A DNA stretch of 64,000 nucleotides from Nitrospirales bacterium (lineage in GTDB: Bacteria; Nitrospirota; Nitrospiria; Nitrospirales; UBA8639): contig JAJDBM010000070.1 in the NCBI GenBank assembly GCA_029261355.1, positions 124,001 through 188,000 of the forward strand, read 5' to 3'. How positions within the stretch are numbered: position 1 is the stretch's first letter; the number at the start of each line of letters is the position of its first letter. Both the position numbers and the translations under genes were made by a program. Below are positions 1 through 64,000 of the stretch, piece after piece. A model generated the notes under the pieces. The model saw only the letters and a list, made by a program, of their open reading frames with translations, made no database searches and was not told where the DNA came from.

Positions 1-2
1 GT

Positions 3-674
3 GTACTGCAATCCCTTGAATCTCGAGGGGCCAGTTTTTTTGCTGATCTCACGACGAGTACAGGGTATCTCGCTTCAGAAGTGGAGCAGGCCCTCTGGGA
101 ATTAGTGGCCGCAGGGTTGGTTACAGCAGATGGGTTTGACAATCTCCGAGCATTGATCAATCCCAAGCGTCGAAACGCTCATGGAAAAGAAAGGGGTGGA
201 CGACCTCGACATAGTGCTGGACGGTGGGATTTGTTGGGGAAATCTCATCATGATCCGAGCGAAGACCATGAAACAGTGTCTCAGCTTCATGCAAAATGGG
301 CTCGACAACTGTTGCTACGATATGGGGTCGTCTTTCGTGACCTCTTGAAGCGCGAATCGCTCGCGATGACGTGGCGTGAACTCTTGATGCAATATCGGCA
401 AATGGAGTGGCGCGGAGAAATACGCGGTGGTCGATTTATCAACGGATTTACAGGAGAGCAATATGCCTTGCCTGAGGCCGTTGAGTCTCTCCGTGCGGTT
501 AGGCGAGATGAACAGGCAGGCACACAAGACATTCGGGTATCCGCAGCCGACCCGCTTAACCTTGTCGGTATCATCCTTCCAGGAGAAAAAGTCTCCTCTC
601 ATTCTTCAAAGACCATACTGTTTCGAAACGGTGTCCCGGTTCCTGAGGAATCGATCGTTTCTGTTTTAGGATAA
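3..674 (+). CDS. Lhr-type ATP-dependent helicase, C-terminal part (5' truncated by window)
   Basis: The frame is open from the first bases of the window, so only the last 223 residues or so of a much larger protein are visible. The visible part matches the C-terminal region of bacterial Lhr-family superfamily 2 helicases: the GRW segment, then LLRRYGVVFRDLL-like, WRELL, GEIRGGRFINGFTGEQYALPE-type and SAADPLNLVGI-type stretches in family order. The helicase motor (Walker motifs, DEAH box) lies outside the window. Lhr proteins unwind DNA:RNA or DNA duplexes and are linked to DNA repair. A GTG at position 81 would give a shorter 197-residue reading, but family sequence continues upstream of it, so I do not take it as the start. 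The next gene, on the other strand, is also a DNA-damage protein. Confidence 0.85.
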   Translation, partial: VLQSLESRGASFFADLTTSTGYLASEVEQALWELVAAGLVTADGFDNLRALINPKRRNAHGKERGGRPRHSAGRWDLLGKSHHDPSEDHETVSQLHAKWARQLLLRYGVVFRDLLKRESLAMTWRELLMQYRQMEWRGEIRGGRFINGFTGEQYALPEAVESLRAVRRDEQAGTQDIRVSAADPLNLVGIILPGEKVSSHSSKTILFRNGVPVPEESIVSVLG

Positions 675-818
675 TTATTTTTCAGAATTCTATTCGTAAA
701 ATTTCTTATTGCTAGTGCTTGAGCCATTCGTCTTTTATCGAAGACGAAACTTCTTATCAATTTTTTGTTGATGAGACTTCGCTCCCAGGCCTTCTTGCTC
801 TTTGGGTATTACTGAAAA

Positions 819-1499
819 TCAGGTCAACAATGACTCAAGAGGTGACAGGCACTCAGGTCTATCATTCATTGGGCTATTGACCATGGTGCTTACCGGAAAT
901 GCTTCCATATCATCTGAAGGGAACGGTGTGAGAAGTGGGGTAAGACGAGTGGCATCCTGGATATCTGGATTGAGCCAGGTGCGATAGGCCTGCGAATCAA
1001 GGATAACTGGCATGCGTTGATGAATGGGTTCCATGAGTGAATTGGGATGTGTCGTGATGATGGTACATGTTTCAATCGCATGTTCTGTTTTAGCCCATCG
1101 TTCCCAAAGGCCAGCGAAGACAAAAGGACGTTGGTCGTGGAAGCGAATATAATAGGGTTGCTTGGTCTTTCCTTCACGTTTCCATTCATAGAAACCATCA
1201 GCTAGTACGAGGCATCTGCGAGATTGAAAGGATTTTTTAAACGATGGTTTTTCAGGGACCGTCTCACCGCGTGCATTAATCATCGTATTGCCGATGCTCG
1301 CATCTTTGGCCCAAGAGGGAATGAGGCCCCATTTCAGCATGGTGCATTCTCGATGACCATCGCCTGGCATGGTGCGTACACAGGCAACCAACTGAGTGGG
1401 CGCAATATTGTAGCGAGGCTTCATCTGGGGCGTGTTTACCACTTGGAGCAGTTTAAGCAGATTGTCGAATGTTTCTTTTTGTGTATAACGACCGCACAT
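819..1499 (-). CDS. yedK: SRAP domain protein, YedK/HMCES-type abasic-site DNA-protein crosslinker
   Basis: This 226-residue protein is a full-length SRAP (SOS response-associated peptidase) protein. It begins Met-Cys-Gly-Arg-Tyr, so removal of Met exposes the catalytic Cys2. The other conserved residues fall at the same numbers as in the E. coli protein: Asn75 in NAR, Glu105 in GFYEW and His160 in HQRMP. The family forms a stable thiazolidine crosslink with abasic sites in single-stranded DNA and so shields them during replication. It is transcribed towards the Lhr helicase tail. I see no clear SOS box. The family call is secure. Confidence 0.95.
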   Translation of the reverse strand: MCGRYTQKETFDNLLKLLQVVNTPQMKPRYNIAPTQLVACVRTMPGDGHRECTMLKWGLIPSWAKDASIGNTMINARGETVPEKPSFKKSFQSRRCLVLADGFYEWKREGKTKQPYYIRFHDQRPFVFAGLWERWAKTEHAIETCTIITTHPNSLMEPIHQRMPVILDSQAYRTWLNPDIQDATRLTPLLTPFPSDDMEAFPVSTMVNSPMNDRPECLSPLESLLT

Positions 1500-1678
1500 G
1501 TCTCGTTATGGTATCAACTGATTGATTCTTGATTGTCGAATTGGCGATTTCATCAATATCACATGTCTCGCGCGACAAAAATCCATCAGGGGCAGATGCT
1601 CTTGAATCGAACGGTTGTTAGTGAGCCTGGGATATCCACTCACGTTTTTCAGATGAATGGTTTGGATTTGGTCTATGC

Positions 1679-2038
1679 CTAAGGCGTAAGGCCTTTGGGA
1701 CACCACACCATTGGATCATGGTCTCCCTTTGAGGGGACAGCAAAGTCATAGTGGATGAGCCGTTCATTTACGCTTTTTCCATCCGCATACACGATGGCGA
1801 AGGTTTGGTCCTTGTCTTTGCCGCGAATGTCGAGTTCGATGCGGGACGCACGTTGAAGCGCATCAGTGAGAAAGGCTCGCGCAGATCTGGCTAGATGATG
1901 CTCACGATTGCAGTGAGCCTCCATCTCAGGGACAGCAACCTCTGCTAATCTCACCTTGACGGGTTGGCCGTCAACTTGAAAATTACACGTTTGCCCATCG
2001 ATGCAAGAGAGTAGAATGGCGAGTACGAGAGAAGTCAT
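1679..2038 (-). CDS. Small SNase-like (thermonuclease-fold) protein, probably degenerate
   Basis: The protein is 119 residues, with a hydrophobic N-terminus (about residues 3-11) that could be a short signal or anchor. After it comes an SNase-like core: KVRLAEVAVPE resembles the RLxGIDxPE segment that carries the first catalytic Arg and the Glu region of staphylococcal nuclease, and YADGKSVNERLI resembles the YVDGxxVNExLV segment. The second catalytic Arg, normally just before that segment in a GR motif, is not evident (KDQTF is found instead). The DGDT calcium-site motif is also not recognisable. I infer a secreted or membrane-tethered SNase relative that may not be an active nuclease. An overlapping minus-strand frame at 1506-1706 has no support. 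Confidence 0.6.
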   Translation of the reverse strand: MTSLVLAILLSCIDGQTCNFQVDGQPVKVRLAEVAVPEMEAHCNREHHLARSARAFLTDALQRASRIELDIRGKDKDQTFAIVYADGKSVNERLIHYDFAVPSKGDHDPMVWCPKGLTP

Positions 2039-2745
2039 GGTTGAAAATACAAGAATTTTGCAGACAGCGCAAGGCGGTGTAACAAGTCAATTAATGTGAT
2101 GCCTGAATTTTGTAGAAGGTATCTGAGTTTTGTGGGAATGTTCTTGTTATTGGTGCTGAGGGAAAGATCAAAATATCTCGAAGCCTATTTCTTTGTTTTC
2201 AAGCAGTTAGCGATGTCTAATTAAAGAAATCGTAATAGCGCCTCGAATGAAAAGGTAATTTACAAAAAAGCCTGACTCACTTTAGGCTCTATCAGAGTAA
2301 GCAATGATAGATTGGTGAGGCGACCGTAAATGTAACATCAGGCTAAGCCCTACCTCGCATTTATATTCTCCGTTTTCACATGCCTTCCTTATCCCTTTTG
2401 GGAATCCGATACAACGAGAACGTTTGCAGTAAAGCTCAACAACGAGTAGCTATGCGTCTTATTTAAGGACTACTTAAAGAATGCCGAATGTATCTAATGG
2501 GGCTTTTATCTTGAGTAGAATTGTTAAGCAGCAGAAGTTGGTTCTAACTTAAATCAATGAATGAAAGTCATCAAGTTAGAGAGAGGATCTACATTGCTCG
2601 AGACTTTTTCTTATCTGGAAGAACCCTAGAGAAAGCCAAAGTAAATAGGTACTGAAATAGATCAACAACTCACTATGAGAGCAGTGCGTCAGTTTCTTGT
2701 TGACAGGCGACTGTGCGGAAAGGGAGCACTCATGAGGAGATGACC
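2039..2745. other. Intergenic region, no gene recognised
   Basis: About 700 AT-rich bases between the SNase-like gene and the signalling operon. I see no convincing protein frame, tRNA or strong terminator. It presumably holds the divergent promoters of the flanking genes, but no unambiguous -35/-10 pair stands out. Confidence 0.5.
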
Positions 2746-2904
2746 ATGCTTGATTCAATAGGCCGACAATTGCTCGCGGACCTTTCTGCCATAGGAGTTC
2801 GTCTCCTCATGCCAGTGAGTACACCCATTTGGCAGGTTCACTATGTGAAAACCTCACGCTTCATAGGCAAAAGGATAATGCCAGAATGGGGGTGGAGACT
2901 ATGA
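2746..2904 (+). CDS. Possible 52-residue leader protein coupled to the giant kinase
   Basis: An ATG at 2746 lies six bases after a GAGGAG Shine-Dalgarno sequence. The frame runs to a TGA that overlaps the kinase start in an ATGA junction (2901-2904), the arrangement typical of translational coupling. The peptide (MLDSIGRQLLADLSAIG and on) resembles no family I know. Evidence for expression is the ribosome-binding site and the overlap only. It may be a coupling leader, or a chance frame upstream of the kinase's own site GGTGGAG. Confidence 0.3.
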   Translation: MLDSIGRQLLADLSAIGVRLLMPVSTPIWQVHYVKTSRFIGKRIMPEWGWRL

Positions 2905-5900
2905 AGGTTCGAACTCAACTTTTTTTGGCAAATGGTTTAATCCTTGTCTTGTTGTGCGCGATTGCATTGATCATGCACAAAAGTACCGAGGGTCTCATCG
3001 AGTCCGCTCAGTGGGTCGCACATACCAATGAAGTCATCAGTAATGCCAATCTGTTGGCAAAGAGCATGGTCGACATGGAGACCGGGCAACGCGGCTTCAT
3101 GCTTACCGGGGACGAAACATTTCTCGATCCCTATAAAAATGGCCTCACCCAGTTTGACCTAACCTTGAAAAAGGCGATCGAGCTTGTGAGTGACAATCCT
3201 ACTCAGAAGGAGCAATTCCATTTGACCAATATGATTCATCAGCGCTGGCGTACGGAGGCCGGCAACTATGAAATTGATCTGAAGCGTCAGGTGGTGCGGG
3301 GTGAGCGTCCTTTCGAGGCGATTGTTAACGTGTTGCAGGGCTTATCGATTACTGGTGAAGCGATGCCTGCCTCGCACAAGTCCGGTAGGGAGCTTATGGA
3401 CGACACGCGCAAGGTGATCAAGCAAATTATTGATGAGGAGAGACGGTTGCTGGACGTGCGTGCGGGGGCAGCGAATGACACCGCATCCACGGCATTTTCC
3501 TTTCTGTGGATCGTCACCCTGTTGGCCGTGGTCCTAGGTTTCTTGTTCGTGGTGTATATTTCTCGTCAGCTTATGGGCCAGCTCGGGGCAGAACCGGAGG
3601 TTTTGCGACAGGCCACGCTGCGGATGGCCAAGGGTGACACGGAGGTTTCTCTACCCGAAGCTGGACTCACGCAGGACAATGTGGCGAGCGCAGTTAATCA
3701 GGTGGCAAAGACCATAAAGGGCGCGGCGGCTCAAGCGAATCAGATCGCGGGCGGCGATTTCAGCGCGAATATCATTGCTGATGATTCCAATGACCAGCTG
3801 GGTATTGCTCTACATACCATGACCCAGACTCTTAGACAGACGGCGGCGACGGCCGACTTGCTGGCGAAGGGTAATCTTGACGTGATGATCAAGGGTAAGG
3901 GGGACAACGACGGAATGGCTGTGGCCATGAACGGTATGGTGAAGACCATGAGGGAGGCGGCGGCCCAGGCAAATCGGATTGCGAGCGGAGATTTTAGTAC
4001 GGACATCAGGCCACGTGGCCCCAAAGACGAACTTGGCCTCGCCTTGCAAACTATGACCCAGACTCTGCGCGAGAGCACCAGGGAAAACGAAGAGCAGGAC
4101 TGGCTCAAGACGAATCTCGCGAAGCTCAATGCCCTGTTACAGGGAAAACGCGACATGATCGAAGTGTCCGACATTGTCTTGTCTGAGCTCGCGTCCCTCG
4201 TGTCCTCGCAGCACGGCGTGTTTTACATTCCTGAGATGAGGGGGGATGAGACGGTTCTGACATTGCTCGGAGGCTACGCCTATATGGAGCGTAAACATGT
4301 GTCGAACTGCTTCAAACTCGGCGAGGGTCTCATTGGTCAATGCGCCAAGGAGAAGAAGCGAATTCTCCTGACCACCGTTCCTGTGGACTATATCCAGATC
4401 AGTTCAGGGCTGGGGGATTCTCCTCCACTCAACATTTATGTGGCTCCAGTTCTATTCGAAGCTGCACTTGTCGCGGTTATTGAATTTGCCTCATTCGAAC
4501 GGTTTACTCCGATTCAGCTCGTGTTGCTTGATCAGTTCCTCGGAAGCTTAGGAGTGATTATGAATGGGATTACCACGCTACGGAATTCCGAAGAGCTCAC
4601 GGAACGATTGCAGATCCAACAGGAGGAGCTGGCCGAGAGAGAAGAGCGAACAAGCGTCATTATTAATACGGCGGTCGACGGCATCGTCTTAATCGATTCA
4701 AGGGGCATTATTGAATCTTCGAACTTGGCGGTTGAGAGACTGTTTGGCTATACCAGTGAAGAACTCGTCGGCCAAAACGTTAAAATGATTATGCCCTCGC
4801 CTTATCATGAGGAGCATGACGGTTACCTTGCCAATTATGCCCGGACGGGCGTCAGGAAGATCATTGGTCAGGGGCGGGAGGTCATTGGTCTGCGAAAAGA
4901 CCAGAGTCAGTTCCCTTTGCATCTCTCCGTGGGTGAGATGAATTTAAAGGGCCGAACGATGTTTGCGGGGATGATGCGTGATATCACACATCAGAAAGCC
5001 ATCGAAAAGAATCTCCAGGAGCAGAGCGAAGAACTGCGATCCTCCAACGAAGAACTTAAGCAAAAGACTGAGGCTCTTCAAAGTCAGCAAGAGGAAATGG
5101 CGACGCAAAATGAAGAACTGTTGGAGCAAACGTCTGCCCTAAAGAGCTCCGAAGAAGAACTGCAAGCTCAAAGTGAAGAGCTTCAGACGTCGAACGAGGC
5201 ACTCAGGGAAAAAGGTGAGGTGCTAGTCAAGCAGAAACTCGAGATTGAACAGAATAGCCAACGTGTTGAACATGCGAAACAGGAGGTTGAGCAAAAAGCC
5301 CGTGAGTTAGAGCAGGCGAGTCAGTATAAAAGCGAGTTTTTGGCCAACATGTCCCATGAGTTGAGGACACCACTGAATAGTTTGCTGATTCTCGCGGACT
5401 CCCTTACCAAGAACAAAACCGGAAACCTTACGTCTGATCAAGTGGAAAAGGCTCAGGTGATACACAACGGTGGCAAAGATTTGTTGCTGTTAATCAATGA
5501 CATTCTCGATCTGTCTAAAGTGGAGGCTGGCAAACTGAATATTCAGATGGAGGCCTTGGCTATTGAAGATATCCTTGGGCAACTGCGAGTGCAATTTACG
5601 GCCATGGCCGAGAATAAAGGCTTGGCGTTGCAGGTGGAAGCTGAAGCCGACGTTCCAGTTGCCATTCGCACGGATGGACAGCGAATCCAGCAAATTCTCC
5701 GCAACCTTCTCTCCAATGCGCTCAAGTTTACGGAGCGTGGTTCGGTGTCGATTCGCATACATCGTCCAGAGCCATCGGTGCGGTTTGGCCAAACTGGCCT
5801 GGCTGTAGAGACCGCCGTGGCATTCTCTGTCACGGATACCGGAATTGGCATTTCGGGGAACAAGCTCCAGAGCATTTTTGGGGCATTCCAACAGGCCGAT

Positions 5901-7394
5901 GGGTCAACGAGTCGGCGCTTTGGTGGCACGGGGCTTGGCCTCTCTATTTCCCGTGAATTGGCCAAACTCCTTGGTGGCGAAATTGTTGTGCAGAGCCAGG
6001 AGGGACAAGGCTCCACCTTCACGCTCTATCTTCCGCTCACAGGACGTGATGTCGTTGATGACGATGAAGCGGGTTTATATTATGACTCACCGACCCGTGA
6101 GAAAGAAGAGTTCCCCCGTCATTCCATGGAAACTCTGACTCAAGGTCCAGAACCCGAACTCGACCTGGAGTTTATTCCGGATGACCGGCACCACCTTGGA
6201 GACCATGATCGCACTGTCCTTATCATCGAAGATGATGCGTCCTTTGCCACAATACTGATTGATCTCGCACGCGAACAGGGGTTTAAGTGTTTAGCGGCAG
6301 GGGATGGACGAAGCGGGCTCAACATGGCCAGACGTTATCTGCCGAGCGCGATCATGCTCGATCTTGGTCTTCCCCATATTGACGGCCTGACGGTGCTTGA
6401 TGCGCTCAAAGGTCAGCTGAGCACTCGTCATATTCCCGTGCATGTGGTTTCAGCTTATGATGGACAGACCTCAGCACTTCAAAAAGGTGCGCTCGGCTAT
6501 CTTGAAAAGCCTCTCAGTTCAGAGGGAATCGATCAGATGTTTCAGAAGTTTGAATCAGTGTTGCAGGGCAAGATCAAGGAACTGCTTATTGTGGAAGATA
6601 GCCCACTTGGGTGTGATGCGATGAATGCCCTTTTGGACAGGGAAGATACGCATTTGACGTTTGCCACCTGTGGGAAGGAGGCCTATCAACAACTGACCGA
6701 TCATACATTTGATTGCCTGGTGCTCGATTTAGGTTTGCCCGATATGACAGGCTTTGAGCTCCTGGAACAACTCCGAAATGATTCTTCCATCACCCTGCCT
6801 CCAGTTGTGGTCTATACCGGTCAGGAACTGACGAAAGACGAGTATGACCAACTCAGCCAATATGCTGAGAGCGTGGTCATTAAGGGGGCCAGCTCTCAGG
6901 AACGCTTGCTTGATGACACGTCACTCTTTTTGCACAGCGTGGAGTCTCAACTTCCGGAAGCGCAGCGGCGTATCATTCAACGGCTCCACGTCCCAGGGCA
7001 CGCCCTCAAGGGCCGGACTGTTCTCGTGGTTGATGATGACATGCGCAATACATTTGCCCTCTCAACCAGCCTCCAGGAATGCGGCTGTACGGTACTCATG
7101 GCCGCGGATGGACAACTCGCTCTTGACGTGCTGAACCTTAATCCGGGTATCGATTTGGTTCTCATGGATGTGATGATGCCGGTCATGGATGGGATTGAAG
7201 CAATAGGGCGAATCCGAGAAAGGATCGATTACGGGAAGGTCCCGATCATTGCACTGACCGCGCTGACGGGTCAAGAGGATCGGGAGAAGGCATTGGGTGC
7301 GGGCGCCAACGATTTCTTGACAAAGCCGATCGATATGGATCAGTTGACGGCCTTGATGAACCTCTGGTTACAGCAATGCAACATACCCCAGTAA
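2901..7394 (+). CDS. Giant hybrid sensor histidine kinase: CHASE3, poly-HAMP, GAF, PAS, HisKA-HATPase, three receivers
   Basis: The start is set at the ATG preceded by GGTGGAG, giving 1497 residues; a TTG 72 bases upstream has no ribosome-binding site. In order: a membrane helix (about 7-25), a periplasmic CHASE3-like domain (about 35-185, with the METGQRGFMLTGD signature), a second helix (about 199-221), four HAMP-like repeats (about 225-395), GAF (about 420-560), PAS (about 580-698), a long Glu/Gln-rich coiled coil (700-808), the phosphoacceptor His819 in NMSHELRTPLN, and HATPase boxes (LLSNALKFT, DTGIGIS, GGTGLGLS). Three receiver domains follow, with likely phospho-Asp 1154, 1276 and 1423. 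It should sense an external or redox cue and feed a phosphorelay. It overlaps cheR by 19 bases. The PAS is of FixL type with His639 and Arg659 at the haem-site positions. Confidence 0.93.
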   Translation: MKVRTQLFLANGLILVLLCAIALIMHKSTEGLIESAQWVAHTNEVISNANLLAKSMVDMETGQRGFMLTGDETFLDPYKNGLTQFDLTLKKAIELVSDNPTQKEQFHLTNMIHQRWRTEAGNYEIDLKRQVVRGERPFEAIVNVLQGLSITGEAMPASHKSGRELMDDTRKVIKQIIDEERRLLDVRAGAANDTASTAFSFLWIVTLLAVVLGFLFVVYISRQLMGQLGAEPEVLRQATLRMAKGDTEVSLPEAGLTQDNVASAVNQVAKTIKGAAAQANQIAGGDFSANIIADDSNDQLGIALHTMTQTLRQTAATADLLAKGNLDVMIKGKGDNDGMAVAMNGMVKTMREAAAQANRIASGDFSTDIRPRGPKDELGLALQTMTQTLRESTRENEEQDWLKTNLAKLNALLQGKRDMIEVSDIVLSELASLVSSQHGVFYIPEMRGDETVLTLLGGYAYMERKHVSNCFKLGEGLIGQCAKEKKRILLTTVPVDYIQISSGLGDSPPLNIYVAPVLFEAALVAVIEFASFERFTPIQLVLLDQFLGSLGVIMNGITTLRNSEELTERLQIQQEELAEREERTSVIINTAVDGIVLIDSRGIIESSNLAVERLFGYTSEELVGQNVKMIMPSPYHEEHDGYLANYARTGVRKIIGQGREVIGLRKDQSQFPLHLSVGEMNLKGRTMFAGMMRDITHQKAIEKNLQEQSEELRSSNEELKQKTEALQSQQEEMATQNEELLEQTSALKSSEEELQAQSEELQTSNEALREKGEVLVKQKLEIEQNSQRVEHAKQEVEQKARELEQASQYKSEFLANMSHELRTPLNSLLILADSLTKNKTGNLTSDQVEKAQVIHNGGKDLLLLINDILDLSKVEAGKLNIQMEALAIEDILGQLRVQFTAMAENKGLALQVEAEADVPVAIRTDGQRIQQILRNLLSNALKFTERGSVSIRIHRPEPSVRFGQTGLAVETAVAFSVTDTGIGISGNKLQSIFGAFQQADGSTSRRFGGTGLGLSISRELAKLLGGEIVVQSQEGQGSTFTLYLPLTGRDVVDDDEAGLYYDSPTREKEEFPRHSMETLTQGPEPELDLEFIPDDRHHLGDHDRTVLIIEDDASFATILIDLAREQGFKCLAAGDGRSGLNMARRYLPSAIMLDLGLPHIDGLTVLDALKGQLSTRHIPVHVVSAYDGQTSALQKGALGYLEKPLSSEGIDQMFQKFESVLQGKIKELLIVEDSPLGCDAMNALLDREDTHLTFATCGKEAYQQLTDHTFDCLVLDLGLPDMTGFELLEQLRNDSSITLPPVVVYTGQELTKDEYDQLSQYAESVVIKGASSQERLLDDTSLFLHSVESQLPEAQRRIIQRLHVPGHALKGRTVLVVDDDMRNTFALSTSLQECGCTVLMAADGQLALDVLNLNPGIDLVLMDVMMPVMDGIEAIGRIRERIDYGKVPIIALTALTGQEDREKALGAGANDFLTKPIDMDQLTALMNLWLQQCNIPQ

Positions 7395-8245
7395 ACACCG
7401 AATCTATTGAGATCGGTCTCCTGATGGAGGGGATCTATCGAAGGTGGGGATATGATTTTCGATCATATGCACCAGCTTCATTGAAACGACAGATCACCAA
7501 AAGGATGCATTCTGCTGGGTTGTCTCATATTTCGGGACTCTTGCCTCGAGTCCTCCATGATAAAGAGTTCCTTGACTCATTTGTTCTTGGGTTGTCAATC
7601 ACAGTGACTGAAATGTTTCGAGACCCTGAGTTCTTTCAGGCTGTGCGTCAGCACCTCATCTCGCTTCTGAAAACCTATTCTTTTGTTAAAATTTGGCATG
7701 CCGGGTGTGCCACTGGAGAAGAGGTCTACTCGATGGCGATTCTTCTTCAGGAGGAAGGTCTCTTGGATAGGATTCAGATCTATGCGACCGATTTTAACGG
7801 GGAGGCTTTGGACAAGGCTAAAACAGGTATTTACCCAGTGGAGAGGCTTGAAGCCTATGCTGCCAACTACCTGCTTGCTGGTGGGGCACAGTCCCTTTCA
7901 GCCTATTATCATGCACTAAATGGTTCGGCTAAAATGACTTCAAATCTTATGAAGCACATCACCTTTGCGCATCACAATCTCGCGACCGACGGTGTGTTTG
8001 GTGAAATGAACATGGTGGTCTGTCGAAATGTCCTCATTTATTTCGATCGGTCGCTCCAAAATCGTGCGTTGACACTCTTCGAAAATAGTCTCTGTCATCG
8101 AGGAATTCTCTGCCTTGGCAACAAGGAGACGTTGGATTTTTCTCCCATCTATGATCGGTTTGAGGAAGTTGCAGGGAAAGAAAAAATTTATCGTAGAATT
8201 AACCGTGTGGCTCACGCGCGTCTCACTATGACGAGGACATCATGA
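7376..8245 (+). CDS. CheR-type chemoreceptor glutamate O-methyltransferase
   Basis: The 289-residue protein has the CheR layout: an all-alpha N-terminal domain (about 1-85), then a SAM-binding Rossmann domain with motif I as HAGCATGEEVYS, then IYATDFNGEALDKA, and VVCRNVLIYFD near the C-terminus. CheR methylates glutamate side chains on receptors using SAM. There are no chemoreceptors in the window. Here the gene sits between two histidine kinases, overlapping the upstream one by 19 bases and the downstream one by 4 (ATGA). In similar kinase-cheR operons a cheB methylesterase usually accompanies it; none is seen here. The natural substrate is therefore unclear; the coiled-coil or HAMP segment of the kinase is a speculative candidate. 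Confidence 0.9.
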   Translation: MQHTPVNTESIEIGLLMEGIYRRWGYDFRSYAPASLKRQITKRMHSAGLSHISGLLPRVLHDKEFLDSFVLGLSITVTEMFRDPEFFQAVRQHLISLLKTYSFVKIWHAGCATGEEVYSMAILLQEEGLLDRIQIYATDFNGEALDKAKTGIYPVERLEAYAANYLLAGGAQSLSAYYHALNGSAKMTSNLMKHITFAHHNLATDGVFGEMNMVVCRNVLIYFDRSLQNRALTLFENSLCHRGILCLGNKETLDFSPIYDRFEEVAGKEKIYRRINRVAHARLTMTRTS

Positions 8246-9471
8246 CACAACAACCATTGCCAAAAATTCTTTTGGTTGATGATAGACCAAACAACTTGCT
8301 TGCACTGAAGGATATTCTAGAGGATATTGGGGCGGATTTATTATTGGCCTATTCCGGGAATGAAGCGCTGACCTTGGTGACGCAGCACGAGTTGGCTTTG
8401 GTCTTGCTGGATGTGCAGATGCCAGGGATGGATGGGATTGAAGTGGCGACTCTCATGCGTCAAGTTGATACGACCAAGCATATTCCGATCATCTTTGTCA
8501 CCGCCTACGGACACAGTGCTGAGATGGCATTCAAAGGCTATGAAGTGGGAGCCGTCGATTATCTTCACAAGCCCATTGCCTCAGAAGTATTGCGAAGCAA
8601 AGTACAGGTGTTTCTCGAATTATATCTCCAGAAGTATGTCCTTAAACAGGCTTTGAGCGATTTAGAAGGCAGTCAAGCGGATTTAAAGCAACGCAGTGAC
8701 GAATTAGAACGCAGTCATGCCGATCTGAAGCGGCGCAGTGAGGAGTTAGGACGGAGTAATGCAGATCTCAAGGCGTTTGCGTCCGTGGCCTCTCATGAAC
8801 TGCAGGAGCCATTAAGGAAGATTCAAATTTTTGGAGATTATGTTAAACGTGAATCATTTACCCAGATGAGTGAGAAAGGGCAAGAGTACCTTGAGCGTAT
8901 GCAGAAGTCGTCTCTGCGTATGCAGTCATTGATTAAGAACATTCTTTCGTTATCCCGCATTAACACGCAGGGTGATCCATTTGAATCCGTCAATCTCAAT
9001 AGGGTGATGACCGACATTGTGGATAATGTTGGGGGTGGTCTGGATGAGGGGCAGGTACGGATTGAGGTGGGAGACGTTCCGATAATTGAGGCGGATCCCA
9101 TTCAAATGCAGCAACTATTTCAAAACCTGATCGGCAATGCCATTAAATTCAAGCATGATGACCGCCCACTTGTGATTCGTGTGACCATAACGCAGGAATG
9201 TTCACCTGATGGGCTTTGTCAGATCGTGGTTGAAGATAATGGGATTGGATTCTCTCCAGAGCACCACGAGCGTATTTTTGGAATGTTTAAACGTCTTCAT
9301 GGAAATAAGGTTTATGATGGAACGGGTATTGGGCTTGCCCTGTGCCAGAAAATAGTTGAGCGCCATGGAGGCACGATCTCTGCGACCGGGCAAGATGGGG
9401 AGGGTGCGACATTTGTCCTTAGATTGCCAATTCATCAGACAGGCTCTGTTCCTGCCGTTCCGATGCTTTAG
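8242..9471 (+). CDS. Receiver-histidine kinase hybrid (REC-HisKA-HATPase)
   Basis: 409 residues. A receiver domain (about 8-125, phospho-Asp57 in LLDVQM, conserved Lys110 in HKP) comes first. It is joined by a charged linker made of 14-residue repeats (about 140-178) to a kinase core with the acceptor His185 in SHELQEPLRK, a phytochrome-type H-box. HATPase motifs follow (NLIGNAIKF, DNGIGF, GTGIGLALCQK). There is no membrane segment, so it acts in the cytoplasm and could take phosphate from the giant upstream kinase and pass it on. The start overlaps the end of cheR by four bases. No DNA-binding output domain is encoded in the operon, so the final target lies elsewhere. Confidence 0.92.
   Translation: MTQQPLPKILLVDDRPNNLLALKDILEDIGADLLLAYSGNEALTLVTQHELALVLLDVQMPGMDGIEVATLMRQVDTTKHIPIIFVTAYGHSAEMAFKGYEVGAVDYLHKPIASEVLRSKVQVFLELYLQKYVLKQALSDLEGSQADLKQRSDELERSHADLKRRSEELGRSNADLKAFASVASHELQEPLRKIQIFGDYVKRESFTQMSEKGQEYLERMQKSSLRMQSLIKNILSLSRINTQGDPFESVNLNRVMTDIVDNVGGGLDEGQVRIEVGDVPIIEADPIQMQQLFQNLIGNAIKFKHDDRPLVIRVTITQECSPDGLCQIVVEDNGIGFSPEHHERIFGMFKRLHGNKVYDGTGIGLALCQKIVERHGGTISATGQDGEGATFVLRLPIHQTGSVPAVPML
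8664..8775 (+). repeat. 42-bp imperfect tandem repeat inside the kinase linker
   Basis: The DNA encoding the linker contains two full and one partial copy of a 42-base unit. The copies read, in protein, SQADLKQRSDELER, SHADLKRRSEELGR and SNADLK. The period is 14 residues, i.e. two heptads, as expected for a coiled-coil signalling helix. Repeat number may vary between strains. Confidence 0.75.
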
Positions 9472-9825
9472 CTTTTCCCTGATTTATATCATTGAGTGAA
9501 CCGTGTGGTGTATTTTACGAGTAGGCTGAAGTGTCGTCTCCATCTTTGACCATTGTTATCCTGAACTCTCCCTATATTTCCGACAACGCCTGAGACCCTC
9601 ATTTCAAAATCCAAGCACTGGATGTCTCTCTCTGACAGAATATAGAGGACGGGCTTGAAGGGCATCTTGTGTTCGCTATGTGGATTTTTTGAATCAACGG
9701 ACCACGCATGGAAGCCTCCATTTTTAGGCCCGGGCACAGAGTTTTCTGGAGTGCTGGGCTTGATGGATGAGAGCCGAAATGGGTTCGTAGCATTTACCGA
9801 TTTAACGAACCGATAAGGAGGATGT
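9472..9825. other. Intergenic region, no gene recognised
   Basis: About 350 bases between the signalling operon and the two small coupled genes. Frames on both strands are open in places, including a minus-strand frame at 9489-9878, but none has a family match or a ribosome-binding site. The segment just before 9815 carries a direct repeat of ACCGAT. Confidence 0.4.
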
Positions 9826-9996
9826 ATGTCTATTGTCAGACTCGTATTTGTGACCGATGGCGAAAACGATAAAATCATGACCAGTAACGGCGATGAGGTC
9901 GACGTGGGGGGGGCTGGCGTGGTTGGGATGAGTCGAGATGTGGGCGGGAAGCATATTACCGTACAGGCCCATTACCCTACACAGAAAAGGGAATGA
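9826..9996 (+). CDS. Small 56-residue protein, unknown
   Basis: An ATG at 9826 follows a very strong Shine-Dalgarno sequence (AAGGAGG at 9815-9821, four bases away). The 56-residue product starts MSIVRLVFVTDGENDKI and is short, polar and beta-strand-like with a Gly-Val-rich centre. It ends in TGA within an ATGA overlap with the next gene, so the two are translationally coupled. I do not recognise the family. The compact two-gene arrangement, with a coiled-coil membrane peptide second, is reminiscent of small phage or prophage modules, but that is an inference. Confidence 0.6.
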   Translation: MSIVRLVFVTDGENDKIMTSNGDEVDVGGAGVVGMSRDVGGKHITVQAHYPTQKRE

Positions 9997-10226
9997 CAAT
10001 GGAAGAACCGTCAGGATTTGAGCAGGTGACACGCGCCCGCGTTGATGGGATGTGTGACGATATCAGACATATACGACAGGACATGGACGCCTTTAGTAAG
10101 GATCTACGAGAAATCATTCATGTCCATGGCAATCGTTTACCGAACTGGGGCGCGACTATTTTTGCTGGAATGTGTACTACAATGGGGGCAATGGCGATGT
10201 GGATAATTAGTCATGTAGCGCATTAA
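9993..10226 (+). CDS. Small membrane protein with coiled coil, XhlA-like layout
   Basis: 77 residues. An amphipathic, heptad-like helix (about 5-50, with repeated D/R/I spacing such as ICDDIRHIRQDMDAF-type content) leads into a C-terminal membrane helix (about 52-74: GATIFAGMCTTMGAMAMWII). This is the layout of haemolysin XhlA-like and other small phage membrane proteins, though sequence identity cannot be claimed. The start overlaps the preceding 56-residue gene in ATGA, so the pair is expressed together. A phage-derived or mobile origin is plausible because the next few kilobases are repeat-rich and end at a recombinase beside a tRNA. Confidence 0.55.
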   Translation: MTMEEPSGFEQVTRARVDGMCDDIRHIRQDMDAFSKDLREIIHVHGNRLPNWGATIFAGMCTTMGAMAMWIISHVAH

Positions 10227-10315
10227 GGGGGCGACGCAGGATTCGGGAATTATCCTACGCTAAGCTCCAGGTAATGGCCTTAGATCGCGGCATTGCCTGG
10301 GTTTTATCTTACGAA

Positions 10316-10427
10316 GCTGGTCGCTGTCCCAGTTGATCTATAGTCTAAATAGGACAACAATGGGGCCTGTAAAACAAGGCGTTGCGGGCCACCTTTTCGG
10401 AGAGGTTCAATTGGGACAGCGACCAGC
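10316..10427. mobile_element. 112-bp inverted-repeat element, MITE-like
   Basis: Two 21-bp arms (10316-10336 and 10407-10427) are inverted copies of each other with one mismatch; the first 16 bases, gctggtcgctgtccca, are perfect. The 70-base core has no gene. The size and terminal inverted repeats fit a miniature non-autonomous transposable element or a REP-type element. I see no clear target-site duplication flanking it. Confidence 0.6.
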
Positions 10428-10462
10428 CATCTCTTGCCGGGTAATCGAACGCCTCATGTTTC

Positions 10463-10531
10463 TCGATAGCGGACGTTCTTGAGCGCCCCGCAGACGGCCT
10501 CTACCTGTCTGCAGTCGGCCAAGAGCGGTCA
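10463..10531. repeat. Repeat R1, copy a, of the PEP-CTERM cassette
   Basis: A 69-bp segment that recurs at 11899-11967 with only two differences. It contains the internal palindrome-like stretch gcagacggcctctacctgtc. It lies about 110 bp upstream of repeat R2 in both cassette copies. Confidence 0.85.
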
Positions 10532-10642
10532 CCCCACAGGTATCCGATCGTCATCATGCCTTGACGCAGGGCTGCCCCCAAGACACGGCGTCCAGCATAT
10601 CTCCCTTTCGTAGCAAGACCTGACTCTCAGTTCACTCAAACC

Positions 10643-10684
10643 GACAAATACCCCTTATTTGGGGTTATACAAGCAGGCTGACAA
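10643..10684 (+). promoter_or_regulatory. Repeat R2, copy a: palindromic upstream element
   Basis: A 42-bp element shared with 12076-12117 (37 of 42 identical). Its core, taccccttatttggggtta, is an imperfect palindrome. The TACCCCT half-site fits the NarL/LuxR-type heptamer TACYYMT. It lies upstream of both PEP-CTERM genes and is probably an operator or activator site; the DNA-binding protein is not in the window. Confidence 0.5.
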
Positions 10685-10860
10685 ACCGGTATGCTTCCAC
10701 CGACTTTCGATGGTTACAATGGACAACATCCAATAAACACAAGAGTCGCATCCTACCCAACCACGGACGGTTCGGGAGAATCTTATCACCAGCACACGGA
10801 CAGGACCGGACGTCCTTTCTCAGCAGCGTTCATATCGAAACAAGATAATGAGGATTGATC

Positions 10861-11046
10861 ATGTTACAATCAACGGGAAGAGGATGGAACCCCATGACCC
10901 ACATAAGGGGTTTGGGTTTAACCGCTATGATGCTGCCGCACTTAGCCTTCGGGTCACCGATCAATACATCCGAGGGCGGGGGCGACTACGGTAACTCCAA
11001 TGGCGCAAGGACCACCTGCGGTCAAGCGTTGGCCATCACGAGATGA
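10861..11046 (+). CDS. Small secreted-like ORF, 61 residues
   Basis: The frame begins at an ATG preceded by tgaggattg, a weak Shine-Dalgarno sequence. It encodes a possible signal sequence around residues 12-31 (MTHIRGLGLTAMMLPHLAFG), followed by a Gly/Ser/Asn-rich tail. It lies between the R2 regulatory element and the first PEP-CTERM gene and has no counterpart in the second cassette. It may be a small exported peptide or the 5' remnant of a longer exported protein. Not recognised; expression unproven. Confidence 0.35.
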   Translation: MLQSTGRGWNPMTHIRGLGLTAMMLPHLAFGSPINTSEGGGDYGNSNGARTTCGQALAITR

Positions 11047-11105
11047 GGTTAAACATCGGAGCACCACACTCTCTTCAAACTTTAGTCAATTATTCAGGAG
11101 GCATC

Positions 11106-11633
11106 ATGAACCGTCTACGACGCCACAACATAACGATCCCCCTCGCCGCCGTCGTGTTGGGATGGTTTCTGTTTATCCCTTCGCCGAGTTGGGCCGCCCC
11201 CGCCCTGCTTGGGCCCGGAGATTACAGGTTCGATTCGGGAGATTTATTCGGAGGGACTTTTACGATTGACGGTTCCGGCGAGTTCAGTGAGTGGAACATC
11301 ACGTTTCCCGCGACAGAGTTTTCCCCACTCAGGAAGTTTCAATCTCCCACGCCCGGTATCATCACACTGGGATTGTCATTCGAAAATGTGTGGCTCCTTA
11401 GCGGTTTGGATATTAAGTACGAAATTGACACAAGAGTAGTATTTCCCGGGCAGCCAAGGACGTATAAATACTTGATTCAGTCTTTCATAGACCCGTTCCC
11501 CGCGGTAGGCGGGGTTGGGAACGTCACCGCAGTCCCAGCACCATCGAGTTTCCTCTTGTCGGCAACCGGCCTCCTAGGCCTCGCCGGCTATCGGTGGCAC
11601 CATCGGCGACATGAGCGCGCCCAAGTCGGGTAA
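11106..11633 (+). CDS. PEP-CTERM-type secreted protein, first copy
   Basis: The start is the ATG six bases after AGGAGG; 63 bases of open frame upstream are not used. The 175-residue product has a signal peptide (residues 1 to about 30, ending in SWA), a beta-rich middle, and a C-terminal sorting signal: VPAPSS, a hydrophobic stretch with GLLGLAGYRW, and a basic tail (HHRRHER). That tripartite tail is the PEP-CTERM signal, with VPAP replacing VPEP, which an exosortase cleaves at the inner membrane for surface or biofilm-matrix delivery. No exosortase is encoded in the window. It shares N- and C-terminal ends with the gene at 12226, while the middle differs. Confidence 0.8.
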   Translation: MNRLRRHNITIPLAAVVLGWFLFIPSPSWAAPALLGPGDYRFDSGDLFGGTFTIDGSGEFSEWNITFPATEFSPLRKFQSPTPGIITLGLSFENVWLLSGLDIKYEIDTRVVFPGQPRTYKYLIQSFIDPFPAVGGVGNVTAVPAPSSFLLSATGLLGLAGYRWHHRRHERAQVG

Positions 11634-11644
11634 CCCGCCTTCGG

Positions 11645-11845
11645 CCCATCGCCACCACCGGGACACGTACACACCAAGCGCCGAAGATTGTGATGGTCTT
11701 CGGCGTTCTTGCTCATAAAGCCGGCGCACCCGTGTCACACTCATCATAACTCATTCAAACCCTCCTCTCCACACGTAGCTCACCAGTCAATAGTCTTTGG
11801 ACTAAAAGATCCGCTTGGCAACCAGTTTCCAACTTGAATGCAATC
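11645..11845. repeat. Repeat R3, copy a, of the PEP-CTERM cassette
   Basis: About 200 bp directly downstream of the first PEP-CTERM gene that recur, highly similar, at 12831-13030 downstream of the second. The block includes a hairpin terminator. Together with R1 and R2 it shows that a whole gene cassette, not just the coding region, was duplicated. Confidence 0.88.
11679..11710 (+). terminator. Hairpin terminator after first PEP-CTERM gene
   Basis: A perfect 9-bp stem (cgccgaaga at 11679-11687 with tcttcggcg at 11697-11705) has a 9-base loop and is followed by ttctt. The T-run is weak, so it may be inefficient. It is conserved in the second cassette. Confidence 0.6.
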
Positions 11846-11898
11846 TTGTACTTCACATATTGAACTGACCTAGTTGTGACCCGCATGTCCGCTGTGGG

Positions 11899-11967
11899 TC
11901 GATAGCGGACGTTCTTGAGCGTCCCGCAGACGGCCTCTACCTGTCTGCAGTCGGCCAAAAGCGGTCA
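11899..11967. repeat. Repeat R1, copy b, of the PEP-CTERM cassette
   Basis: Second copy of the 69-bp repeat described at 10463, with 67 of 69 positions identical. It marks the left edge of the second cassette unit. Confidence 0.85.
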
Positions 11968-12075
11968 TTGAATTGCACCAAAAAAATGAAATCCCCCTAG
12001 GGCGTTAGGACCACCTCATGTGCGATATGGATTTTTCAGGAACGAAAACTCACCTATGCCGGTTTAACCCAACCA

Positions 12076-12117
12076 GACAAATACCCCTTATTAGGGGCTA
12101 TACTAGCAGCCGGACAA
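12076..12117 (+). promoter_or_regulatory. Repeat R2, copy b: palindromic upstream element
   Basis: Second copy of the R2 element. Here the palindrome reads taccccttattaggggcta, so the two half-sites TACCCCT and AGGGGCTA are closer to perfect symmetry than in copy a. It lies about 110 bp before the second PEP-CTERM gene. Confidence 0.5.
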
Positions 12118-12225
12118 TCAGCTACGATCCCGCAATATTTCGCATGTTTTAAATAGAAATCGATTTCATCCAAAGCATTATAACCCAACCAGCGGATATG
12201 CGACTGAAAGGCAAGAATAAACCCC

Positions 12226-12819
12226 ATGACTTACACAAAATCAACATTCATTCCACTTGCGGCTGTCGTGTTTCTCGTCTGTTCCAGCGTCCAGGCCCAT
12301 GCCGCGTTAATTTACAACATATCGCAATCCGCATTTAACGGCCCCAGTTCCGTATCCGGAACTATTGAGACAGATGGGACCATAGGGGCCATTAATGCCG
12401 TGAATGTACTGAGCTGGGCGTTCACCCTCGATGACGGGGTAGGGACCGTAGTTAGTTTGTCCAGCACAAACGGCACGCTGGACCTCGCGGGGAGGACATC
12501 CACCGGATTCTTCGCGACTCAGACCGAGGTCACGTTCCCGTTCTCAGGCAACCACCTCACGTCATTCAATAGTGGTGTGAAGTACTTGGCGTTTGATGGC
12601 AGTCTCAGTGAGTCGCGCGTAATAAGACCGGACTTTACTGGCATGAATTGGAATGTCGGGGGAAGAAAGTGGATCAAGAGGATGAGCGGCTCTCAGGTGG
12701 TCGGCACAGCAAGCACGGTACCGGCACCAACCTCGATGCTCTTGATGGGTTCCGGCCTCCTCGGCCTAGCTGGCTATCGGTGGTCGCAGCGTCGACGTGA
12801 GGGGACTCAACTCGAGTAG
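12226..12819 (+). CDS. PEP-CTERM-type secreted protein, second copy
   Basis: The 197-residue protein has a signal peptide (1 to about 26, ending AHA), a beta-rich body with many Ser/Thr/Gly, and a C-terminal VPAPTS motif, a hydrophobic helix with GLLGLAGYRW and a basic SQRRRE tail. It therefore carries the same exosortase-type sorting signal as the gene at 11106. The N-terminal IPLAAVV and the last 30 residues are nearly shared between the two, but the central domains differ markedly. This pattern suggests duplication followed by rapid divergence, or replacement, of the displayed domain. The Shine-Dalgarno sequence (gaaaggcaag) is further from the start than usual. Function of the body unknown. 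Confidence 0.8.
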   Translation: MTYTKSTFIPLAAVVFLVCSSVQAHAALIYNISQSAFNGPSSVSGTIETDGTIGAINAVNVLSWAFTLDDGVGTVVSLSSTNGTLDLAGRTSTGFFATQTEVTFPFSGNHLTSFNSGVKYLAFDGSLSESRVIRPDFTGMNWNVGGRKWIKRMSGSQVVGTASTVPAPTSMLLMGSGLLGLAGYRWSQRRREGTQLE

Positions 12820-12830
12820 TCCGCCTGCCG

Positions 12831-13030
12831 CCCATCGCCACCACCGGGACACGTAGACCCCAAGTGCCGAAGATCGTGATGGTCTTCGGCGTTCTTGCTC
12901 ATGAAGCTGGCGTATCCGTGTCATCCCCATCATAACTCATTCGAACCCTCCTCTCCACACGTAGCTCACCAGTCAAAGTCTTTGGACTAAAAGATCAGCT
13001 TGGTAACCAGTTTCCAACTTGCATGCAATC
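12831..13030. repeat. Repeat R3, copy b, of the PEP-CTERM cassette
   Basis: Second copy of the 200-bp downstream block. The matching continues beyond it: tgtccgctgtgggtcga, found at 11887-11903, recurs at 13130-13146 after an extra stretch of about 75 bases. The copy includes the conserved hairpin. Confidence 0.88.
12866..12895 (+). terminator. Hairpin terminator after second PEP-CTERM gene
   Basis: An 8-bp stem (gccgaaga at 12866-12873 with tcttcggc at 12883-12890) around a 9-base loop, followed by gttctt. The loop differs from the first copy by one base while the stem is conserved. Confidence 0.6.
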
Positions 13031-13318
13031 ATTCACTTCATATGAAGAAGGCAGGTTGTGACAACATCGTAAGAGATAACGGCATCACGCACCGTTGCTA
13101 AAATTGAACTTGACCGATTGGGACCTGAATGTCCGCTGTGGGTCGACTTGCGACCAATCAGTTCTATTGCTTGCAGCGTCCGCTTTGGCTGTAAAAACCC
13201 TTAGCGTACGATAATTCCCTAATCCTCAATCGTCCCCATTAAAAATATGGAGGAAGGCAATAGCTTTATTGTAGCGACCGGATACGAGGGGAGACGAACC
13301 AGTGTGTCAGCAAAATTT

Positions 13319-13918
13319 TTAAGCGTTGAGCCTAAAAATTCCTTCTGCTCTTAACTCTTTGAATAGATTTTCTTTTTGTTGTTTCAATTCATAATGACGA
13401 CTGCGCAGTTCAGGGGCATAATCTATTAATGCTTGCAGGCAAGCATTTGCCATATTTCGATCATGTTCGTTCGCAGAATTTCCGGCAATGTATTCGAATT
13501 TTTCATTTTTCTCTAGCAAATAATTATTCATTATTACGCAATCTTTGAGGGTTTTAGCTATTAAGTACGAGGTAATAATGGACTTCCTTAGTGACTCATT
13601 GACAACCTTCCCCAACAAGGTAGCATTGGAATGGTAGACTGTAAAATAGTCCTGTGAAACTGGCCAATACATGTCGCAAGGCTTATCAACTTCCAATTGC
13701 TGTAAATATAAACCTAAGGTTGCTTCATAGGCAGTCCATACGGACTCTACTTCATCATGTATGGCCAGCAAGTAATTTTTTACTAATTGTTCTTCATTTT
13801 CCTTGTTCTTTTTTTTCTCTAGTTTGAATGTAAGCAAAGTACCAAAGAATACGAATATTCCTCCGATAAACGCACCACCAATGCCAACCGATAAAGTAAT
13901 TATTTGGTCGTCTGTCAT
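13319..13918 (-). CDS. Single-pass membrane protein with long cytoplasmic helical domain, unknown
   Basis: The 199-residue protein begins with a membrane helix rich in Gly and Phe (about residues 5-30: GIGGAFIGGIFVFFGTLL). A Lys/Glu-rich stretch follows (KLEKKKNKENEEQ), then a mostly helical domain of about 150 residues. I do not recognise the family. Its coding sequence is visibly more AT-rich than the housekeeping genes in the window and uses AT-ending codons, a sign of recent transfer. It is alone on its strand inside the island between the PEP-CTERM cassettes and the recombinase. Similar one-helix proteins are common cargo of mobile elements; no function is assigned. Confidence 0.65.
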   Translation of the reverse strand: MTDDQIITLSVGIGGAFIGGIFVFFGTLLTFKLEKKKNKENEEQLVKNYLLAIHDEVESVWTAYEATLGLYLQQLEVDKPCDMYWPVSQDYFTVYHSNATLLGKVVNESLRKSIITSYLIAKTLKDCVIMNNYLLEKNEKFEYIAGNSANEHDRNMANACLQALIDYAPELRSRHYELKQQKENLFKELRAEGIFRLNA

Positions 13919-14541
13919 TTCATCTAATATTTGATGAGTGCCGATGTTCGGGGAAATATTGTTCCCAATTCAACAAATCCTTGATCTTGCGGTAAGCATC
14001 AGGGTTAGTGGTTCACCTCGTTAATACAACGTGAATCGACTGACCCTCTGCAACCGTTGCTTTAGTGTGCGCCCATCCACCTATATTCCCGACATAGGGT
14101 TAGAAGTATTTGGTTGAGGCCACTAGCAGGGGTTACTTCAAGTACAAAGCGTGGATACTTGAGACGAACCTATCCTAGAAAGACTTCACAGCGAAAGCGT
14201 TCTATCCACCGTTTCCAGCGTGTTCCGGGTTATCATCATTGTCAAGAGCGGCATGGCAATACGGGCACAATTTGCCGTCCTTTATTGTTAGTTATTTCAC
14301 AATGTAATAGCTTATTGCTGATTGTATGATGACTAAAGAGCTTATAGTTTTGAGCTTATTTGTCAAGAATCGAGCTCCAAAAAAGAAAACTCGCGCTTGC
14401 TTCTGCTCAAAGGCGGCTTTGAACTATTCATACCTGGACTTCAGGAGTATCACGTGGTGCCTTGTCCTTTCTTTTTCACGCAATGCGCGCAGATAGCTTG
14501 AAGGGGGGCAAGGGCAGCTGAATAGATACTAGTGGAGAGTG
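13919..14541. other. Intergenic island DNA, no gene recognised
   Basis: About 620 bases between two minus-strand membrane-protein genes. A plus-strand frame at 14114-14329 is open but Arg/His/Cys-rich and has no ribosome-binding site; I do not accept it. There may be decayed mobile-element DNA here, but nothing can be named. Confidence 0.4.
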
Positions 14542-15081
14542 CTAGAGAAAATGTGCAGCGAATCTTTGAAACTTCGAAAGAGGGTGCAGCTCATTCTCTG
14601 GGTATCCCATCGCTTGCATGAGCTCATTATGGCAGACTATATCTAGGGTTCGCCTTACTGGGGGCTTCGACTTTTCCAATTCTAAACGGGTCACTTCCCA
14701 GGTTGCAAAACTCTCTGGTGTTGGGGTGATCGTTGCCACTATTTGTTTTTCCAAATCAATAAAGTCTTTTGCCAGATCATTATGGTCACGACTTTGCCGA
14801 CTCGTTCCGACAAAGAGATCAACTGTCGACAACCCCGCTACGATCACGCCTGCGGTCATAGTCCAAGTCGGTCCCCATTCACCTAGCACAGAAGCTATAG
14901 TCGCCGTTCCAAATAGGAGAGCAGACACATTCGTGATCATATGCCAACGATCAAAGAAACGAACTGGCCGCATGTGGTAGCGTACAGAACGACGGACGCC
15001 AAACAGTAGATCATGACGCTGTTGGCTGAGAGTATCCTCAGTCGTCGCTAGGTTTTGGTCTGGGTGGTTTGAGCGTGTCAC
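14542..15081 (-). CDS. Two-helix membrane protein, SLATT-like layout
   Basis: The 179-residue protein has a basic-aromatic N-terminal region (RRSVRYHMRPVRFFDRWH), two adjacent membrane helices (about 50-66 and 73-92, split by a short WGPTW turn), then a charged helix (SRQSRDHNDLAKDFIDLEKQI) and a helical tail. This layout, with Arg/His/Phe before the first helix and D/L/E-rich helix after the second, resembles SLATT-type two-TM effector modules and related island proteins. SLATT domains occur in conflict systems with nucleotide-signalling enzymes; no such enzyme is next to it. The resemblance is by architecture only. Confidence 0.55.
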   Translation of the reverse strand: MTRSNHPDQNLATTEDTLSQQRHDLLFGVRRSVRYHMRPVRFFDRWHMITNVSALLFGTATIASVLGEWGPTWTMTAGVIVAGLSTVDLFVGTSRQSRDHNDLAKDFIDLEKQIVATITPTPESFATWEVTRLELEKSKPPVRRTLDIVCHNELMQAMGYPENELHPLSKFQRFAAHFL

Positions 15082-15093
15082 GTATGTTTCTCT

Positions 15094-15954
15094 TTGGCGG
15101 TGGTGGGGGAAACAAATCCGACAACCCTAACCCCCTGGGTTTTGAGATGTGTGGAGTTTTTTTCCCGCGATACCTTTCTTAGAGAGTGTTTTGTGTTGAT
15201 GCGTATCCTGAATTTTGCGGTTGATTATGACTTACTCGATAAGAATCGGTTGAAGGTGATTACGATTGAGAAGGGTATCAGACGGGAGAGGGTAATCAGT
15301 GAGGATGAATATTCGGCCTTGCAAGTGGCGGCATCTCTTCAGTTGTGGAGGTTGATGTTGCTGGTGCTAAATACAGGTTTACGGGAATCCGTATTACTGT
15401 CAGTAGCATTGAACTGGATCAGGGCGTATGAGGACGGGTGGTGGTTGAGCCTTCCGAAAGCTCGAACGACGTTTAAGGCACATGCCCCACGAATTCCATT
15501 GAATGCAGCAGCCTTGGCGGCACTCGTTCCGTAGAGTGAGCCGATGGTGAGTGGAAGAATATTTAGTACGTGGAATGATCGAAGCTCAGTGACATCGGCA
15601 TGGAGAAGGGCCATTCAGAAAACGAGCATTCACGATTTGAAATTTCACGATTTGCGACATTCATTTGTGACGCGGCTACAGAATTTTGGTGTTGATTATG
15701 AGGTGCGCCAATGGCTAGCAGACCACAAAATGAAAGGATCAACTCAGGGGTATTCTCATGGTGGTCCAGGATGGGATGCGAAGCTACGGGACGCAGTCGA
15801 AAAACTGAATGTGTCCTATGGTCTGTCCTATGGAGATTCTATACCTGAGGGTCGAGGGGAAGGTGAGGTCACAAAGGGGTTGAATTTATTGGTGCCGAGG
15901 GACAGAATCGAACTGTCGACACCAGCCTTTTCAGGGCTGTGCTCTGCCAACTGA
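15094..15954 (+). pseudogene. Tyrosine recombinase (phage integrase) interrupted by one in-frame stop
   Basis: A single frame encodes a phage integrase catalytic domain, broken by one TAG at 15532-15534. Before the stop lie part of the core-binding domain (MRILNFAVDYDLLDKNRLK) and the first catalytic Arg in NTGLRES. After it, in the same frame, come HDLRHSF (His-x-x-Arg), a conserved His in LADHK and the nucleophile Tyr in TQGYSH. The N-terminal arm-binding part is missing: the frame opens only after 15072. The reading frame runs on into the antisense of tRNA-Phe, a common sign of integration at a tRNA 3' end. Probably inactive unless the stop is suppressed or is a sequencing error. Confidence 0.85.
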
Positions 15955-15965
15955 GCTACCTCGGC
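15890..15965 (-). tRNA. tRNA-Phe (GAA)
   Basis: The minus strand folds as a standard 76-base tRNA: acceptor GCCGAGG paired with CCTCGGC, D-arm GCTC...GAGC, anticodon stem CAGCC/GGCTG around loop CTGAAAA (anticodon GAA, Phe), T-arm with TTCGATT, discriminator A and an encoded CCA. Its 3' end faces the recombinase remnant, so it is the probable integration site of the island to its left. Confidence 0.95.
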
Positions 15966-16258
15966 ACCTTAGAATATTCAAAGAGTGAGGGGAGGGGCAT
16001 CACGTGCAACAATAAGGTGATAACCGTAGGGCTAGCATCGTGCGCCATTACCTGGCTCTTTGTAGCAATGGGTTACGAAGACTGTCAAGTTATGGGTGAC
16101 TTTGGTTAGGAAATTATCTTGAAAATTATTTGGCCTTGAGTACATTTTCCCCTCAGCGTTGAACAGGTTCAAGAGTTGACTGCTCCAGAAAATCACTTCA
16201 TCAATAGCCTTGATTTTTTTTTGGGGTAAAATGCTCCCTTAATGAGGGCGATTCTTTC

Positions 16259-17143
16259 TCATTCTGCTTCACTCTGAAGTACGGAAGCCATCCAACTTCC
16301 GGCCGGAATAGTAAGAAGAGGACAAGGCACCTTCTTGAGGATTTGTTCAGTATGCCCACCTTGTAATGCATCGAGGAATCCTCGTTTTCCACCGGTTGTC
16401 ATCACGAGCAAGTCAGCGCTATTGACTTTTATTGTGTCTAAAATAACTTTTGTCACGTTCCCTTGTTTGGTGACTTTGGTCCATGTCCATCCTGGAACTG
16501 ATGGGCATCGTAGGGTTGGCATTTGCCCGTCCTCGCCTACGTGGATAATAGTGAACTGACCGGATTTGCAGTGGAGTCGTTGGACTAGGCGGGCGGCAGC
16601 CTGAAGTGCTGGTTGAGCTTGAGGGTCAGACGACACAGGGATGACGATGTGTTTCAATGATACCGATCCATCTTTCTCTGAAACAAATCCGTTTACTCCT
16701 TTTGGTAATAATAGCGTCATAAGTCGTGATTTTCGTGCAACTGGTTTTGCGACTGATTTATGCATCCAATGTATCCATCCTTTACTCTGTTGAGTCGCAA
16801 GGACAAGCAGGTCAGTTGGATGCATTTCTAGCCATTGCAACACGGTTTTTACTGGGTCCGTATGCTTCGCTCGAATTTTGCTGACGTTAATACCTAATGT
16901 TTTGACAGATGACTTGGGGCTGTTTTTGGGTAAGAGCTTCCATTTTTGCAGGGTTTTGCTGACGCCAGGAAACTCTGTCCAATCGATGTTTTGGTCATTG
17001 GCAACATTTAATATCGTCAGTGGGGATTGGGCCATGAGCGCAGCCTTCAGCGCATGTAGGAATGCTGGATGACTGTCTGCACTGAAATCAGAGCAATGTA
17101 CGATATTCTTGATAATTGGTAGGTTCAAACGTGGTTGTCCCAT
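16259..17143 (-). CDS. Tandem universal stress protein (two UspA domains)
   Basis: The 294-residue protein has two UspA folds: residues about 11-147 (starting IKNIVHCSDFSADS) and about 163-283 (starting LKHIVIPVSSDPQ). The second retains a DLLVMTTGGKRG stretch like the ATP-binding GxxG region of Usp proteins. The first is more divergent, with LLVLATQQSKG. Usp proteins bind nucleotides and modulate survival under stress; the ligand here cannot be told. The start is the ATG at 17143; a minus-strand frame at 16201-16392 is a shadow. It lies alone, divergent from proA. Confidence 0.85.
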   Translation of the reverse strand: MGQPRLNLPIIKNIVHCSDFSADSHPAFLHALKAALMAQSPLTILNVANDQNIDWTEFPGVSKTLQKWKLLPKNSPKSSVKTLGINVSKIRAKHTDPVKTVLQWLEMHPTDLLVLATQQSKGWIHWMHKSVAKPVARKSRLMTLLLPKGVNGFVSEKDGSVSLKHIVIPVSSDPQAQPALQAAARLVQRLHCKSGQFTIIHVGEDGQMPTLRCPSVPGWTWTKVTKQGNVTKVILDTIKVNSADLLVMTTGGKRGFLDALQGGHTEQILKKVPCPLLTIPAGSWMASVLQSEAE

Positions 17144-17456
17144 AAGGCCCCTTTCACTAATTTAATGTATAGAGATTTTCTCGTATGGTCATGACTTCCC
17201 ACGCTAGGTTTCTGTCACATTGATTTTCTATCGACAATGTCTGGAGGATGGTACCGTTATTGAGTTCTCCAGGTAAACTGAGAACCTTTACATTGATATT
17301 CTAATAGACTGAATGGTCTTAAGGCTTTGATGTGGAAGCTGAAGATACCTGACGTTGAATCTTCTTCTTTGCTTGACGGTTCTCTCTACCTCACGGTATT
17401 CTCAATTCGCCTTCAATTTATAGAAAAATAACGAGAATCTAAGGACGGCCGAGACT
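17144..17456. other. Divergent intergenic region
   Basis: About 310 AT-rich bases between the stress-protein gene and proA. It must carry both promoters. I see no confident -35/-10 pair and no riboswitch. An AAGGA Shine-Dalgarno sequence precedes proA. Confidence 0.4.
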
Positions 17457-18800
17457 ATGGAAACTAAAGAAGAGCTTGAAGTTCCGGGTGATCAAGACAT
17501 AGACGTTATAGAAGCAGGAGCCCCAGAAGTGGAAGAAGAGGTTCTGAGTAACGAAGATTATGTTGCTGCTCTACTCACGACAGCTCGTACGGCCGCTGGT
17601 CCTTTGAGTATCTTGACGGCTGCGGCGAAAAACCTTGCACTGGAATCCATGGCAGAAGGCCTCGAAGAGGCCTCAGACGCTATTCTTGAGGCCAATGAAG
17701 AAGACTTGTCTGAATTTGGAGATGAACCAGACCGTGCAGCGATGGCTGACCGACTCAAGTTGACTCCGGAACGAATCACTGGCATGGCTAAGCAAATACG
17801 TGAAATCGCTGCATTACGCGATCCTGTTGGTGAGTCGTTAGGGATCTGGCAGCGGCCTAATGGCATGAAGGTTGGGCGTGTGCGTGTGCCGATTGGGGTG
17901 ATTGGTATTGTCTATGAATCTCGCCCCAATGTGACAGCTGATGCTGCAGCGTTATGTTTGAAGTCTGGAAATGTCTGCGTCTTGCGTGGCGGATCGGAGG
18001 CCATTCATTCCAACACCGCTATTGCGAAAGTCTTACATGCCGCCGCTGTGAAGTCAGGAATTCCTGAGGGTGCAATCTCCTTCATTGATAGAACTGATAG
18101 GGATGTGGTGCTGGCTTTACTCAAGAGTGATCGTTATGTGGATTTGATTATTCCTAGGGGTGGTGAGTCATTGATGGAAACGGTGACTGAGAATGCCACC
18201 ATGCCTGTGATTAAACATGATAAGGGAGTCTGTCATATCTATGTCGATTCGGATGCCGATTTGGAACAAGCCCTCAAGGTCTCGGTTAATGCAAAGGTGC
18301 AACGTCCTTCGACGTGCAACACATTAGAATGTTTGCTGGTGCACGAGAAAATTGCCAAAAGCTTTCTCGTGCCTCTTGGGAAGCAACTGGCTGAAGATGG
18401 CGTGGAAATTCGTGGATGTCCTAAGACGTGCGGAATATTGCCAGAAGCTAAGCCTGCAGAAGAAGGTGACTATGGCAAAGAGTTTTTAGCCCTAATTCTC
18501 GCCATCAAGATTGTCAAGGACATGGACCAGGCGATGGAACATATTGAGACGTATGGCTCTAAACATACTGAGTCGATTCTGACGAATGATTATATGCGGA
18601 GTCTTCGCTTTCTTCGACAAGTGGATGCCAGTGCTGTGATGGTGAATGCCTCTACTCGACTGAATGATGGGTATGAGTTTGGTCTTGGCGCAGAAATGGG
18701 GATTAGTACGACGAGACTTCATGCTCGTGGGCCAATGGGTTTGGCCGATTTGACCTGTTCGAAATATGTGGTCTATGGCACGGGGCAAATTCGGGAATAA
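17457..18800 (+). CDS. proA: Gamma-glutamyl phosphate reductase
   Basis: This NADPH-dependent aldehyde-dehydrogenase-type enzyme makes glutamate 5-semialdehyde in proline synthesis. The conserved core is present: VPIGVIGIVYESRPNVT, LRGGSEA, DLIIPRGG, and the catalytic Cys287 in RPSTCN. Length is 447 residues against about 420 in the family. The excess is an acidic N-terminal extension (about residues 1-30, rich in Glu/Asp). The start is the ATG after an AAGGA site. The gene is not beside proB, whose product supplies the substrate. Confidence 0.95.
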   Translation: METKEELEVPGDQDIDVIEAGAPEVEEEVLSNEDYVAALLTTARTAAGPLSILTAAAKNLALESMAEGLEEASDAILEANEEDLSEFGDEPDRAAMADRLKLTPERITGMAKQIREIAALRDPVGESLGIWQRPNGMKVGRVRVPIGVIGIVYESRPNVTADAAALCLKSGNVCVLRGGSEAIHSNTAIAKVLHAAAVKSGIPEGAISFIDRTDRDVVLALLKSDRYVDLIIPRGGESLMETVTENATMPVIKHDKGVCHIYVDSDADLEQALKVSVNAKVQRPSTCNTLECLLVHEKIAKSFLVPLGKQLAEDGVEIRGCPKTCGILPEAKPAEEGDYGKEFLALILAIKIVKDMDQAMEHIETYGSKHTESILTNDYMRSLRFLRQVDASAVMVNASTRLNDGYEFGLGAEMGISTTRLHARGPMGLADLTCSKYVVYGTGQIRE

Positions 18801-18887
18801 CACATTCTTGTTCCTGATTCAAATAACGTATGTTGTGAACAGAGAAAGTATTTGGCTGGGTAGACATGTCGTGCGTTTGTTTTCTTA

Positions 18888-20765
18888 TTGAATCGTTTTG
18901 CTTGCACGTTTTCTCAATGTCCTCGCTATGACAGTGACCGTCTTGTTCTCAAACTTCTTCTACTCAATCCAAAATTTCCAACTCTAATGGATTCAGATTT
19001 GATCATTCATTCTGTTCTTCGGCAGAAAGATCTCTTTCTCCTTTCAGGGAATCATTCCTATGGGGAAGACTTTGCGTCCGCTGGAGGAACGGTTCATCCT
19101 CAAGCCAGTGGCCATTTGGTTTTTTATGGAGCGACTGGTCGACGAATCCTTCTAACGGACCCTGAGGGACATCCGCTTCATGAATGTGAATGGGCCAACT
19201 CCGTTCAAGGGGTGGAGCAACTGATTTCAACGCGCTTCCAGTTAGACTGGGGGCAATGGGTTGGGATCAAACCCGGGCATTTGATTTATGAAACTCATTT
19301 AAATCTTTCGACCAGACCAGGGTGGGAATCGATCACAAAGGATGATCTTCGGGCGATGGCTGCTCGAGCGATGAACGTTTCATTGGAGCATATCCGGTTT
19401 TTTTATCGAGATGACGATGTCGTGATTGATTCAATGGGGCAAGCGACTATTCGACAACGGAAAGATGCATTCTATATTTTGCCAGAGGGCCGCTTTGATC
19501 AGGCCTCGTTTATGTCCTGCATGACTGCCATGAATTGGGAGCGAATTGATTATCTTCCTGTCGTGGAACTCTTTCTCTCTCTCTTACCTGGCACCGGAAG
19601 CGCCACATTTGAGCTGATTCGTGGGCTTTATGATGATCAGAATCCTATCCTTCCTGTGCCGTTACAATATCGTGGGATTCCTCCGTATCCATCTGAAGGA
19701 GCCTTTCGACTCTTTAGTCAGTTTTTTACCCCTTCTGTTCAAGGTGGAGTTGATCCGTTACGAGTGTTTTTGGACGTTTCGCATTCAGACGAAGTCCTAT
19801 GGTTGCCAGCAGCACAGCCTCCTGTTCGATTTTTTGATCCTGAGCAGGCATTGGGTGTCACCGTTTCACAGGGCCAGGTTGTTAAGGTCTCCCTAACAAA
19901 TGATCTCACTGGACTTTCCTACTTTGCTCCAAAACAGAGAGGTCTTCCTCCTTGTGGTCGAAGCGCTGTGAGTAATGGGAATAGTCTCATCCTTCACGAT
20001 GAAACTCAACACGTGACAATGCAGGCTAAAGTCGAATGGGGAATTACTCACACTTCTGAATCTCAACAGTTTCCCGCAGATGTGCCTTCTTGGCGTTCAT
20101 TGTTTCCACATGGAATTCCACAGGTTACAGCTTCAGAAGCCTATTCGGCCGTCTTGCTCTATCCTGAAGATGAGCAAGTCATTGGGGAAGCCGAGAGTCA
20201 ACCCTTTCTCTTTGATTATGTGGATGATCTCGGAGAAGAGCAGCCGCATGTGCAGCATGCTATTCGATCTGCGCGTCGTCTTCTTATTGGAGGATGTGAT
20301 GCGGCTCTGAATACATGTGTCAGCCTAATAGCAGAGAAAGATATGACAGTGTTGTATCGATCGGCACCGATTATTCTGAAACAAGCTCAATCCATCTGGA
20401 ACCAATGTGCTCGTTCACGACAGTGGGAGATACTCCGTCATATTCGCTTGTTACCTGAAATCGAGAATCTTCAGTCGAGTTTAGAGGAGTCTTATGACCT
20501 CATTTATTACTGGATTCCGTTTGAGCGGTTTCACCAGCCACGACTCCTTGAACAAACGATGGAATCTTTAGTGAATGCTCTGATGGCGAATGGCATGCTG
20601 ATCATGTCAGGCCCCCCCCTATTGGAACAGTCTATCCGGCAGCATCAATTAACCGCATTGTCCACTGAGTATATTCACGATCTTCCTACGTTTCGACTGC
20701 ATCAAGCTATCTTACCAAAAGCGAAGCTTCAGCAGGACCTTATGGTGTTTGTTTTGAAGAAATAG
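18888..20765 (+). CDS. Large protein of unknown function, possible C-terminal Rossmann-like domain
   Basis: I do not recognise this protein. The open frame gives 625 residues from a TTG; an ATG at 18987 would give 592 residues. Neither has a good Shine-Dalgarno sequence, so the start is uncertain. There is no signal peptide or membrane helix. The last 160 residues contain alternating strands and helices: RRLLIGGCDAALN as a possible nucleotide-binding turn, YDLIYYWIPFERF, and ANGMLIMSGPPLLEQ. These resemble the late strands of a SAM-methyltransferase fold, but the glycine motif is not typical. The gene stands alone between proA and the pyrimidine operon, with the pyr promoter about 60 bases after its end. 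Confidence 0.6.
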   Translation: MNRFACTFSQCPRYDSDRLVLKLLLLNPKFPTLMDSDLIIHSVLRQKDLFLLSGNHSYGEDFASAGGTVHPQASGHLVFYGATGRRILLTDPEGHPLHECEWANSVQGVEQLISTRFQLDWGQWVGIKPGHLIYETHLNLSTRPGWESITKDDLRAMAARAMNVSLEHIRFFYRDDDVVIDSMGQATIRQRKDAFYILPEGRFDQASFMSCMTAMNWERIDYLPVVELFLSLLPGTGSATFELIRGLYDDQNPILPVPLQYRGIPPYPSEGAFRLFSQFFTPSVQGGVDPLRVFLDVSHSDEVLWLPAAQPPVRFFDPEQALGVTVSQGQVVKVSLTNDLTGLSYFAPKQRGLPPCGRSAVSNGNSLILHDETQHVTMQAKVEWGITHTSESQQFPADVPSWRSLFPHGIPQVTASEAYSAVLLYPEDEQVIGEAESQPFLFDYVDDLGEEQPHVQHAIRSARRLLIGGCDAALNTCVSLIAEKDMTVLYRSAPIILKQAQSIWNQCARSRQWEILRHIRLLPEIENLQSSLEESYDLIYYWIPFERFHQPRLLEQTMESLVNALMANGMLIMSGPPLLEQSIRQHQLTALSTEYIHDLPTFRLHQAILPKAKLQQDLMVFVLKK

Positions 20766-20824
20766 GCACTATTTACAGGATTGTGTAAGCCAAATCTAGG
20801 CTGATGCTCTGGTGTTTACCAGTC

Positions 20825-20853
20825 TTGACAGCTGGCCGTGTTGAGAATAGGAT
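20825..20853 (+). promoter_or_regulatory. Sigma-70-type promoter of the pyr operon
   Basis: A perfect TTGACA (20825-20830) and TAGGAT (20848-20853) are separated by 17 bases. Transcription should begin near 20860, giving a leader of about 125 bases before pyrR, which contains the attenuator elements below. Confidence 0.7.
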
Positions 20854-20866
20854 AGGGTAACCTTTA

Positions 20867-21534
<668 letters not shown>

Positions 21535-21548
21535 ACAAAGGTCGTGGC

Positions 21549-22475
21549 ATGGGTTTAAAGACTAAAGATTTACTCGGTGTGTCTTCACTGACATCTGATG
21601 AAATTCGTTTAATCTTAGAAACTTCTGAGTCTTTCAAAGAAGTCAGTGGCCGAGAGATCAAGAAAGTCCCAGCTTTACGCGGCAAAACTGTAGTGAATTT
21701 ATTTTTTGAACCCAGTACACGAACCAGAACGTCGTTTGAATTGGCTGCCAAACGGTTAAGTGCTGATGTGATTAATTTTTCTCCTTCGACGAGTAGTATT
21801 GTCAAGGGTGAAACGTTGTTAGATACCGCACGTAACATTGAATCGATGCAAGCCGATATCATTGTGCTTCGCCATTCTTCTCCGGGAGCCGCAGAAACAT
21901 TGGCCAAAGGGGTACGGTCATCGGTTATTAATGCCGGGGATGGTTGGCATGAACATCCAACGCAAGCGCTGTTGGATCTTTTTACGATTAAAGAACGAAA
22001 GCCAAATATTGAAGGATTAACGGTCACGATTGTTGGCGATATTGCCCATAGTCGCGTGGCTCGCTCTAATATTTTTGCATTAACAAAACTCGGTGCAACA
22101 GTTCGCCTGGTCGCACCTCCGACGATGATTCCTCTGCATGTTGATCGTTTTGGCGTATCGGTTTTTTCGAGTTTGGATGCAGGGTTAGAAGGTGCTGATG
22201 TGATCATCATGCTACGGCTTCAATTAGAGCGGCTAGGGCGTGCATTTTTCCCAAGCATTCGTGAGTATGCGCGCTTATACTGTTTGACGATGGACCGGAT
22301 GAAGCGTGCGAAGCCTGATGTTATGATCATGCATCCGGGTCCTCTCAATCGTGGAGTGGAAATTGCGCCGGAAATTGCGGATAGTCAATCTGCCGTTATT
22401 CTTGACCAAGTTGCCAATGGCGTGGCGGTGAGAATGGGCTTGATGTATTTGCTTTCTGGGTCTGGACAGGCATGA
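21549..22475 (+). CDS. pyrB: Aspartate carbamoyltransferase, catalytic chain
   Basis: 308 residues, normal length. It condenses carbamoyl phosphate with aspartate, the committed step of pyrimidine synthesis. The carbamoyl-phosphate loop FFEPSTRTRTSFE is complete, followed by the HPTQALLDLFT stretch and MHPGPLNRGVEI near the end. No regulatory chain gene (pyrI) is adjacent, which fits class B or C type enzymes that pair with dihydroorotase or act alone. It is followed after 11-26 bases by pyrC, depending on the pyrC start. Confidence 0.97.
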   Translation: MGLKTKDLLGVSSLTSDEIRLILETSESFKEVSGREIKKVPALRGKTVVNLFFEPSTRTRTSFELAAKRLSADVINFSPSTSSIVKGETLLDTARNIESMQADIIVLRHSSPGAAETLAKGVRSSVINAGDGWHEHPTQALLDLFTIKERKPNIEGLTVTIVGDIAHSRVARSNIFALTKLGATVRLVAPPTMIPLHVDRFGVSVFSSLDAGLEGADVIIMLRLQLERLGRAFFPSIREYARLYCLTMDRMKRAKPDVMIMHPGPLNRGVEIAPEIADSQSAVILDQVANGVAVRMGLMYLLSGSGQA

Positions 22476-22501
22476 ACCCGTGAAAGGTGAGACATGAAAT
22501 C

Positions 22502-23788
22502 ATGAATATGTTGATTCGTGGCGGAACAGTCATTGATCCAGGTCAGTTTCATGGCCTTGGAGATGTGTTTATTCGGGCTGGAAAAATTGAGGCGATAGGG
22601 GAGCATCTTTCGATCGCTGAATCCGATATGGTGGAACTGACGATTATTGATGCTCAGGGACTGGTTGTGGCACCTGGGTTTGTGGATCTTCATGCACATC
22701 TTCGGGAACCGGGATTCGAACATAAGGAAACAATCGAGACGGGCGCGTCGTCAGCCGTGGCTGGTGGATTTACGTCAGTCTGTTGCATGCCTAACACCAG
22801 TCCTGTGAATGATAATCAAGCGGTGACCGAGTTTATCTTGAGCCGAGCTAAACAGGCTGGAAAAGCCAATATTTTTCCCATTGGGGCCATTACTAAAGGA
22901 TCAGAAGGCGTTGAACTTGCTGAGATTGGCGATCTGTTTGCAGCAGGGTGTGTGGCCATTTCTGATGATGGACGTCCTGTGATGAATAGCCAAGTGATGC
23001 GGCGAGCCATGGAATATGCCCAGGCTTTTGATTTACCTGTGGTTGATCATTGTGAATGTCTTCATCTTTCTGATGGAGGATGTATGAATGAAGGCTTTGT
23101 TTCGACCGAATTAGGCATGCCAGGTATCCCAAATGCATCAGAGGATGTCATGGTGGCACGCAATATTGCCTTGGCTGAATTGACTGGAGCCCGACTTCAT
23201 TTGGCACACTTAAGCACGGCTGGCTCAGTTCGACTGACACGCCAAGCGAAGGCCAATGGGATTCCGGTGACAGCGGAAGTCTGTCCACATCACTTTTCAC
23301 TCACAGATGAAGCGGCGCGAGATTTTCATGCCAATGCTAAAATGAGCCCGCCTCTTCGGTCGGCCGCAGATGTTGAGGCCCTCAAAGAAGGGCTTGCCGA
23401 TGACACAATTGATACCATTGCGACTGACCATGCTCCGCATGCCATACAAGAAAAGCAAATGGAGTTTGATAAGGCCCCATTTGGTATTGTTGGTTTTGAA
23501 ACGGCATTTCCGTTGACGATGGCTTTAGTGGAAGAAGGCGTCCTCTCACTTGAACGCGCGATTGAAAAACTCACGTCAGCCCCTGCACGGGCATTTTCTC
23601 TCAAAAAAGGAACGCTCGCGGTTGGCAGCGATGCTGATGTGGTGTTACTGGATCCTTCTCATTCGTGGGTGATTGATCCGACACAATTTCATTCAAAAAG
23701 TCAGAATACTCCATTTACTGGTTGGAATGTAAAAGGGAAAGTGATCAAGACAATCGTTGCCGGAACGATTGTGTATGGATCTGATTGA
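22502..23788 (+). CDS. pyrC: Dihydroorotase
   Basis: The ATG at 22502 gives 428 residues; a GTG at 22487 would add five residues (the AAAGGTGA site lies between the two). This is a type I zinc amidohydrolase that cyclises carbamoyl aspartate to dihydroorotate. Metal ligands are visible in DLHAHLREPG (the HxH pair and substrate Arg), a later His in VDHCE, HLAHLST, and the catalytic Asp in TDHAPH. Immediately downstream of pyrB, as expected for the shared pathway. Confidence 0.96.
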   Translation: MNMLIRGGTVIDPGQFHGLGDVFIRAGKIEAIGEHLSIAESDMVELTIIDAQGLVVAPGFVDLHAHLREPGFEHKETIETGASSAVAGGFTSVCCMPNTSPVNDNQAVTEFILSRAKQAGKANIFPIGAITKGSEGVELAEIGDLFAAGCVAISDDGRPVMNSQVMRRAMEYAQAFDLPVVDHCECLHLSDGGCMNEGFVSTELGMPGIPNASEDVMVARNIALAELTGARLHLAHLSTAGSVRLTRQAKANGIPVTAEVCPHHFSLTDEAARDFHANAKMSPPLRSAADVEALKEGLADDTIDTIATDHAPHAIQEKQMEFDKAPFGIVGFETAFPLTMALVEEGVLSLERAIEKLTSAPARAFSLKKGTLAVGSDADVVLLDPSHSWVIDPTQFHSKSQNTPFTGWNVKGKVIKTIVAGTIVYGSD

Positions 23789-23791
23789 ACT

Positions 23792-24343
23792 GTGGTACGA
23801 GAGACCTCGCGATGGCAATTTGTCGGATACTTTTGCGAGGTGTTCGGTTTGATGCTTTGGGTTGGTGGGTTGTTCATGATTATCGCCGTGGTGATTCCTG
23901 CGGTTTTTAATTCATTTGGAATGGAACCTGCTGGTCGTTTTTTACGACGAGTGTTTGATGGCTATAGCCTTTTCACGCTTGGGATTCTTCTTTTTTTAAT
24001 GATGATGGCCGGTACTCGATATTGGTATGGACTTTCTTCATCTCATAATCAATTTCCTGTGACCCGCACCGATGTAATCTTGCTGGTGTGCATGATGATT
24101 ACAACCGGTTTGGTCATGGGAGTACTTGGGCCAAAAGCCATTGCCTTGCAAGAACAAGCCTTTGAAACCGTGTCACAAGTTGAAAAGAAGGTTGCGTATG
24201 ATCAGTTTTTTCGTGTGCATATGATTGTTCGCGCGCTCCATTTAATTAATGTGGGACTTGCCGCCGGATTACTTATTTCAAAACTTCGACGTGGTCTTTC
24301 TTTGTCCGACCTCTCAGATGGAACACTACGAAATGCCTCATAA
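23792..24343 (+). CDS. DUF4149 (TMEM205-like) membrane protein
   Basis: 183 residues with four predicted membrane helices (about 12-35, 56-73, 94-115, 145-165). It has the LMLWVGGLFMI opening and the RVFDGYSLFTLGI-type stretch of DUF4149 proteins, whose function is unknown. The GTG start lies three bases after the pyrC stop, so translation is probably coupled. It sits inside the pyrimidine operon and may have no pathway role. A downstream ATG near 23850 would remove part of the first helix and is less likely. Confidence 0.75.
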   Translation: MVRETSRWQFVGYFCEVFGLMLWVGGLFMIIAVVIPAVFNSFGMEPAGRFLRRVFDGYSLFTLGILLFLMMMAGTRYWYGLSSSHNQFPVTRTDVILLVCMMITTGLVMGVLGPKAIALQEQAFETVSQVEKKVAYDQFFRVHMIVRALHLINVGLAAGLLISKLRRGLSLSDLSDGTLRNAS

Positions 24344-24373
24344 GATAAAGGTTGTGTTGAGTCGACGGTCATA

Positions 24374-25558
24374 ATGGAAAAAGCCTTATTAGCGTTAGCT
24401 GACGGTACCGTGTTTGAAGGCACGGCTCTCGGTTATCGTGGGGAAACTTCAGGTGAGGTTGTTTTTAACACCGCGATGACCGGGTACCAGGAAATATTAA
24501 CTGATCCGTCCTATAAGGGGCAGATTGTCGTCATGACGAGTTCTCATATTGGGAACTATGGCATATCGAGTAAGGATTGCGAATCTTCCGGACCTTGGGT
24601 TGAAGGATTTATTGTTCGTGAGGCGTCATCGACTGCGAGTAATTGGCGTTCGGATGAATCATTTGTGAATTATATGGTCCGGCATAAAATTGTTGGAATT
24701 GAAGGCATTGATGTTCGTGCCCTTACCAGACATTTACGAGATCATGGCTCCCAACCGGGAGTGATTTCTCATGTGAATGTCGATGCAGAAAAGTTGGTTG
24801 AACAAGCCCGGCAATTACCCACAATTGTTGGCCGAGATCTTGTATCAAAAGTGACGTGCGCGAAGCCGTATCAATGGACTGAAGGCACTGGGGAATGGCC
24901 AACAGAAATTTCCTCTGATCAATCCAATGATGGCAAAGGGCCAACTGATCGTTGCAAGGTGGTCGTTTTTGATTTTGGTGTGAAACTGAATATTCTGCGA
25001 CGCCTTGTCGATGTTGGCTGTGACGTCGATGTCGTGCCGGCATCGACCTCTGCTGAAGTCGTGAAGTCATTGGAGCCAGATGGTGTTCTGCTTTCAAATG
25101 GTCCTGGAGACCCAGAAGCTGTTCCCTTTGCTGTTCATGCCGTGCAGAATCTTATTGGGTGGCGTCCCATTTTCGGTATTTGTCTTGGGCATCAGATCCT
25201 GGGATTGGCCTTGGGGATGCGCTCACATAAACTCAAGTTTGGGCATCATGGAGCCAATCATCCAGTCATTGACTTACGGTCTGGAAAAGTCGAAATTACC
25301 TCGCAAAATCATAATTTTTCTATTGGGCCTCCTGATTTAGGTAAGTCTGGGGACGATGACCTTCACGTATTTCAAAGTCAATGGGGGCGAGTTCATATGT
25401 CACATCGCAGTCTCAATGATGGCTGTTGCGAAGGTCTCGTTGGTTTGGATGTGCCAATCATGTCCACTCAATATCATCCTGAAGCCTCACCCGGACCACA
25501 TGACTCCGCCTATATGTTTCGTCAATTCTTGAATCTTCTAGGGAACACTCATGCTTAA
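24374..25558 (+). CDS. carA: Carbamoyl-phosphate synthase, small (glutaminase) subunit
   Basis: 394 residues, standard length. The N-terminal CPSase domain begins MEKALLALADGTVFEGTA. The C-terminal class I glutamine amidotransferase domain has the nucleophile Cys270 in FGICLGHQ and the His-Glu of YHPEASPG. It supplies ammonia from glutamine to the CarB subunit, encoded two genes downstream. The end overlaps the sppA start by eight bases. Confidence 0.97.
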   Translation: MEKALLALADGTVFEGTALGYRGETSGEVVFNTAMTGYQEILTDPSYKGQIVVMTSSHIGNYGISSKDCESSGPWVEGFIVREASSTASNWRSDESFVNYMVRHKIVGIEGIDVRALTRHLRDHGSQPGVISHVNVDAEKLVEQARQLPTIVGRDLVSKVTCAKPYQWTEGTGEWPTEISSDQSNDGKGPTDRCKVVVFDFGVKLNILRRLVDVGCDVDVVPASTSAEVVKSLEPDGVLLSNGPGDPEAVPFAVHAVQNLIGWRPIFGICLGHQILGLALGMRSHKLKFGHHGANHPVIDLRSGKVEITSQNHNFSIGPPDLGKSGDDDLHVFQSQWGRVHMSHRSLNDGCCEGLVGLDVPIMSTQYHPEASPGPHDSAYMFRQFLNLLGNTHA

Positions 25559-26525
25559 AATTGTTGTTGTCCTGTGTCTGTGTTTCAGTTTGACTGGCTG
25601 CATTAATCAACCATCCTTGTTTCCTTCAGGTGGGCCGTTGCAGGAGTCAACAGTGTCTGGAGAAGGCCATCAGAAGATCGTGCTCATCGATATCTCAGGT
25701 ATGTTAACGTCTGCTAAACCATCAGGCTTTACCGATCAATTACTCGATCGTCCAAGTCTCCCAGCCAGGCTTAAAGAAGAGCTGGCTAAAGCTGGGGAAG
25801 ATGAGGAAGTGAAGGCGATTCTTCTTCGAATTAATAGTCCCGGAGGTACGGTGACAGCGTCAGATGTGTTGCATCATGAGATTCACCAATTTAAAAAAAC
25901 ACATAAGATTCCCATTGTGGCCTCAATTGTTGATCTCGGAACATCTGGTGGCTACTACGTTGCGGCAGCGGCTGACAAGATCTTTGCTCATCCTTCCACG
26001 GTAACAGGCAGTATTGGCGTGATCATGGTCACGCTCAATGCAGAGGGACTTCTCGAGAAAATTGGTGTTGTTCCAGGTGCCATTACGTCTGGACCTAATA
26101 AGTCCATGGGTGCGCCCTATCGTGCTATGACAGAAGAGGAGTTGGCCATTTTTCAGGGTGTGATTGATTCTATGTATGAGCAGTTCGTTTCGGTTGTGAA
26201 GGCAGGGCGTCCGTCCTTGACAGAAGAAGAGATTCGGCGTTTGGCTGATGGAAGAATTTACACGGCGGCCCAAGCCAAGGCTGTTGGATTAGTTGATGAG
26301 ATCGGATATCTCGAAGATGCCATTGATCAGGTCAAAATTATGGCTAACCTTGAGGACGCCTCAATCGTAACCTACCACCGTGCTGGTGGCTATAAACCGA
26401 ATATCTATTCCTCCATCAGGACGAATGGGACAGATGCTCCCAGGTTTTCGAGTTTGGATTCTCTTTCTCTTTTCACGGTCTTGAGTGGTGGCACCCCAAA
26501 GTTTATGTATATATGGATGCCCTAA
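25551..26525 (+). CDS. sppA: Signal peptide peptidase SppA-type serine protease, lipoprotein
   Basis: 324 residues. A lipoprotein signal peptide ends in LTGC (Cys17), so it is probably anchored to a membrane facing the periplasm. The S49 protease core has the nucleophile Ser132 in GTSGGYY and the general base Lys184 in GPNKSMG. Their spacing of 52 is the same as in single-domain SppA. The family degrades cleaved signal peptides and other membrane peptides. It overlaps carA by eight bases, an odd placement inside a biosynthetic operon. Confidence 0.92.
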   Translation: MLKIVVVLCLCFSLTGCINQPSLFPSGGPLQESTVSGEGHQKIVLIDISGMLTSAKPSGFTDQLLDRPSLPARLKEELAKAGEDEEVKAILLRINSPGGTVTASDVLHHEIHQFKKTHKIPIVASIVDLGTSGGYYVAAAADKIFAHPSTVTGSIGVIMVTLNAEGLLEKIGVVPGAITSGPNKSMGAPYRAMTEEELAIFQGVIDSMYEQFVSVVKAGRPSLTEEEIRRLADGRIYTAAQAKAVGLVDEIGYLEDAIDQVKIMANLEDASIVTYHRAGGYKPNIYSSIRTNGTDAPRFSSLDSLSLFTVLSGGTPKFMYIWMP

Positions 26526-26585
26526 GATAAGGTCTTTTTGTTGCCGATACCAATGAATTGCAATAACGAATTCATCAAATTTTCA

Positions 26586-27452
26586 ATGAATAGACAACGA
26601 CTACGCTATGTGAGTGCCCTAGTGGTCATCCTCATGTTGCTGGTTTTTGGTGGGTGCACAAAAGCTCCAGGTACTGCGAGGGATCAATTCATTTATATCT
26701 CAGAAGAAAAAGAAATTGCGCTAGGTGTCTCAGCTTTTCGGCAGGTCTTGGCTAGTGCTCCCTTGAGTACCAATCCAGAAGTGACATTAATGGTGAATCG
26801 GGTGGGGCGTCGAATAGCTGAGGCTGCGAAGAAGCCTTCCTACCATTGGGAGTTTGCTGTTATTCAAGATGATGATCAAATTAATGCGTTTGCCTTACCT
26901 GGTGGAAAAGTCGCAATCTTTACTGGAATTTTAAAGTTCACCAAAACCGAAGCTGGGCTGGCCACGGTCATGGCGCATGAAGTTGCCCATGCGCTTCAGC
27001 GGCATGGGGCTGAGCGATACAGTAGTAGTATTCTTGAGCAAATCGCACAAATTGGTGCCATTGCGGGTGCTGCAGCTGGGGGCATCAACCCAGGAGTCGC
27101 CATTGGTGCGATGAGCGCCTATGGCGTTGGAGTCGCGTTACCGAATTCACGAAAACAAGAATCGGAGGCTGACTTTATTGGACTGCAGCTGATGGCCAAG
27201 GCTGGGTATGATCCACATGAGGCTGTGCCTTTTTGGGAAAGAATGAGTGGATGTCCAAGGAAAATGATCGGACGATTTTGTTTTCGATCAAATGCCTCGG
27301 TTCCTGAATTTCTTTCAACGCATCCGTCAGATGTGACACGAATTAACCAAATTGAAGCCTGGCTTCCTAAGGCCCTTCAATATTACAGCCCCAGTTTAAT
27401 CCCAAAAGATTCTTCTGCCGACAAAGATTCTCCGGTCGTGGATTCTCTCTGA
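26586..27452 (+). CDS. M48-type zinc metalloprotease, lipoprotein
   Basis: The ATG at 26586 puts a lipoprotein signal directly at the N-terminus (MLLVFGGC lipobox), giving 288 residues; TTG 26538 and ATG 26553 upstream would add an unlikely extension. The catalytic motif is [10 protein letters not shown] (HExxH) with the third ligand Glu in ESEAD, typical of the Oma1/BepA/LoiP group. Such proteins cut or refold outer-membrane and periplasmic proteins. It lies between sppA and carB, so two envelope proteases are co-transcribed with the pyr genes. Confidence 0.9.
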
Positions 27453-27462
27453 AGTACTATAC

Positions 27463-30400
27463 ATGCCAAAACGAACTGACATTCATCGCATTCTTCTTAT
27501 TGGGTCAGGCCCTATTGTTATCGGTCAAGGTTGCGAGTTTGATTACTCGGGCACGCAAGCCTGCAGGGCCTTGAAAGAAGAAGGCTATGAAGTGATTCTG
27601 ATCAACAGTAATCCTGCTACGATCATGACTGACCCCGAGCTCGCGGATCGCACCTACATCGAACCCATCACGTGTGAGGTTGTGGAACGGATTTTAGATC
27701 GTGATCGTCCTGATGCCTTACTCCCGACAATGGGAGGACAGACAGCCTTGAACCTAACGGTTCAATTATCACAGCAGGGTATTTTAGAGAAATATGGCGT
27801 GCAAACCATTGGTGCTTCCTATGATGCCATTCAAAAAGCCGAAGACCGAGAACAATTCAAAGAGGCGATGCAACGCATTGGGATTCATGTTCCACTAAGT
27901 GGATCCATTCGTTCGCGTGAAGAAGCCGTGCAGTTACTTGATACAATTGGTTTTCCGGCCATCGTACGCCCCTCTTTTACGCTGGGTGGGGCAGGTGGAA
28001 ATATTGCGTACAATCGTGAGGAATATGAAGAGTTTGTTGAGTGGGCGCTAGTAACGAGTCCTGTTGGTCAAGTACTGATTGAACAGTCCCTGATCGGATG
28101 GAAGGAATATGAATTAGAGGTCATGCGTGACCTGAATGATAATGTTGTGATTGTCTGTCCGATCGAAAACTTCGATGCTATGGGTATTCATACAGGTGAT
28201 AGCATTACCGTTGCACCATGTATGACGCTCACAGATAAAGAATACCAACGCATGAGAAATGCAGCAGTACGAATTATTCGAGAAATTGGTGTGGATACGG
28301 GTGGATCAAATATTCAATTTGCTGTGAATCCAAAAAATGGAGATCAAATTGTCATAGAAATGAATCCACGAGTGTCTAGAAGTTCTGCGCTTGCGTCGAA
28401 GGCTACAGGTTTTCCCATTGCGAAAATCGCTGCCAAGCTGGCGGTTGGTTATACCCTTGATGAAATTACCAACGATATTACCAAGGTGACCAAAGCCTCA
28501 TTTGAACCGACAATTGACTATGTGGTGGTGAAGATTCCTCGTTTTACATTTGAAAAGTTTGAAGGAAGCGACCCGACCCTCACGACGCATATGAAGTCAG
28601 TCGGGGAAGTCATGGCTCTCGGGGCGACATTTAAAGAAGCGTTGCAAAAGGCTATTCGGTCTTTAGAGACGGATCGATTTGGTCTGTGTTCGTTGTATGG
28701 CTTGGATGGATTGTATCAACGTGATGAAACGGATCAGGAGGTGATGCAAGAAATCCGTGAGGTCTTACAAGTTCCAACGGCTGATCGAATGTGGCAGGTT
28801 GCCGATGGGTTTCGAGTTGGTCTTTCTTGTGATGAAATTCACGCAATTACACATATTGATCCATGGTTTTTAGCAGAAATACGGCAACTCATTGCCTTTG
28901 AGCATCAACTTTCAGTTTCGCGCGATGCCATGACCTCCGAACGATATCAACAGGCGAAGCAACTAGGTTTTTCTGATGAGCGCTTGGCTCAACTGTTGAA
29001 GGTTTCTCCCGAGACCATTCAATCGTTTGTGAGCCATTCCGGTTCTACATCGCTCACCTATAAACGAGTTGATACTTGTGCCGCGGAGTTTGAGGCACAT
29101 ACGCCCTATCTCTATTCAAGTTATGGGAAGTCATGTGAAGCCCGTGCCACTGAGCAAAAGAAAGTCATCATTTTAGGCGGAGGGCCCAATCGAATTGGTC
29201 AGGGAATTGAGTTTGATTATTGCTGCGTACATGCGGCTATGGCTCTGCAAGAGGAGGGCGTTGAAACGATTATGGTGAATTGTAACCCTGAAACTGTTAG
29301 TACGGATTACGATATTTCCGATCGTCTCTATTTCGAACCCTTAACTTTTGAAGATGTCACACATATCCTTAATATTGAGAAGCCTTTTGGGATTATTGTG
29401 CAATTCGGTGGGCAAACACCATTGAAGCTTTCCTGGTCATTAGCCAAGATTGATGCACCTATTTTGGGGACCAGCCCGGACGCGATTGATCGTGCTGAAG
29501 ATCGAAAACGATTTAATGCCTTGATTAAGGAGTTGGGATTACGTCAGCCAGAAAGCGGAATGGCCCATAGTCCTGAAGAAGCCCATCATATTGCCGAATC
29601 AGTTCAGTATCCTGTCATGGCCCGTCCTTCTTATGTTTTGGGGGGGCGTGCGATGCAAATTCTCTATGATGAAGATTCTCTCGCACGTTATTTACATACT
29701 CATGCTCTCGCGCTTGTGAAGCATCCATTGCTGATTGATCATTATTTAGATGGGGCGATCGAAGTCGATGTTGATGCGATTTCTGATGGTCGGCATGTGG
29801 TGGTGGCAGGCATCATGGAGCATGTTGAAGTGGCTGGGATTCATTCTGGTGACTCGGCCTGTTCATTGCCGCCATACTCCCTAAAGTCTTCGATTATTGA
29901 CATCATTACGAGTCAGACTATTGCCCTTGCCAAAGCCCTGAATGTGATTGGTCTGATGAATATTCAATTTGCGGTACAGGGTAATGATGTGTTTGTGTTA
30001 GAAGTGAATCCACGTGCCTCTCGAACAGTTCCTTTCGTGAGTAAAACGATTGGCGTTCCGTTGGCCAAATTAGCTACCAAGGTGATGCTTGGAAAAACCC
30101 TAGAAGAATTAGGATTTTTAAAGGCCCCAACCCTTTCACATATGTCTGTCAAGGAAGCCGTCTTTCCATTTATCAAGCTTGGTGCCCTGGATATTTTACT
30201 TGGTCCTGAGATGCGTTCGACGGGTGAGGTGATGGGAATTGATGGAGATTTTGGCTGGGCCTTTGCTAAAGCTCAGACTGCGGCCGGAAACGCTCTTCCT
30301 AAGTCTGGGATCGTTTTATTAAGTGTGAAGGATCAAGATAAGCTTGCCACGGTTGATATTGCAAAACGGCTCTGCCACCTAGGCTTTACGTTGCATGCGA

Positions 30401-30714
30401 CCCGTGGGACTGCGAGCTTTCTCCTTCAGCATGACATTGAAGTTGAGCCGGTGAATAAGATAAAAGAAGGACGGCCCCATATTGTTGATGTGATTAAAAA
30501 TGGTCACATTTGCCTAGTTGTCAATACTGTAGGTAGTGCGTCTTCTCAAGATGACTCGACACCTATTCGGAGAGAGGCTCTGTATCAGGGGATTCCATAT
30601 TTTACGACTATTCCAGCAGCGAAAGCCGCAGTATTAGGAATTGAAGCGATGCGAAAGGGTAAGCTGAGAGTTCGCCCACTTCAAGAGTATCAAGCTGCAT
30701 TAAAGGGTAACTAA
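27463..30714 (+). CDS. carB: Carbamoyl-phosphate synthase, large subunit
   Basis: 1083 residues, full length. Two homologous ATP-grasp halves are visible: the first begins [20 protein letters not shown] and the second, near residue 565, [22 protein letters not shown]-terminal MGS-type allosteric domain ([14 protein letters not shown]) binds regulators. It phosphorylates bicarbonate and carbamate using ammonia tunnelled from CarA. The gene is separated from carA by the two protease genes, which is unusual. greA follows three bases after its stop. Confidence 0.98.
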
Positions 30715-30717
30715 CTG

Positions 30718-31194
30718 ATGAAAATTCCTATGACCCCCAAAGGCTATGAAGCTTTAAAAAATGAATTAAATAGGATTCGTAAAGAAGACCGTCCAAGGAA
30801 CATTCAAGCTATTTCGGAAGCCCGTGAGCATGGCGATCTTCGGGAGAACGCTGAATATAAAGCGGCCAAAGAGGAACAACAATTTATTGTCACACGAATA
30901 GCCGAAATTGAGTACAAGCTCAGTGAAGCAGAGGTTATCCAAATGACACCCGGCCCAAGTGATACGATCGTGTTTGGTGCCACTGTTCAAATGTTGGATG
31001 TGGAGTCGGGTGAAGCGAAGCAGTATAGGCTCGTGGGATTAGAAGAGGCGGACATTAAAACCGGCAGTATTTCTGTGCAATCGCCAATTGGACGCGGATT
31101 GATTGGGCATAAAGTCGGAGATCTTGTGGAAATTCAACGTCCTGCAGGAACGGTTGAATACGAAATTCAAAAAATTTGGTTTGAGGAGATATAG
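30718..31194 (+). CDS. greA: Transcription elongation factor GreA
   Basis: 158 residues. The N-terminal coiled coil contains the family signatures AISEAREHGDLRENAEYKAAKEEQ, whose acidic tip (Asp, Glu) inserts into RNA polymerase and rescues backtracked complexes. The C-terminal FKBP-like domain ends with SPIGRGLIGHKVGD. Start three bases after carB. Placement of greA behind carB is also seen in many Proteobacteria. Confidence 0.97.
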   Translation: MKIPMTPKGYEALKNELNRIRKEDRPRNIQAISEAREHGDLRENAEYKAAKEEQQFIVTRIAEIEYKLSEAEVIQMTPGPSDTIVFGATVQMLDVESGEAKQYRLVGLEEADIKTGSISVQSPIGRGLIGHKVGDLVEIQRPAGTVEYEIQKIWFEEI

Positions 31195-31195
31195 T

Positions 31196-31996
31196 ATGCC
31201 TTCAGCAATATCACTTGTCACCCTACTCACGGATTTTGGTAGTCGAGATTATTTTGTGCCAAGCATGAAAGGAGTGATGTTAGGGATAAATTCGCAAGCA
31301 CGAATTCTTGATCTTACTCATGACATTGCGGCGCAGAATATTGAGCAAGCCGCGTTTTATTTGAAGTCCTGCTACCAATATTTCCCTGATGGAACGATTC
31401 ACGTTGTAGTTGTTGATCCTGGAGTTGGCAGTGATCGCCGGGCGATTTTAGTGTCAACCTCTAAGCATTTCTTTCTGGCTCCTGATAATGGTGTCTTAAG
31501 TTATATTATTGAAGAAGAACTGTCTGTCGAAGTTCGAGCAATTGAAAATAAACAGTATAGGTTAGATTCAGAAGGGGCGACGTTTGATGGGCGAGATCTG
31601 TTTGCTCCAGCCGCCGCATGGTTAACGAAAGGACAGACTCCTGGCTCCTATGGACCGCTCATTCAGAATTATGTCACGTTGCCTAAGGCAGAGCCTAAAA
31701 TGGAACAGGGGAAGTTAGTCGGTAAGATTGTATATACTGACCACTTTGGCAACTTGATATCAAATATTACCCCTGCTGATCTAAATACGTATCGATCTGT
31801 TTCCAAGCAGGAGGTGCAGGCCATTCAGTTGGGTGATATCACCATTCAAGGTCTCAAGACACATTATGCAGAAGGTGCATTGGGTTTACCTGAGGCGCTG
31901 ATTAATAGTAATGGTCAGTTAGAAGTTTTCATCAAACAAGGTCATGCTGCCGATCGTTGCCAGGTTAAGATCGGAGAACGAATTGAGGTTGGATAG
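31196..31996 (+). CDS. SAM hydroxide adenosyltransferase (SAM hydrolase, DUF62 family)
   Basis: The ATG at 31196, one base after the greA stop and just after GAGGAGATATAGT, gives 266 residues; the longer frame from 31103 lies within greA. The N-terminal signature TLLTDFGSRDYFVPSMKG and DLTHDIAAQN, then VVVDPGVGSDRRA, identify the family that splits SAM into adenosine and methionine. The C-terminal beta-barrel has TDHFGNLISNI. It is the last gene of the operon. Confidence 0.93.
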   Translation: MPSAISLVTLLTDFGSRDYFVPSMKGVMLGINSQARILDLTHDIAAQNIEQAAFYLKSCYQYFPDGTIHVVVVDPGVGSDRRAILVSTSKHFFLAPDNGVLSYIIEEELSVEVRAIENKQYRLDSEGATFDGRDLFAPAAAWLTKGQTPGSYGPLIQNYVTLPKAEPKMEQGKLVGKIVYTDHFGNLISNITPADLNTYRSVSKQEVQAIQLGDITIQGLKTHYAEGALGLPEALINSNGQLEVFIKQGHAADRCQVKIGERIEVG

Positions 31997-32156
31997 TCAC
32001 GAGATCGGGGCCTTTGCTCTTATCATTGCATTCTCAACACTTCCTCGCATACCCTTCTTTTATATTCGAATTCCCATTCATCCGCGCACAACATAGCCCG
32101 GCCTAGCGTCACTCTTGTCTTGAAACAGGTAGATGTGGGGGGCAACCTAAGGAATA

Positions 32157-33920
32157 ATGAGCCAACTTATGACAAAACGCAAAGTAACTGAACCCACCAC
32201 GACGCCGACTATGAAGGGCTTTTCCCCAGGTTTCGCCTCTCTCGGGCTTGAAGCGGCCTTACTGACGACTCTTGAGACCTTGGGATATGAAGAACCTACA
32301 CCGATTCAACAAGAATCTATCCCCCCCTTGTTGGAAGGTAAGGATCTTCTGGGTCGTGCTGCGACAGGGACTGGGAAGACAGCGGCGTTTACATTACCTC
32401 TGCTCCAGCGTCTGGCTCATTCAGAACGGCAAGACCATCCTTTTGCACTCATACTGGTACCCACACGCGAATTAGCTATCCAGGTATCCGAAGCGGTTCA
32501 GCGCTATGGAAAGCAGCAAAAAGTTTCGACATTGGCAGTTTACGGGGGGCAGGCCATTCGCCCGCAACTGGTGGCTCTCAAACGTGGTGTCAATATTGTC
32601 ATCGCGACGCCGGGGCGCGCTTTAGATCATATTCGACGTAAAACCCTTCAACTCAAAGATTTGAAAATCGTGGTGTTGGACGAGGCAGATGAAATGCTCA
32701 ACATGGGGTTCGTTGAAGATTTAGATGCGATTCTGAAAGAGACTCCCAAGACTCGACAAACCGCTCTATTTTCGGCAACGATGCCTACCCGAATCGCATC
32801 GATTGCTCGTCGGCATTTACAGAATCCTGTTGAGATTCAAATTGTTAAGGAAGAAGTGAAAGAGGGGACCTCCCCACGTGTGAAGCAAGTTGGGTATCTT
32901 GTCGCTAGGGCCCATAAAGTGGCCGCGCTTGTTCGTATTTTGGATATGGCTCAGCCAAAGTCAACATTAATTTTTTGTCGTACTCGAATTGAGGTTGATG
33001 AGTTGATCTCTACGCTTAACAGTCGTGGGTACAGAGGAGAGGGACTTCATGGTGGGATGAATCAAGCCCAACGTGACCGAGTCATGCAGTCATTCCGATC
33101 AGGACAAGCTGAGCTTTTGGTTGCGACGGACGTAGCCGCACGTGGACTAGATATCTCTCACGTTTCCCATGTCATGAATTACGATGTGCCTTCTTCTTCT
33201 GAAGCCTATGTTCATCGGATTGGACGGACTGGTCGTGCTGGCCGAGGAGGGGAGGCGATCACATTTGTCGAACCTCGTGAACGCTGGTTACTCCAAAATA
33301 TTGAACGCCGCACGAAATCAACCATTGAAATGGCGAAACTTCCGACCGTGGCTGACCTCCAAGAGAGTCGTCTGGAACGGATGGAAGCGTCAATTAGAGA
33401 AACACTGAAGGCCGATAACTTAGATCGGTTTACAAAGATGGTCACGACCCTTTCAGCCAAGTTTGACCTCGCTGATGTCGCTGCGGCAGCGATTCAATTG
33501 GCCTATGGTGTGAAAGATGGAGAACGCAAGGAAGAAGAAATTCCTTCTGCATCAGATCGTCAGCCTGATGCGTCATCGCGATCTCGTCGTCCAAGACAAG
33601 AAAATTCAGAACGTTCGTATGGGGCCAGGACTCGAGGAAATGAAGCCAGACCTGGCCCCAAACGTGGCCGTTCAGGGCCAACTCCGAATATGGTGACCCT
33701 GGAATTCAGTGCTGGTCGTGCTGTGGGTATTCGTCCGGGAGACTTGGTTGGTGCCATTGCCAATGAAGCAAAACTCAATTCTAATGTCCTAGGTCCTATT
33801 AAAATATCGGATCAGTCTTCACAGGTTCATGTGCCAGAAGAGTTGGCCAAAGGGATTATCAAGGCGTTCAGCCGTACCAGGTTAAAAGGGCACAAAGTCA
33901 CCGTTCGCCTCCACCGCTAA
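32157..33920 (+). CDS. DEAD-box RNA helicase with C-terminal DbpA-type RNA-binding domain
   Basis: 587 residues. The motor has all motifs: Q motif with PTPIQQESIP, ATGTGKT, PTRELA, TPGR, DEAD, SAT, and HRIGRTGRAG. A long basic, low-complexity linker (about 445-510) follows, then a C-terminal domain ending AFSRTRLKGHKVTVRLHR, the DbpA/CsdA-type RNA-binding fold. Such helicases assist ribosome assembly and mRNA turnover, often in the cold (CsdA/DeaD-like). Start by AAGGA, six bases away. It is monocistronic. Confidence 0.94.
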   Translation: MSQLMTKRKVTEPTTTPTMKGFSPGFASLGLEAALLTTLETLGYEEPTPIQQESIPPLLEGKDLLGRAATGTGKTAAFTLPLLQRLAHSERQDHPFALILVPTRELAIQVSEAVQRYGKQQKVSTLAVYGGQAIRPQLVALKRGVNIVIATPGRALDHIRRKTLQLKDLKIVVLDEADEMLNMGFVEDLDAILKETPKTRQTALFSATMPTRIASIARRHLQNPVEIQIVKEEVKEGTSPRVKQVGYLVARAHKVAALVRILDMAQPKSTLIFCRTRIEVDELISTLNSRGYRGEGLHGGMNQAQRDRVMQSFRSGQAELLVATDVAARGLDISHVSHVMNYDVPSSSEAYVHRIGRTGRAGRGGEAITFVEPRERWLLQNIERRTKSTIEMAKLPTVADLQESRLERMEASIRETLKADNLDRFTKMVTTLSAKFDLADVAAAAIQLAYGVKDGERKEEEIPSASDRQPDASSRSRRPRQENSERSYGARTRGNEARPGPKRGRSGPTPNMVTLEFSAGRAVGIRPGDLVGAIANEAKLNSNVLGPIKISDQSSQVHVPEELAKGIIKAFSRTRLKGHKVTVRLHR

Positions 33921-34430
33921 TATTCTCACCCTAAAGTTGTAATGGCCGAGTCGTCGTTTTTCCTCGGATAGTATGCGTGTGCCTTCAAATTTCTTCAACA
34001 TTGTACAAAGAATATGTCAATAGTCGCCTTTTCGTTATAGTTATTGAATCGGAGAACCTCCTATCCTCCGCTGAAAGCATGTGCTACCCATCGTGGATTT
34101 TCTCACCCTCCTTTTTATCTGGTTATGCAGAAATAATATCAAAGGTCTTTTTCCGGTTACTTGCTGTTCGCATCCAAGAGTGGTCAATGCTTCAAAATAT
34201 ATGGATTGTCGATACTTGATGCACACAACAAAATACAATAGACATCAATGTGAGTGAACGAATATTCTTGTTATACCGACTGTCAGCAACAACACACTTT
34301 CTTGCTTAGGCATTACTAGTAATGACATTTGAGTTTTCAAGTTATTTGAAAAGTGGTCGAAGGATATGGGACTGGTATGATAGTGCTTGGGGACTTCTAG
34401 TCTTTCCCTATATTTTCGAAAGAGAATCGT
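33921..34430. other. Intergenic region, no gene recognised
   Basis: About 510 AT-rich bases. A plus-strand frame at 33977-34219 has no ribosome-binding site or family look. The last 100 bases presumably hold the promoter of the FlgC-like gene, whose Shine-Dalgarno sequence is the weak AAAGAGAA. Confidence 0.4.
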
Positions 34431-34784
34431 ATGTTTGCTGGGATTTCACATTCACTTTCAGGTTTAGCCGCCGCGCAAGCAAAGATCAATTCTGCAGCTC
34501 ATAATATTGCGAACGCTCACACTTCAGGCTTTGAAAATACGCGAACGAGAGTTGACGCGGCAGGTTCTGGCGGAGCTCAGGTCACACTCGATCAGTCGCA
34601 AAACTCTCTGGTCAGTCGCGTTCAAGGGGCGAGTGGAGATTCGTTCGAATTTGAATCCTCTCAGGTGAATCTGGAAGAGGAAGTTGTGAACCTCTTAATT
34701 GCGAAACGATCTTTTGAAGTGAACGTCAAGGCCATCGAAATTCAGGATCAGGCACTAGGAACTCTTCTGGATATCATTGAATAG
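34431..34784 (+). CDS. Short FlgC-like flagellar rod/hook-type protein, orphan
   Basis: 117 residues, against about 135-150 for FlgC. The N-terminus (SLSGLAAAQAKINSAAHNIAN, then TSGF) is the flagellar basal-body rod signature. The C-terminus (VNLEEEVVNLLIAKRSFEVN) matches the conserved terminal helix of FlgC/FlgE-type proteins. Both helices are present while the middle beta region is shortened. No other flagellar gene is near it. It may be a small rod/hook paralogue with its own role or a relict; family call by both ends is good, function is not. Confidence 0.8.
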   Translation: MFAGISHSLSGLAAAQAKINSAAHNIANAHTSGFENTRTRVDAAGSGGAQVTLDQSQNSLVSRVQGASGDSFEFESSQVNLEEEVVNLLIAKRSFEVNVKAIEIQDQALGTLLDIIE

Positions 34785-35220
34785 TACCTATGTGCTTTTA
34801 GTAAGGATCACGAACTCCTCTGTACTTTATGATTATTTTCTTTTTTTATCGACTGATGAAATCTGTCTATTTGATCATCATGAAACCTCTGTAAGCCTCT
34901 GTACGATCGCCCTTCTTCTTCTCCCGCAGCTTTCTAGCAATCTTTCCAAGTTTTGTATTCGGTTTTTTACATCTAAGTCATGGTGTTTACCTATTTTTGG
35001 TATATATACTTACTTTTACTCTAATTGAGTTTTGTAGAGGGTTTATCAATAGAGGCTTTGAACGTAATGAAAGAATTAGTGTAGAATCTAGAGTTCTCGT
35101 AGAGATATCACATTAATGATTATGCTCAAGGGACGATCAGTAAGCATCCCGACGTACCAGCTTTGTCTTTGGAAGAACTTTGTTCCACTCACTATTTCGT
35201 TCTAGGGGAGACTACCATTT
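34785..35220. other. Intergenic region upstream of the HtrA gene
   Basis: About 435 bases rich in pyrimidine runs. An open plus-strand frame at 34777-35028 is Leu/Ser/Phe-rich with no support. The HtrA promoter should lie here. A GGGGAG ribosome-binding site is 10-12 bases before its ATG. Confidence 0.4.
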
Positions 35221-36729
35221 ATGAAGAGACTTAAGAGGTTCCACTTTCTGCCAAGTTTTACCCCCTCTTTGACAGATACATCTCCACTCAGAATTATGAG
35301 AAAGGGGCTCATCAGCCTGGGGTTCGCATTGTGTGTGTTTGCACCATCTGCCGTTTTCGCGACTGTTCCAGCGGCTTTTATGGAGGGTTTTGCCGAAATC
35401 GTAGAAAAAGTTGGACCAACGGTTGTAAATGTGGCGGTGACTAGCGCTGGAAGCTCTTCTGGTAGACAATTACCACCTGGGCCATTCGGAGGTCCTCCTG
35501 GTGGTGGCCCTCCTGGTCGTCCTCAACCTGGACCTCCAGGTCCTCCTGGCATGAGTGCTGGGTCGGGTATTATTATTGACGCATCCGGTTTTATTATTAC
35601 CAATAACCACGTGGTGGAAGAAGCATCAAAAATTACTGTGACACTTCATGATGGACGTGAATTTCCTGCTACGACGGTTGGTACTGATCCAAAAACTGAT
35701 TTAGCGATCATTAAAATTAAGGGTGAAGGCGCTGAACTTTCAGCTATCCAATGGGGAGACTATGAGAGTCTTCGAGTTGGCGATGTGGTTTTGGCCTTAG
35801 GCAGTCCGTTTGGTCTGAAATCATCAGTCTCCTTTGGCATTATCAGTGCCCTTGGACGTGGAAGTGTCGGCATCACTGAATATGAAGATTTCATTCAAAC
35901 AGACGCTGCCATAAATCCTGGTAATTCAGGGGGGGCGTTGGTCAATATGAAAGGGGAGTTAGTCGGTATCAACACCGCAATTTTCTCTCGAACTGGGGGA
36001 TCTGAGGGTGTTGGGTTTTCCATTGCTGTGAGTATTGCGCAGGATATTGCACAAAGTCTCATTAAATCAGGGAAAGTCGTGCGTGGTTGGATGGGCGTGG
36101 CGATACAAGAAATGTCCCCCGCTCTTGCACAATCCTTTCAGCTTCCTGAAAACCACCAAGGTGGTGTGTTAATCAGTGAAGTTCATGAAAATGGTCCTTC
36201 CGCAAAGGCGGGCCTCCAGAGGGGAGACGTCATTCTCAAGTATGGTGGGGCATCGATTCGTGACGTGAATCACTTACGTAATGTGGTGGCTCGGACCAAA
36301 GTTGGAAAATCCAAGGAAATAATTGTGCTGCGCGACGGCAAGGAAACGACGCTTAATATTGAATTAGGGGAACGTCCCTCCGACCAAATGCTAGCGAAGG
36401 GTGGATCTGCGGGATCGCCACCAGTTGTGGAAGCTCCAGATAATGTATTGGCTGGCCTTAGTGTTGAGGCGTTAACTGCTTCTAAGAGAAGTTCTTTGAA
36501 GCTCTCTGAAGAGGTAAAAGGTGTCCTAGTCAGTAAAGTGGAATCTGGGAGTGAGGCCGAAGCTGCTGGTGTTCAAGAAGGTGATCTTATCCAGGAAGTG
36601 AGCAGGAAAGTCATCACGTCTATTGATGATTATCAACAAATTTCCTCAAGCATTGCAAAGGGTGAACTTGTTGTAGTTCTAATTAACCGCCGAGGCAACA
36701 ACTTGTTTGTCGCCGTGAATCCAAAGTAA
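35221..36729 (+). CDS. HtrA/DegP-type periplasmic serine protease with collagen-like loop
   Basis: 502 residues. The signal peptide core is residues 26-47 (MRKGLISLGFALCVF...AVFA); the ATG at 35296 is an alternative start, but GGGGAG supports 35221. The catalytic triad is His130 (TNNHVV), Asp160 (DLAIIK) and Ser236 (GNSGGAL). Two PDZ domains follow (about 285-375 and 405-495). Ahead of the protease core, residues 83-110 form a Gly/Pro-rich GPPG-type stretch. DegP-like proteins degrade or chaperone misfolded periplasmic proteins. tatC begins ten bases later. Confidence 0.94.
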   Translation: MKRLKRFHFLPSFTPSLTDTSPLRIMRKGLISLGFALCVFAPSAVFATVPAAFMEGFAEIVEKVGPTVVNVAVTSAGSSSGRQLPPGPFGGPPGGGPPGRPQPGPPGPPGMSAGSGIIIDASGFIITNNHVVEEASKITVTLHDGREFPATTVGTDPKTDLAIIKIKGEGAELSAIQWGDYESLRVGDVVLALGSPFGLKSSVSFGIISALGRGSVGITEYEDFIQTDAAINPGNSGGALVNMKGELVGINTAIFSRTGGSEGVGFSIAVSIAQDIAQSLIKSGKVVRGWMGVAIQEMSPALAQSFQLPENHQGGVLISEVHENGPSAKAGLQRGDVILKYGGASIRDVNHLRNVVARTKVGKSKEIIVLRDGKETTLNIELGERPSDQMLAKGGSAGSPPVVEAPDNVLAGLSVEALTASKRSSLKLSEEVKGVLVSKVESGSEAEAAGVQEGDLIQEVSRKVITSIDDYQQISSSIAKGELVVVLINRRGNNLFVAVNPK

Positions 36730-36739
36730 CCTCAGAACA

Positions 36740-37699
36740 ATGGAATCTAAACGATCACAGATGTCCGAGTGGCTTGAAGAAAAAGTCTTCAAGCCACTCG
36801 AAGATAAAAAAATGCCAATCATGGAGCATCTCCATGAGCTTCAATGGCGTTTAACTCGAACCGTCATTATTATGGCGGGTATTTTTATCGTCACATTTTT
36901 CTATGCAGATACATTAGTGAACTGGATTCGAGTTCCCCTCCAAAATTATTTTATTCCAGGAGCCATGGAGTGGATTCCTTCGGATCTTCCCAAAATACCA
37001 TTTGTGTTCCTCTCTCCAGCCGAAGCATTGTTTCAGAACATTAAAGTGGCCGCCCTCTTTGCCTTAGTCTTAGCGATGCCGCAAATACTTTGGGAGACCT
37101 GGCAATTTGTCGTGCCTGGCCTTCATGTTCAAGAGCGACGGTTCACAGGGCCATTTGTGATTATCAGTTGGCTCGCGTTTTATTTAGGCTTAACCTTTTC
37201 ATTCTTTATCGTTCTGCCATTTGCGTTGCACTTTCTCATTTCTTATGGATTAGATGCGGGCTTTATTGCCCAAATATCTATTGCCAATTACGTGGGGTTC
37301 ACCCTGTGGTTCATGATGGTGTTCGGGATGATATTTGAAGTGCCGTTGGTATTAACCCTTATGGCTCGCTTGGGTTGGGTTGATGCACCGACGCTGAAAA
37401 AATATCGAAAGTGGGCATTTCTTGGTTCTTTCTTATTTGCGGCCATTTTGACTCCAACACCTGACCCATTTAATCAGTGCATTATGGCTTTACCCATGTA
37501 CTTCTTTTATGAGGTTGGTATTATTAGCGCACGGATCTTTGGAAAGAAAAAACCTCAAGAAGAGCCCGAGAGTCAAGACACTTCAATCGTACCGGCTGTG
37601 ATGCCATCCACGCAGATGAAGCCAGCCACCCAAGGCGCTGGTGGGAGCGGAGATGCTGACGATGATTATGTGAATGTTCCAGAGTCAGGACCGCGTTAA
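36740..37699 (+). CDS. tatC: Sec-independent (Tat) translocase subunit TatC
   Basis: 319 residues. It has the IMEHLHELQWRL opening, six membrane helices, the conserved FLSPAEAL cytoplasmic or periplasmic loop, and TPTPDPFNQC near the last helices. The C-terminal tail of about 60 polar residues is longer than usual. TatC recognises twin-arginine signal peptides and exports folded, cofactor-bearing proteins. tatA/B are not nearby. It lies between htrA and molybdenum-cofactor genes; molybdoenzymes are typical Tat cargo. Confidence 0.96.
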   Translation: MESKRSQMSEWLEEKVFKPLEDKKMPIMEHLHELQWRLTRTVIIMAGIFIVTFFYADTLVNWIRVPLQNYFIPGAMEWIPSDLPKIPFVFLSPAEALFQNIKVAALFALVLAMPQILWETWQFVVPGLHVQERRFTGPFVIISWLAFYLGLTFSFFIVLPFALHFLISYGLDAGFIAQISIANYVGFTLWFMMVFGMIFEVPLVLTLMARLGWVDAPTLKKYRKWAFLGSFLFAAILTPTPDPFNQCIMALPMYFFYEVGIISARIFGKKKPQEEPESQDTSIVPAVMPSTQMKPATQGAGGSGDADDDYVNVPESGPR

Positions 37700-37701
37700 T
37701 C

Positions 37702-38199
37702 GTGAAAGCTCTTGTTTTGCGAGTGGCAGTTCTTGTGATTAGTAGCAAAATTATTAAAGGGATTCAGTCAGATACCGGACGAGATGATATAACTAAATTG
37801 CTAAAAGATCACGATATGGAGGTCTGCGAGTATCAAATTGTCCCTGATGAACAAGAGGCAATTCAGGATCACTTGAGAGAACTTTGCGATATTCAGAACA
37901 TACATGTGGTCTTGACCGTTGGCGGGACGGGGGTTCGACCGACGGATTGGGCTCCTGAAGCCACAAGAGATGTCATCGAAAAGGAAATTCCAGGCATTGG
38001 TGAAGCTATGCGATTAGAAAGTCTTAAAACGGTGAGAACTGCGATGCTTTCAAGGGGGACTGCAGGTATTCGAGGGGAGACGCTGATCGTGAATCTTCCA
38101 GGAAGTTCACGCGGTGTTCGTGAAAATTTATCTGTTCTACTCCCAATACTCGATCATACAATTTCAAAAATTTCTGGTGGTACGAAAACATCAGGGTAA
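37702..38199 (+). CDS. Molybdenum cofactor biosynthesis protein, MoaB/MogA family
   Basis: 165 residues from a GTG two bases after tatC. The molybdopterin-binding fold shows SDTGRDDITKLL, LTVGGTGVRPTDWAPEAT, and NLPGSSRGVRENL. Family members adenylylate molybdopterin (MogA) or serve as paralogues of unclear role (MoaB); the sequence alone does not separate them. Its partner MoeA is encoded two genes downstream. Confidence 0.93.
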   Translation: MKALVLRVAVLVISSKIIKGIQSDTGRDDITKLLKDHDMEVCEYQIVPDEQEAIQDHLRELCDIQNIHVVLTVGGTGVRPTDWAPEATRDVIEKEIPGIGEAMRLESLKTVRTAMLSRGTAGIRGETLIVNLPGSSRGVRENLSVLLPILDHTISKISGGTKTSG

Positions 38200-38235
38200 G
38201 TCATTGTTCATTTTGTTATTTAGCGGAGGCATATT

Positions 38236-39201
38236 ATGGCAAGTGAGTTGAAGATGATCCAACCTTCACAGTCTGATAGTGGAGATGTCTGTACCTATAT
38301 GTGGGCTTGCGCCATCTGTGACGAAACCGAGACTTGTCAAAAAGATAAGGAAGGGCACAGTCGCTGGCTTGTCACTAAGCGAATGGAGCGTATTGATTAC
38401 AAAATCCTGGTAATGAGTAACAAGGGCGGCGTGGGTAAAAGCACCATGACGACAAATCTTGCCATCAGCCTTGCGCTGAAGGGATACGAAGTGGGTATTT
38501 GTGACATGGACATTCATGGCCCAAATATTCCCAAAATGGTTGGGGCGGAAGGGCAAAAATTAAAGGTGAGTTCAGGGGGAGGAATTATTCCTCATCAGGT
38601 GTACAACCTCAAGATCGCTTCCATGTCATTTTTACTGCAGAATTCTGATGACCCAATTATTTGGCGGGATGCGTATAAATATGAATTTATCAACCAATTA
38701 TTAGGTGGCGTTGAATGGCAAGATCTGAACTTTTTGCTAGTTGACCTTCCTCCAGGAACGGGAAATGAATCGGTCACAACGATTGATTTGATTGGAGACG
38801 TCAGTGGATGCGTAATTGTTTCAACACCGCAAGAAGTAGCTTTGCTTGATGCTAGAAAATCAGTCACCTTTGCCCGAGATAGTGAGATTCCCATTGTCGG
38901 TATTATTGAGAATATGAGCGGACTAGATTGTCCGCATTGCAATGAACATATTGAGGTGTTTCGAAAAGGTGGCGGAGAAGCATCGGCCCGGGATATGGGC
39001 GTGCCATTTTTAGGAAGAGTCCCGCTTGATCCTGAATTGGTCATGCAGAGTGACCGTGGTGAACCGTATGCACTGTTCCATTCTGACTTACCCACGGCTG
39101 ACGCGATTCATGGCATTGCCAATAAAGTGGATGAATTTTGTAAGCGAAAAGGAACATTGGTGCAGCCAGCAGCTCGTCCGGCACCATTTGTTAAGAAGTA
39201 G
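38236..39201 (+). CDS. Mrp/Nbp35-type iron-sulfur P-loop ATPase with N-terminal Cys cluster
   Basis: 321 residues. The deviant Walker A motif is SNKGGVGKSTMTTNLA near residue 62. DLPPGTGNE and the C-terminal CPHC motif are typical of the Mrp/ApbC/Nbp35 group, which carries and delivers Fe-S clusters. An additional N-terminal cluster of Cys (19, 25, 28, 34; C-x5-C-x2-C-x5-C) resembles the Nbp35 N-terminal ligand set and is not found in simple Mrp proteins. Its neighbours make and insert molybdenum cofactor, so it may mature Fe-S or Mo enzymes here. Confidence 0.9.
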   Translation: MASELKMIQPSQSDSGDVCTYMWACAICDETETCQKDKEGHSRWLVTKRMERIDYKILVMSNKGGVGKSTMTTNLAISLALKGYEVGICDMDIHGPNIPKMVGAEGQKLKVSSGGGIIPHQVYNLKIASMSFLLQNSDDPIIWRDAYKYEFINQLLGGVEWQDLNFLLVDLPPGTGNESVTTIDLIGDVSGCVIVSTPQEVALLDARKSVTFARDSEIPIVGIIENMSGLDCPHCNEHIEVFRKGGGEASARDMGVPFLGRVPLDPELVMQSDRGEPYALFHSDLPTADAIHGIANKVDEFCKRKGTLVQPAARPAPFVKK

Positions 39202-39256
39202 TGTCCAGGGAAATTCTCCGACGGCAAACGATTTTAAAAAGGATAATGTGACATAG

Positions 39257-40489
39257 ATGGATGGTCTGACTGCTCTCGAGAAAGCTCAACAAATCGTTCT
39301 TGATTCTGCCAGTCAATTAGGGTGTGAAAAGATTGGATTGCTAGAGTCCGTGGGGCGTGTACTTGGAGAAGATATTATTGCCCCGCGAGATAACCCGCCT
39401 TGGAATAACTCAGCCATGGATGGGTTTGCCGTTCGGTGGGAGGATATTAAACAAGATTTTGCAATTACAAAGATTCCCGAATTAACCATTATTGAAGATG
39501 TGCAAGCGGGAAATATGCCAGAAAAGACAGTTGGCCCGGGACAGGCCATTCGCATTATGACCGGGGCTCCCATGCCAGCGGGTGCTGATACCGTGGTACG
39601 TGTAGAATATACGGAACCGTTGGGTTCCGATCAGGTACGAATCATGAAACCTGAAGATCGAAAAGGTTTACATATACGTCCTCAAGGGGAAGATGTGAAG
39701 CAAGGGGAATGCATCATTGCTAAGGGGACCCCATTGCGATCTGGCGAACTTGGAATGTTGGCTATTCTTGCAAAATCCTTTGTTTCCGTCTATCAACAAC
39801 CACGTGTCGCAATACTCTCAACCGGAGATGAGCTCGCAGACCTTGATGAACGATTTGATGAGAGTAAAATCGTCAACTCGAATAGCTATGGTATTGCTGC
39901 TGCAGTTCAAGAAGCTGGAGGCATTCCTCTGCTTTTGGGTATCGCCAAAGATCACCCTGATTCCCTGAAAGAAAAAATCTACCAAGGACTTCGATGTGAC
40001 ATCATCGTGTTGTCAGGTGGAGTTTCGATGGGAGACTATGACTTCACTAAACCAGTATTTTCAGAATTGGGTGCTGAGATGAATTTTTGGAAATTGGCAA
40101 TTAGGCCAGGGCAACCTGTGGCCTTTGGTAAGATCCAGAAGTGCCTGGCGTTTGGATTACCCGGAAATCCAGTCTCATCCATGGTGACATTTGACCAACT
40201 TGTTCGCTTGGCTATATTAAAAATGAGTGGGCATAGACAAGTTCAACGCCCAGTTGTCAAAGCAATTTTCCAAGAAACATTCTCAAAACATACCGACCGA
40301 CGACACTTTCTTCGTGGAATTCTCAAAGAAGAAGATGGTGTGCTGACAGTCAGAACAACGGGGGGGCAGGGGTCTGGGATTTTGACATCAATGGTCAAGG
40401 CTAATGGCCTCATTGACATTCCTGAACATGTTGAACATCTGAATCCAGGTGATACCGTGGCAGTTCAACTCCTAAGTCGAAATTATTAA
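39257..40489 (+). CDS. moeA: Molybdopterin molybdenumtransferase
   Basis: 410 residues, normal length. Conserved stretches include PPWNNSAMDGFAVR, MTGAPMPAGADTVVRVE, ILSTGDEL, LSGGVSMGDYDF and FGLPGNPVSSMVTF. MoeA inserts molybdate into adenylylated molybdopterin to make the active cofactor. It follows the Mrp-like gene and precedes mobB, forming a molybdenum-cofactor cluster. Confidence 0.97.
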   Translation: MDGLTALEKAQQIVLDSASQLGCEKIGLLESVGRVLGEDIIAPRDNPPWNNSAMDGFAVRWEDIKQDFAITKIPELTIIEDVQAGNMPEKTVGPGQAIRIMTGAPMPAGADTVVRVEYTEPLGSDQVRIMKPEDRKGLHIRPQGEDVKQGECIIAKGTPLRSGELGMLAILAKSFVSVYQQPRVAILSTGDELADLDERFDESKIVNSNSYGIAAAVQEAGGIPLLLGIAKDHPDSLKEKIYQGLRCDIIVLSGGVSMGDYDFTKPVFSELGAEMNFWKLAIRPGQPVAFGKIQKCLAFGLPGNPVSSMVTFDQLVRLAILKMSGHRQVQRPVVKAIFQETFSKHTDRRHFLRGILKEEDGVLTVRTTGGQGSGILTSMVKANGLIDIPEHVEHLNPGDTVAVQLLSRNY

Positions 40490-40544
40490 TTTGTGAACTC
40501 CCTATATTGTGCTAATGATAATTTTCATGAAAGTGTCGTGACAC

Positions 40545-41051
40545 ATGGCTCCTCCAATTCTTTGTTTTGTTGGTCGTTCCAATAGCGGAAAAACCACATT
40601 AATTGAACGCTTGATCCCTGAACTCACACAGGCTGGGTATCGGATTTCAACCATCAAACATGCCGGCCATGGATTTGAGTTGGATACCGAAGGCAAGGAT
40701 AGCTGGCGTCATAAACGTGCGGGAGCCAGTACGGTCATCGTGTTGTCGAAGGGTAGTATGGCCATGTTCGCTGATGTCTCTGAAGAAATGAAAGTTGAAG
40801 AAGTGCGAGATCAATTTATCAATTCGGAGATTGACTTGATTATTGCTGAAGGATGGAAAAGTGAAGGCTACTCGAAAGTCGTGGTTGTACGAGAACAATT
40901 AGATGAAGTGTCTGTTTCTCCGGATGGTCTTTTGGCCATTGTTTCGATGAAACCTATTGAAAATGCACCAGTGCCTTGTATCGATCGGGATAATATTAAA
41001 GGATTAGCTGAAATCGTTATCAAGCATTTCCCCAAACGCTCGTATACATGA
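40545..41051 (+). CDS. mobB: Molybdopterin-guanine dinucleotide biosynthesis adapter MobB
   Basis: 168 residues. The P-loop is FVGRSNSGKTTLIE, followed by KHAGHGFELDTEGKDSWRH, which are MobB signatures. MobB is a GTP-binding helper in attaching a nucleotide to molybdopterin. MobA is not in the window. Its last base overlaps the ATG of the cytochrome gene in an ATGA-type junction, suggesting co-translation. Confidence 0.95.
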   Translation: MAPPILCFVGRSNSGKTTLIERLIPELTQAGYRISTIKHAGHGFELDTEGKDSWRHKRAGASTVIVLSKGSMAMFADVSEEMKVEEVRDQFINSEIDLIIAEGWKSEGYSKVVVVREQLDEVSVSPDGLLAIVSMKPIENAPVPCIDRDNIKGLAEIVIKHFPKRSYT

Positions 41052-41755
41052 TGGCTTCAGGTAAAATCCTTTGGATTATCACAGCTCTTGTGGGTGTGAT
41101 TCTTCTGGGTGGTGCCGTGACAATTCCTCTCACCAATCAGCCCACTTTTTGTGCGAGCTGCCATACCATTCAACCAGCATACGATTCCTGGGCTACTTCC
41201 TCCCATAAAGATGTGACGTGCGTTGATTGTCATGTACGTCCAGGTATTCGTGGTTTTCTCGAAGATAAAGTGTTGGCAGGTGTAGAAGATGTCGCCATTA
41301 CAGTGTTTGGCAATCCTACTGAACATCATGATTTGCAAGCTACGGTGTATTCCTCAGTCTGCATCAGTTGTCATCGTGCGGTCCTTCGAGTATCCGAAGT
41401 TTCGACACGTGACTTACCAGGTCCAGTGAAAGATGTTGGTCTCATCATGAGCCATCGAAAACACATGGAGGCATTCATGAAAAACGGGAATGGTAAAGGT
41501 TGCACCACTTGTCACGCGAGGGTGGTTCACGGAACGCCGATTAAAGGGTATGATATTGTTATACCTCGTGGGCATGTGGCTTTAGATGATCAGCGTCATG
41601 AACCAAATTTCCCAAAAAACTCAAAATTGTGGGCCTCTTCGCTGGCTGATTGTGCTCGGTGTCATGATAGTAAGACCATGCATGAAGGACAAGTCATCAG
41701 TAAAAAATGTGAGACCTGCCATCTCCCTAATAAAATTGGGGACTTTCTTTTTTAA
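41048..41755 (+). CDS. NapC/NirT-like membrane-anchored multihaem cytochrome c, six CXXCH motifs
   Basis: 235 residues. An N-terminal helix (about 7-28) anchors it, and the rest faces the periplasm. Six haem-binding motifs are visible: CASCH, CVDCH, CISCH, CTTCH, CARCH and CETCH. NapC/NirT quinol dehydrogenases usually have four, sometimes five. The first part (TNQPTFCASCHTIQPAYDSW) matches the family; the last two motifs form an extension. It probably takes electrons from quinol and passes them to a periplasmic partner. It overlaps mobB by four bases and is 17 bases ahead of an ABC transporter gene. Confidence 0.9.
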   Translation: MMASGKILWIITALVGVILLGGAVTIPLTNQPTFCASCHTIQPAYDSWATSSHKDVTCVDCHVRPGIRGFLEDKVLAGVEDVAITVFGNPTEHHDLQATVYSSVCISCHRAVLRVSEVSTRDLPGPVKDVGLIMSHRKHMEAFMKNGNGKGCTTCHARVVHGTPIKGYDIVIPRGHVALDDQRHEPNFPKNSKLWASSLADCARCHDSKTMHEGQVISKKCETCHLPNKIGDFLF

Positions 41756-41772
41756 CCATTTACGCAACGACT

Positions 41773-42513
41773 ATGTCCCAGCCAGTTGTTGAAGTTCACA
41801 ACCTCACAAAGCGGTTTGATAGTTTTTGTGCTGTGGATGATATTTCATTCGAGATGCAACCTGGAGAGATTTTAGGTGTTCTCGGTCCAAATGGCGCAGG
41901 AAAAACAACGACTATTCATATGTTGTTAGGCCTCATCACGCCAACGGCTGGTTCGATTCGTATGTTTGGAATGGATTTGGCCACGCATCGTGAGACGATC
42001 TTACGTGACGTGAATTTTTCATCAACCTATATCTCTATGCCATTTTCTCTGACGGTTGAAGAGAATCTAAAAGTGATTGCCAGATTGTATAGTCTGTCGA
42101 ATATTCCAAGCAAAATTGATGCCATCATTGAACAACTCGACATGCAGGAAATTCGAAAGAAACTGACCAGAAAACTTTCCTCAGGTCAGATGTCTCGACT
42201 CACGTTAGCGAAAGCCATGATGACGGAGCCAAAAGTGCTCTTGCTAGATGAGCCCACGGCAAGCCTTGACCCAGATATTACCAATAAAATTAAATCGGTC
42301 CTCAAAGAATATCGTGAGTCCAAAAATTTGAGTATCCTCTACACTTCACACAACATGAGGGAAATGGAGGAAATGTCTGATCGAATTATATTTTTACAAC
42401 GAGGGAAAATTGTCGCAGAAGGCACAGCCCAGGATATAGTTTCGCGATCTGGCGAAAAGGATCTTGAGGATGTATTTTTGAAAATTGCACGTGAAGGGAG
42501 AGAGTCTCTGTGA
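41773..42513 (+). CDS. ABC transporter ATP-binding protein
   Basis: 246 residues with Walker A GPNGAGKTT, signature LSSGQMSRL, and Walker B VLLLDEPTASLDPD. It belongs to the DRA/CcmA-like ATPases that pair with ABC-2-type permeases. The permease gene follows with an overlap of four bases. The substrate is unknown; location behind a cytochrome gene makes a role in its maturation or in haem or polysaccharide export possible, but this is not shown by sequence. Confidence 0.95.
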   Translation: MSQPVVEVHNLTKRFDSFCAVDDISFEMQPGEILGVLGPNGAGKTTTIHMLLGLITPTAGSIRMFGMDLATHRETILRDVNFSSTYISMPFSLTVEENLKVIARLYSLSNIPSKIDAIIEQLDMQEIRKKLTRKLSSGQMSRLTLAKAMMTEPKVLLLDEPTASLDPDITNKIKSVLKEYRESKNLSILYTSHNMREMEEMSDRIIFLQRGKIVAEGTAQDIVSRSGEKDLEDVFLKIAREGRESL

Positions 42514-43301
42514 ACGTAGGACGGATCGGAGGGCTCTTATCTCGGCACCTCTATCTCTACCAACGCAGTGTCGCGAGATTATTGGAGATTTTCTATTGGC
42601 CGTTTTTAGACCTTGTTGTCTGGGGATTTATTACGATCTATTTAGAGAAGCAAGGAAATTCCCTGCATGGAGCCGTCACATTTTTTCTTGGTGCCCTTAT
42701 TTTATGGGATGTATTATTTCGTGCTCAGCAAGGGATTGCGTTATCGTTTCTTGAGGAAATGTGGGCACGAAATCTGATGAATTTATTTGCCAGTCCACTC
42801 ACCGTTGGTGAATATCTTGTTGCAACCATGGTGATGAGCATCCTCAAAGTGATGGCGGTTGGAGGCCTCATGATGGTGTTCGCGTTACTGGTGTATTCCT
42901 ATGATATTTTTGCGATAGGCCTTACTCTTATTCCTTTTATCCTTAACTTAATACTGTCGGGATGGATTATTGGTGTTTTAACCACATCCATTATTATGCG
43001 ATTTGGTCAACAAGCCGAAGTGCTTGCTTGGGGTATGGTTTTTCTTTTTCAACCAATATCCTGTGTTTTTTATCCTCTTGAAGTTCTGCCATCCGTGTTG
43101 CAGGAAGTTGCCTGGATGGTGCCGCCTGCGCATATTTTTGAGGGCATGCGTCAAGTCTTATTGAATGATGAGTTTCCTGGTCTGCATCTTATGTGGGCCA
43201 CGGGGTTAAATGCCGTCTATCTCGTCGGAATGGTTCTTTGGTTTTATCATACGTTCAAAATTTGCAAAGAACGCGGTATGCTTGTTCGTGTCGGTGAGTA
43301 A
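42510..43301 (+). CDS. ABC-2-type transporter permease
   Basis: 263 residues, six predicted membrane helices. The opening (RHLYLYQRSVARLLEIFYWPFLDLVVWGF) and the PISCVFYPLEVLPSVLQEVAWMVPPAHIFEGMR stretch are typical of ABC-2/DrrB-type permeases. The GTG start overlaps the end of the ATPase gene. It is the last gene of this cluster and ends 37 bases from the convergent NFACT gene. Confidence 0.93.
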   Translation: MNVGRIGGLLSRHLYLYQRSVARLLEIFYWPFLDLVVWGFITIYLEKQGNSLHGAVTFFLGALILWDVLFRAQQGIALSFLEEMWARNLMNLFASPLTVGEYLVATMVMSILKVMAVGGLMMVFALLVYSYDIFAIGLTLIPFILNLILSGWIIGVLTTSIIMRFGQQAEVLAWGMVFLFQPISCVFYPLEVLPSVLQEVAWMVPPAHIFEGMRQVLLNDEFPGLHLMWATGLNAVYLVGMVLWFYHTFKICKERGMLVRVGE

Positions 43302-43338
43302 AGTATCATGCGACTGCATCCTTCGCAGGATTCGTATA

Positions 43339-44886
43339 TTAAATGCCCCCTTTTAAACGGTCTAATCGCTCTTTTTTCAGTTCAATCCAAATGCTTTTCT
43401 CTTGAGTCACTTGAACTGCACCGGCTTTCATTCCTTTTGACTTCTTCACAAATTTACGAAAGGTATGAATCACTTCCCCTTTTCCGCTTTTTTTGAGATC
43501 ACTATAAAACAACGCCAATGTGGCGGCGTCCCGTAGCGTTTCATGAGGGACATCCGTAGCCTTTTCGAGTCGTATGATGACATGTGAGCCTGGGCATCCT
43601 CTGGCATGCAACCAGACGTCATGAGGTTTTGCGACTTTCAAGGTGAGAAAATCATTGTCTAGGGCACTTTTCCCGACAAAAATGCTGAGGCCGTCAGATG
43701 ATTCAAACGTCCGATAATGCTTACTCTGTGGATGAGCCTTTCCTTTTGGTTCTCCTGTCGAAAAACCTTTGATATTCTGAAGAGCCTTCTGTGTTGTTCT
43801 ATTCGTTTTGTATGTTCCTTTTTCCCTCTGAGGAGAGGGGCGGGTGAGGGAAGTTGGATGAACTTTGAGCTGTGAAATTTCAGATCCGGGCACCTCAACT
43901 AATTCATCAAGCTCTTCATTCTCAAGTTTCCCCAATTCTTCCTTGAATGATTCAATTTCTTTCTTCGTTTTTTCTAGTCTTGGCTGTAGATGTTCCTGTG
44001 CTGATACAAATTTTCGATATTTCCGGAAATAGTCTTCCATATTCCACACTGGATCTTTTAAATCGTTGAGTGGAAGCGAGAGAGTCGGTAGTGCAGGATC
44101 ATAATAATCCACGACTTCAATGATAGTTTGTCGAGGTTTTAGAGTATGTAACTGGCTTTTTAATAATTCCCCGTATCGTTGATATTCACGATACTTCTCA
44201 GCTTTGCTCAAATCTACTTCAAGTGTTTGTTCACGTCTTGTCGCTTGCTTTAATGCTTTTCGAATCTGCGAGTTTCGTATCTTATACCATTCTAATCGCC
44301 GACTTGTTTCTAGCTTACCTTGAAACTTTTGCTCAAGTTCAATTGAAATAGGACACTTCGTTTGAACTGAAACATTTTTCTCCCTCAAGAGAGTGGGGAT
44401 AGGAGAGGTTGACGTGGTTGGCTTCCGAATAGAGGGTGGAATATAGGGCTCCCCAACCTCTGACCTGGAAGGCTTCAATGATCGCAGGATCGCTCGTTCT
44501 TCATTCAGCACAAATACATTTGATTGATTGCCGGTCAATGCTACGACCAATACATATTTTTTGATTGATTTATCAATAGTGATATAGACAATTCGATCAT
44601 CTGGTTCTTGTTGAATAGATTCAATGCGACCACCTTCAAGATGGGATCGTAAATACTGACAAAATCCGAAAGGAGCTTGTGGATTCTCAAACTTATTGGT
44701 TGCGAGATGTATTCTGGCTAATTGAGGTTCTGCAGAAATGAGGAGGGAAAATGATTCTCCAGGGACACGAATATCAAACGTTATTAAAAACGGTTGTGGC
44801 TGATGAATTTTTTGAAGCAAGCCGCCAGGGAGCATCGTCTTGATCTCTTCTACAACTTTCGTGCAATCAATGAGAGAAATACCCAT
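43339..44886 (-). CDS. NFACT-family RqcH/Rqc2-like ribosome quality-control protein
   Basis: From the ATG at 44886 the protein has 515 residues; a TTG 15 bases upstream is weaker. It has NFACT-N (about 1-170), a coiled-coil middle, and the NFACT-R domain near the end (HDVWLHARGCPGSHVIIR). The family recruits tRNA to stalled large subunits and adds alanine tails. At two places the product carries inserted peptides TSPIPTLLREKN and SLTRPSPQREKG, encoded by copies of a short repeat (44374-44409 and 43819-43850), both in frame. Confidence 0.92.
   Translation of the reverse strand: MGISLIDCTKVVEEIKTMLPGGLLQKIHQPQPFLITFDIRVPGESFSLLISAEPQLARIHLATNKFENPQAPFGFCQYLRSHLEGGRIESIQQEPDDRIVYITIDKSIKKYVLVVALTGNQSNVFVLNEERAILRSLKPSRSEVGEPYIPPSIRKPTTSTSPIPTLLREKNVSVQTKCPISIELEQKFQGKLETSRRLEWYKIRNSQIRKALKQATRREQTLEVDLSKAEKYREYQRYGELLKSQLHTLKPRQTIIEVVDYYDPALPTLSLPLNDLKDPVWNMEDYFRKYRKFVSAQEHLQPRLEKTKKEIESFKEELGKLENEELDELVEVPGSEISQLKVHPTSLTRPSPQREKGTYKTNRTTQKALQNIKGFSTGEPKGKAHPQSKHYRTFESSDGLSIFVGKSALDNDFLTLKVAKPHDVWLHARGCPGSHVIIRLEKATDVPHETLRDAATLALFYSDLKKSGKGEVIHTFRKFVKKSKGMKAGAVQVTQEKSIWIELKKERLDRLKGGI
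43819..43850. repeat. Short dispersed repeat within rqcH-like gene, copy 1
   Basis: TTTCCCTCTGAGGAGAGGGG and following cgggtgaggg form an inverted-repeat-rich unit. It encodes SLTRPSPQREKG on the minus strand. It is similar to a second copy 550 bases away in the same gene. Confidence 0.65.
44374..44409. repeat. Short dispersed repeat within rqcH-like gene, copy 2
   Basis: TTTTTCTCCCTCAAGAGAGT followed by ggggataggagagg aligns with the copy at 43819. It contributes TSPIPTLLREKN in frame. The pair suggests mobile palindromic units tolerated in linkers of the protein. Confidence 0.6.
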
Positions 44887-45456
44887 GTACTGTCTTAACA
44901 AGACATCGTACAGAGATCAATACGAAGAAAGTAATATGAGACAAAATGGTCATGCAGAGAACATGGATTGGATTATGCTAGAAACAAAAGATGAAAACCT
45001 ATGTCGATGTTCAGATTGGCATTGCGTTATATAAAAGACCGTTTGTGCAAGTCTTCTGTAAGTTCAACCTCAATATGATAGATGAAATGAGCCTTCCCTC
45101 TTTCGAGTGTGTGTGTCCATATTAGGTGGGTGCGCAATTATTGCCTATATTGTAAAGAGCCTCTTTCTTATTAGCAGAATCATGTGGAATTTGACTCAAT
45201 GAGTTGAATCGTTATCATTTCCGGGATAGTTGCTTGGGCCCTGGTTGTTACATGCTTGCGACTCTCAGGCAGGCCTGTTATCGTCAGTTCATTTCAAACC
45301 CTACCGTAGCTTTGGTACCTCCTTGAATGCATGTAAAGAGCACATGAACTCTGTTGTCAGACTTGTTTTTGTCTCTCGGTTATTACAGAAGATCATGTTG
45401 AGAGAGGACCACGATCTCCTCCATATTTCTCTTTGTTTGGAGAAAGGAAACGTCTC
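44887..45456. other. Intergenic region, no gene recognised
   Basis: About 570 AT-rich bases between the divergent NFACT and TauE-like genes. Plus-strand frames at 44840-45034 and 45230-45487 lack support. Divergent promoters must be here, but none is clear. Confidence 0.4.
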
Positions 45457-45816
45457 ATGGATATGTCCCTTGTTGCCATTGTTGTGAGTGGAGTTGTGGT
45501 TGGCCTCGGAGCTGCATTTACAGGCCTTGGTGGAGGTTTTTTAATGGTCCCGCTCCTTTTATTTTTCGGTTTTACAGCTCAGAAAGCCATTGGTACGTCC
45601 TTTCTCGGAATTGTTCTGATTGCCATGTCTGCCTTATTTGCTCAGTATAAGTTAGGCCATGTTGATTACAAGCTTGGCATATTATTAGGTGTGGGTGGAG
45701 TGATCGGTGCGCAACTAGGGACTCATCTTCTCGAGCACGTTTCAACTGATCAGTACAGAAAAATATTTGCTATTATTCTGATACTATTGTCAGTTTCTCT
45801 TTTTCTGAAAAAGTAG
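45457..45816 (+). CDS. Short TauE/SafE-family membrane protein (half-length)
   Basis: The ATG at 45457, eight bases after AAAGGA, gives 119 residues; a TTG further upstream is not used. It has four membrane helices and the family's first-half signature FTGLGGGFLMVPLLL followed by AIGTSFLGIVLIAMSA. Full TauE/SafE transporters are about 250 residues with two such halves, so this one must dimerise or be a half-sized form. Family members move sulfite, sulfonates or related anions. Substrate unknown here. Confidence 0.85.
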   Translation: MDMSLVAIVVSGVVVGLGAAFTGLGGGFLMVPLLLFFGFTAQKAIGTSFLGIVLIAMSALFAQYKLGHVDYKLGILLGVGGVIGAQLGTHLLEHVSTDQYRKIFAIILILLSVSLFLKK

Positions 45817-45828
45817 CAATCAGCAAAG

Positions 45829-46308
45829 ATGGTGAATATGCAAGATATTTGGAGAGTGGAGTTTTGGAAACCCTGCTATATTCTTATTATGTTGCTAGGG
45901 TGGTCTGGCTGTTATTCGTCGAGCATGGGGATATCCGAATCAATTGCTCAGTATTTCCAATCCTCAGGTCGAACATTGGTGAATCTTGATGAAATTGTCA
46001 CGATTCCGTGGGATCGGGTCTGCATCTTAGGTCCGTACTCAGATAATGCCGCCGCCACAGTCACCTTGGGCTTTCCTTGGGATGCTGAACACCAAACCAC
46101 GATAGTGACGAGTGATAGTATTGCGTTACTTCTTTTTGTTAAAGACATGAACGTGGTCGAGTTTGTTGAGCATCCACGAATTGATGGTGACTTTGCCAAT
46201 CTGTCAAGACAATGCATCCTCAGAGAGAAGGCCGTGTTCACGCATCAAACGAATCCGAAGAAAGGCTGGCCAGGTTTATTTCCCAAAGACGTTTCATCAG
46301 GTCGATAG
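45829..46308 (+). CDS. Putative lipoprotein of unknown function
   Basis: 159 residues. The signal peptide ends in LGWSGC (Cys28 by count), a plausible lipobox, so it is probably membrane-anchored. The mature part has DRVCILGPYSDN, then FVEHPRIDGDF and SRQCILREKAVF, a pattern I know only from uncharacterised lipoprotein-like proteins. It begins 13 bases after the TauE-like gene and ends 14 bases before ychJ, so the three are probably one transcript. No function assigned. Confidence 0.7.
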   Translation: MVNMQDIWRVEFWKPCYILIMLLGWSGCYSSSMGISESIAQYFQSSGRTLVNLDEIVTIPWDRVCILGPYSDNAAATVTLGFPWDAEHQTTIVTSDSIALLLFVKDMNVVEFVEHPRIDGDFANLSRQCILREKAVFTHQTNPKKGWPGLFPKDVSSGR

Positions 46309-46322
46309 AAAAGGAGTGAGCT

Positions 46323-46811
46323 ATGCAGTGTCCATGTAAGAGTGAGAAGAAGCTGAGTGAATGTTGTGGCCCAATTATTGATGGCCAACGGCAAGCAGAA
46401 ACAGCAGAACAACTGATGCGAGCCCGATATTCTGCCTATACACAAGTCAATATGGATTTTATTGAACAGACGCACGATCCTGAAACAAAAAGCCATATTG
46501 ATATGCAGTCAAGTCGTGAATGGGCAGAGTCCACCACATGGACGGGCTTGGAGATTATTGAGACGAAGGATGGAGGTGTTGGCGATGAAATTGGGACGGT
46601 CCTTTTTCAAGCGACATTTGAAACCGACGAAGGGGTTCAGCATCACCATGAATTGAGTCAATTTACGAAGCGAAATGGTCAATGGTTTTTTTCTGATGCC
46701 ATTGATCCGACGATTCGGACTGTTGTCCGAAGTGAGCCAAAAATTGGGCGCAATGATCCATGTTCCTGTGGAAGTGGAAAAAAATTCAAAAAATGTTGTG
46801 GTAACAAGTAA
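46323..46811 (+). CDS. ychJ: YchJ-family protein with N- and C-terminal SEC-C zinc motifs
   Basis: 162 residues. It opens with [17 protein letters not shown], an SEC-C-type zinc site, and closes with [20 protein letters not shown], the SEC-C motif also found at the C-terminus of SecA. Between them is the NTF2-like YchJ core ([24 protein letters not shown]). Its biochemical role is unknown. A GGAG site precedes the start. Confidence 0.94.
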
Positions 46812-47520
46812 TGAAGCCGTAAGCAATATTTTCAAGTTAGGCTCAATATCCTTGAACGTTGTTGTGGATGTTGTGAGTTACGATCGCTTTCCTCAAAAAA
46901 AAACAATTATTCATTCGATATTGACGGACCATCTCTCTGGGTTAGACTATGTGGTAACCCGTAGATTCTTTCACGTGCCTATTCAGTTTAAGGCCAAATT
47001 TTTGTATCTGTTTAGATATAAGATGTATCATTTTAGATAATGATCATTTTGTATCTATTCTAGATTCTTGCGAAATGTTTAGTGTTCTAGAATTCTATTG
47101 AGAGAATACAGAGGGAACGTTTTTTGCTCACATAGTGCCTATAGCCGGTTCAACTAACTTTCGTACTTTCGAAGCGTTTGCTCTCGCGTAGAAAGTCTGT
47201 ATGGATAGGTGGAACATATTTGGATTCGCAATCGTCAATGGAGGCTGTGATGGAAAAAACTTTAGTCATCTCTCGCCAACTTCTCATTCATTCAACTCGT
47301 CGCGAAGATCCGCTTCCACTCATTCATTTTCGGTGTATGGGTTTTCGATTGTCTCGTCTGTTCCTTTGTATACGCAATTTAATGCAGCAGGAATATCGAT
47401 TGTGGTCTTGAATAAGTGAGCCTGAGTAAGAGACCAATTCTTCCAGTATTTGAGTCAGTACTGTTGGCAGAAAACTATACTGTACAGCTGGAAGGATGAC
47501 TGAATTGATAGGCGTAAAAA
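46812..47520. other. Intergenic region, no gene recognised
   Basis: About 700 AT-rich bases between convergent ychJ and the 130-residue gene. Frames at 46675-47040, 47178-47411 and 47201-47419 have neither ribosome-binding sites nor family features. No strong terminator is visible. Confidence 0.4.
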
Positions 47521-47913
47521 TTATGTGGTTCTGGCTTCACCTTGCCAGAGCATATCGTAGCCAAGTTCTTTGGTGTCGGAACACATTTTAGCCAATGTAG
47601 CAAATGTCTTATTGAATACCTCATCTGCATGAGACTTCTCATGTTCTTCAAATGATCGCCAATAGGTCACAATTACAATATGGTTGTCCACTGTTCGGCC
47701 TTCATTGAGCGTACCTGCTTCAGAGACAAAGCCTGAAAATTTAAATACTTGTCCGGCAAGAAATCCTCCCTTCTCACCACCGTAGGTTTCCTTCACCACC
47801 ATGCACATTTCCCCAACAGCGAGCTCCACCTCTTCAAAGGTGACGCCTGGCTTGAGCTGAACCGAATTAAACAGCATTTTTGCGCCAAAGGGAATGGTTA
47901 TTGGGCCAAACAT
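47521..47913 (-). CDS. Small conserved protein, probably a dimeric alpha/beta-barrel fold
   Basis: The start at MFGPITIPFGAKML is chosen because GGAGGA lies five bases before it; the longer frame to 48018 adds a Leu/Tyr-rich segment without a site. The protein is 130 residues, with strand-helix-strand order and repeated VTYWRSFEEHEKSH-type content, as in antibiotic-biosynthesis-monooxygenase-like ferredoxin folds. I do not recognise a characterised homologue. It is divergent from a zinc-ribbon gene about 100 bases away. Confidence 0.7.
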   Translation of the reverse strand: MFGPITIPFGAKMLFNSVQLKPGVTFEEVELAVGEMCMVVKETYGGEKGGFLAGQVFKFSGFVSEAGTLNEGRTVDNHIVIVTYWRSFEEHEKSHADEVFNKTFATLAKMCSDTKELGYDMLWQGEARTT

Positions 47914-48016
47914 CAGATCCTCCATCGTTGAGTAGAAAAAGTAGTAAATTTCTATTCTTAGCCTTAATAAAAAACTGGTATTAGCCGAAAAGAGATATAT
48001 GCCATGCGACACAACC

Positions 48017-48175
48017 ATGAGTCTTCCATTGTCAATTGGAAGTTATCCCATTACCTGTTCCGAATGCGGCACTGGAAATCTGAATGAATATTTCACATCT
48101 CATGTTTTAGAGCTTCATCTTTGTCGCCCTTGTTATAACTGCAGAGTGGAACAGGGGTTAGCCCAGGAAGAATAA
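48017..48175 (+). CDS. 52-residue zinc-ribbon protein
   Basis: A short frame from an ATG encodes 52 residues with two Cys pairs: CSEC near residue 14 and CRPC near residue 36, with an extra Cys at 42. The spacing suits a small zinc ribbon. It pairs with a similar 59-residue gene 140 bases downstream (CSEC and CEVC). The Shine-Dalgarno sequence is poor, so the call rests on the motif and on the existence of the second copy. Confidence 0.55.
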   Translation: MSLPLSIGSYPITCSECGTGNLNEYFTSHVLELHLCRPCYNCRVEQGLAQEE

Positions 48176-48316
48176 TGTTCTCTTGGATTTAAATCTCTTG
48201 ATTCTCACAAAATTTCATAAAACCTAGTAACCCCCGTTCTTTCTTAACATCTTAACTTTTCTCGTAAACTTACCGAAAGGTATAATAAGGAGTAGAAAGG
48301 AAGCACATCGACAACT

Positions 48317-48496
48317 ATGAAATATCGACCTGCACGTTGGATCCCTCCGGCTACGCCCAATAACATTCCAGTCGTCTGCTCAGAATGCGGCATTGAACAT
48401 TTTACCGTGTTTTATATTTTTCAAACTCTCGGCATTGCCCGGTGTGAAGTCTGTCTTCGTAAAAAGAATAAGCCCATTTTGGTACTGGAGTCATAA
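48317..48496 (+). CDS. 59-residue zinc-ribbon protein
   Basis: An ATG follows GAAAGGAAG by about 12 bases. The 59-residue product has CSEC near residue 22 and CEVC near residue 44, the same CSECG opening as the gene at 48017, and ends in a basic-then-hydrophobic tail. This is the layout of a small zinc ribbon. The partner, nucleic acid or protein, cannot be told. Confidence 0.6.
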   Translation: MKYRPARWIPPATPNNIPVVCSECGIEHFTVFYIFQTLGIARCEVCLRKKNKPILVLES

Positions 48497-48943
48497 TACC
48501 AGTCGCAGCGACCGGGATATTCTTGTATTCTATGGGAGCTTCGTCCGTATTTGATTGCGCTCTTGACGAAGGCCTCCGTTTTTCCTGTTTGAATAATTAT
48601 CGCAAATCCCTATACCCTCCAGCTAACCATACGGATTTTGAATTGAGTCTCAAATGTTATAAGCGTATGGAGTTAATATGCCTTTCAAGAAACTTTCGCT
48701 GCTTCCAATGTCTACAACATTCGATTAGTTGTATGTTTTCCTTTGGAACGTATTGGGTTTCTCGACAATTGAACCGGCATAAATGATGACGTCAAGGTGT
48801 GGTGAGATAGAGACGAAGCGCGAATAAGCCTCGCCATCATTTTCGATTATCGATAGAAGTGTGTGATGACAGGAGCTCTATGTTTAGAAATACACGAGCA
48901 GATAGAGGAGATTCGAATAGGGCCGCAAAGGGAAGAGGAGATG
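48497..48943. other. Intergenic region, no gene accepted
   Basis: About 450 bases. A plus-strand frame from a TTG at 48523 (87 residues, Cys-rich) has no ribosome-binding site. It might be a decayed relative of the zinc-ribbon genes, but I cannot support that. Confidence 0.35.
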
Positions 48944-49150
48944 TTAGTTTTCCAAATACAATCGCAGTGTATTTTCTTGTCCTAATGTGACATGTCCGAC
49001 CTTGGTATCGCCGCTGAGAGAACAGGTTCGTTTAATCGAAAGGACGACCGCGGGACTTTCATCATGGCGAAAGACAACATCGTCTAAGCGAATTTCAACA
49101 GCCTTATCTTCGTCTTCAGGGTCTAAGTATTCTGAATCGTAGATGGCCAC
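48944..49150 (-). CDS. Small acidic protein, unknown
   Basis: 68 residues from a GTG that follows AAGGAG by about seven bases, a convincing start. The product begins with an acidic stretch (YLDPEDEDKAVEIRLDD) and is mostly beta-strand by appearance. No family recognised. It is upstream of no obvious partner; the trp operon ends about 290 bases further on in the same direction. Confidence 0.55.
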   Translation of the reverse strand: MAIYDSEYLDPEDEDKAVEIRLDDVVFRHDESPAVVLSIKRTCSLSGDTKVGHVTLGQENTLRLYLEN

Positions 49151-49439
49151 GGTAGCTCCTTCGGTAACGGAATTTGTCTCATCAATTCATTGCTGGATGG
49201 TTTAATACTATTACAAGAGCTATGCCAAGACTTCAGATGAATGGATGAGGGCAATTTTCAGAAATAATGTAAGAAAAACAGTTGTTTAAATCAATTGGTC
49301 CAAGTAGGAATGAAGTGAGTGGGCTAGGAAGATTTACGTTATTGTAGGCAGATTTTAGCACATGGCTGATAGAGTTAAAGTTATCTGTGAAGTTCTTTGC
49401 AGGTAGGAGTATGTTAGAGGAGATGACAAAAGATATCGC

Positions 49440-50258
49440 TCAAGAAGTTCCATTTTTCAGCGATTTAACGAATCGCCCAATATTTTTCAGTGATTTCTCT
49501 CCGGAATAATATTGTTCGACATATCGAACGAGTGCGCTTCCAATAATGACGCCGTTTGCAAATTCTGAGACATCATGGGCTTGTTGAGGTGTTGAAATTC
49601 CAAAACCAACCGCCACTGGCTTTTTAGCCGATTTTTGTATTTTCTGAACGTTTTTCTTCACACTTGTCATATCCATGAGTTTCGCACCGGTAATGCCGGT
49701 AATCGAAACATAATAAATAAACCCTTTTGTACGTTTGATCACCTCCAGTTGTCGAGACGGTGTACTGGTTGGAGCTAAAAGAAAAATGGGTAGAGGACCG
49801 CCTGCATTTGATGAAGCCTGACATAAGGTATCTGACTCTTCAGGGGGCATATCTGGAACGATTACGCCATCGATCCCGACTTGAACGGCTTGGCTACAGA
49901 ACGTTTCTTCACCCATAGCCATAATAGAGTTGTAATAGGTCATGAGTATCAAGGGGATATTTGACTGCTCTCGAATTGTTTTAACCATCTTGAGAATGGC
50001 CGGCAACGTCGTGCCAGATTTCAATGCACGCTCTGCAGCTTTCTGAATGACGGGACCATCGGCGATAGGGTCAGAAAATGGGACGCCAAGTTCAATGATG
50101 TCAGCCCCTGCCTTCTCCAAAGTCAGAATCAATGACTGAGTAACCTCTAACGAAGGGTCCCCTGCCATGATATATGGAATTAAGGCGGCTTTTCCTTGGG
50201 TCTCAAGGTGTTGGAAGGTCAGTTGTATGCGATTGGATTTTTTCGCGGTTATTGTCAT
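49440..50258 (-). CDS. trpA: Tryptophan synthase alpha chain
   Basis: The start MTITAKKSNRIQ has CAGGA just upstream and avoids a long overlap with trpB; 272 residues. The catalytic Glu and Asp are in IIELGVPFSDPIADGPVIQ. VPDMPPEE and the phosphate-binding GFGIST are also present. It cleaves indole-3-glycerol phosphate to indole, which tunnels to TrpB. Last gene of the operon. Confidence 0.96.
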   Translation of the reverse strand: MTITAKKSNRIQLTFQHLETQGKAALIPYIMAGDPSLEVTQSLILTLEKAGADIIELGVPFSDPIADGPVIQKAAERALKSGTTLPAILKMVKTIREQSNIPLILMTYYNSIMAMGEETFCSQAVQVGIDGVIVPDMPPEESDTLCQASSNAGGPLPIFLLAPTSTPSRQLEVIKRTKGFIYYVSITGITGAKLMDMTSVKKNVQKIQKSAKKPVAVGFGISTPQQAHDVSEFANGVIIGSALVRYVEQYYSGEKSLKNIGRFVKSLKNGTS

Positions 50259-50286
50259 GAGTCCTGCATGTAAAAATAAGAGGAAG

Positions 50287-51480
50287 TTACAGTGGGATGC
50301 CGCGCATGCGGGCGATTTGTTGTACATCTTTGTCACCGCGGCCTGAAAGATTCATCACGATGATCTGGGTCTTTTTCATGGTCGGAGCAAGCTTGATAAC
50401 TTCTGCTACGGCATGAGCACTTTCTAAAGCTGGGATAATTCCCTCTTCTTGTGACAAGAAATCAAAGGCAGCTAAGGCTTCGTCATCGGTAGCCGACGTG
50501 AACTGAATACGACCCGTGTCATGATGCATACTATGTTCCGGACCAACGGCCGGGTAATCTAATCCGGCGGAAACTGAATGCGTCAAATTGACCTGTCCAT
50601 GTCGATCTTGAAGAAGGTAGGTCATCGTGCCATGCAACACTCCAGGCTTTCCGCCAGCGAATCGGGCGGCATGTTTGCCACTCGCTATGCCTTTTCCCCC
50701 AGCTTCCACTCCGATCATGTTGACCTTACTGTCTTTAATGAATGGGTAGAAGAGCCCAATACTGTTACTCCCGCCACCAACACAAGCTACTAATTTATTG
50801 GGTAGCTTCCCTTCGGCGGTAAGAATTTGCTTACGTGCTTCACGACCAATGACCGATTGAAAGTCCCGAATCATCATCGGGTAGGGGTGCGCGCCTAAGA
50901 CCGAACCCAAGAGGTAATGGGTGGATTTTACGTTGGTTGTCCAATCTCGCATCGCTTCACTAATGGCATCTTTTAAGGTACGGCTTCCGGCATTTACTCC
51001 TGTCACTTTTGCCCCTAGCAGGCGCATTCGAAAGACATTGAGAGCTTGGCGCTCCATATCTTCCGTCCCCATGTATATTTCCGCATCAAGGCCGAACATC
51101 GCCGAAACCGTTGCCACTGCCACGCCATGTTGTCCCGCACCTGTTTCTGCAATAATACGCTTTTTCTTCATTCGGCGTGTCAGCAACACCTGTCCGATCG
51201 TATTATTAATCTTATGGGCTCCGGTGTGACAGAGATCTTCTCGTTTGAGATAGATTTTAGCTCCGCCTAGTGTTTTGGTGAGGCGTTTGGCAAAATAGAG
51301 TGGGGTGGGGCGTCCCACATATTGCTTCAGGTAGTCGTGGAACTCTTGTTGAAATGCTCGATCTTTCCGAACTGTGAGATAGGCCTGTTCTAACTCAAGA
51401 ATGGCTGGCATTAAGGTCTCAGGGACGTATCGTCCACCATATTGACCAAAGCGTCCTTGCGCGTCTGGAATCATAACCAT
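50287..51480 (-). CDS. trpB: Tryptophan synthase beta chain
   Basis: 397 residues. The PLP lysine lies in HTGAHKINN, with the Gly-rich phosphate loop [24 protein letters not shown] opens the protein and LSGRGDKD closes it, as in TrpB1-type enzymes that work with TrpA. It joins indole and serine to form tryptophan. A 28-base gap separates it from trpA. Confidence 0.98.
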
Positions 51481-51538
51481 AAGAATTCTCGTCTACACAA
51501 TAGATGTCAGAAAAACCTGAGTATAACGATGGATGAGT

Positions 51539-52168
51539 TCAGGAGACAAGTTTCACAGCCTGAATAAAAGCCTGTACTTTGGTTGGATCTTTTTTCCCCG
51601 GGTGTGTTTCCACACCGCTACTGACATCCACGCCATAGGGTTGAACTTTGTGAATGGCTTCCTGGACATTTTCAGGAGTGAGGCCACCAGCTAACAAGAC
51701 TGGAGCGTCTTGTGCGGCTTCGGCAGCGACATCCCAATCAGCTACCTTTCCCGTTCCGCCATATTCAGACTCAGAAAAGGCGTCTAGGACAAATCCTCTC
51801 ACGCCGGCACGTCCTTTGTACTCAGCCAGAGAAAGAAAACTACTGCGATCACGTAATCGTATGGCCTTCAGAACCGGATAGCCTAGACTTTCACAGTAAG
51901 CTGGTGATTCTTCACCATGAAGCTGCGCGAGGGCCAATCCACATACATCCATGACATTTTGAACCATAGTTGAATCTTCATTCACAAAGACGCCAATGGG
52001 TAACACAAATGGGGGCAGTTGATTGACGATTGACTTGACGACTTGAATCTCAACGAAGCGTGGACTGTTGGGATATAAAATAAACCCTAAGGCATCAGCT
52101 CCCGCCTGTACGGCAAGTTCCGCATCTTCGATATTGGTAATGCCACAAATTTTAATTTTAGGAACCAT
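51539..52168 (-). CDS. trpF: Phosphoribosylanthranilate isomerase
   Basis: 209 residues. The catalytic Cys is in KICGIT at the N-terminus. The (beta/alpha)8 fold continues through ADALGFILYPNSPRF, and the C-terminal phosphate site is LLAGGLTPENV with VDVSSGVE. It converts phosphoribosylanthranilate to CdRP. It lies 58 bases from trpB, 31 from trpC. Confidence 0.96.
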   Translation of the reverse strand: MVPKIKICGITNIEDAELAVQAGADALGFILYPNSPRFVEIQVVKSIVNQLPPFVLPIGVFVNEDSTMVQNVMDVCGLALAQLHGEESPAYCESLGYPVLKAIRLRDRSSFLSLAEYKGRAGVRGFVLDAFSESEYGGTGKVADWDVAAEAAQDAPVLLAGGLTPENVQEAIHKVQPYGVDVSSGVETHPGKKDPTKVQAFIQAVKLVS

Positions 52169-52199
52169 ACAATCGTTTAATACTCAAAATATTGGGTGA

Positions 52200-53048
52200 T
52201 TATATCCAGCGGGTCGTCGATTCCGTCAGCTCAGGGTCGTCTGAAGGAGTGAAGAGCAGTCCTCGAATTTTCTCTTCGATGTTCGTGGCCTTAATTAACG
52301 ACTCTCCAATTAACATGGCTTTGGCACCCGCTTCTTGGATTCTTATCACATCATCGCGCTTATGAATCCCACTCTCACTGACGATCAATTTATCGTCAGG
52401 AATTCGTTTCGCTAACCGCTCGGTGATGCCGAGATCAGTTGAAAAAGTTTTGAGGTTACGATTATTGATTCCAATTAACTCTGCCTCTGGAACTCGCTCA
52501 AGGACGGTATCCAATTCTCGTTCATCATGCGTCTCAATGAGCACATCTAAATCTAACCCGTGAGCCACGCTATAGAGATCTTGCAGTTGAATACGGTCCA
52601 AGGCTGCGACGATCAGTAGTATGCAGTCGGCCCCATAGGCTCGAGCTTCATAAAATTGAATTTCCTCTAGCATAAATTCTTTATTAAGGGCGGGCAGACC
52701 GACGTGGTCTTTGACGAGAGCTAAGTAGTCCAAACATCCTTGAAAGTATTCTTGATCGGTTAGCACAGATAATGCCGAGGCTCCAGCCTCTTCATAGGTC
52801 TTCGCAATCTCTGCAGGCTCAAATTTATGTTTAAATTCTGCGCGCATGAGACCTTGGCTAGGTGATGCTTTTTTCACTTCGGCAATAAGAGCCGGTGAAC
52901 CTTCAGTTAAGCCTGCTTCAAGTGCATTGATAAATCCGAGTGGTGCTGAGCGATCGGCAATGCGTCCTTTAAGTTCGGCAAGATAGCCTCGACTCTTCTT
53001 CCGACGTAATTCAGACTTTTTATGTTCAAGAATGCGATCGAGGATCAT
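52200..53048 (-). CDS. trpC: Indole-3-glycerol phosphate synthase
   Basis: 282 residues. Typical stretches are ALIAEVKKASPSQG (catalytic Lys), LSVLTDQEYFQG, IGINNRNLKTF and VSESGI. It performs the ring closure giving indole-3-glycerol phosphate. The start overlaps the end of trpD by four bases. The C-terminal tail (about 15 residues) is a small extension. Confidence 0.97.
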   Translation of the reverse strand: MILDRILEHKKSELRRKKSRGYLAELKGRIADRSAPLGFINALEAGLTEGSPALIAEVKKASPSQGLMRAEFKHKFEPAEIAKTYEEAGASALSVLTDQEYFQGCLDYLALVKDHVGLPALNKEFMLEEIQFYEARAYGADCILLIVAALDRIQLQDLYSVAHGLDLDVLIETHDERELDTVLERVPEAELIGINNRNLKTFSTDLGITERLAKRIPDDKLIVSESGIHKRDDVIRIQEAGAKAMLIGESLIKATNIEEKIRGLLFTPSDDPELTESTTRWI

Positions 53049-54064
53049 GGAGTATGCTCTTGGGTATAGTGAACAAGTTTGTCTAACTTTTCATAAGCTG
53101 CTCCATTTTCGAGAACCTCACCTGCTGCTTGAAATCCGTCTTTTAGATTTTTTGCTTTTCCACATGCTACAAACGCAGGCGCGGCATTCATTAACACGAT
53201 GTCACGCTTGGGTCCTTTTTTCCCTCGAAGAATTCCTTGAATGATGGCGGCATTTTCTTCTGGAGACCCTCCAATGAGTTCTTTGGCATTCACCATTTCC
53301 AATTCAAAATCTTTCGGACTAATTGTATAACTGGATATTCGGCCAGCCTTACCTTCAGACACATAGGTCTGATCGGATAGAGTGATTTCATCGAGTCCAT
53401 CATGACCATGGAGAACGAAACAATGTTGAGTTCCCAAACGCATCAAAACTTGAGCAAGTTTTTCTGTCAACGACTTTTCATAGACTCCGAGTACTTGAAT
53501 GGACGCATTCGCAGGGTTCGACAATGGACCCAAGATATTCATCAGCGTTCGAATGGCCATGTCTGCTCGAGGTTTGGCACAATGTTTCATCGCACCATGA
53601 TACAACGGGGCAAAGAGAAACCCGATGCCAACCTCATTAATGCAATCTCCAATACGATGAATCGGCAGATCAAGCGACACCCCCAGTGCGTTTAAGACAT
53701 CGGCGCTCCCAGAACGGGAAGAGACCGAGCGGTTGCCATGTTTGGCAACGGTCATCTCGCCACCAGCAATGACAAATGCTGCAGCTGTAGAGATATTAAA
53801 GGTATTCGAGCCGTCGCCACCGGTGCCACAGGTGTCAACAACCATTGGGTCGGCAACCGACGTTCGTTGAGCCATGTTTCGCATGGCTTTCACCGAACCG
53901 CTAATTTCATCGACCGACTCGCCTTTGGTTCGCAAGCCCATGAGATAGGCGGCGATCTGTGCGTCTGAGGCGTCACCTTGCATGATCTGCAGCATGACGT
54001 CTTTGGCTTCTTTCTCAGAGAGGTCGATGCCTTCGGCTAATTTACCTATGGCCTCTTTGATCAT
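53045..54064 (-). CDS. trpD: Anthranilate phosphoribosyltransferase
   Basis: 339 residues. The PRPP site is VDTCGTGGDGSNTFNIST, and KHGNRSVSSRSGSADVLNALG follows; these are diagnostic. It transfers ribose phosphate to anthranilate. It overlaps trpC by four bases and lies 37 bases after trpG, so TrpG and TrpD are separate proteins here rather than fused. Confidence 0.98.
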   Translation of the reverse strand: MIKEAIGKLAEGIDLSEKEAKDVMLQIMQGDASDAQIAAYLMGLRTKGESVDEISGSVKAMRNMAQRTSVADPMVVDTCGTGGDGSNTFNISTAAAFVIAGGEMTVAKHGNRSVSSRSGSADVLNALGVSLDLPIHRIGDCINEVGIGFLFAPLYHGAMKHCAKPRADMAIRTLMNILGPLSNPANASIQVLGVYEKSLTEKLAQVLMRLGTQHCFVLHGHDGLDEITLSDQTYVSEGKAGRISSYTISPKDFELEMVNAKELIGGSPEENAAIIQGILRGKKGPKRDIVLMNAAPAFVACGKAKNLKDGFQAAGEVLENGAAYEKLDKLVHYTQEHTP

Positions 54065-54101
54065 ATGAAAATTCTCATAGTCAGTCGAAAATTGTTGGGA
54101 T

Positions 54102-54683
54102 TTATTTTGTGATGGGTTTCTTCATGCCAAGGAAGTTTTTGAACAAATCTTTCCCTGCTGTTGTCAGAATCGATTCAGGATGAAACTGCACACCTTCTGC
54201 CCCTGTGTCTGAATGGCGAATCCCCATGATTTCACCTTTGACAGTCTCTGCTGACACCGTAAACTCCTTCGGCAAGGTGTCACGATCGACAATCAGAGAA
54301 TGATAGCGTGTGGCTTCAAAAGGGTTGGGGAGTCCTTGATAGAGGGTCTGGCCATCATGGTGAATCATCGAGGTTTTACCATGCATCAATCGTTCAGCAC
54401 GGATAATCTTGCCGCCAAAAGCAAACGCTAGAGATTGATGTCCTAAGCACACACCAAAGAGTGGAAGACGTCCAGCAAAATGACGAACAGCTTCTACTGA
54501 AATGCCAGCTTCATGTGGCGTGCAGGGACCAGGTGAAATCAACAAACGTTCTGGCGCCAATCGTTCAATATCAGAGATTGAAATTTTATCGTTGCGATAC
54601 ACCTGGACATCCGCGCCAAGTTCTCCGAGGTATTGAACGACGTTGTAGGTAAACGAATCGTAATTATCGATGATGAGTAACAT
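54102..54683 (-). CDS. trpG: Anthranilate synthase glutaminase subunit (TrpG/PabA)
   Basis: 193 residues of a class I glutamine amidotransferase. The nucleophile Cys is in FGVCLGHQ, and His-Glu in VQFHPESILT. LLIDNYDSFTYN-type opening is present. It gives ammonia to TrpE for anthranilate. In many bacteria it also serves p-aminobenzoate synthesis; whether this one does cannot be told. Six bases separate it from trpE. Confidence 0.96.
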   Translation of the reverse strand: MLLIIDNYDSFTYNVVQYLGELGADVQVYRNDKISISDIERLAPERLLISPGPCTPHEAGISVEAVRHFAGRLPLFGVCLGHQSLAFAFGGKIIRAERLMHGKTSMIHHDGQTLYQGLPNPFEATRYHSLIVDRDTLPKEFTVSAETVKGEIMGIRHSDTGAEGVQFHPESILTTAGKDLFKNFLGMKKPITK

Positions 54684-54689
54684 AATGTG

Positions 54690-56186
54690 TTAGTCGAGTC
54701 CCATTTCCGCCATTTCGATTCCACGCATCATCGCACCAGCTTTGTTGCATGTTTCTTCATACTCACTGGTCGGATTAGAATCGGCCACAATACCAGCACC
54801 CGCTTGGATATATGCTCGTTGGTCTTTAATCACGATTGTTCGAATATTAATGCAGGTATCCATATTTCCTGAAAAACTAAAATAGCCCACTGCGCCAGCA
54901 TAGGGTCCACGTCGAGTCGGTTCTAGTTCTTCAATAATTTGCATGGCTCGAATTTTCGGCGCACCTGAGACGGTCCCAGCCGGAAAGCAGGCTTTCATCA
55001 CATCATACGCTGAAAGTCCTGCTTGCACGACTCCAGTGACTTGCGACACGATATGCATCACATGTGAATACCGTTCCACGGTCATAAAGGGGGCAACGGC
55101 AACAGATCCTGCTTTCGCCACACGTCCAACATCATTTCGTCCAAGGTCAACGAGCATGACGTGTTCGGCTATTTCTTTGGCATCGGCTAGCAACTCATCG
55201 GCTAAGGCCTGGTCTTGTTCTGCCGTGGACCCTCGTCGTCGTGTGCCAGCAATGGGACGCACCACCACCTGGTTGTCTTCGCATCGAACGAGGACTTCAG
55301 GCGACGAGCCGACCAATTCAACACCGGCAATTCGCAGGTAATACATATAGGGTGATGGGTTGACCACACGAAGTGCACGATAGACTTCAAAAGGGTTGGC
55401 CTTGATCGTGGTTTGCCAACGTTGAGACACGACGCCCTGCACAATATCACCCGCTTGTATATATTCTTTGGTTCGAATCACCATTTTTTCAAATTGCGCT
55501 TGGCTCATATTGGACCGGAATTTTAATGAAGAGCGACGAGCATGTGCCTTGGGACGCGGCGCACGTTTCTTCAAACGTTCGATCATGAGATCAATCCGAT
55601 GCTTGGCATCAGTATATGCTTGCTTTAATGCAGTTTTAGTATGGGAGGTAATGTGCGCATTGGCGACGACTTTCATGGTGTGGGCTACATTATCAAAAAT
55701 AACGAGTGTATCTGCGATCAAAAATGCCAGTTTCGGTAGTCCTGCATCGTCCTTCGGAAATGAAGGGATTGGCTCAAAATATTGAACGACATCATAGCCA
55801 AGGTAGCCGACAGCTCCTCCAAGAAATCGTGGCAGACCTGGAACCGTCACAGGTTGGTAGGGAGCTAAAAGCTGTTCAATATGCTCGAGAGGATTACTCC
55901 CCAAAGGTTTGCGCGTAATTTTCTTGCCTTCTTTGATAAGAAGTTCTTCGTCTTGTTCCCATGCCACGATTTTGGCCTGACTTCCTAAAAATGAATATCG
56001 GGCCCAGTTCTCACCACCTTCAATGCTTTCGAATAAGAAGGCCGTTGGACCTGAGTTAATCTTTGAAAAGGCCGAAACTGGGGTCTCATAGTCAGCGAGA
56101 ATTTCACGATAGATTGGAATCAAGTTTCCTTGATCGGCAAACGTACAAAATTCGTCGAAACCTACTGAATAATAAGGTTTTTTCAT
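54690..56186 (-). CDS. trpE: Anthranilate synthase component I
   Basis: 498 residues. The N-terminal region carries the tryptophan feedback site (FLFESIEGGENWARYSFLG-type). The chorismate-binding core includes RPIAGTRRRG, DLGRNDVGRVAKAG, FPAGTVSGAPKIRAM and GAGIVADSNPTSEYEE. It converts chorismate to anthranilate with TrpG. It is the first gene of the operon. I find no leader peptide or T-box in the 75 bases before the upstream terminator. Confidence 0.97.
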   Translation of the reverse strand: MKKPYYSVGFDEFCTFADQGNLIPIYREILADYETPVSAFSKINSGPTAFLFESIEGGENWARYSFLGSQAKIVAWEQDEELLIKEGKKITRKPLGSNPLEHIEQLLAPYQPVTVPGLPRFLGGAVGYLGYDVVQYFEPIPSFPKDDAGLPKLAFLIADTLVIFDNVAHTMKVVANAHITSHTKTALKQAYTDAKHRIDLMIERLKKRAPRPKAHARRSSLKFRSNMSQAQFEKMVIRTKEYIQAGDIVQGVVSQRWQTTIKANPFEVYRALRVVNPSPYMYYLRIAGVELVGSSPEVLVRCEDNQVVVRPIAGTRRRGSTAEQDQALADELLADAKEIAEHVMLVDLGRNDVGRVAKAGSVAVAPFMTVERYSHVMHIVSQVTGVVQAGLSAYDVMKACFPAGTVSGAPKIRAMQIIEELEPTRRGPYAGAVGYFSFSGNMDTCINIRTIVIKDQRAYIQAGAGIVADSNPTSEYEETCNKAGAMMRGIEMAEMGLD

Positions 56187-56258
56187 GGATCTGACCGTAG
56201 CATAGGCCCTGTTTTAAAATCAATGAATGATAGATATGATCAGCAGAAGAAGGAGCAT

Positions 56259-56307
56259 GGGAAAGAAAAAGCCCCTGTCTGAGTCCAAAGGACCGATGAC
56301 AGGGGCT
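56259..56307 (-). terminator. Strong intrinsic terminator after the LysM gene
   Basis: A perfect 10-bp stem (agcccctgtc at 56270-56279 with gacaggggct at 56298-56307) has an 18-base loop and, read on the minus strand, is followed by TTTTTCTTT. It ends the LysM transcript about 75 bases before trpE on the same strand, so trp has its own promoter. Confidence 0.88.
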
Positions 56308-56342
56308 CGGAATGACAAAAAACTATCAGCGATTTGGCCGTA

Positions 56343-57011
56343 TTAGGGGCGAGTCACGATAAGTTTTTGACCAGGCTGGATAAGATTTCCAGAAAGATTA
56401 TTCCAGGCCTTCAAGTCTCCAACAGTAATATCATATCGACGTGAAATACTAAACAAGGTGTCACCACGTGATACGGTATGGGCGTCACTGACTCCCGTGG
56501 ACAGAGAAGACATTGATGAGCCCATTGAATCTCCCGTGTCTCCTCCCAGGTCGGCGCTGATATCAGCAAAGTCTGAGTCCTTAAATTCGATATCCTCAAG
56601 ACCAAATTCTGAAATAGAGGGTTCTGAGAGAGTGAGTTCATCTGACTTCACGTCAGTCATTTTACCTTCGCGCAATCGAGTGAGTTCATCTTGGGTACTT
56701 GTAAACTGGTCACGCATGGCATCAAGCTCTGCCGTTAAGTCTCGCGTATCTGATTGTAATGTTCCAAGTTCGCGTTGGGCATCTTGAAATTTTACGTTCA
56801 CTTCCCCAGTTCGTTTTTCTTCTTGTGCCAGTAATCGTTGGAAGTTGAGCGCGCGTGCTTTTTCCGCTTCATACTTTTCACTACTGACACATCCGCTAAG
56901 CAGTCCTCCTATTAATGTCATGGTTCCGACCACTCGCATCACTCGATAGACATGTTGGGACAGAGGATAATCCTTGGAATCACACATTACAGGCCGAATC
57001 ATCATGCACAT
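56343..57011 (-). CDS. LysM-domain lipoprotein with coiled coil
   Basis: 222 residues. A lipoprotein signal ends in GGLLSGC; the n-region of about 28 residues is long, so the start may be one of the later ATG codons (for example MRVVGTMTLIGG). A coiled-coil region follows (about 50-115), then an acidic Ser/Gly-rich linker. The C-terminal LysM domain (AHTVSRGDTLFSISRRYDITVGDLKAWN) binds peptidoglycan. A structural or regulatory envelope role is likely. It has its own terminator. Confidence 0.9.
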   Translation of the reverse strand: MCMMIRPVMCDSKDYPLSQHVYRVMRVVGTMTLIGGLLSGCVSSEKYEAEKARALNFQRLLAQEEKRTGEVNVKFQDAQRELGTLQSDTRDLTAELDAMRDQFTSTQDELTRLREGKMTDVKSDELTLSEPSISEFGLEDIEFKDSDFADISADLGGDTGDSMGSSMSSLSTGVSDAHTVSRGDTLFSISRRYDITVGDLKAWNNLSGNLIQPGQKLIVTRP

Positions 57012-57263
57012 TCCTCCAATGTTGAAGTCAAAATCTAACGAAAACGCTGATGAATTTTTTTTGATTGAGATCTCGAGAATTTGAACGAAGTCAATATAGT
57101 AAAAGAATAGTGCCGGGCACGTGCAATGTCAAACATTGAACATCCCAAAAAGACCTGAAGTGACGGTTAGTTGTCCTCAGTTTGACCCTCATAATTTTCC
57201 TATGCTAGCGTAGTGATCTACCCTTACTGTTTTGTTTTCAACGGATTAGCATTGGTGTTATGC

Positions 57264-58214
57264 ATGAAATCTGAACCCACTCATACTGCTCGTACGCAGG
57301 TCGTTGGCAATGTCACTCTACGTTTGGCGCCTCCACTTGCCACAAATCAAGAATGGATCGGCAATCGAGAATTATTGCAACAATTACTCGCCTGTTGGCT
57401 GGTAGTGGACCCACGAGACTTCCCCTTATCACCACGGATCATTGGGCAACCAGGCGTCGGTAAAACCACCTTGGCGATGTCTGCCGCGAAAGAACGAAAG
57501 CAAGCCCTCTACATCTTTCAATGCACGGCTGATACACGTCCCGAAGACTTGTTGGTATCACCAGTCATTTCAGAAGGCGGGACGATTTCGTATCAAGCCT
57601 CCCCACTCGTAACCGCCATGTTGACCGGAAGCGTCTGTCTTTTGGATGAAGGCAACCGGATGAATGAAAAGAGTTGGGCCTCGCTGGCCCCGTTGCTTGA
57701 TCATCGCCGAACTGTTGAATCGATCATTGCCGGTATTCAAATTGCGGCCCATGATGACTTCAGATGCTGTGTCACCATGAATGAAGATGCCTCTACCTAT
57801 GAAGTCCCTGATTATATACTCTCTCGACTTCAACCCACGCTCAAAGTTGAATTCCCAGCACGCGATCATGAATTAGCGATCCTGCACTATCATTTGCCGT
57901 TTGCTCCAGCTGAAATTCTAGGACTCACGGTAGACTTCCTACAAAAAGCCCATGAACTCGATTTAGAATTCTCAGTTCGCGATGGCATTCATATGGTGCA
58001 ATATGCACTCAAGCGGCTTGCACAAGATTCTACTCACCCGCTTGGGCAAGATGCCGCTTGGAAGGAAGCGCTGACGAAAGTGCTTGGCCAGGAAGCGTTT
58101 GACCTTGATTCCTTGGCTCGACGCCGGAGTCATGCGATTGGAAATGAAGATACCCCTCGGGGATTGGGAGACTTTTTCTTTGATGAGGGACACCCACTAC
58201 ACCCTGATCAATAG
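57264..58214 (+). CDS. MoxR-like AAA+ ATPase
   Basis: From the ATG at 57264 the protein has 316 residues; a GTG 51 bases upstream would add a hydrophobic piece and is not preferred. Walker A is GQPGVGKTT, Walker B is CLLDEGNR, and the sensor MNEDAS and the ENRM-like region follow in MoxR order. MoxR ATPases remodel partner proteins, usually with VWA-domain partners. No VWA gene is nearby; a 629-residue unrecognised protein follows 137 bases downstream on the same strand. Confidence 0.9.
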
Positions 58215-58351
58215 TAGAGGGTCAGAATCTAATCTTGTCCCTCCTTGTTTCTAATTTCATGTAGAAATAGCCTCTTGTTCGTCTCTTGTCATAACGAGAA
58301 AAAGTTCTTGCACGGGATACGAAATACGAACCACGAGCGACGCTTTAGAAT

Positions 58352-60241
58352 ATGACACCCGATAAACAGGTCACCGACGCCGTGTTTCAACTCTCACCTC
58401 GGATCACGCTTCTGCCAATTCGTCATGCGAGTGGCGATGTGGCACAAGAGGTTCGCGAACATTTGCTGAGAGAGAAAGTTGACTGCATTGCGGTTCCACT
58501 GCCTCCATCAGTAGAAGAACCGGTCGAAGCTGCGATTGCCAACTTACCCCATATCCAGATTGTTCTGATTCCAGAACGCCAAGAATCGACCACGACGTAT
58601 TCCTACATTCCCGTTGATCCATGCCAGCCGATTATTATGGGAATTCGAGTGGCGATGAACGAAGACATTGCTCGTGCGTACATCGATCGAGAAGTTTCAA
58701 TCTATGAGCCATCGACCTATTTCACCGCAGACCCCTATGTCATTAAACATGTTTCCCTTGCGGCCTATGCGACGGCCATGTTGCCTTCGCTTCCTGCCCC
58801 AACCCCTGGCACGCAACGATGGCAACGGATTGCATGGATGGCATTTCGTCTCCACGAACTCGAGTTGTATTATGAGTCCGTCCTCTGTGTGTGCTCGTTA
58901 GAAGATTGGCCTTGGATACGAGCGTCTTATCAGAATCGAGCACCCTATGAATTGCCGGATACGCAGGAGGCACGACCGGAGTCGTTTCGCATTCAATCGG
59001 ATTCGCTGTATTTTGTATTGGGGGAATTACCCTTTGTCACAGAGCTGTATGAAACACGGCGAATAGAGGCTCGAGATGATAGGCATCTGTCCATCAATAG
59101 CATCAAGGAGCTGCTGCTCGAGACTCGAGTGAATTGGCTCCGGACGTGGCAAGATGACAGTGCCCAAGAATCCAATTGGGTCACCCCACAGTTACTTCAG
59201 ATGTTTTTACAGTACGTCAGAAATTTATCCTTACTCAATCATCGTCTCACCCCTGACCTGTACACCTTAGTGCTGGCTGCCAAGCAACTGGCAGGTGATG
59301 AGTTTGCCCTTACATTGCTAGATACGGCAAAGCAATATCGGTTTCAAGATGCCGAGGTGCTTCCTTGGGCGCAGCCTGCGATTTCGGTAGGACTGGGAGA
59401 AGTGCAGTTTCCAGATGGAGTTGTAGCTAAAGCGAGCAATCGTTTAGCGGGTCAACTTTTAGAATGGAAATCGTTGTCATTACGGCCAGCTCCACCGAAG
59501 CGGAAAAAACGAGATTGGGCCTATCAATGGAATCCGTTTGGGCAATGCTCTTGGCCGCCCGAAGATAATAAAATTGAATCATTTACGGCTCATGTCCGGC
59601 AGCAGGCGAAATCACTCTTAGGGGCAGAGCTGGCCAAAGCTGAGAAGTTTACCACCTCAATGCGTGATGGTATTGACCTTCGTGAAACACTTCGGCATTC
59701 GATTACCTCTAGATCACAACACCTTGAAATTTACGTCAAAGACATTCCTCCCGCTCGTGGAACATTGGAAGTCATTGTTTTTCTGTTTGAAACTCCGGCA
59801 GATAGAGAAAAGTTTTCCTGGCAAGCCACGTGGTATGCGGAACATCAAGAAGAGTCAACCCTCTGTTTTTTTGCCACACCGTTTTTAGAAAATATGGTGG
59901 GGCCAGGAATCGGGCAATCGCAGTATGGGGGCACGATGTTTTTGTTCCCACCGCGGCCCATTCCAGATATTTGGACCGATCCTGAGCTTGATTTCACGAG
60001 GAGTCTCGAAGAGCGACTCCTGGCGGGAGCCTGTCGTCATTCGCATGAGCCACATGTGGCACTTGTCTCTCCCATTCCACCCAAAGCCCGATGGCGCCAA
60101 ATTGCCAAACGTTTTGGACGCAAGCTCATTCCCATTCCTCTGAATCGGTTTTCTGGACAAACGATCAATCGACTTCGGCAATTCCATGTATTGAATGGAC
60201 ATGATATTCGCAGTTTCGCATCGCAGTTTATACGTGAGTAG
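58352..60241 (+). CDS. 629-residue protein of unknown function paired with a MoxR ATPase
   Basis: I do not recognise this protein. It has no signal peptide or membrane helix. The first 110 residues (LLPIRHASGDVAQEVREHLL, VDCIAVPLPPSVEE, IQIVLIPERQ) look like a Rossmann-like alpha/beta domain. A helical middle follows, and the C-terminal part (about 380-629) includes a basic linker (PPKRKKRDW) and a mixed domain with SQYGGTMFLFPPRPIPD. By layout it recalls the large partner proteins of MoxR cassettes (for example DUF5682-type), but no motif proves it. Probably acts with the upstream ATPase. Confidence 0.6.
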   Translation: MTPDKQVTDAVFQLSPRITLLPIRHASGDVAQEVREHLLREKVDCIAVPLPPSVEEPVEAAIANLPHIQIVLIPERQESTTTYSYIPVDPCQPIIMGIRVAMNEDIARAYIDREVSIYEPSTYFTADPYVIKHVSLAAYATAMLPSLPAPTPGTQRWQRIAWMAFRLHELELYYESVLCVCSLEDWPWIRASYQNRAPYELPDTQEARPESFRIQSDSLYFVLGELPFVTELYETRRIEARDDRHLSINSIKELLLETRVNWLRTWQDDSAQESNWVTPQLLQMFLQYVRNLSLLNHRLTPDLYTLVLAAKQLAGDEFALTLLDTAKQYRFQDAEVLPWAQPAISVGLGEVQFPDGVVAKASNRLAGQLLEWKSLSLRPAPPKRKKRDWAYQWNPFGQCSWPPEDNKIESFTAHVRQQAKSLLGAELAKAEKFTTSMRDGIDLRETLRHSITSRSQHLEIYVKDIPPARGTLEVIVFLFETPADREKFSWQATWYAEHQEESTLCFFATPFLENMVGPGIGQSQYGGTMFLFPPRPIPDIWTDPELDFTRSLEERLLAGACRHSHEPHVALVSPIPPKARWRQIAKRFGRKLIPIPLNRFSGQTINRLRQFHVLNGHDIRSFASQFIRE

Positions 60242-60389
60242 CGTGTTCTATCATGAATTTCCATGTGCTCCTCTTATTAGGTGACATGTTCCTCAGTCAA
60301 AACATTTTTCCCACCTGTGCCTTTCCACTTCCCTCTTTACAACGGAGGAGCCAAACAGGAATATTTCGTAGTTACCGTGCGTTGCTTAA

Positions 60390-62450
<2,061 letters not shown>

Positions 62451-63109
62451 TGGATTTCTTGCTGAATTCGATTTCCCTGACTCTGTCTCTCTACATATTT
62501 TCGGATGAAAGAATAATGCCTTCTGTAGCTCTTGACCTTATTCGATTTGATCTACTCCTGCCTACCTTTTCCATAAATCCCTTTGCATCATTACTAGACC
62601 TATTGGTCTAGTCAAAATATACAGACATAGCCAACTGCTGCGACCTCTCATTAACATCATTCTTATTATCTGAATGGATACACCTGCCGTATCACTTCAG
62701 ATACAGGTATGGTGAAAATACGCCAAGTTCTTGTAAAGAAACCGATACCTCTCAAGATAGAATAACCCTGCTAGAAATGGACACAATGTTAGAAGCCTAT
62801 GTGGATATGCGAACTGGCCTGGCTATTGCAAATCTTTCATAGCAGAAGAACCTTGTTCGCCTACTTGTCCCTTGATCGAACCTCATGCAATGAGTCACGC
62901 AAGGCTCGTGAACCAGCAAGTCATCGCATAAAAATTACTGATGTATCGTCGCTCCAATAAATGAAAAATTACCTCATTGCATATCATACGGACTTCATTT
63001 CAGAGCTCAATGAGGAAATGACGTTGAGAGCGATGATGTTTCATTCTAATTGCCATCTGGTCATATCTATTTATAACCCCAACATGTCGAACGAAAGGAA
63101 ACTCTAGCC
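62451..63109. other. Intergenic region with a perfect hairpin
   Basis: About 660 AT-rich bases. A perfect 8-bp inverted repeat (actagacc at 62593-62600, loop tatt, ggtctagt at 62605-62612) stands out; it is not followed by a T-run on either strand, so it looks like an operator or a dispersed palindrome rather than a terminator. No gene is seen. Confidence 0.5.
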
Positions 63110-64000
63110 ATGAGCGCACTAAACGGAGAAGTTATTCTTGCAGATCAAGGAGTCGGGGGCCCACTTCAATTACGAGTGTATGGCGATGAGTTTTATGCAC
63201 GTCGAGAAACCCTGGACGGATATACCGTCATCTACGACAGTCAGCAACGCCGCTATTGCTTTGCGATCTTGGCTGCTGGGAGATTTATGTCTTCAGGGAT
63301 TCCTGTCCATAAACCGGCTCCTCGCGACCTTCGAAAACATGTGAAAGAGGATCCCGATGTTCGCAATGAAAAGTTTGGGCAACGTTATGCACGTCTCAGA
63401 CCATCGGAAGAAGATGCGGAGACTGGGCGGACACGAACACTCGGCCCTGACGGTGGATTGCTGACAGGACGGAAACTTCATGATGGCGAGATCTTAGGAC
63501 TCACTGTCATCGTGGATTTTGACGATATCCGTACCAGCATCGCCGCGTCGGACGTTGACGCCATGTTCAACTCTGATCAGTACTCAGAAAATGGGAATAT
63601 CAGTTCAGTGAAGACCTACTTTGAGACGGTGTCATCAGGCAAAATGACCTACACCAATCTTGTGGTTGGTCCCATACGACTCTCGAAGCGGCGGAGCCAT
63701 TACATCAGTAACCTATTCGTCAAAGAAGCCATGGATATTGTGGTGAATGAGCTGAATATTGATCTCAGTCAGTTTGATTCACGAGGGGAAGGGGTCGTGG
63801 ATGCGATTAATTTTCTGTATGCAGGGGAATCTCAATATGATGGCGACCTCTGGCCACACAATCACTTCTTGGATTTAAATTATGGAAGTATGAGGACGCA
63901 TTATTACCAGCTGACAGGCCTGGGTCTTCACAAAGTTGATTTACGTATTGGCACGATCTGTCACGAGAACGGTCATCTTCTTTGCCGCTTTCCGGATATG
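63110..64000 (+). CDS. M6-type metalloprotease (3' truncated by window)
   Basis: The ATG follows AAAGGA by about ten bases and the frame is open to the window end, giving 297 residues so far. GDEFYARRETLDGYTVIYD near residue 26 is typical of the propeptide-like segment of M6 (immune inhibitor A-like) proteases. The zinc motif HENGH lies in ICHENGHLLCRFPD near the end, where the third ligand would follow outside the window. There is no signal peptide, unusual for this family. Proteolytic function is likely but the rest of the protein, including any sorting signal, is unseen. Confidence 0.82.
   Translation, partial: MSALNGEVILADQGVGGPLQLRVYGDEFYARRETLDGYTVIYDSQQRRYCFAILAAGRFMSSGIPVHKPAPRDLRKHVKEDPDVRNEKFGQRYARLRPSEEDAETGRTRTLGPDGGLLTGRKLHDGEILGLTVIVDFDDIRTSIAASDVDAMFNSDQYSENGNISSVKTYFETVSSGKMTYTNLVVGPIRLSKRRSHYISNLFVKEAMDIVVNELNIDLSQFDSRGEGVVDAINFLYAGESQYDGDLWPHNHFLDLNYGSMRTHYYQLTGLGLHKVDLRIGTICHENGHLLCRFPDM

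Follow-up and report, generated by a model that had tools for sequence, protein, structure and literature searches.

How do two neighbouring genes come to be embedded in closely similar DNA while the proteins that they encode are largely dissimilar? This question is raised by a locus in a 64,000-nucleotide stretch of the genome of a Nitrospirales bacterium (the window), where two PEP-CTERM genes lie in tandem. Close relatives differ strongly in their PEP-CTERM repertoires, and the origin of such a pair bears on how surface proteins are gained. An earlier note on this DNA described repeats R1, R2 and R3 around each gene and proposed that the cassette is a slot for surface proteins. The explanation that we hold to be highly probable is that the locus is a Tn3-type mobile insertion cassette in which two PEP-CTERM cassettes that had diverged earlier were joined, their bodies having been exchanged by recombination.

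A Tn3-family element around the doubled block

The doubling of R1, R2 and R3 at offsets of 1436, 1433 and 1186 was recovered in a repeat scan, and the repeats are real. The unit that contains them is larger than had been thought: inverted repeats of 38 nt (10227-10264 and 13200-13237) enclose the doubled block, and the whole of it is the cargo of a transposon. The ends and the backbone comprise the following features.

10222..10226, no strand: left target-site duplication ATTAA, identical in sequence to 13238-13242
10227..10264, plus strand: 38-bp terminal inverted repeat on the left, of the Tn3 family, which matches at 37/38 positions the end of the element in G040:C215 that bears tnpA and tnpR
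10265..10322, minus strand: remnant of the tnpA 3' end, 58 bp; 10224-10319 is 91.7% identical to 8115-8020 of locus L173 (G040)
10325..10410, no strand: intergenic region between tnpA and tnpR, retained and presumed to be the res site; 10325-10453 shares 91.5% identity with 5114-4986 of L173
10411..10443, plus strand: tnpR remnant, first 11 codons (LGQRPAISCRV, against LGQRAAIYCRV in TnpR of L173)
13200..13237, minus strand: right Tn3-family terminal inverted repeat, 38 bp, inverted-repeat partner of 10227-10264
13238..13242, no strand: right target-site duplication ATTAA (sequence)

The terminal repeats have the form of Tn3-family ends, reading GGGG...TACGCTAAG (about 38 bp, GGGG...TAAG). Twelve occurrences were found by pattern scan in 6 of the 49 family genomes, against none with the reversed pattern as a control, and the window genome (G000) has a single pair. 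Insertion took place where the upstream ORF has its stop codon and created a perfect 5-bp duplication, with ATTAA on both sides of 10227-13237. In a genome of another genus (G040:C215) the same end bounds an element with intact tnpA and tnpR, whose TnpA (985 aa) matches NF033527 with 1208 bits and whose divergent resolvase gene has a product of 210 aa. A copy at G048:C7 has the same tnpA deletion as the window element together with another cargo gene, and the right end of the window element is 88-92% identical to the ends of the G022 and G048 members. Passenger genes are present between the ends and transposition enzymes are absent. Because of the ends, the ATTAA duplication, the backbone remnants and the right-end match to relatives, we conclude that 10227-13237 is, on sequence grounds, a 3,011-bp internally deleted, non-autonomous Tn3-family element with passenger genes. 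As tnpA and tnpR are deleted, its movement would depend on a transposase acting in trans. In the window genome no transposase gene with matching ends was found, the Tn3 TnpA encoded there being only 27.6% identical to that of G040, and an empty insertion site was found in none of the 48 relatives.

Tn3-family mobile insertion cassettes (MICs), for example in Xanthomonas, carry passenger genes between long Tn3-type inverted repeats without transposition enzymes (PMC6304161). The window element resembles them in all these respects, and differs in its host, a member of the Nitrospirales, and in a cargo that consists of two PEP-CTERM cassettes and is bounded by palindromic boxes. TIMEs and TIME-COMPs likewise have Tn3-related ends, 5-bp duplications and a retained resolution region, and need a transposase in trans (PMC13367494), features that the window element shares, its res-like region being retained and its dependence in trans being the presumed one. 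TIMEs are miniature, however, typically of 50-500 bp, and a TIME-COMP has a TIME at either end (PMC13367494), whereas the window has one 3-kb transposon with an internal deletion.

The relatives carry varied cargo. In the G040 element a secreted protein of 968 aa, containing thrombospondin type 3 repeats, is encoded immediately downstream of tnpR (L173, 1065-3971). The cargo of a Tn3 relative in G022:C58 (L159, 498-5800) includes an HTH protein, an IrrE-like peptidase, a CoiA-like protein and an ATPase, and could be a defence or stress module.

Two PEP-CTERM cassettes and their proteins

Each cassette is made up of a leader with the R2 palindrome, a PEP-CTERM gene and the R3 terminator hairpin, and the element carries two of them, with boundary boxes on either side and in between.

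10463..10531, plus strand: R1 copy 1, partial boundary box (3' part), which follows tnpR in related Tn3 elements (repeat scan, comparison with relatives)
10532..10790, plus strand: cassette 1 leader with R2, having an identity of 94% to G038:C87 (over 156 nt) and of 83% to G038:C46
10639..10684, plus strand: R2 palindrome AAATACCCCTTATTTGGGGTTATAC and flank, probable operator or promoter element (repeat and motif scans)
10895..11046, plus strand: 50-codon ORF, likely the orphaned signal peptide or start of a displaced PEP-CTERM gene (it resembles the N-terminal part of the G038:C87 cargo)
11106..11633, plus strand: PEP-CTERM protein 1, 175 aa, PAP-type motif (ORF, domain search, tail)
11638..11720, plus strand: R3 of cassette 1, covarying terminator hairpin at about 11677-11707 (hairpin covariation)
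11721..11858, plus strand: 3' extension of cassette 1, common to cassette 2 and to contig end C13 of the window genome (sequence comparison)
11884..11969, plus strand: complete 86-nt imperfect-palindrome box between the cassettes, containing R1 copy 2 (11899-11967) (box comparison, folding)
12064..12142, plus strand: R2 region of cassette 2 (repeat scan)
12226..12819, plus strand: PEP-CTERM protein 2, 197 aa (Pfam PEP-CTERM 24.7 bits, cut-off 20.7)
12824..12906, plus strand: R3 of cassette 2, terminator hairpin at about 12863-12893 (hairpin covariation)
12907..13043, plus strand: 3' extension of cassette 2 (repeat scan)
13127..13190, plus strand: partial boundary box (5' part) adjoining the right terminal repeat, 88-92% identical to the ends of other family members

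The two gene products have the PEP-CTERM hallmarks (signal peptide, C-terminal motif, hydrophobic stretch and basic cluster; the signal peptides were judged by eye), protein 1 scoring 19.7 bits with the Pfam profile, slightly under the cut-off of 20.7. Their C-terminal 38 residues are 61% identical and their signal-peptide regions match weakly (E 0.026). The bodies have no reliable similarity in sequence comparison and did not match in a comparison of profiles, which were thin; the predicted folds (mean pLDDT 42 and 39) are too poor to exclude distant homology. The view that the flanks are alike and the centres divergent thus stands for the flanks (75-97% identity) and the sorting tails, and for the signal peptides the likeness is weak. 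Two PF09721 matches in the window genome represent exosortases, which would be expected to process both proteins.

R2 lies inside a 79-nt pair starting at 10631 and 12064 (75% identity, offset 1433), and outside R2 the leaders of the two cassettes do not align. The palindrome has the same position in every leader. It occurs in two copies in the window genome and in four in G038, a Nitrospirales MAG (OFTM76) of another genus of the same family, and in no other of the 49 family genomes, which rules out a widespread motif. In the GTDB species collection, which may omit the window genome, only the G038 genome contained it, and viral sequences gave no match. Its placement suggests that it acts as an operator. 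A LuxR-type regulator beside one G038 array, next to a PEP-CTERM cassette (L092, 2042-2935; G038:C87), is a candidate partner of the palindrome.

The tail and R3 form a second pair (11513-11790 and 12699-12976; 278 nt, 81%, offset 1186), which continues for 67 nt at 90% and extends over 306 nt at 86% when gaps are allowed. In the R3 terminator hairpin 96% of cells are paired and 7 of the 11 pairs have compensatory changes; the hairpin accounts for the conservation of R3, and recombination is not needed to explain it.

The sections of Haft 2006 (PMC1569441) consulted here describe PEP-CTERM/exosortase proteins as single-gene units with a long upstream non-coding region containing a common motif, a modular tail and little homology between bodies. 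The window cassettes share the single-gene units, the upstream motif, the modular tail and the dissimilar bodies, and differ from that description in that the R2 palindrome is not its proteobacterial sigma-54/PrsR motif pair. Carriage of PEP-CTERM genes by transposons was not found in those sections.

Tandem units with other cargo, for which the earlier note proposed a search of relatives, were indeed found in G038, where one contig has three cassettes in a row and a second contig has further ones. They share leader, R2, sorting tail and R3 with those of the window, and their bodies differ. The gene of the first cassette in one G038 locus (L091, 2702-3207) seems frameshifted, and the arrays may contain dead units.

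Boundary boxes and the order of events

The R1 pair (10463-10531 and 11899-11967; 69 nt, 97% identity, offset 1436) had been taken for a component of the PEP-CTERM cassette. This had to be abandoned, since elsewhere R1 follows the tnpR stop codon or a tnpR remnant (in G022, G048, G040, G038 and at another locus of the window genome), with other cargo. Judging by these neighbours, R1 is a piece of the Tn3 backbone, situated directly after tnpR at the cargo boundary. A related box lies immediately inside the opposite transposon end at eight loci, and the boxes mark cargo boundaries, because the DNA beyond them varies between the members aligned. The left and right partial boxes of the window correspond to the 3' and 5' parts of the complete box between the cassettes, which folds as a hairpin (z -3.45), and the tetranucleotide TCGA is common to the three junctions. 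A 44-nt pair (11859-11902 and 13103-13146), unnoticed in the first reading, shows that the repeat unit stops at TCGA. A search of plasmids for the box gave nothing beyond short, chance-like matches, viruses yielded no match and the literature nothing relevant; a related Tn3 on a Roseibium plasmid has tnpA and tnpR without boxes. The palindromic cargo-boundary boxes point to an undescribed family. A small element with ends GGCTGTGTGAAAACTC lies repeatedly inside the boundary box, as if targeting it (L105/L002 at contig end G000:C13, and L158, L174, L175 and L178).

The R1 copies differ at 2 of 69 sites and the 3' regions at about 44 of 306 (Fisher p 0.007), so that the doubling of R1 seems to postdate the cassettes. 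On the assumption that R1 is neutral, the cassettes had already diverged when the boxes were doubled, and a union of two pre-existing cassettes is then favoured over duplication in place; conversion or selection could instead have produced the 97% identity of R1. The cassettes probably diverged before they became neighbours. The cargo slot extends from the box after tnpR to the box beside the other end and contains both cassettes, each with its leader and palindromic control element, one gene for a secreted protein with an exosortase sorting tail, and a terminator; the two would have been joined at TCGA within the boundary boxes.

Different parts of one unit have different histories. Cassette 1 has a leader nearest to G038, its 3' flank and that of cassette 2 are mutual closest relatives (83% over 330 nt), and the bodies match different relatives, so that the units are mosaic. 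The first unit also contains, as had been noted, about 250 bp of additional DNA between R2 and the gene, with the small ORF 10895-11046. In its start region this ORF agrees with gene 2 (AACCCCATGAC), and only 1 of 5000 shuffles aligned equally well with the start of the G038:C87 cargo. The match is short, and is suggestive of a leftover of a displaced PEP-CTERM gene. Since the flanks are mosaic and such a gene start seems to be left over, we infer that recombination has moved bodies between conserved leaders and tails or onto them. The proposed slot thus gains partial support from the tandem units of G038, the mosaic flanks and the apparently displaced start, with the amendment that the vehicle is a Tn3 mobile insertion cassette and that R1 lies outside the cassette; in-place swapping of the displayed domain by recombination in the flanks would be its putative mechanism.

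Simple tandem duplication of a single PEP-CTERM gene, with subsequent rapid divergence of the mature protein while function kept the promoter, sorting tail and terminator, would fit a middle junction shaped like a duplication join, with its 4-bp microhomology, the close kinship of the two 3' flanks and the structural selection on R3. It would leave bodies without usable similarity between non-coding flanks that are 75-97% alike, and both the body (38% over 58 aa) and the leader (94% over 156 nt) of cassette 1 match G038 and not cassette 2, while the body of cassette 2 resembles another protein family, present in four other genomes. We therefore regard such a duplication as unlikely. The joining of diverged cassettes within a Tn3 mobile insertion cassette remains our preferred reading; it suggests a mobile-cassette mode of spread and reshuffling for PEP-CTERM genes. 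The locus also shows that elements of this type can carry genes for surface proteins, and it offers a concrete, testable route by which Nitrospirales could gain and reshuffle such proteins.

Box arrays elsewhere and the comparison with integrons

Integron gene cassettes are single genes separated by co-oriented imperfect palindromes of variable length. The boxes of the window type are likewise co-oriented imperfect palindromes between genes. Nitrospirales Tn3-type transposons might accordingly carry an attC-like system, in which hairpin boxes of 86-118 nt delimit single-gene cassettes, many of them PEP-CTERM, that are captured successively beside the resolvase gene and stacked; if true, it would let surface proteins move and recombine as modular units. 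Boxes stand co-oriented in arrays, with one or few genes between them, also in G041:C17 and G000:C21, their ends are conserved and their middles variable, their hairpins fold with z from -3.45 to -1.32, and such insertion would leave the partial-full-partial pattern of the window. However, the boxes end in AATGTCCGCT...AGCGGACATT (by inspection) and lack the attC cores RYYYAAC/GTTRRRY, they adjoin a Tn3 serine resolvase, and no dedicated or integron integrase was found beside them. Full boxes number just five, no circular or empty form was seen, and homologous or illegitimate recombination between boxes yields the same picture. We consider a site-specific system of this kind quite improbable, and the Tn3 mobile insertion cassette with recombining flanks preferable. 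A draft assembly in 74 contigs, two of which (C13 and C21) terminate within or close to related repeats, could have faked the tandem order by misjoining or breaking at dispersed repeats, but the array lies within a 194-kb contig between matching ATTAA duplications, its two units differ at many sites and G038 independently has tandem cassettes, which makes an artefact most improbable.

In G041:C17 (L206, 8135-13473) five co-oriented boxes separate genes that include two for PEP-CTERM proteins and, as judged by eye, one for an Mrr-like protein. A second array of the window genome, in G000:C21 (L221, 1193-6954), has three PEP-CTERM genes and is interrupted by two transposase-like genes. The sole integrase near the window element is of phage type and split into two ORFs (15094-15534 and 15544-15954) that overlap a tRNA-Phe gene (15890-15965, minus strand); this region (15094-15965) is probably the scar of an integrated element.

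Follow-up and report, generated by a model that had tools for sequence, protein, structure and literature searches.

MoxR ATPases usually have VWA helper proteins, and a locus at which the gene following such an ATPase encodes a large protein of no recognised family raises the question of whether the two genes form a system at all and, if so, what takes the place of the helper. Two genes of this kind lie in the window, by which we mean the whole stretch of 64,000 nucleotides of Nitrospirales DNA that was analysed. Because the usual VWA helper is not encoded beside it, the pair seems to represent a so far unstudied relation of known protein-remodelling machines. Nothing on the pair was found in the literature searched for it and for DUF5682, the Yeh genes, TIKI proteins and VWA-less MoxR ATPases, a search whose scope excluded preprints and most subscription journals.

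The gene pair and its ATPase

An ORF check of the window confirmed both genes as first described, a MoxR-type AAA+ gene with intact Walker motifs followed on the same strand by a large unrecognised protein. The ATPase, P0001, has 316 residues counted from its ATG, with an alternative GTG start upstream in the same frame at 57213. Its partner, P0002, follows directly after an intergenic gap of 137 bp, in which a simple scan revealed no terminator-like or promoter-like site; a promoter scan was uninformative (6 sites found against 4.9 expected). P0002 has no match in Pfam, NCBIfam or PADLOC up to an E value of 10. The features are as follows.

57264..58214, + strand: MoxR-clade AAA+ ATPase P0001, 316 aa (AAA_5/AAA_3, solved relatives, 18-row alignment A2)
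58164..58211, + strand: C-terminal tail of the ATPase, residues 301-316, a candidate docking peptide (invariant residues)
58352..60241, + strand: partner protein P0002, 629 aa, no database family (family alignments A1 and A4)
58373..58951, + strand: P0002 residues 8-200, predicted TIKI/ChaN/TraB-like domain (VIA-align, BFVD, DUF5682 profile homology)
59084..59341, + strand: P0002 residues 245-330, helical bundle weakly resembling an AAA lid/histone-fold arrangement (VIA Z <=6.9)
59354..60238, + strand: P0002 residues 335-629, conserved C-half, fold unrecognised (conservation, AlphaFold2, structure searches)

The pair is flanked by a LysM-type lipoprotein gene, named by eye, and by ligA, named by eye and by a Pfam match on a relative (L008). 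Among named relatives, the Nitrospirales MAGs NPIRA01 and NPIRA02 come closest, with P0002 proteins 82% and 81% identical to that of the window. An operon with the trp genes or with ligA was considered and rejected because the neighbour genes change between phyla.

P0001 belongs to the MoxR clade by its domain, which matches Pfam AAA_5 (E 2.4e-19) and AAA_3 (30.6 bits) above the cut-off, and by its Walker, sensor and arginine-finger residues. Walker A is GQPGVGKT at residue 61, Walker B ends in D128-E129, sensor-1 is TMN at 171, and LSRL (186) and SVRDG (237) are present as well. K67, T68, D128, E129, N173, R188 and R239 are invariant in all 18 rows of the ATPase alignment A2 (18 of 22 rows, without L009, L010, L014 and L018). 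Among solved structures the best sequence relative is midasin (E 5.3e-21), followed by CbbQ (1.4e-7) and NorQ (8.4e-6).

The C-terminal end of the ATPase is organised in a way that suggests a partner-binding element. Residues 281-303 are a variable linker with zero invariant columns in the 18 rows of A2, and in the tail that follows F304, F305, F306, P314 and D315 are invariant in the same rows. A looser form of this FFF...PD pattern was found in 44 of the 46 distinct ATPase family members, unlinked genes included, and is missing in two (L072, L075). Judged by its conservation, the tail would be a natural candidate for a docking peptide.

By profile score, P0001 and its relatives form a family apart from the YehL-type ATPases encoded beside DUF5682 genes. 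Members score at least 386 bits against the P0001-family profile in the Planctomycetota search (the split gene of G354 apart) and more than 400 in another comparison. Among non-members, a relative in genome G176 scores 131 bits, other MoxR genes compared reach at most 32.5, 21 YehL-type ATPases beside DUF5682 genes at most 17.4, and YehL itself less than 0. These scores rule out YehL as the closest kin of P0001, and from the gap it follows that, at the loci examined, each large protein has an ATPase family of its own.

The two genes as one evolutionary unit

A pattern scan for P0002 relatives in one genome per species (84,980 species) yielded 21 loci in records of Nitrospirota, Nitrospinota, Latescibacteria, Gemmatimonadetes, Pirellulaceae and Fibrobacter. 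The ATPase gene is present at 20 of them, the remaining locus (L014) starting at a contig end, and at 19 the ATPase match ends at most 186 bp upstream of the partner; at locus L023 three ORFs separate the two. Exactly one ATPase match at E<=1e-20 was found in each of the 21 genomes. Among 245 Nitrospirota genomes, a sample that overlaps in organism with the species scan and is not independent of it, the partner was found in 36, the ATPase in 36 and both in 35. In 34 of these 35 no more than 184 bp separate the profile matches; the other, G007, has an opposite-strand gene between them. Two genomes are exceptions to joint presence: the ATPase was not found in G179, where the partner gene is reduced to a remnant at its unchanged position between the lipoprotein gene and ligA, and G176 has a distant ATPase, which stands immediately 5' of distant P0002 relatives.

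Linkage is looser in the Planctomycetota, the phylum of the Pirellulaceae MAG, where 32 of 199 genomes have the partner, 34 the ATPase and 32 both. In 21 of the 32 the genes are linked, separated by no more than 1.4 kb. In six (G289, G313, G334, G370, G446, G459) contig coordinates place them 0.27-4.5 Mb from each other, and five (G336, G352, G354, G402, G431) have them on different contigs. Two of the 34 ATPase-bearing genomes, G271 and G417, gave no partner when searched again with a wider profile at E<=1, and the ATPase of G417 lies on a 6.1 Mb contig. Fisher tests of co-occurrence gave 4e-40 for Nitrospirota and 6e-35 for Planctomycetota, values uncorrected for kinship. The two-gene system of the preliminary description, and the co-occurrence check suggested with it, are thus borne out in both phyla, and six of the Planctomycetota genomes keep both genes although these lie 0.27-4.5 Mb apart.

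These counts bear on the view that the two are chance neighbours with independent roles. Its one argument is the separate loci of 6 to 11 of the 32 Planctomycetota genomes; both genes are nonetheless retained when separate, and elsewhere their joint absence is the rule. Because the ATPase accompanies the partner in 32 of 32 genomes of the one phylum and 35 of 36 of the other, we consider chance neighbourhood nearly excluded. Across 43 pairs, compiled after duplicates (L029-L032, L037) were dropped and including 7 of the 11 unlinked Planctomycetota genomes, identity ranges from 48 to 97% for the ATPase and from 26 to 95% for the partner. The two distance matrices correlate at r 0.94 (0.93 for the 7 unlinked genomes against all), a comparison made with no control gene; such a correlation is expected from shared descent alone. 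ATPase and partner are an evolutionary unit, present or absent jointly in nearly all genomes examined even where unlinked, and the pair is real and old, far beyond chance.

The surroundings of the pair were compared by clustering neighbour ORFs, and no pair-specific third family recurring across phyla was found. A cluster of TPR/kinase-type ORFs spans 12 loci from two phyla and was read by eye as promiscuous domains; the other recurring neighbours, e.g., response-regulator ORFs, were also judged by eye to be promiscuous types.

Several loci raise the possibility that the pair serves in anti-phage defence or another conflict. It would then resemble the MoxR-vWA ternary systems of PMC7159879, in which a MoxR ATPase and a vWA protein act with a large partner (VMAP) of unknown mechanism. 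Both combine a MoxR ATPase with a large protein. A Neochlamydia plasmid carries the adjacent pair, annotated just as an AAA family ATPase and a hypothetical protein, less than 4 kb from an AbiEi-type antitoxin gene. Relatives occur on two IMG/VR contigs, one of which also has an ATPase ORF recognised by eye, and in G176 the cluster is expanded, containing three paralogues together with phosphatase-like and HD-like genes (by eye). Against this, the partner has no PADLOC match and the best match of the ATPase there is TRIP13 at E 0.0089; 50,697 phage records gave zero matches to the pair; and the Nitrospirota loci stay beside housekeeping genes (trp genes, the LysM lipoprotein gene and ligA, mostly named by eye). 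The pair also differs from the VMAP systems in having no vWA component, with no VWA match listed beside it in 17 genomes. At E<=0.5 the 36 P0002 members match 13 Pfam families between them, none with a VMAP name, in a library that may hold no VMAP-C model. A conflict role appears quite improbable.

Anatomy of the partner protein

The Pfam model of DUF5682 (PF18934) does not recognise P0002 at its 26-bit cut-off over the whole protein, and matches weakly in 3 of 36 P0002 relatives (best E 0.0033). When the family alignment A4 (36 of 49 members, picked for diversity) was aligned by hhalign with 20 DUF5682 proteins (A5, YehM and 19 of 28 loci), residues 15-317 of P0002 matched the first 328 residues of YehM at a probability of 97.3% (score 101.5, E 2.7e-11 for a single comparison), and decoys (one reversed, 12 column-shuffled) scored at most 23.1. 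On this profile evidence, the first 300 residues of P0002 are a remote homologue of DUF5682, and the comparison with that family suggested at the outset was therefore well aimed.

An AlphaFold2 model of P0002, built on a 20-row alignment, reached a mean pLDDT of 82.6 (family alignment A1 holds 20 of 22 candidate rows, without L013 and L015). In VIA-align, residues 8-200 matched ChaN (2g5g, Z 8.2), HopBA1 (5t09, 7.7), PMT (2ebf, 6.5), 6a7h (6.4; its residue numbers fit RRSP) and the EreA-like 3b55 (6.3), with 141-160 residues aligned at 3.9-5.8 A and Z values that barely exceed the level that the program calls common. A ciliate complex IV chain ranks above these with three entries (Z 9.6-10.4), dynein lid matches to residues 245-375 are interleaved with them, and histidine phosphatases and further sandwich folds appear from Z 5.3 down. 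A Foldseek search of the PDB gave nothing at E<=0.001, with no TIKI chain among the best 50 matches listed, and among the viral models of BFVD a TraB family protein came out on top (E 1.9e-3, probability 1.00). The TIKI reading is strengthened despite the low Z values because 2g5g, 5t09, 2ebf and 3b55 are members of one superfamily (PMC6254334) and because of this TraB match. That superfamily unites Tiki, ChaN, EreA-like proteins, TraB, HopBA1, PMT and RRSP. Residues 8-200 model as a TIKI/ChaN/TraB fold, whose core is found in the predicted structure at Z values near the common level. Most of the helical bundle of residues 245-330 falls within the region homologous to DUF5682, whose last residue is 317.

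Whether the old active site survives can be read from the residues that are invariant in DUF5682 and may be catalytic there. His11, Glu35 and His202 fall on positions 25, 49 and 185 of the P0002 family, read off the profile alignment. His25 is kept in 31 of the 36 members of A4. Glu is found at 49 in eight members and His at 185 in seven, the seven all being among the eight, and these carriers form a divergent clade (L052-L056, L073-L075); neither residue occurs in the other 28, the window's protein included. The window's P0002 keeps H25, has P49 and D185 at the mapped places and I23 where the first Glu would fall, and by this mapping, made by profile alignment and not by structure, it does not have the 2His/2Glu active site of TIKI proteins. 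The joint loss of Glu49 and His185 supports both the homology to DUF5682 and the loss of the old active site. A metal site at C91/C399 was also considered and dropped, C91 being present in 31 of 36 members.

The C-half is the most conserved part of P0002: 58 of the 93 columns with at least 0.9 identity in residues 8-629 lie in residues 381-629 (A4). Residues 430-469 are conserved yet modelled at pLDDT below 50, and for that reason might order on binding. Folded alone, residues 335-629 gave a mean pLDDT of 76.6 and no clear match in the PDB (best Foldseek E 8.4e-3, best VIA Z 4.2). An RNase H/Argonaute-like fold, raised by SPARTA, uS11 and integrase chains, was rejected as too weak (Foldseek E >=8e-3, VIA Z <=4.2). 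Profile comparison of the C-half with DUF5682 gave no significant homology: 37 columns aligned at E 0.041 with a probability of 1.3%, and the faint similarity seen, W..P...E...IE, is of doubtful meaning.

Ten residues of the C-half, E404, D405, E409, E431, D439, R444, E497, E501, H612 and R620, are identical in 36 of 36 members, as might be expected if P0002 were an enzyme with a catalytic C-half, loaded or switched by the ATPase. The TIKI-type Glu and His retained in the divergent clade point in the same direction. No enzyme fold was recognised in the C-half, however, and the invariant residues are equally explicable as an interface. We regard an enzymatic C-half as unlikely; it would be compatible with an ATPase-adaptor machine.

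A probable MoxR machine without an adjacent VWA gene

No VWA gene was found near the pair. A search of the window's genome with the VWA model PF00092 yielded 8 match rows, all on contigs other than that of the window, in agreement with the local absence first reported. In 17 other pair-bearing genomes, searched with PF00092 alone and with matches listed to about E 0.004, none of the matches listed falls in the 10 kb on either side of the pair, some contigs being too short for 10-kb flanks (that of L023 is 6.7 kb). Adjacency in relatives, named beforehand as evidence against a VWA-less pair, was thus not found; of the matches listed that share a contig with the pair, the nearest stand at distances of about 14 kb (G282) and 126 kb (G257). 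Neighbour ORFs were also pooled for hmmscan (188 of 200 in sets A6 and A7, with 12 omitted by no fixed rule as redundant, long or antisense-looking); VWA_2 was matched in 2 of the 87 proteins of A7, and the 25 families listed of 156 for A6 include no VWA family. A VWA domain hidden in P0002 was rejected as well: the protein has no Pfam VWA match, and the MIDAS motif D-x-S-x-S is missing in 34 of 36 family members and has no conserved place where present. No VWA chain is among the PDB matches listed for P0002, a lack that excludes nothing.

A distant VWA partner, as the preliminary description allowed, would make this a MoxR-VWA system after all, with the VWA co-chaperone acting in trans and P0002 as a third component like DUF5682 in yehLMPQ. 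At least one VWA match is found in 16 of the 17 pair-bearing genomes, the window's genome has its matches on other contigs, the VWA gene yehP follows yehL-yehM in E. coli, and the pair's own genes can unlink. Weighing against it, no VWA match listed lies within 10 kb of the pair, and G247 has a single PF00092 match (E 3.9e-7). The suggestion is also weakened by G265, an assembly of unstated completeness, which has no PF00092 match at E<=0.01. We consider a VWA partner in trans unlikely.

The pair is probably an ATPase-adaptor remodelling machine without an adjacent VWA protein, in which the two genes would encode one ATP-driven device. P0001 would form a ring like CbbQ and NorQ and bind P0002, perhaps through its FFF...PD tail and the P0002 stretch 430-469. 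P0002 may be a client-binding adaptor, in the position held by VWA proteins in other MoxR systems, and the degenerate TIKI domain of the window's clade might be used for binding rather than catalysis. In NorQD the partner holds the client and is turned by the ATPase ring (PMC9976466, PMC13036017); by analogy, the P0001 ring would act on clients through P0002. That P0002 replaces VWA mechanically, or that the pair acts in complex assembly or stress response as suggested at the outset, is conjecture. The basis of this proposal is the conserved ATPase residues, the near-obligate evolutionary partnership and the predicted domain anatomy.

Comparison with known systems places the pair more closely. 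CbbQ and NorQ are the nearest single-domain solved relatives of P0001, and CbbQ has a large adaptor partner, CbbO. NorQD is likewise an ATPase with one large adaptor (PMC9976466). The adaptor in these systems has a VWA domain with MIDAS, whereas the P0002 family has no conserved D-x-S-x-S. Midasin, the top solved sequence match of P0001, is one giant chain carrying its own MIDAS domain (PMC13036017), in contrast to a two-gene pair. The TIKI superfamily shares with P0002 the modelled fold of residues 8-200 and the distribution of the mapped His and Glu residues (His25 in most members, Glu and the second His in the divergent clade). The window's protein differs from it in keeping H25 alone of these residues, in its large additional C-half and in having an ATPase as its partner. 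In E. coli, record products and a domain search identify yehL-yehM-yehP-yehQ as a MoxR ATPase, DUF5682, VWA and a SWIM zinc finger. A MoxR-clade ATPase gene stands immediately 5' of a large protein in both systems, and the N-terminus of YehM is remotely homologous to the first 300 residues of P0002. The two differ in that the C-half of P0002 is unrelated to that of YehM by profile, the pair's ATPase is not YehL-like, and the yeh genes include an adjacent VWA gene of which the pair has no listed counterpart (17 genomes).

MoxR ATPases paired with a large protein are already known as a kind; apparently new is a VWA-free, TIKI-derived partner with an unrecognised C-domain and an ATPase family of its own. 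More tentatively, at a confidence a little short of even, we propose a VWA-less MoxR-clade motor whose dedicated partner across phyla is a TIKI-fold enzyme turned adaptor joined to the unrecognised C-domain, with the DUF5682 systems as a sister branch, the whole making up a TIKI-based branch of MoxR systems. If true, a conserved ATPase pair with a TIKI-fold partner would break the rule that MoxR ATPases work with VWA partners and would offer a compact two-protein system for MoxR ring action without a MIDAS domain. DUF5682, on which no paper was found in the literature searched, would gain a likely fold and a mechanistic frame. The two clades, with and without the putative Glu and His, would make the step from enzyme to adaptor directly testable. 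DUF5682 was found in 25 of 199 Planctomycetota and 0 of 245 Nitrospirota genomes, and the pair coexists with a DUF5682 system in 9 of the 32 pair-bearing Planctomycetota genomes.

Enlarged, unlinked and remnant forms of the pair

An enlarged version of the pair, i.e., the genes of the MoxR-clade ATPase P0001 and its 629-aa partner P0002, was observed at 1592-17859 of locus L109 (G176:C57:197000-216900), in which a distant ATPase is encoded upstream of three P0002 relatives:

6782-7771, distant ATPase
7939-10035, P0002 relative 1, ~700 aa
10172-12268, P0002 relative 2, ~700 aa
15760-17859, P0002 relative 3, ~700 aa

PP2C-like, HD-like and 830-aa genes, as judged by eye, are also part of this cluster. 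At L067 6089-9622 in genome G289, the unlinked P0002 gene is separated by 0.7 kb from another MoxR-like gene, which scores 32 bits against the P0001 profile and is distinct from the P0001-type ATPase. In genome G179, no ATPase of the P0001 family was found, and a P0002 gene remnant (L076 6798-7415) is flanked by LysM lipoprotein and ligA genes.

By homology, DUF5682 (N-terminal half; L028 10696-12972 and loci L077-L099), the family of E. coli YehM and a remote homologue of the P0002 N-terminal 300 residues, probably counts among the TIKI-fold families itself, and it has a conserved His, Glu and His.

Plasmid and viral-classed contigs

The pair is carried by the Neochlamydia plasmid pS13 (Parachlamydiaceae bacterium; L112 7093-9806), close to recombinase and AbiEi-type antitoxin genes. 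Divergent relatives are located on two IMG/VR contigs classed there as viral (L110 368-3260 and L111 125-1957); an ATPase ORF is also present in L110, and L111 is cut off upstream.

QueG-type and window-edge genes

QueG_DUF1730 was matched by two of the 87 neighbour proteins in pool A7. A gene annotated as queG lies near the plasmid pair (L112 15541-16461), and an Fe-S gene of QueG appearance by eye sits between the pair's two genes at L075 8091-8951. The proximity of QueG-type genes to the pair may be coincidental.

At the window edge, the first part of a gene that extends past the window end (63110-64000) contains an H-E-x-x-H-like stretch (HENGH) and, by eye, looks like a secreted metalloprotease gene.
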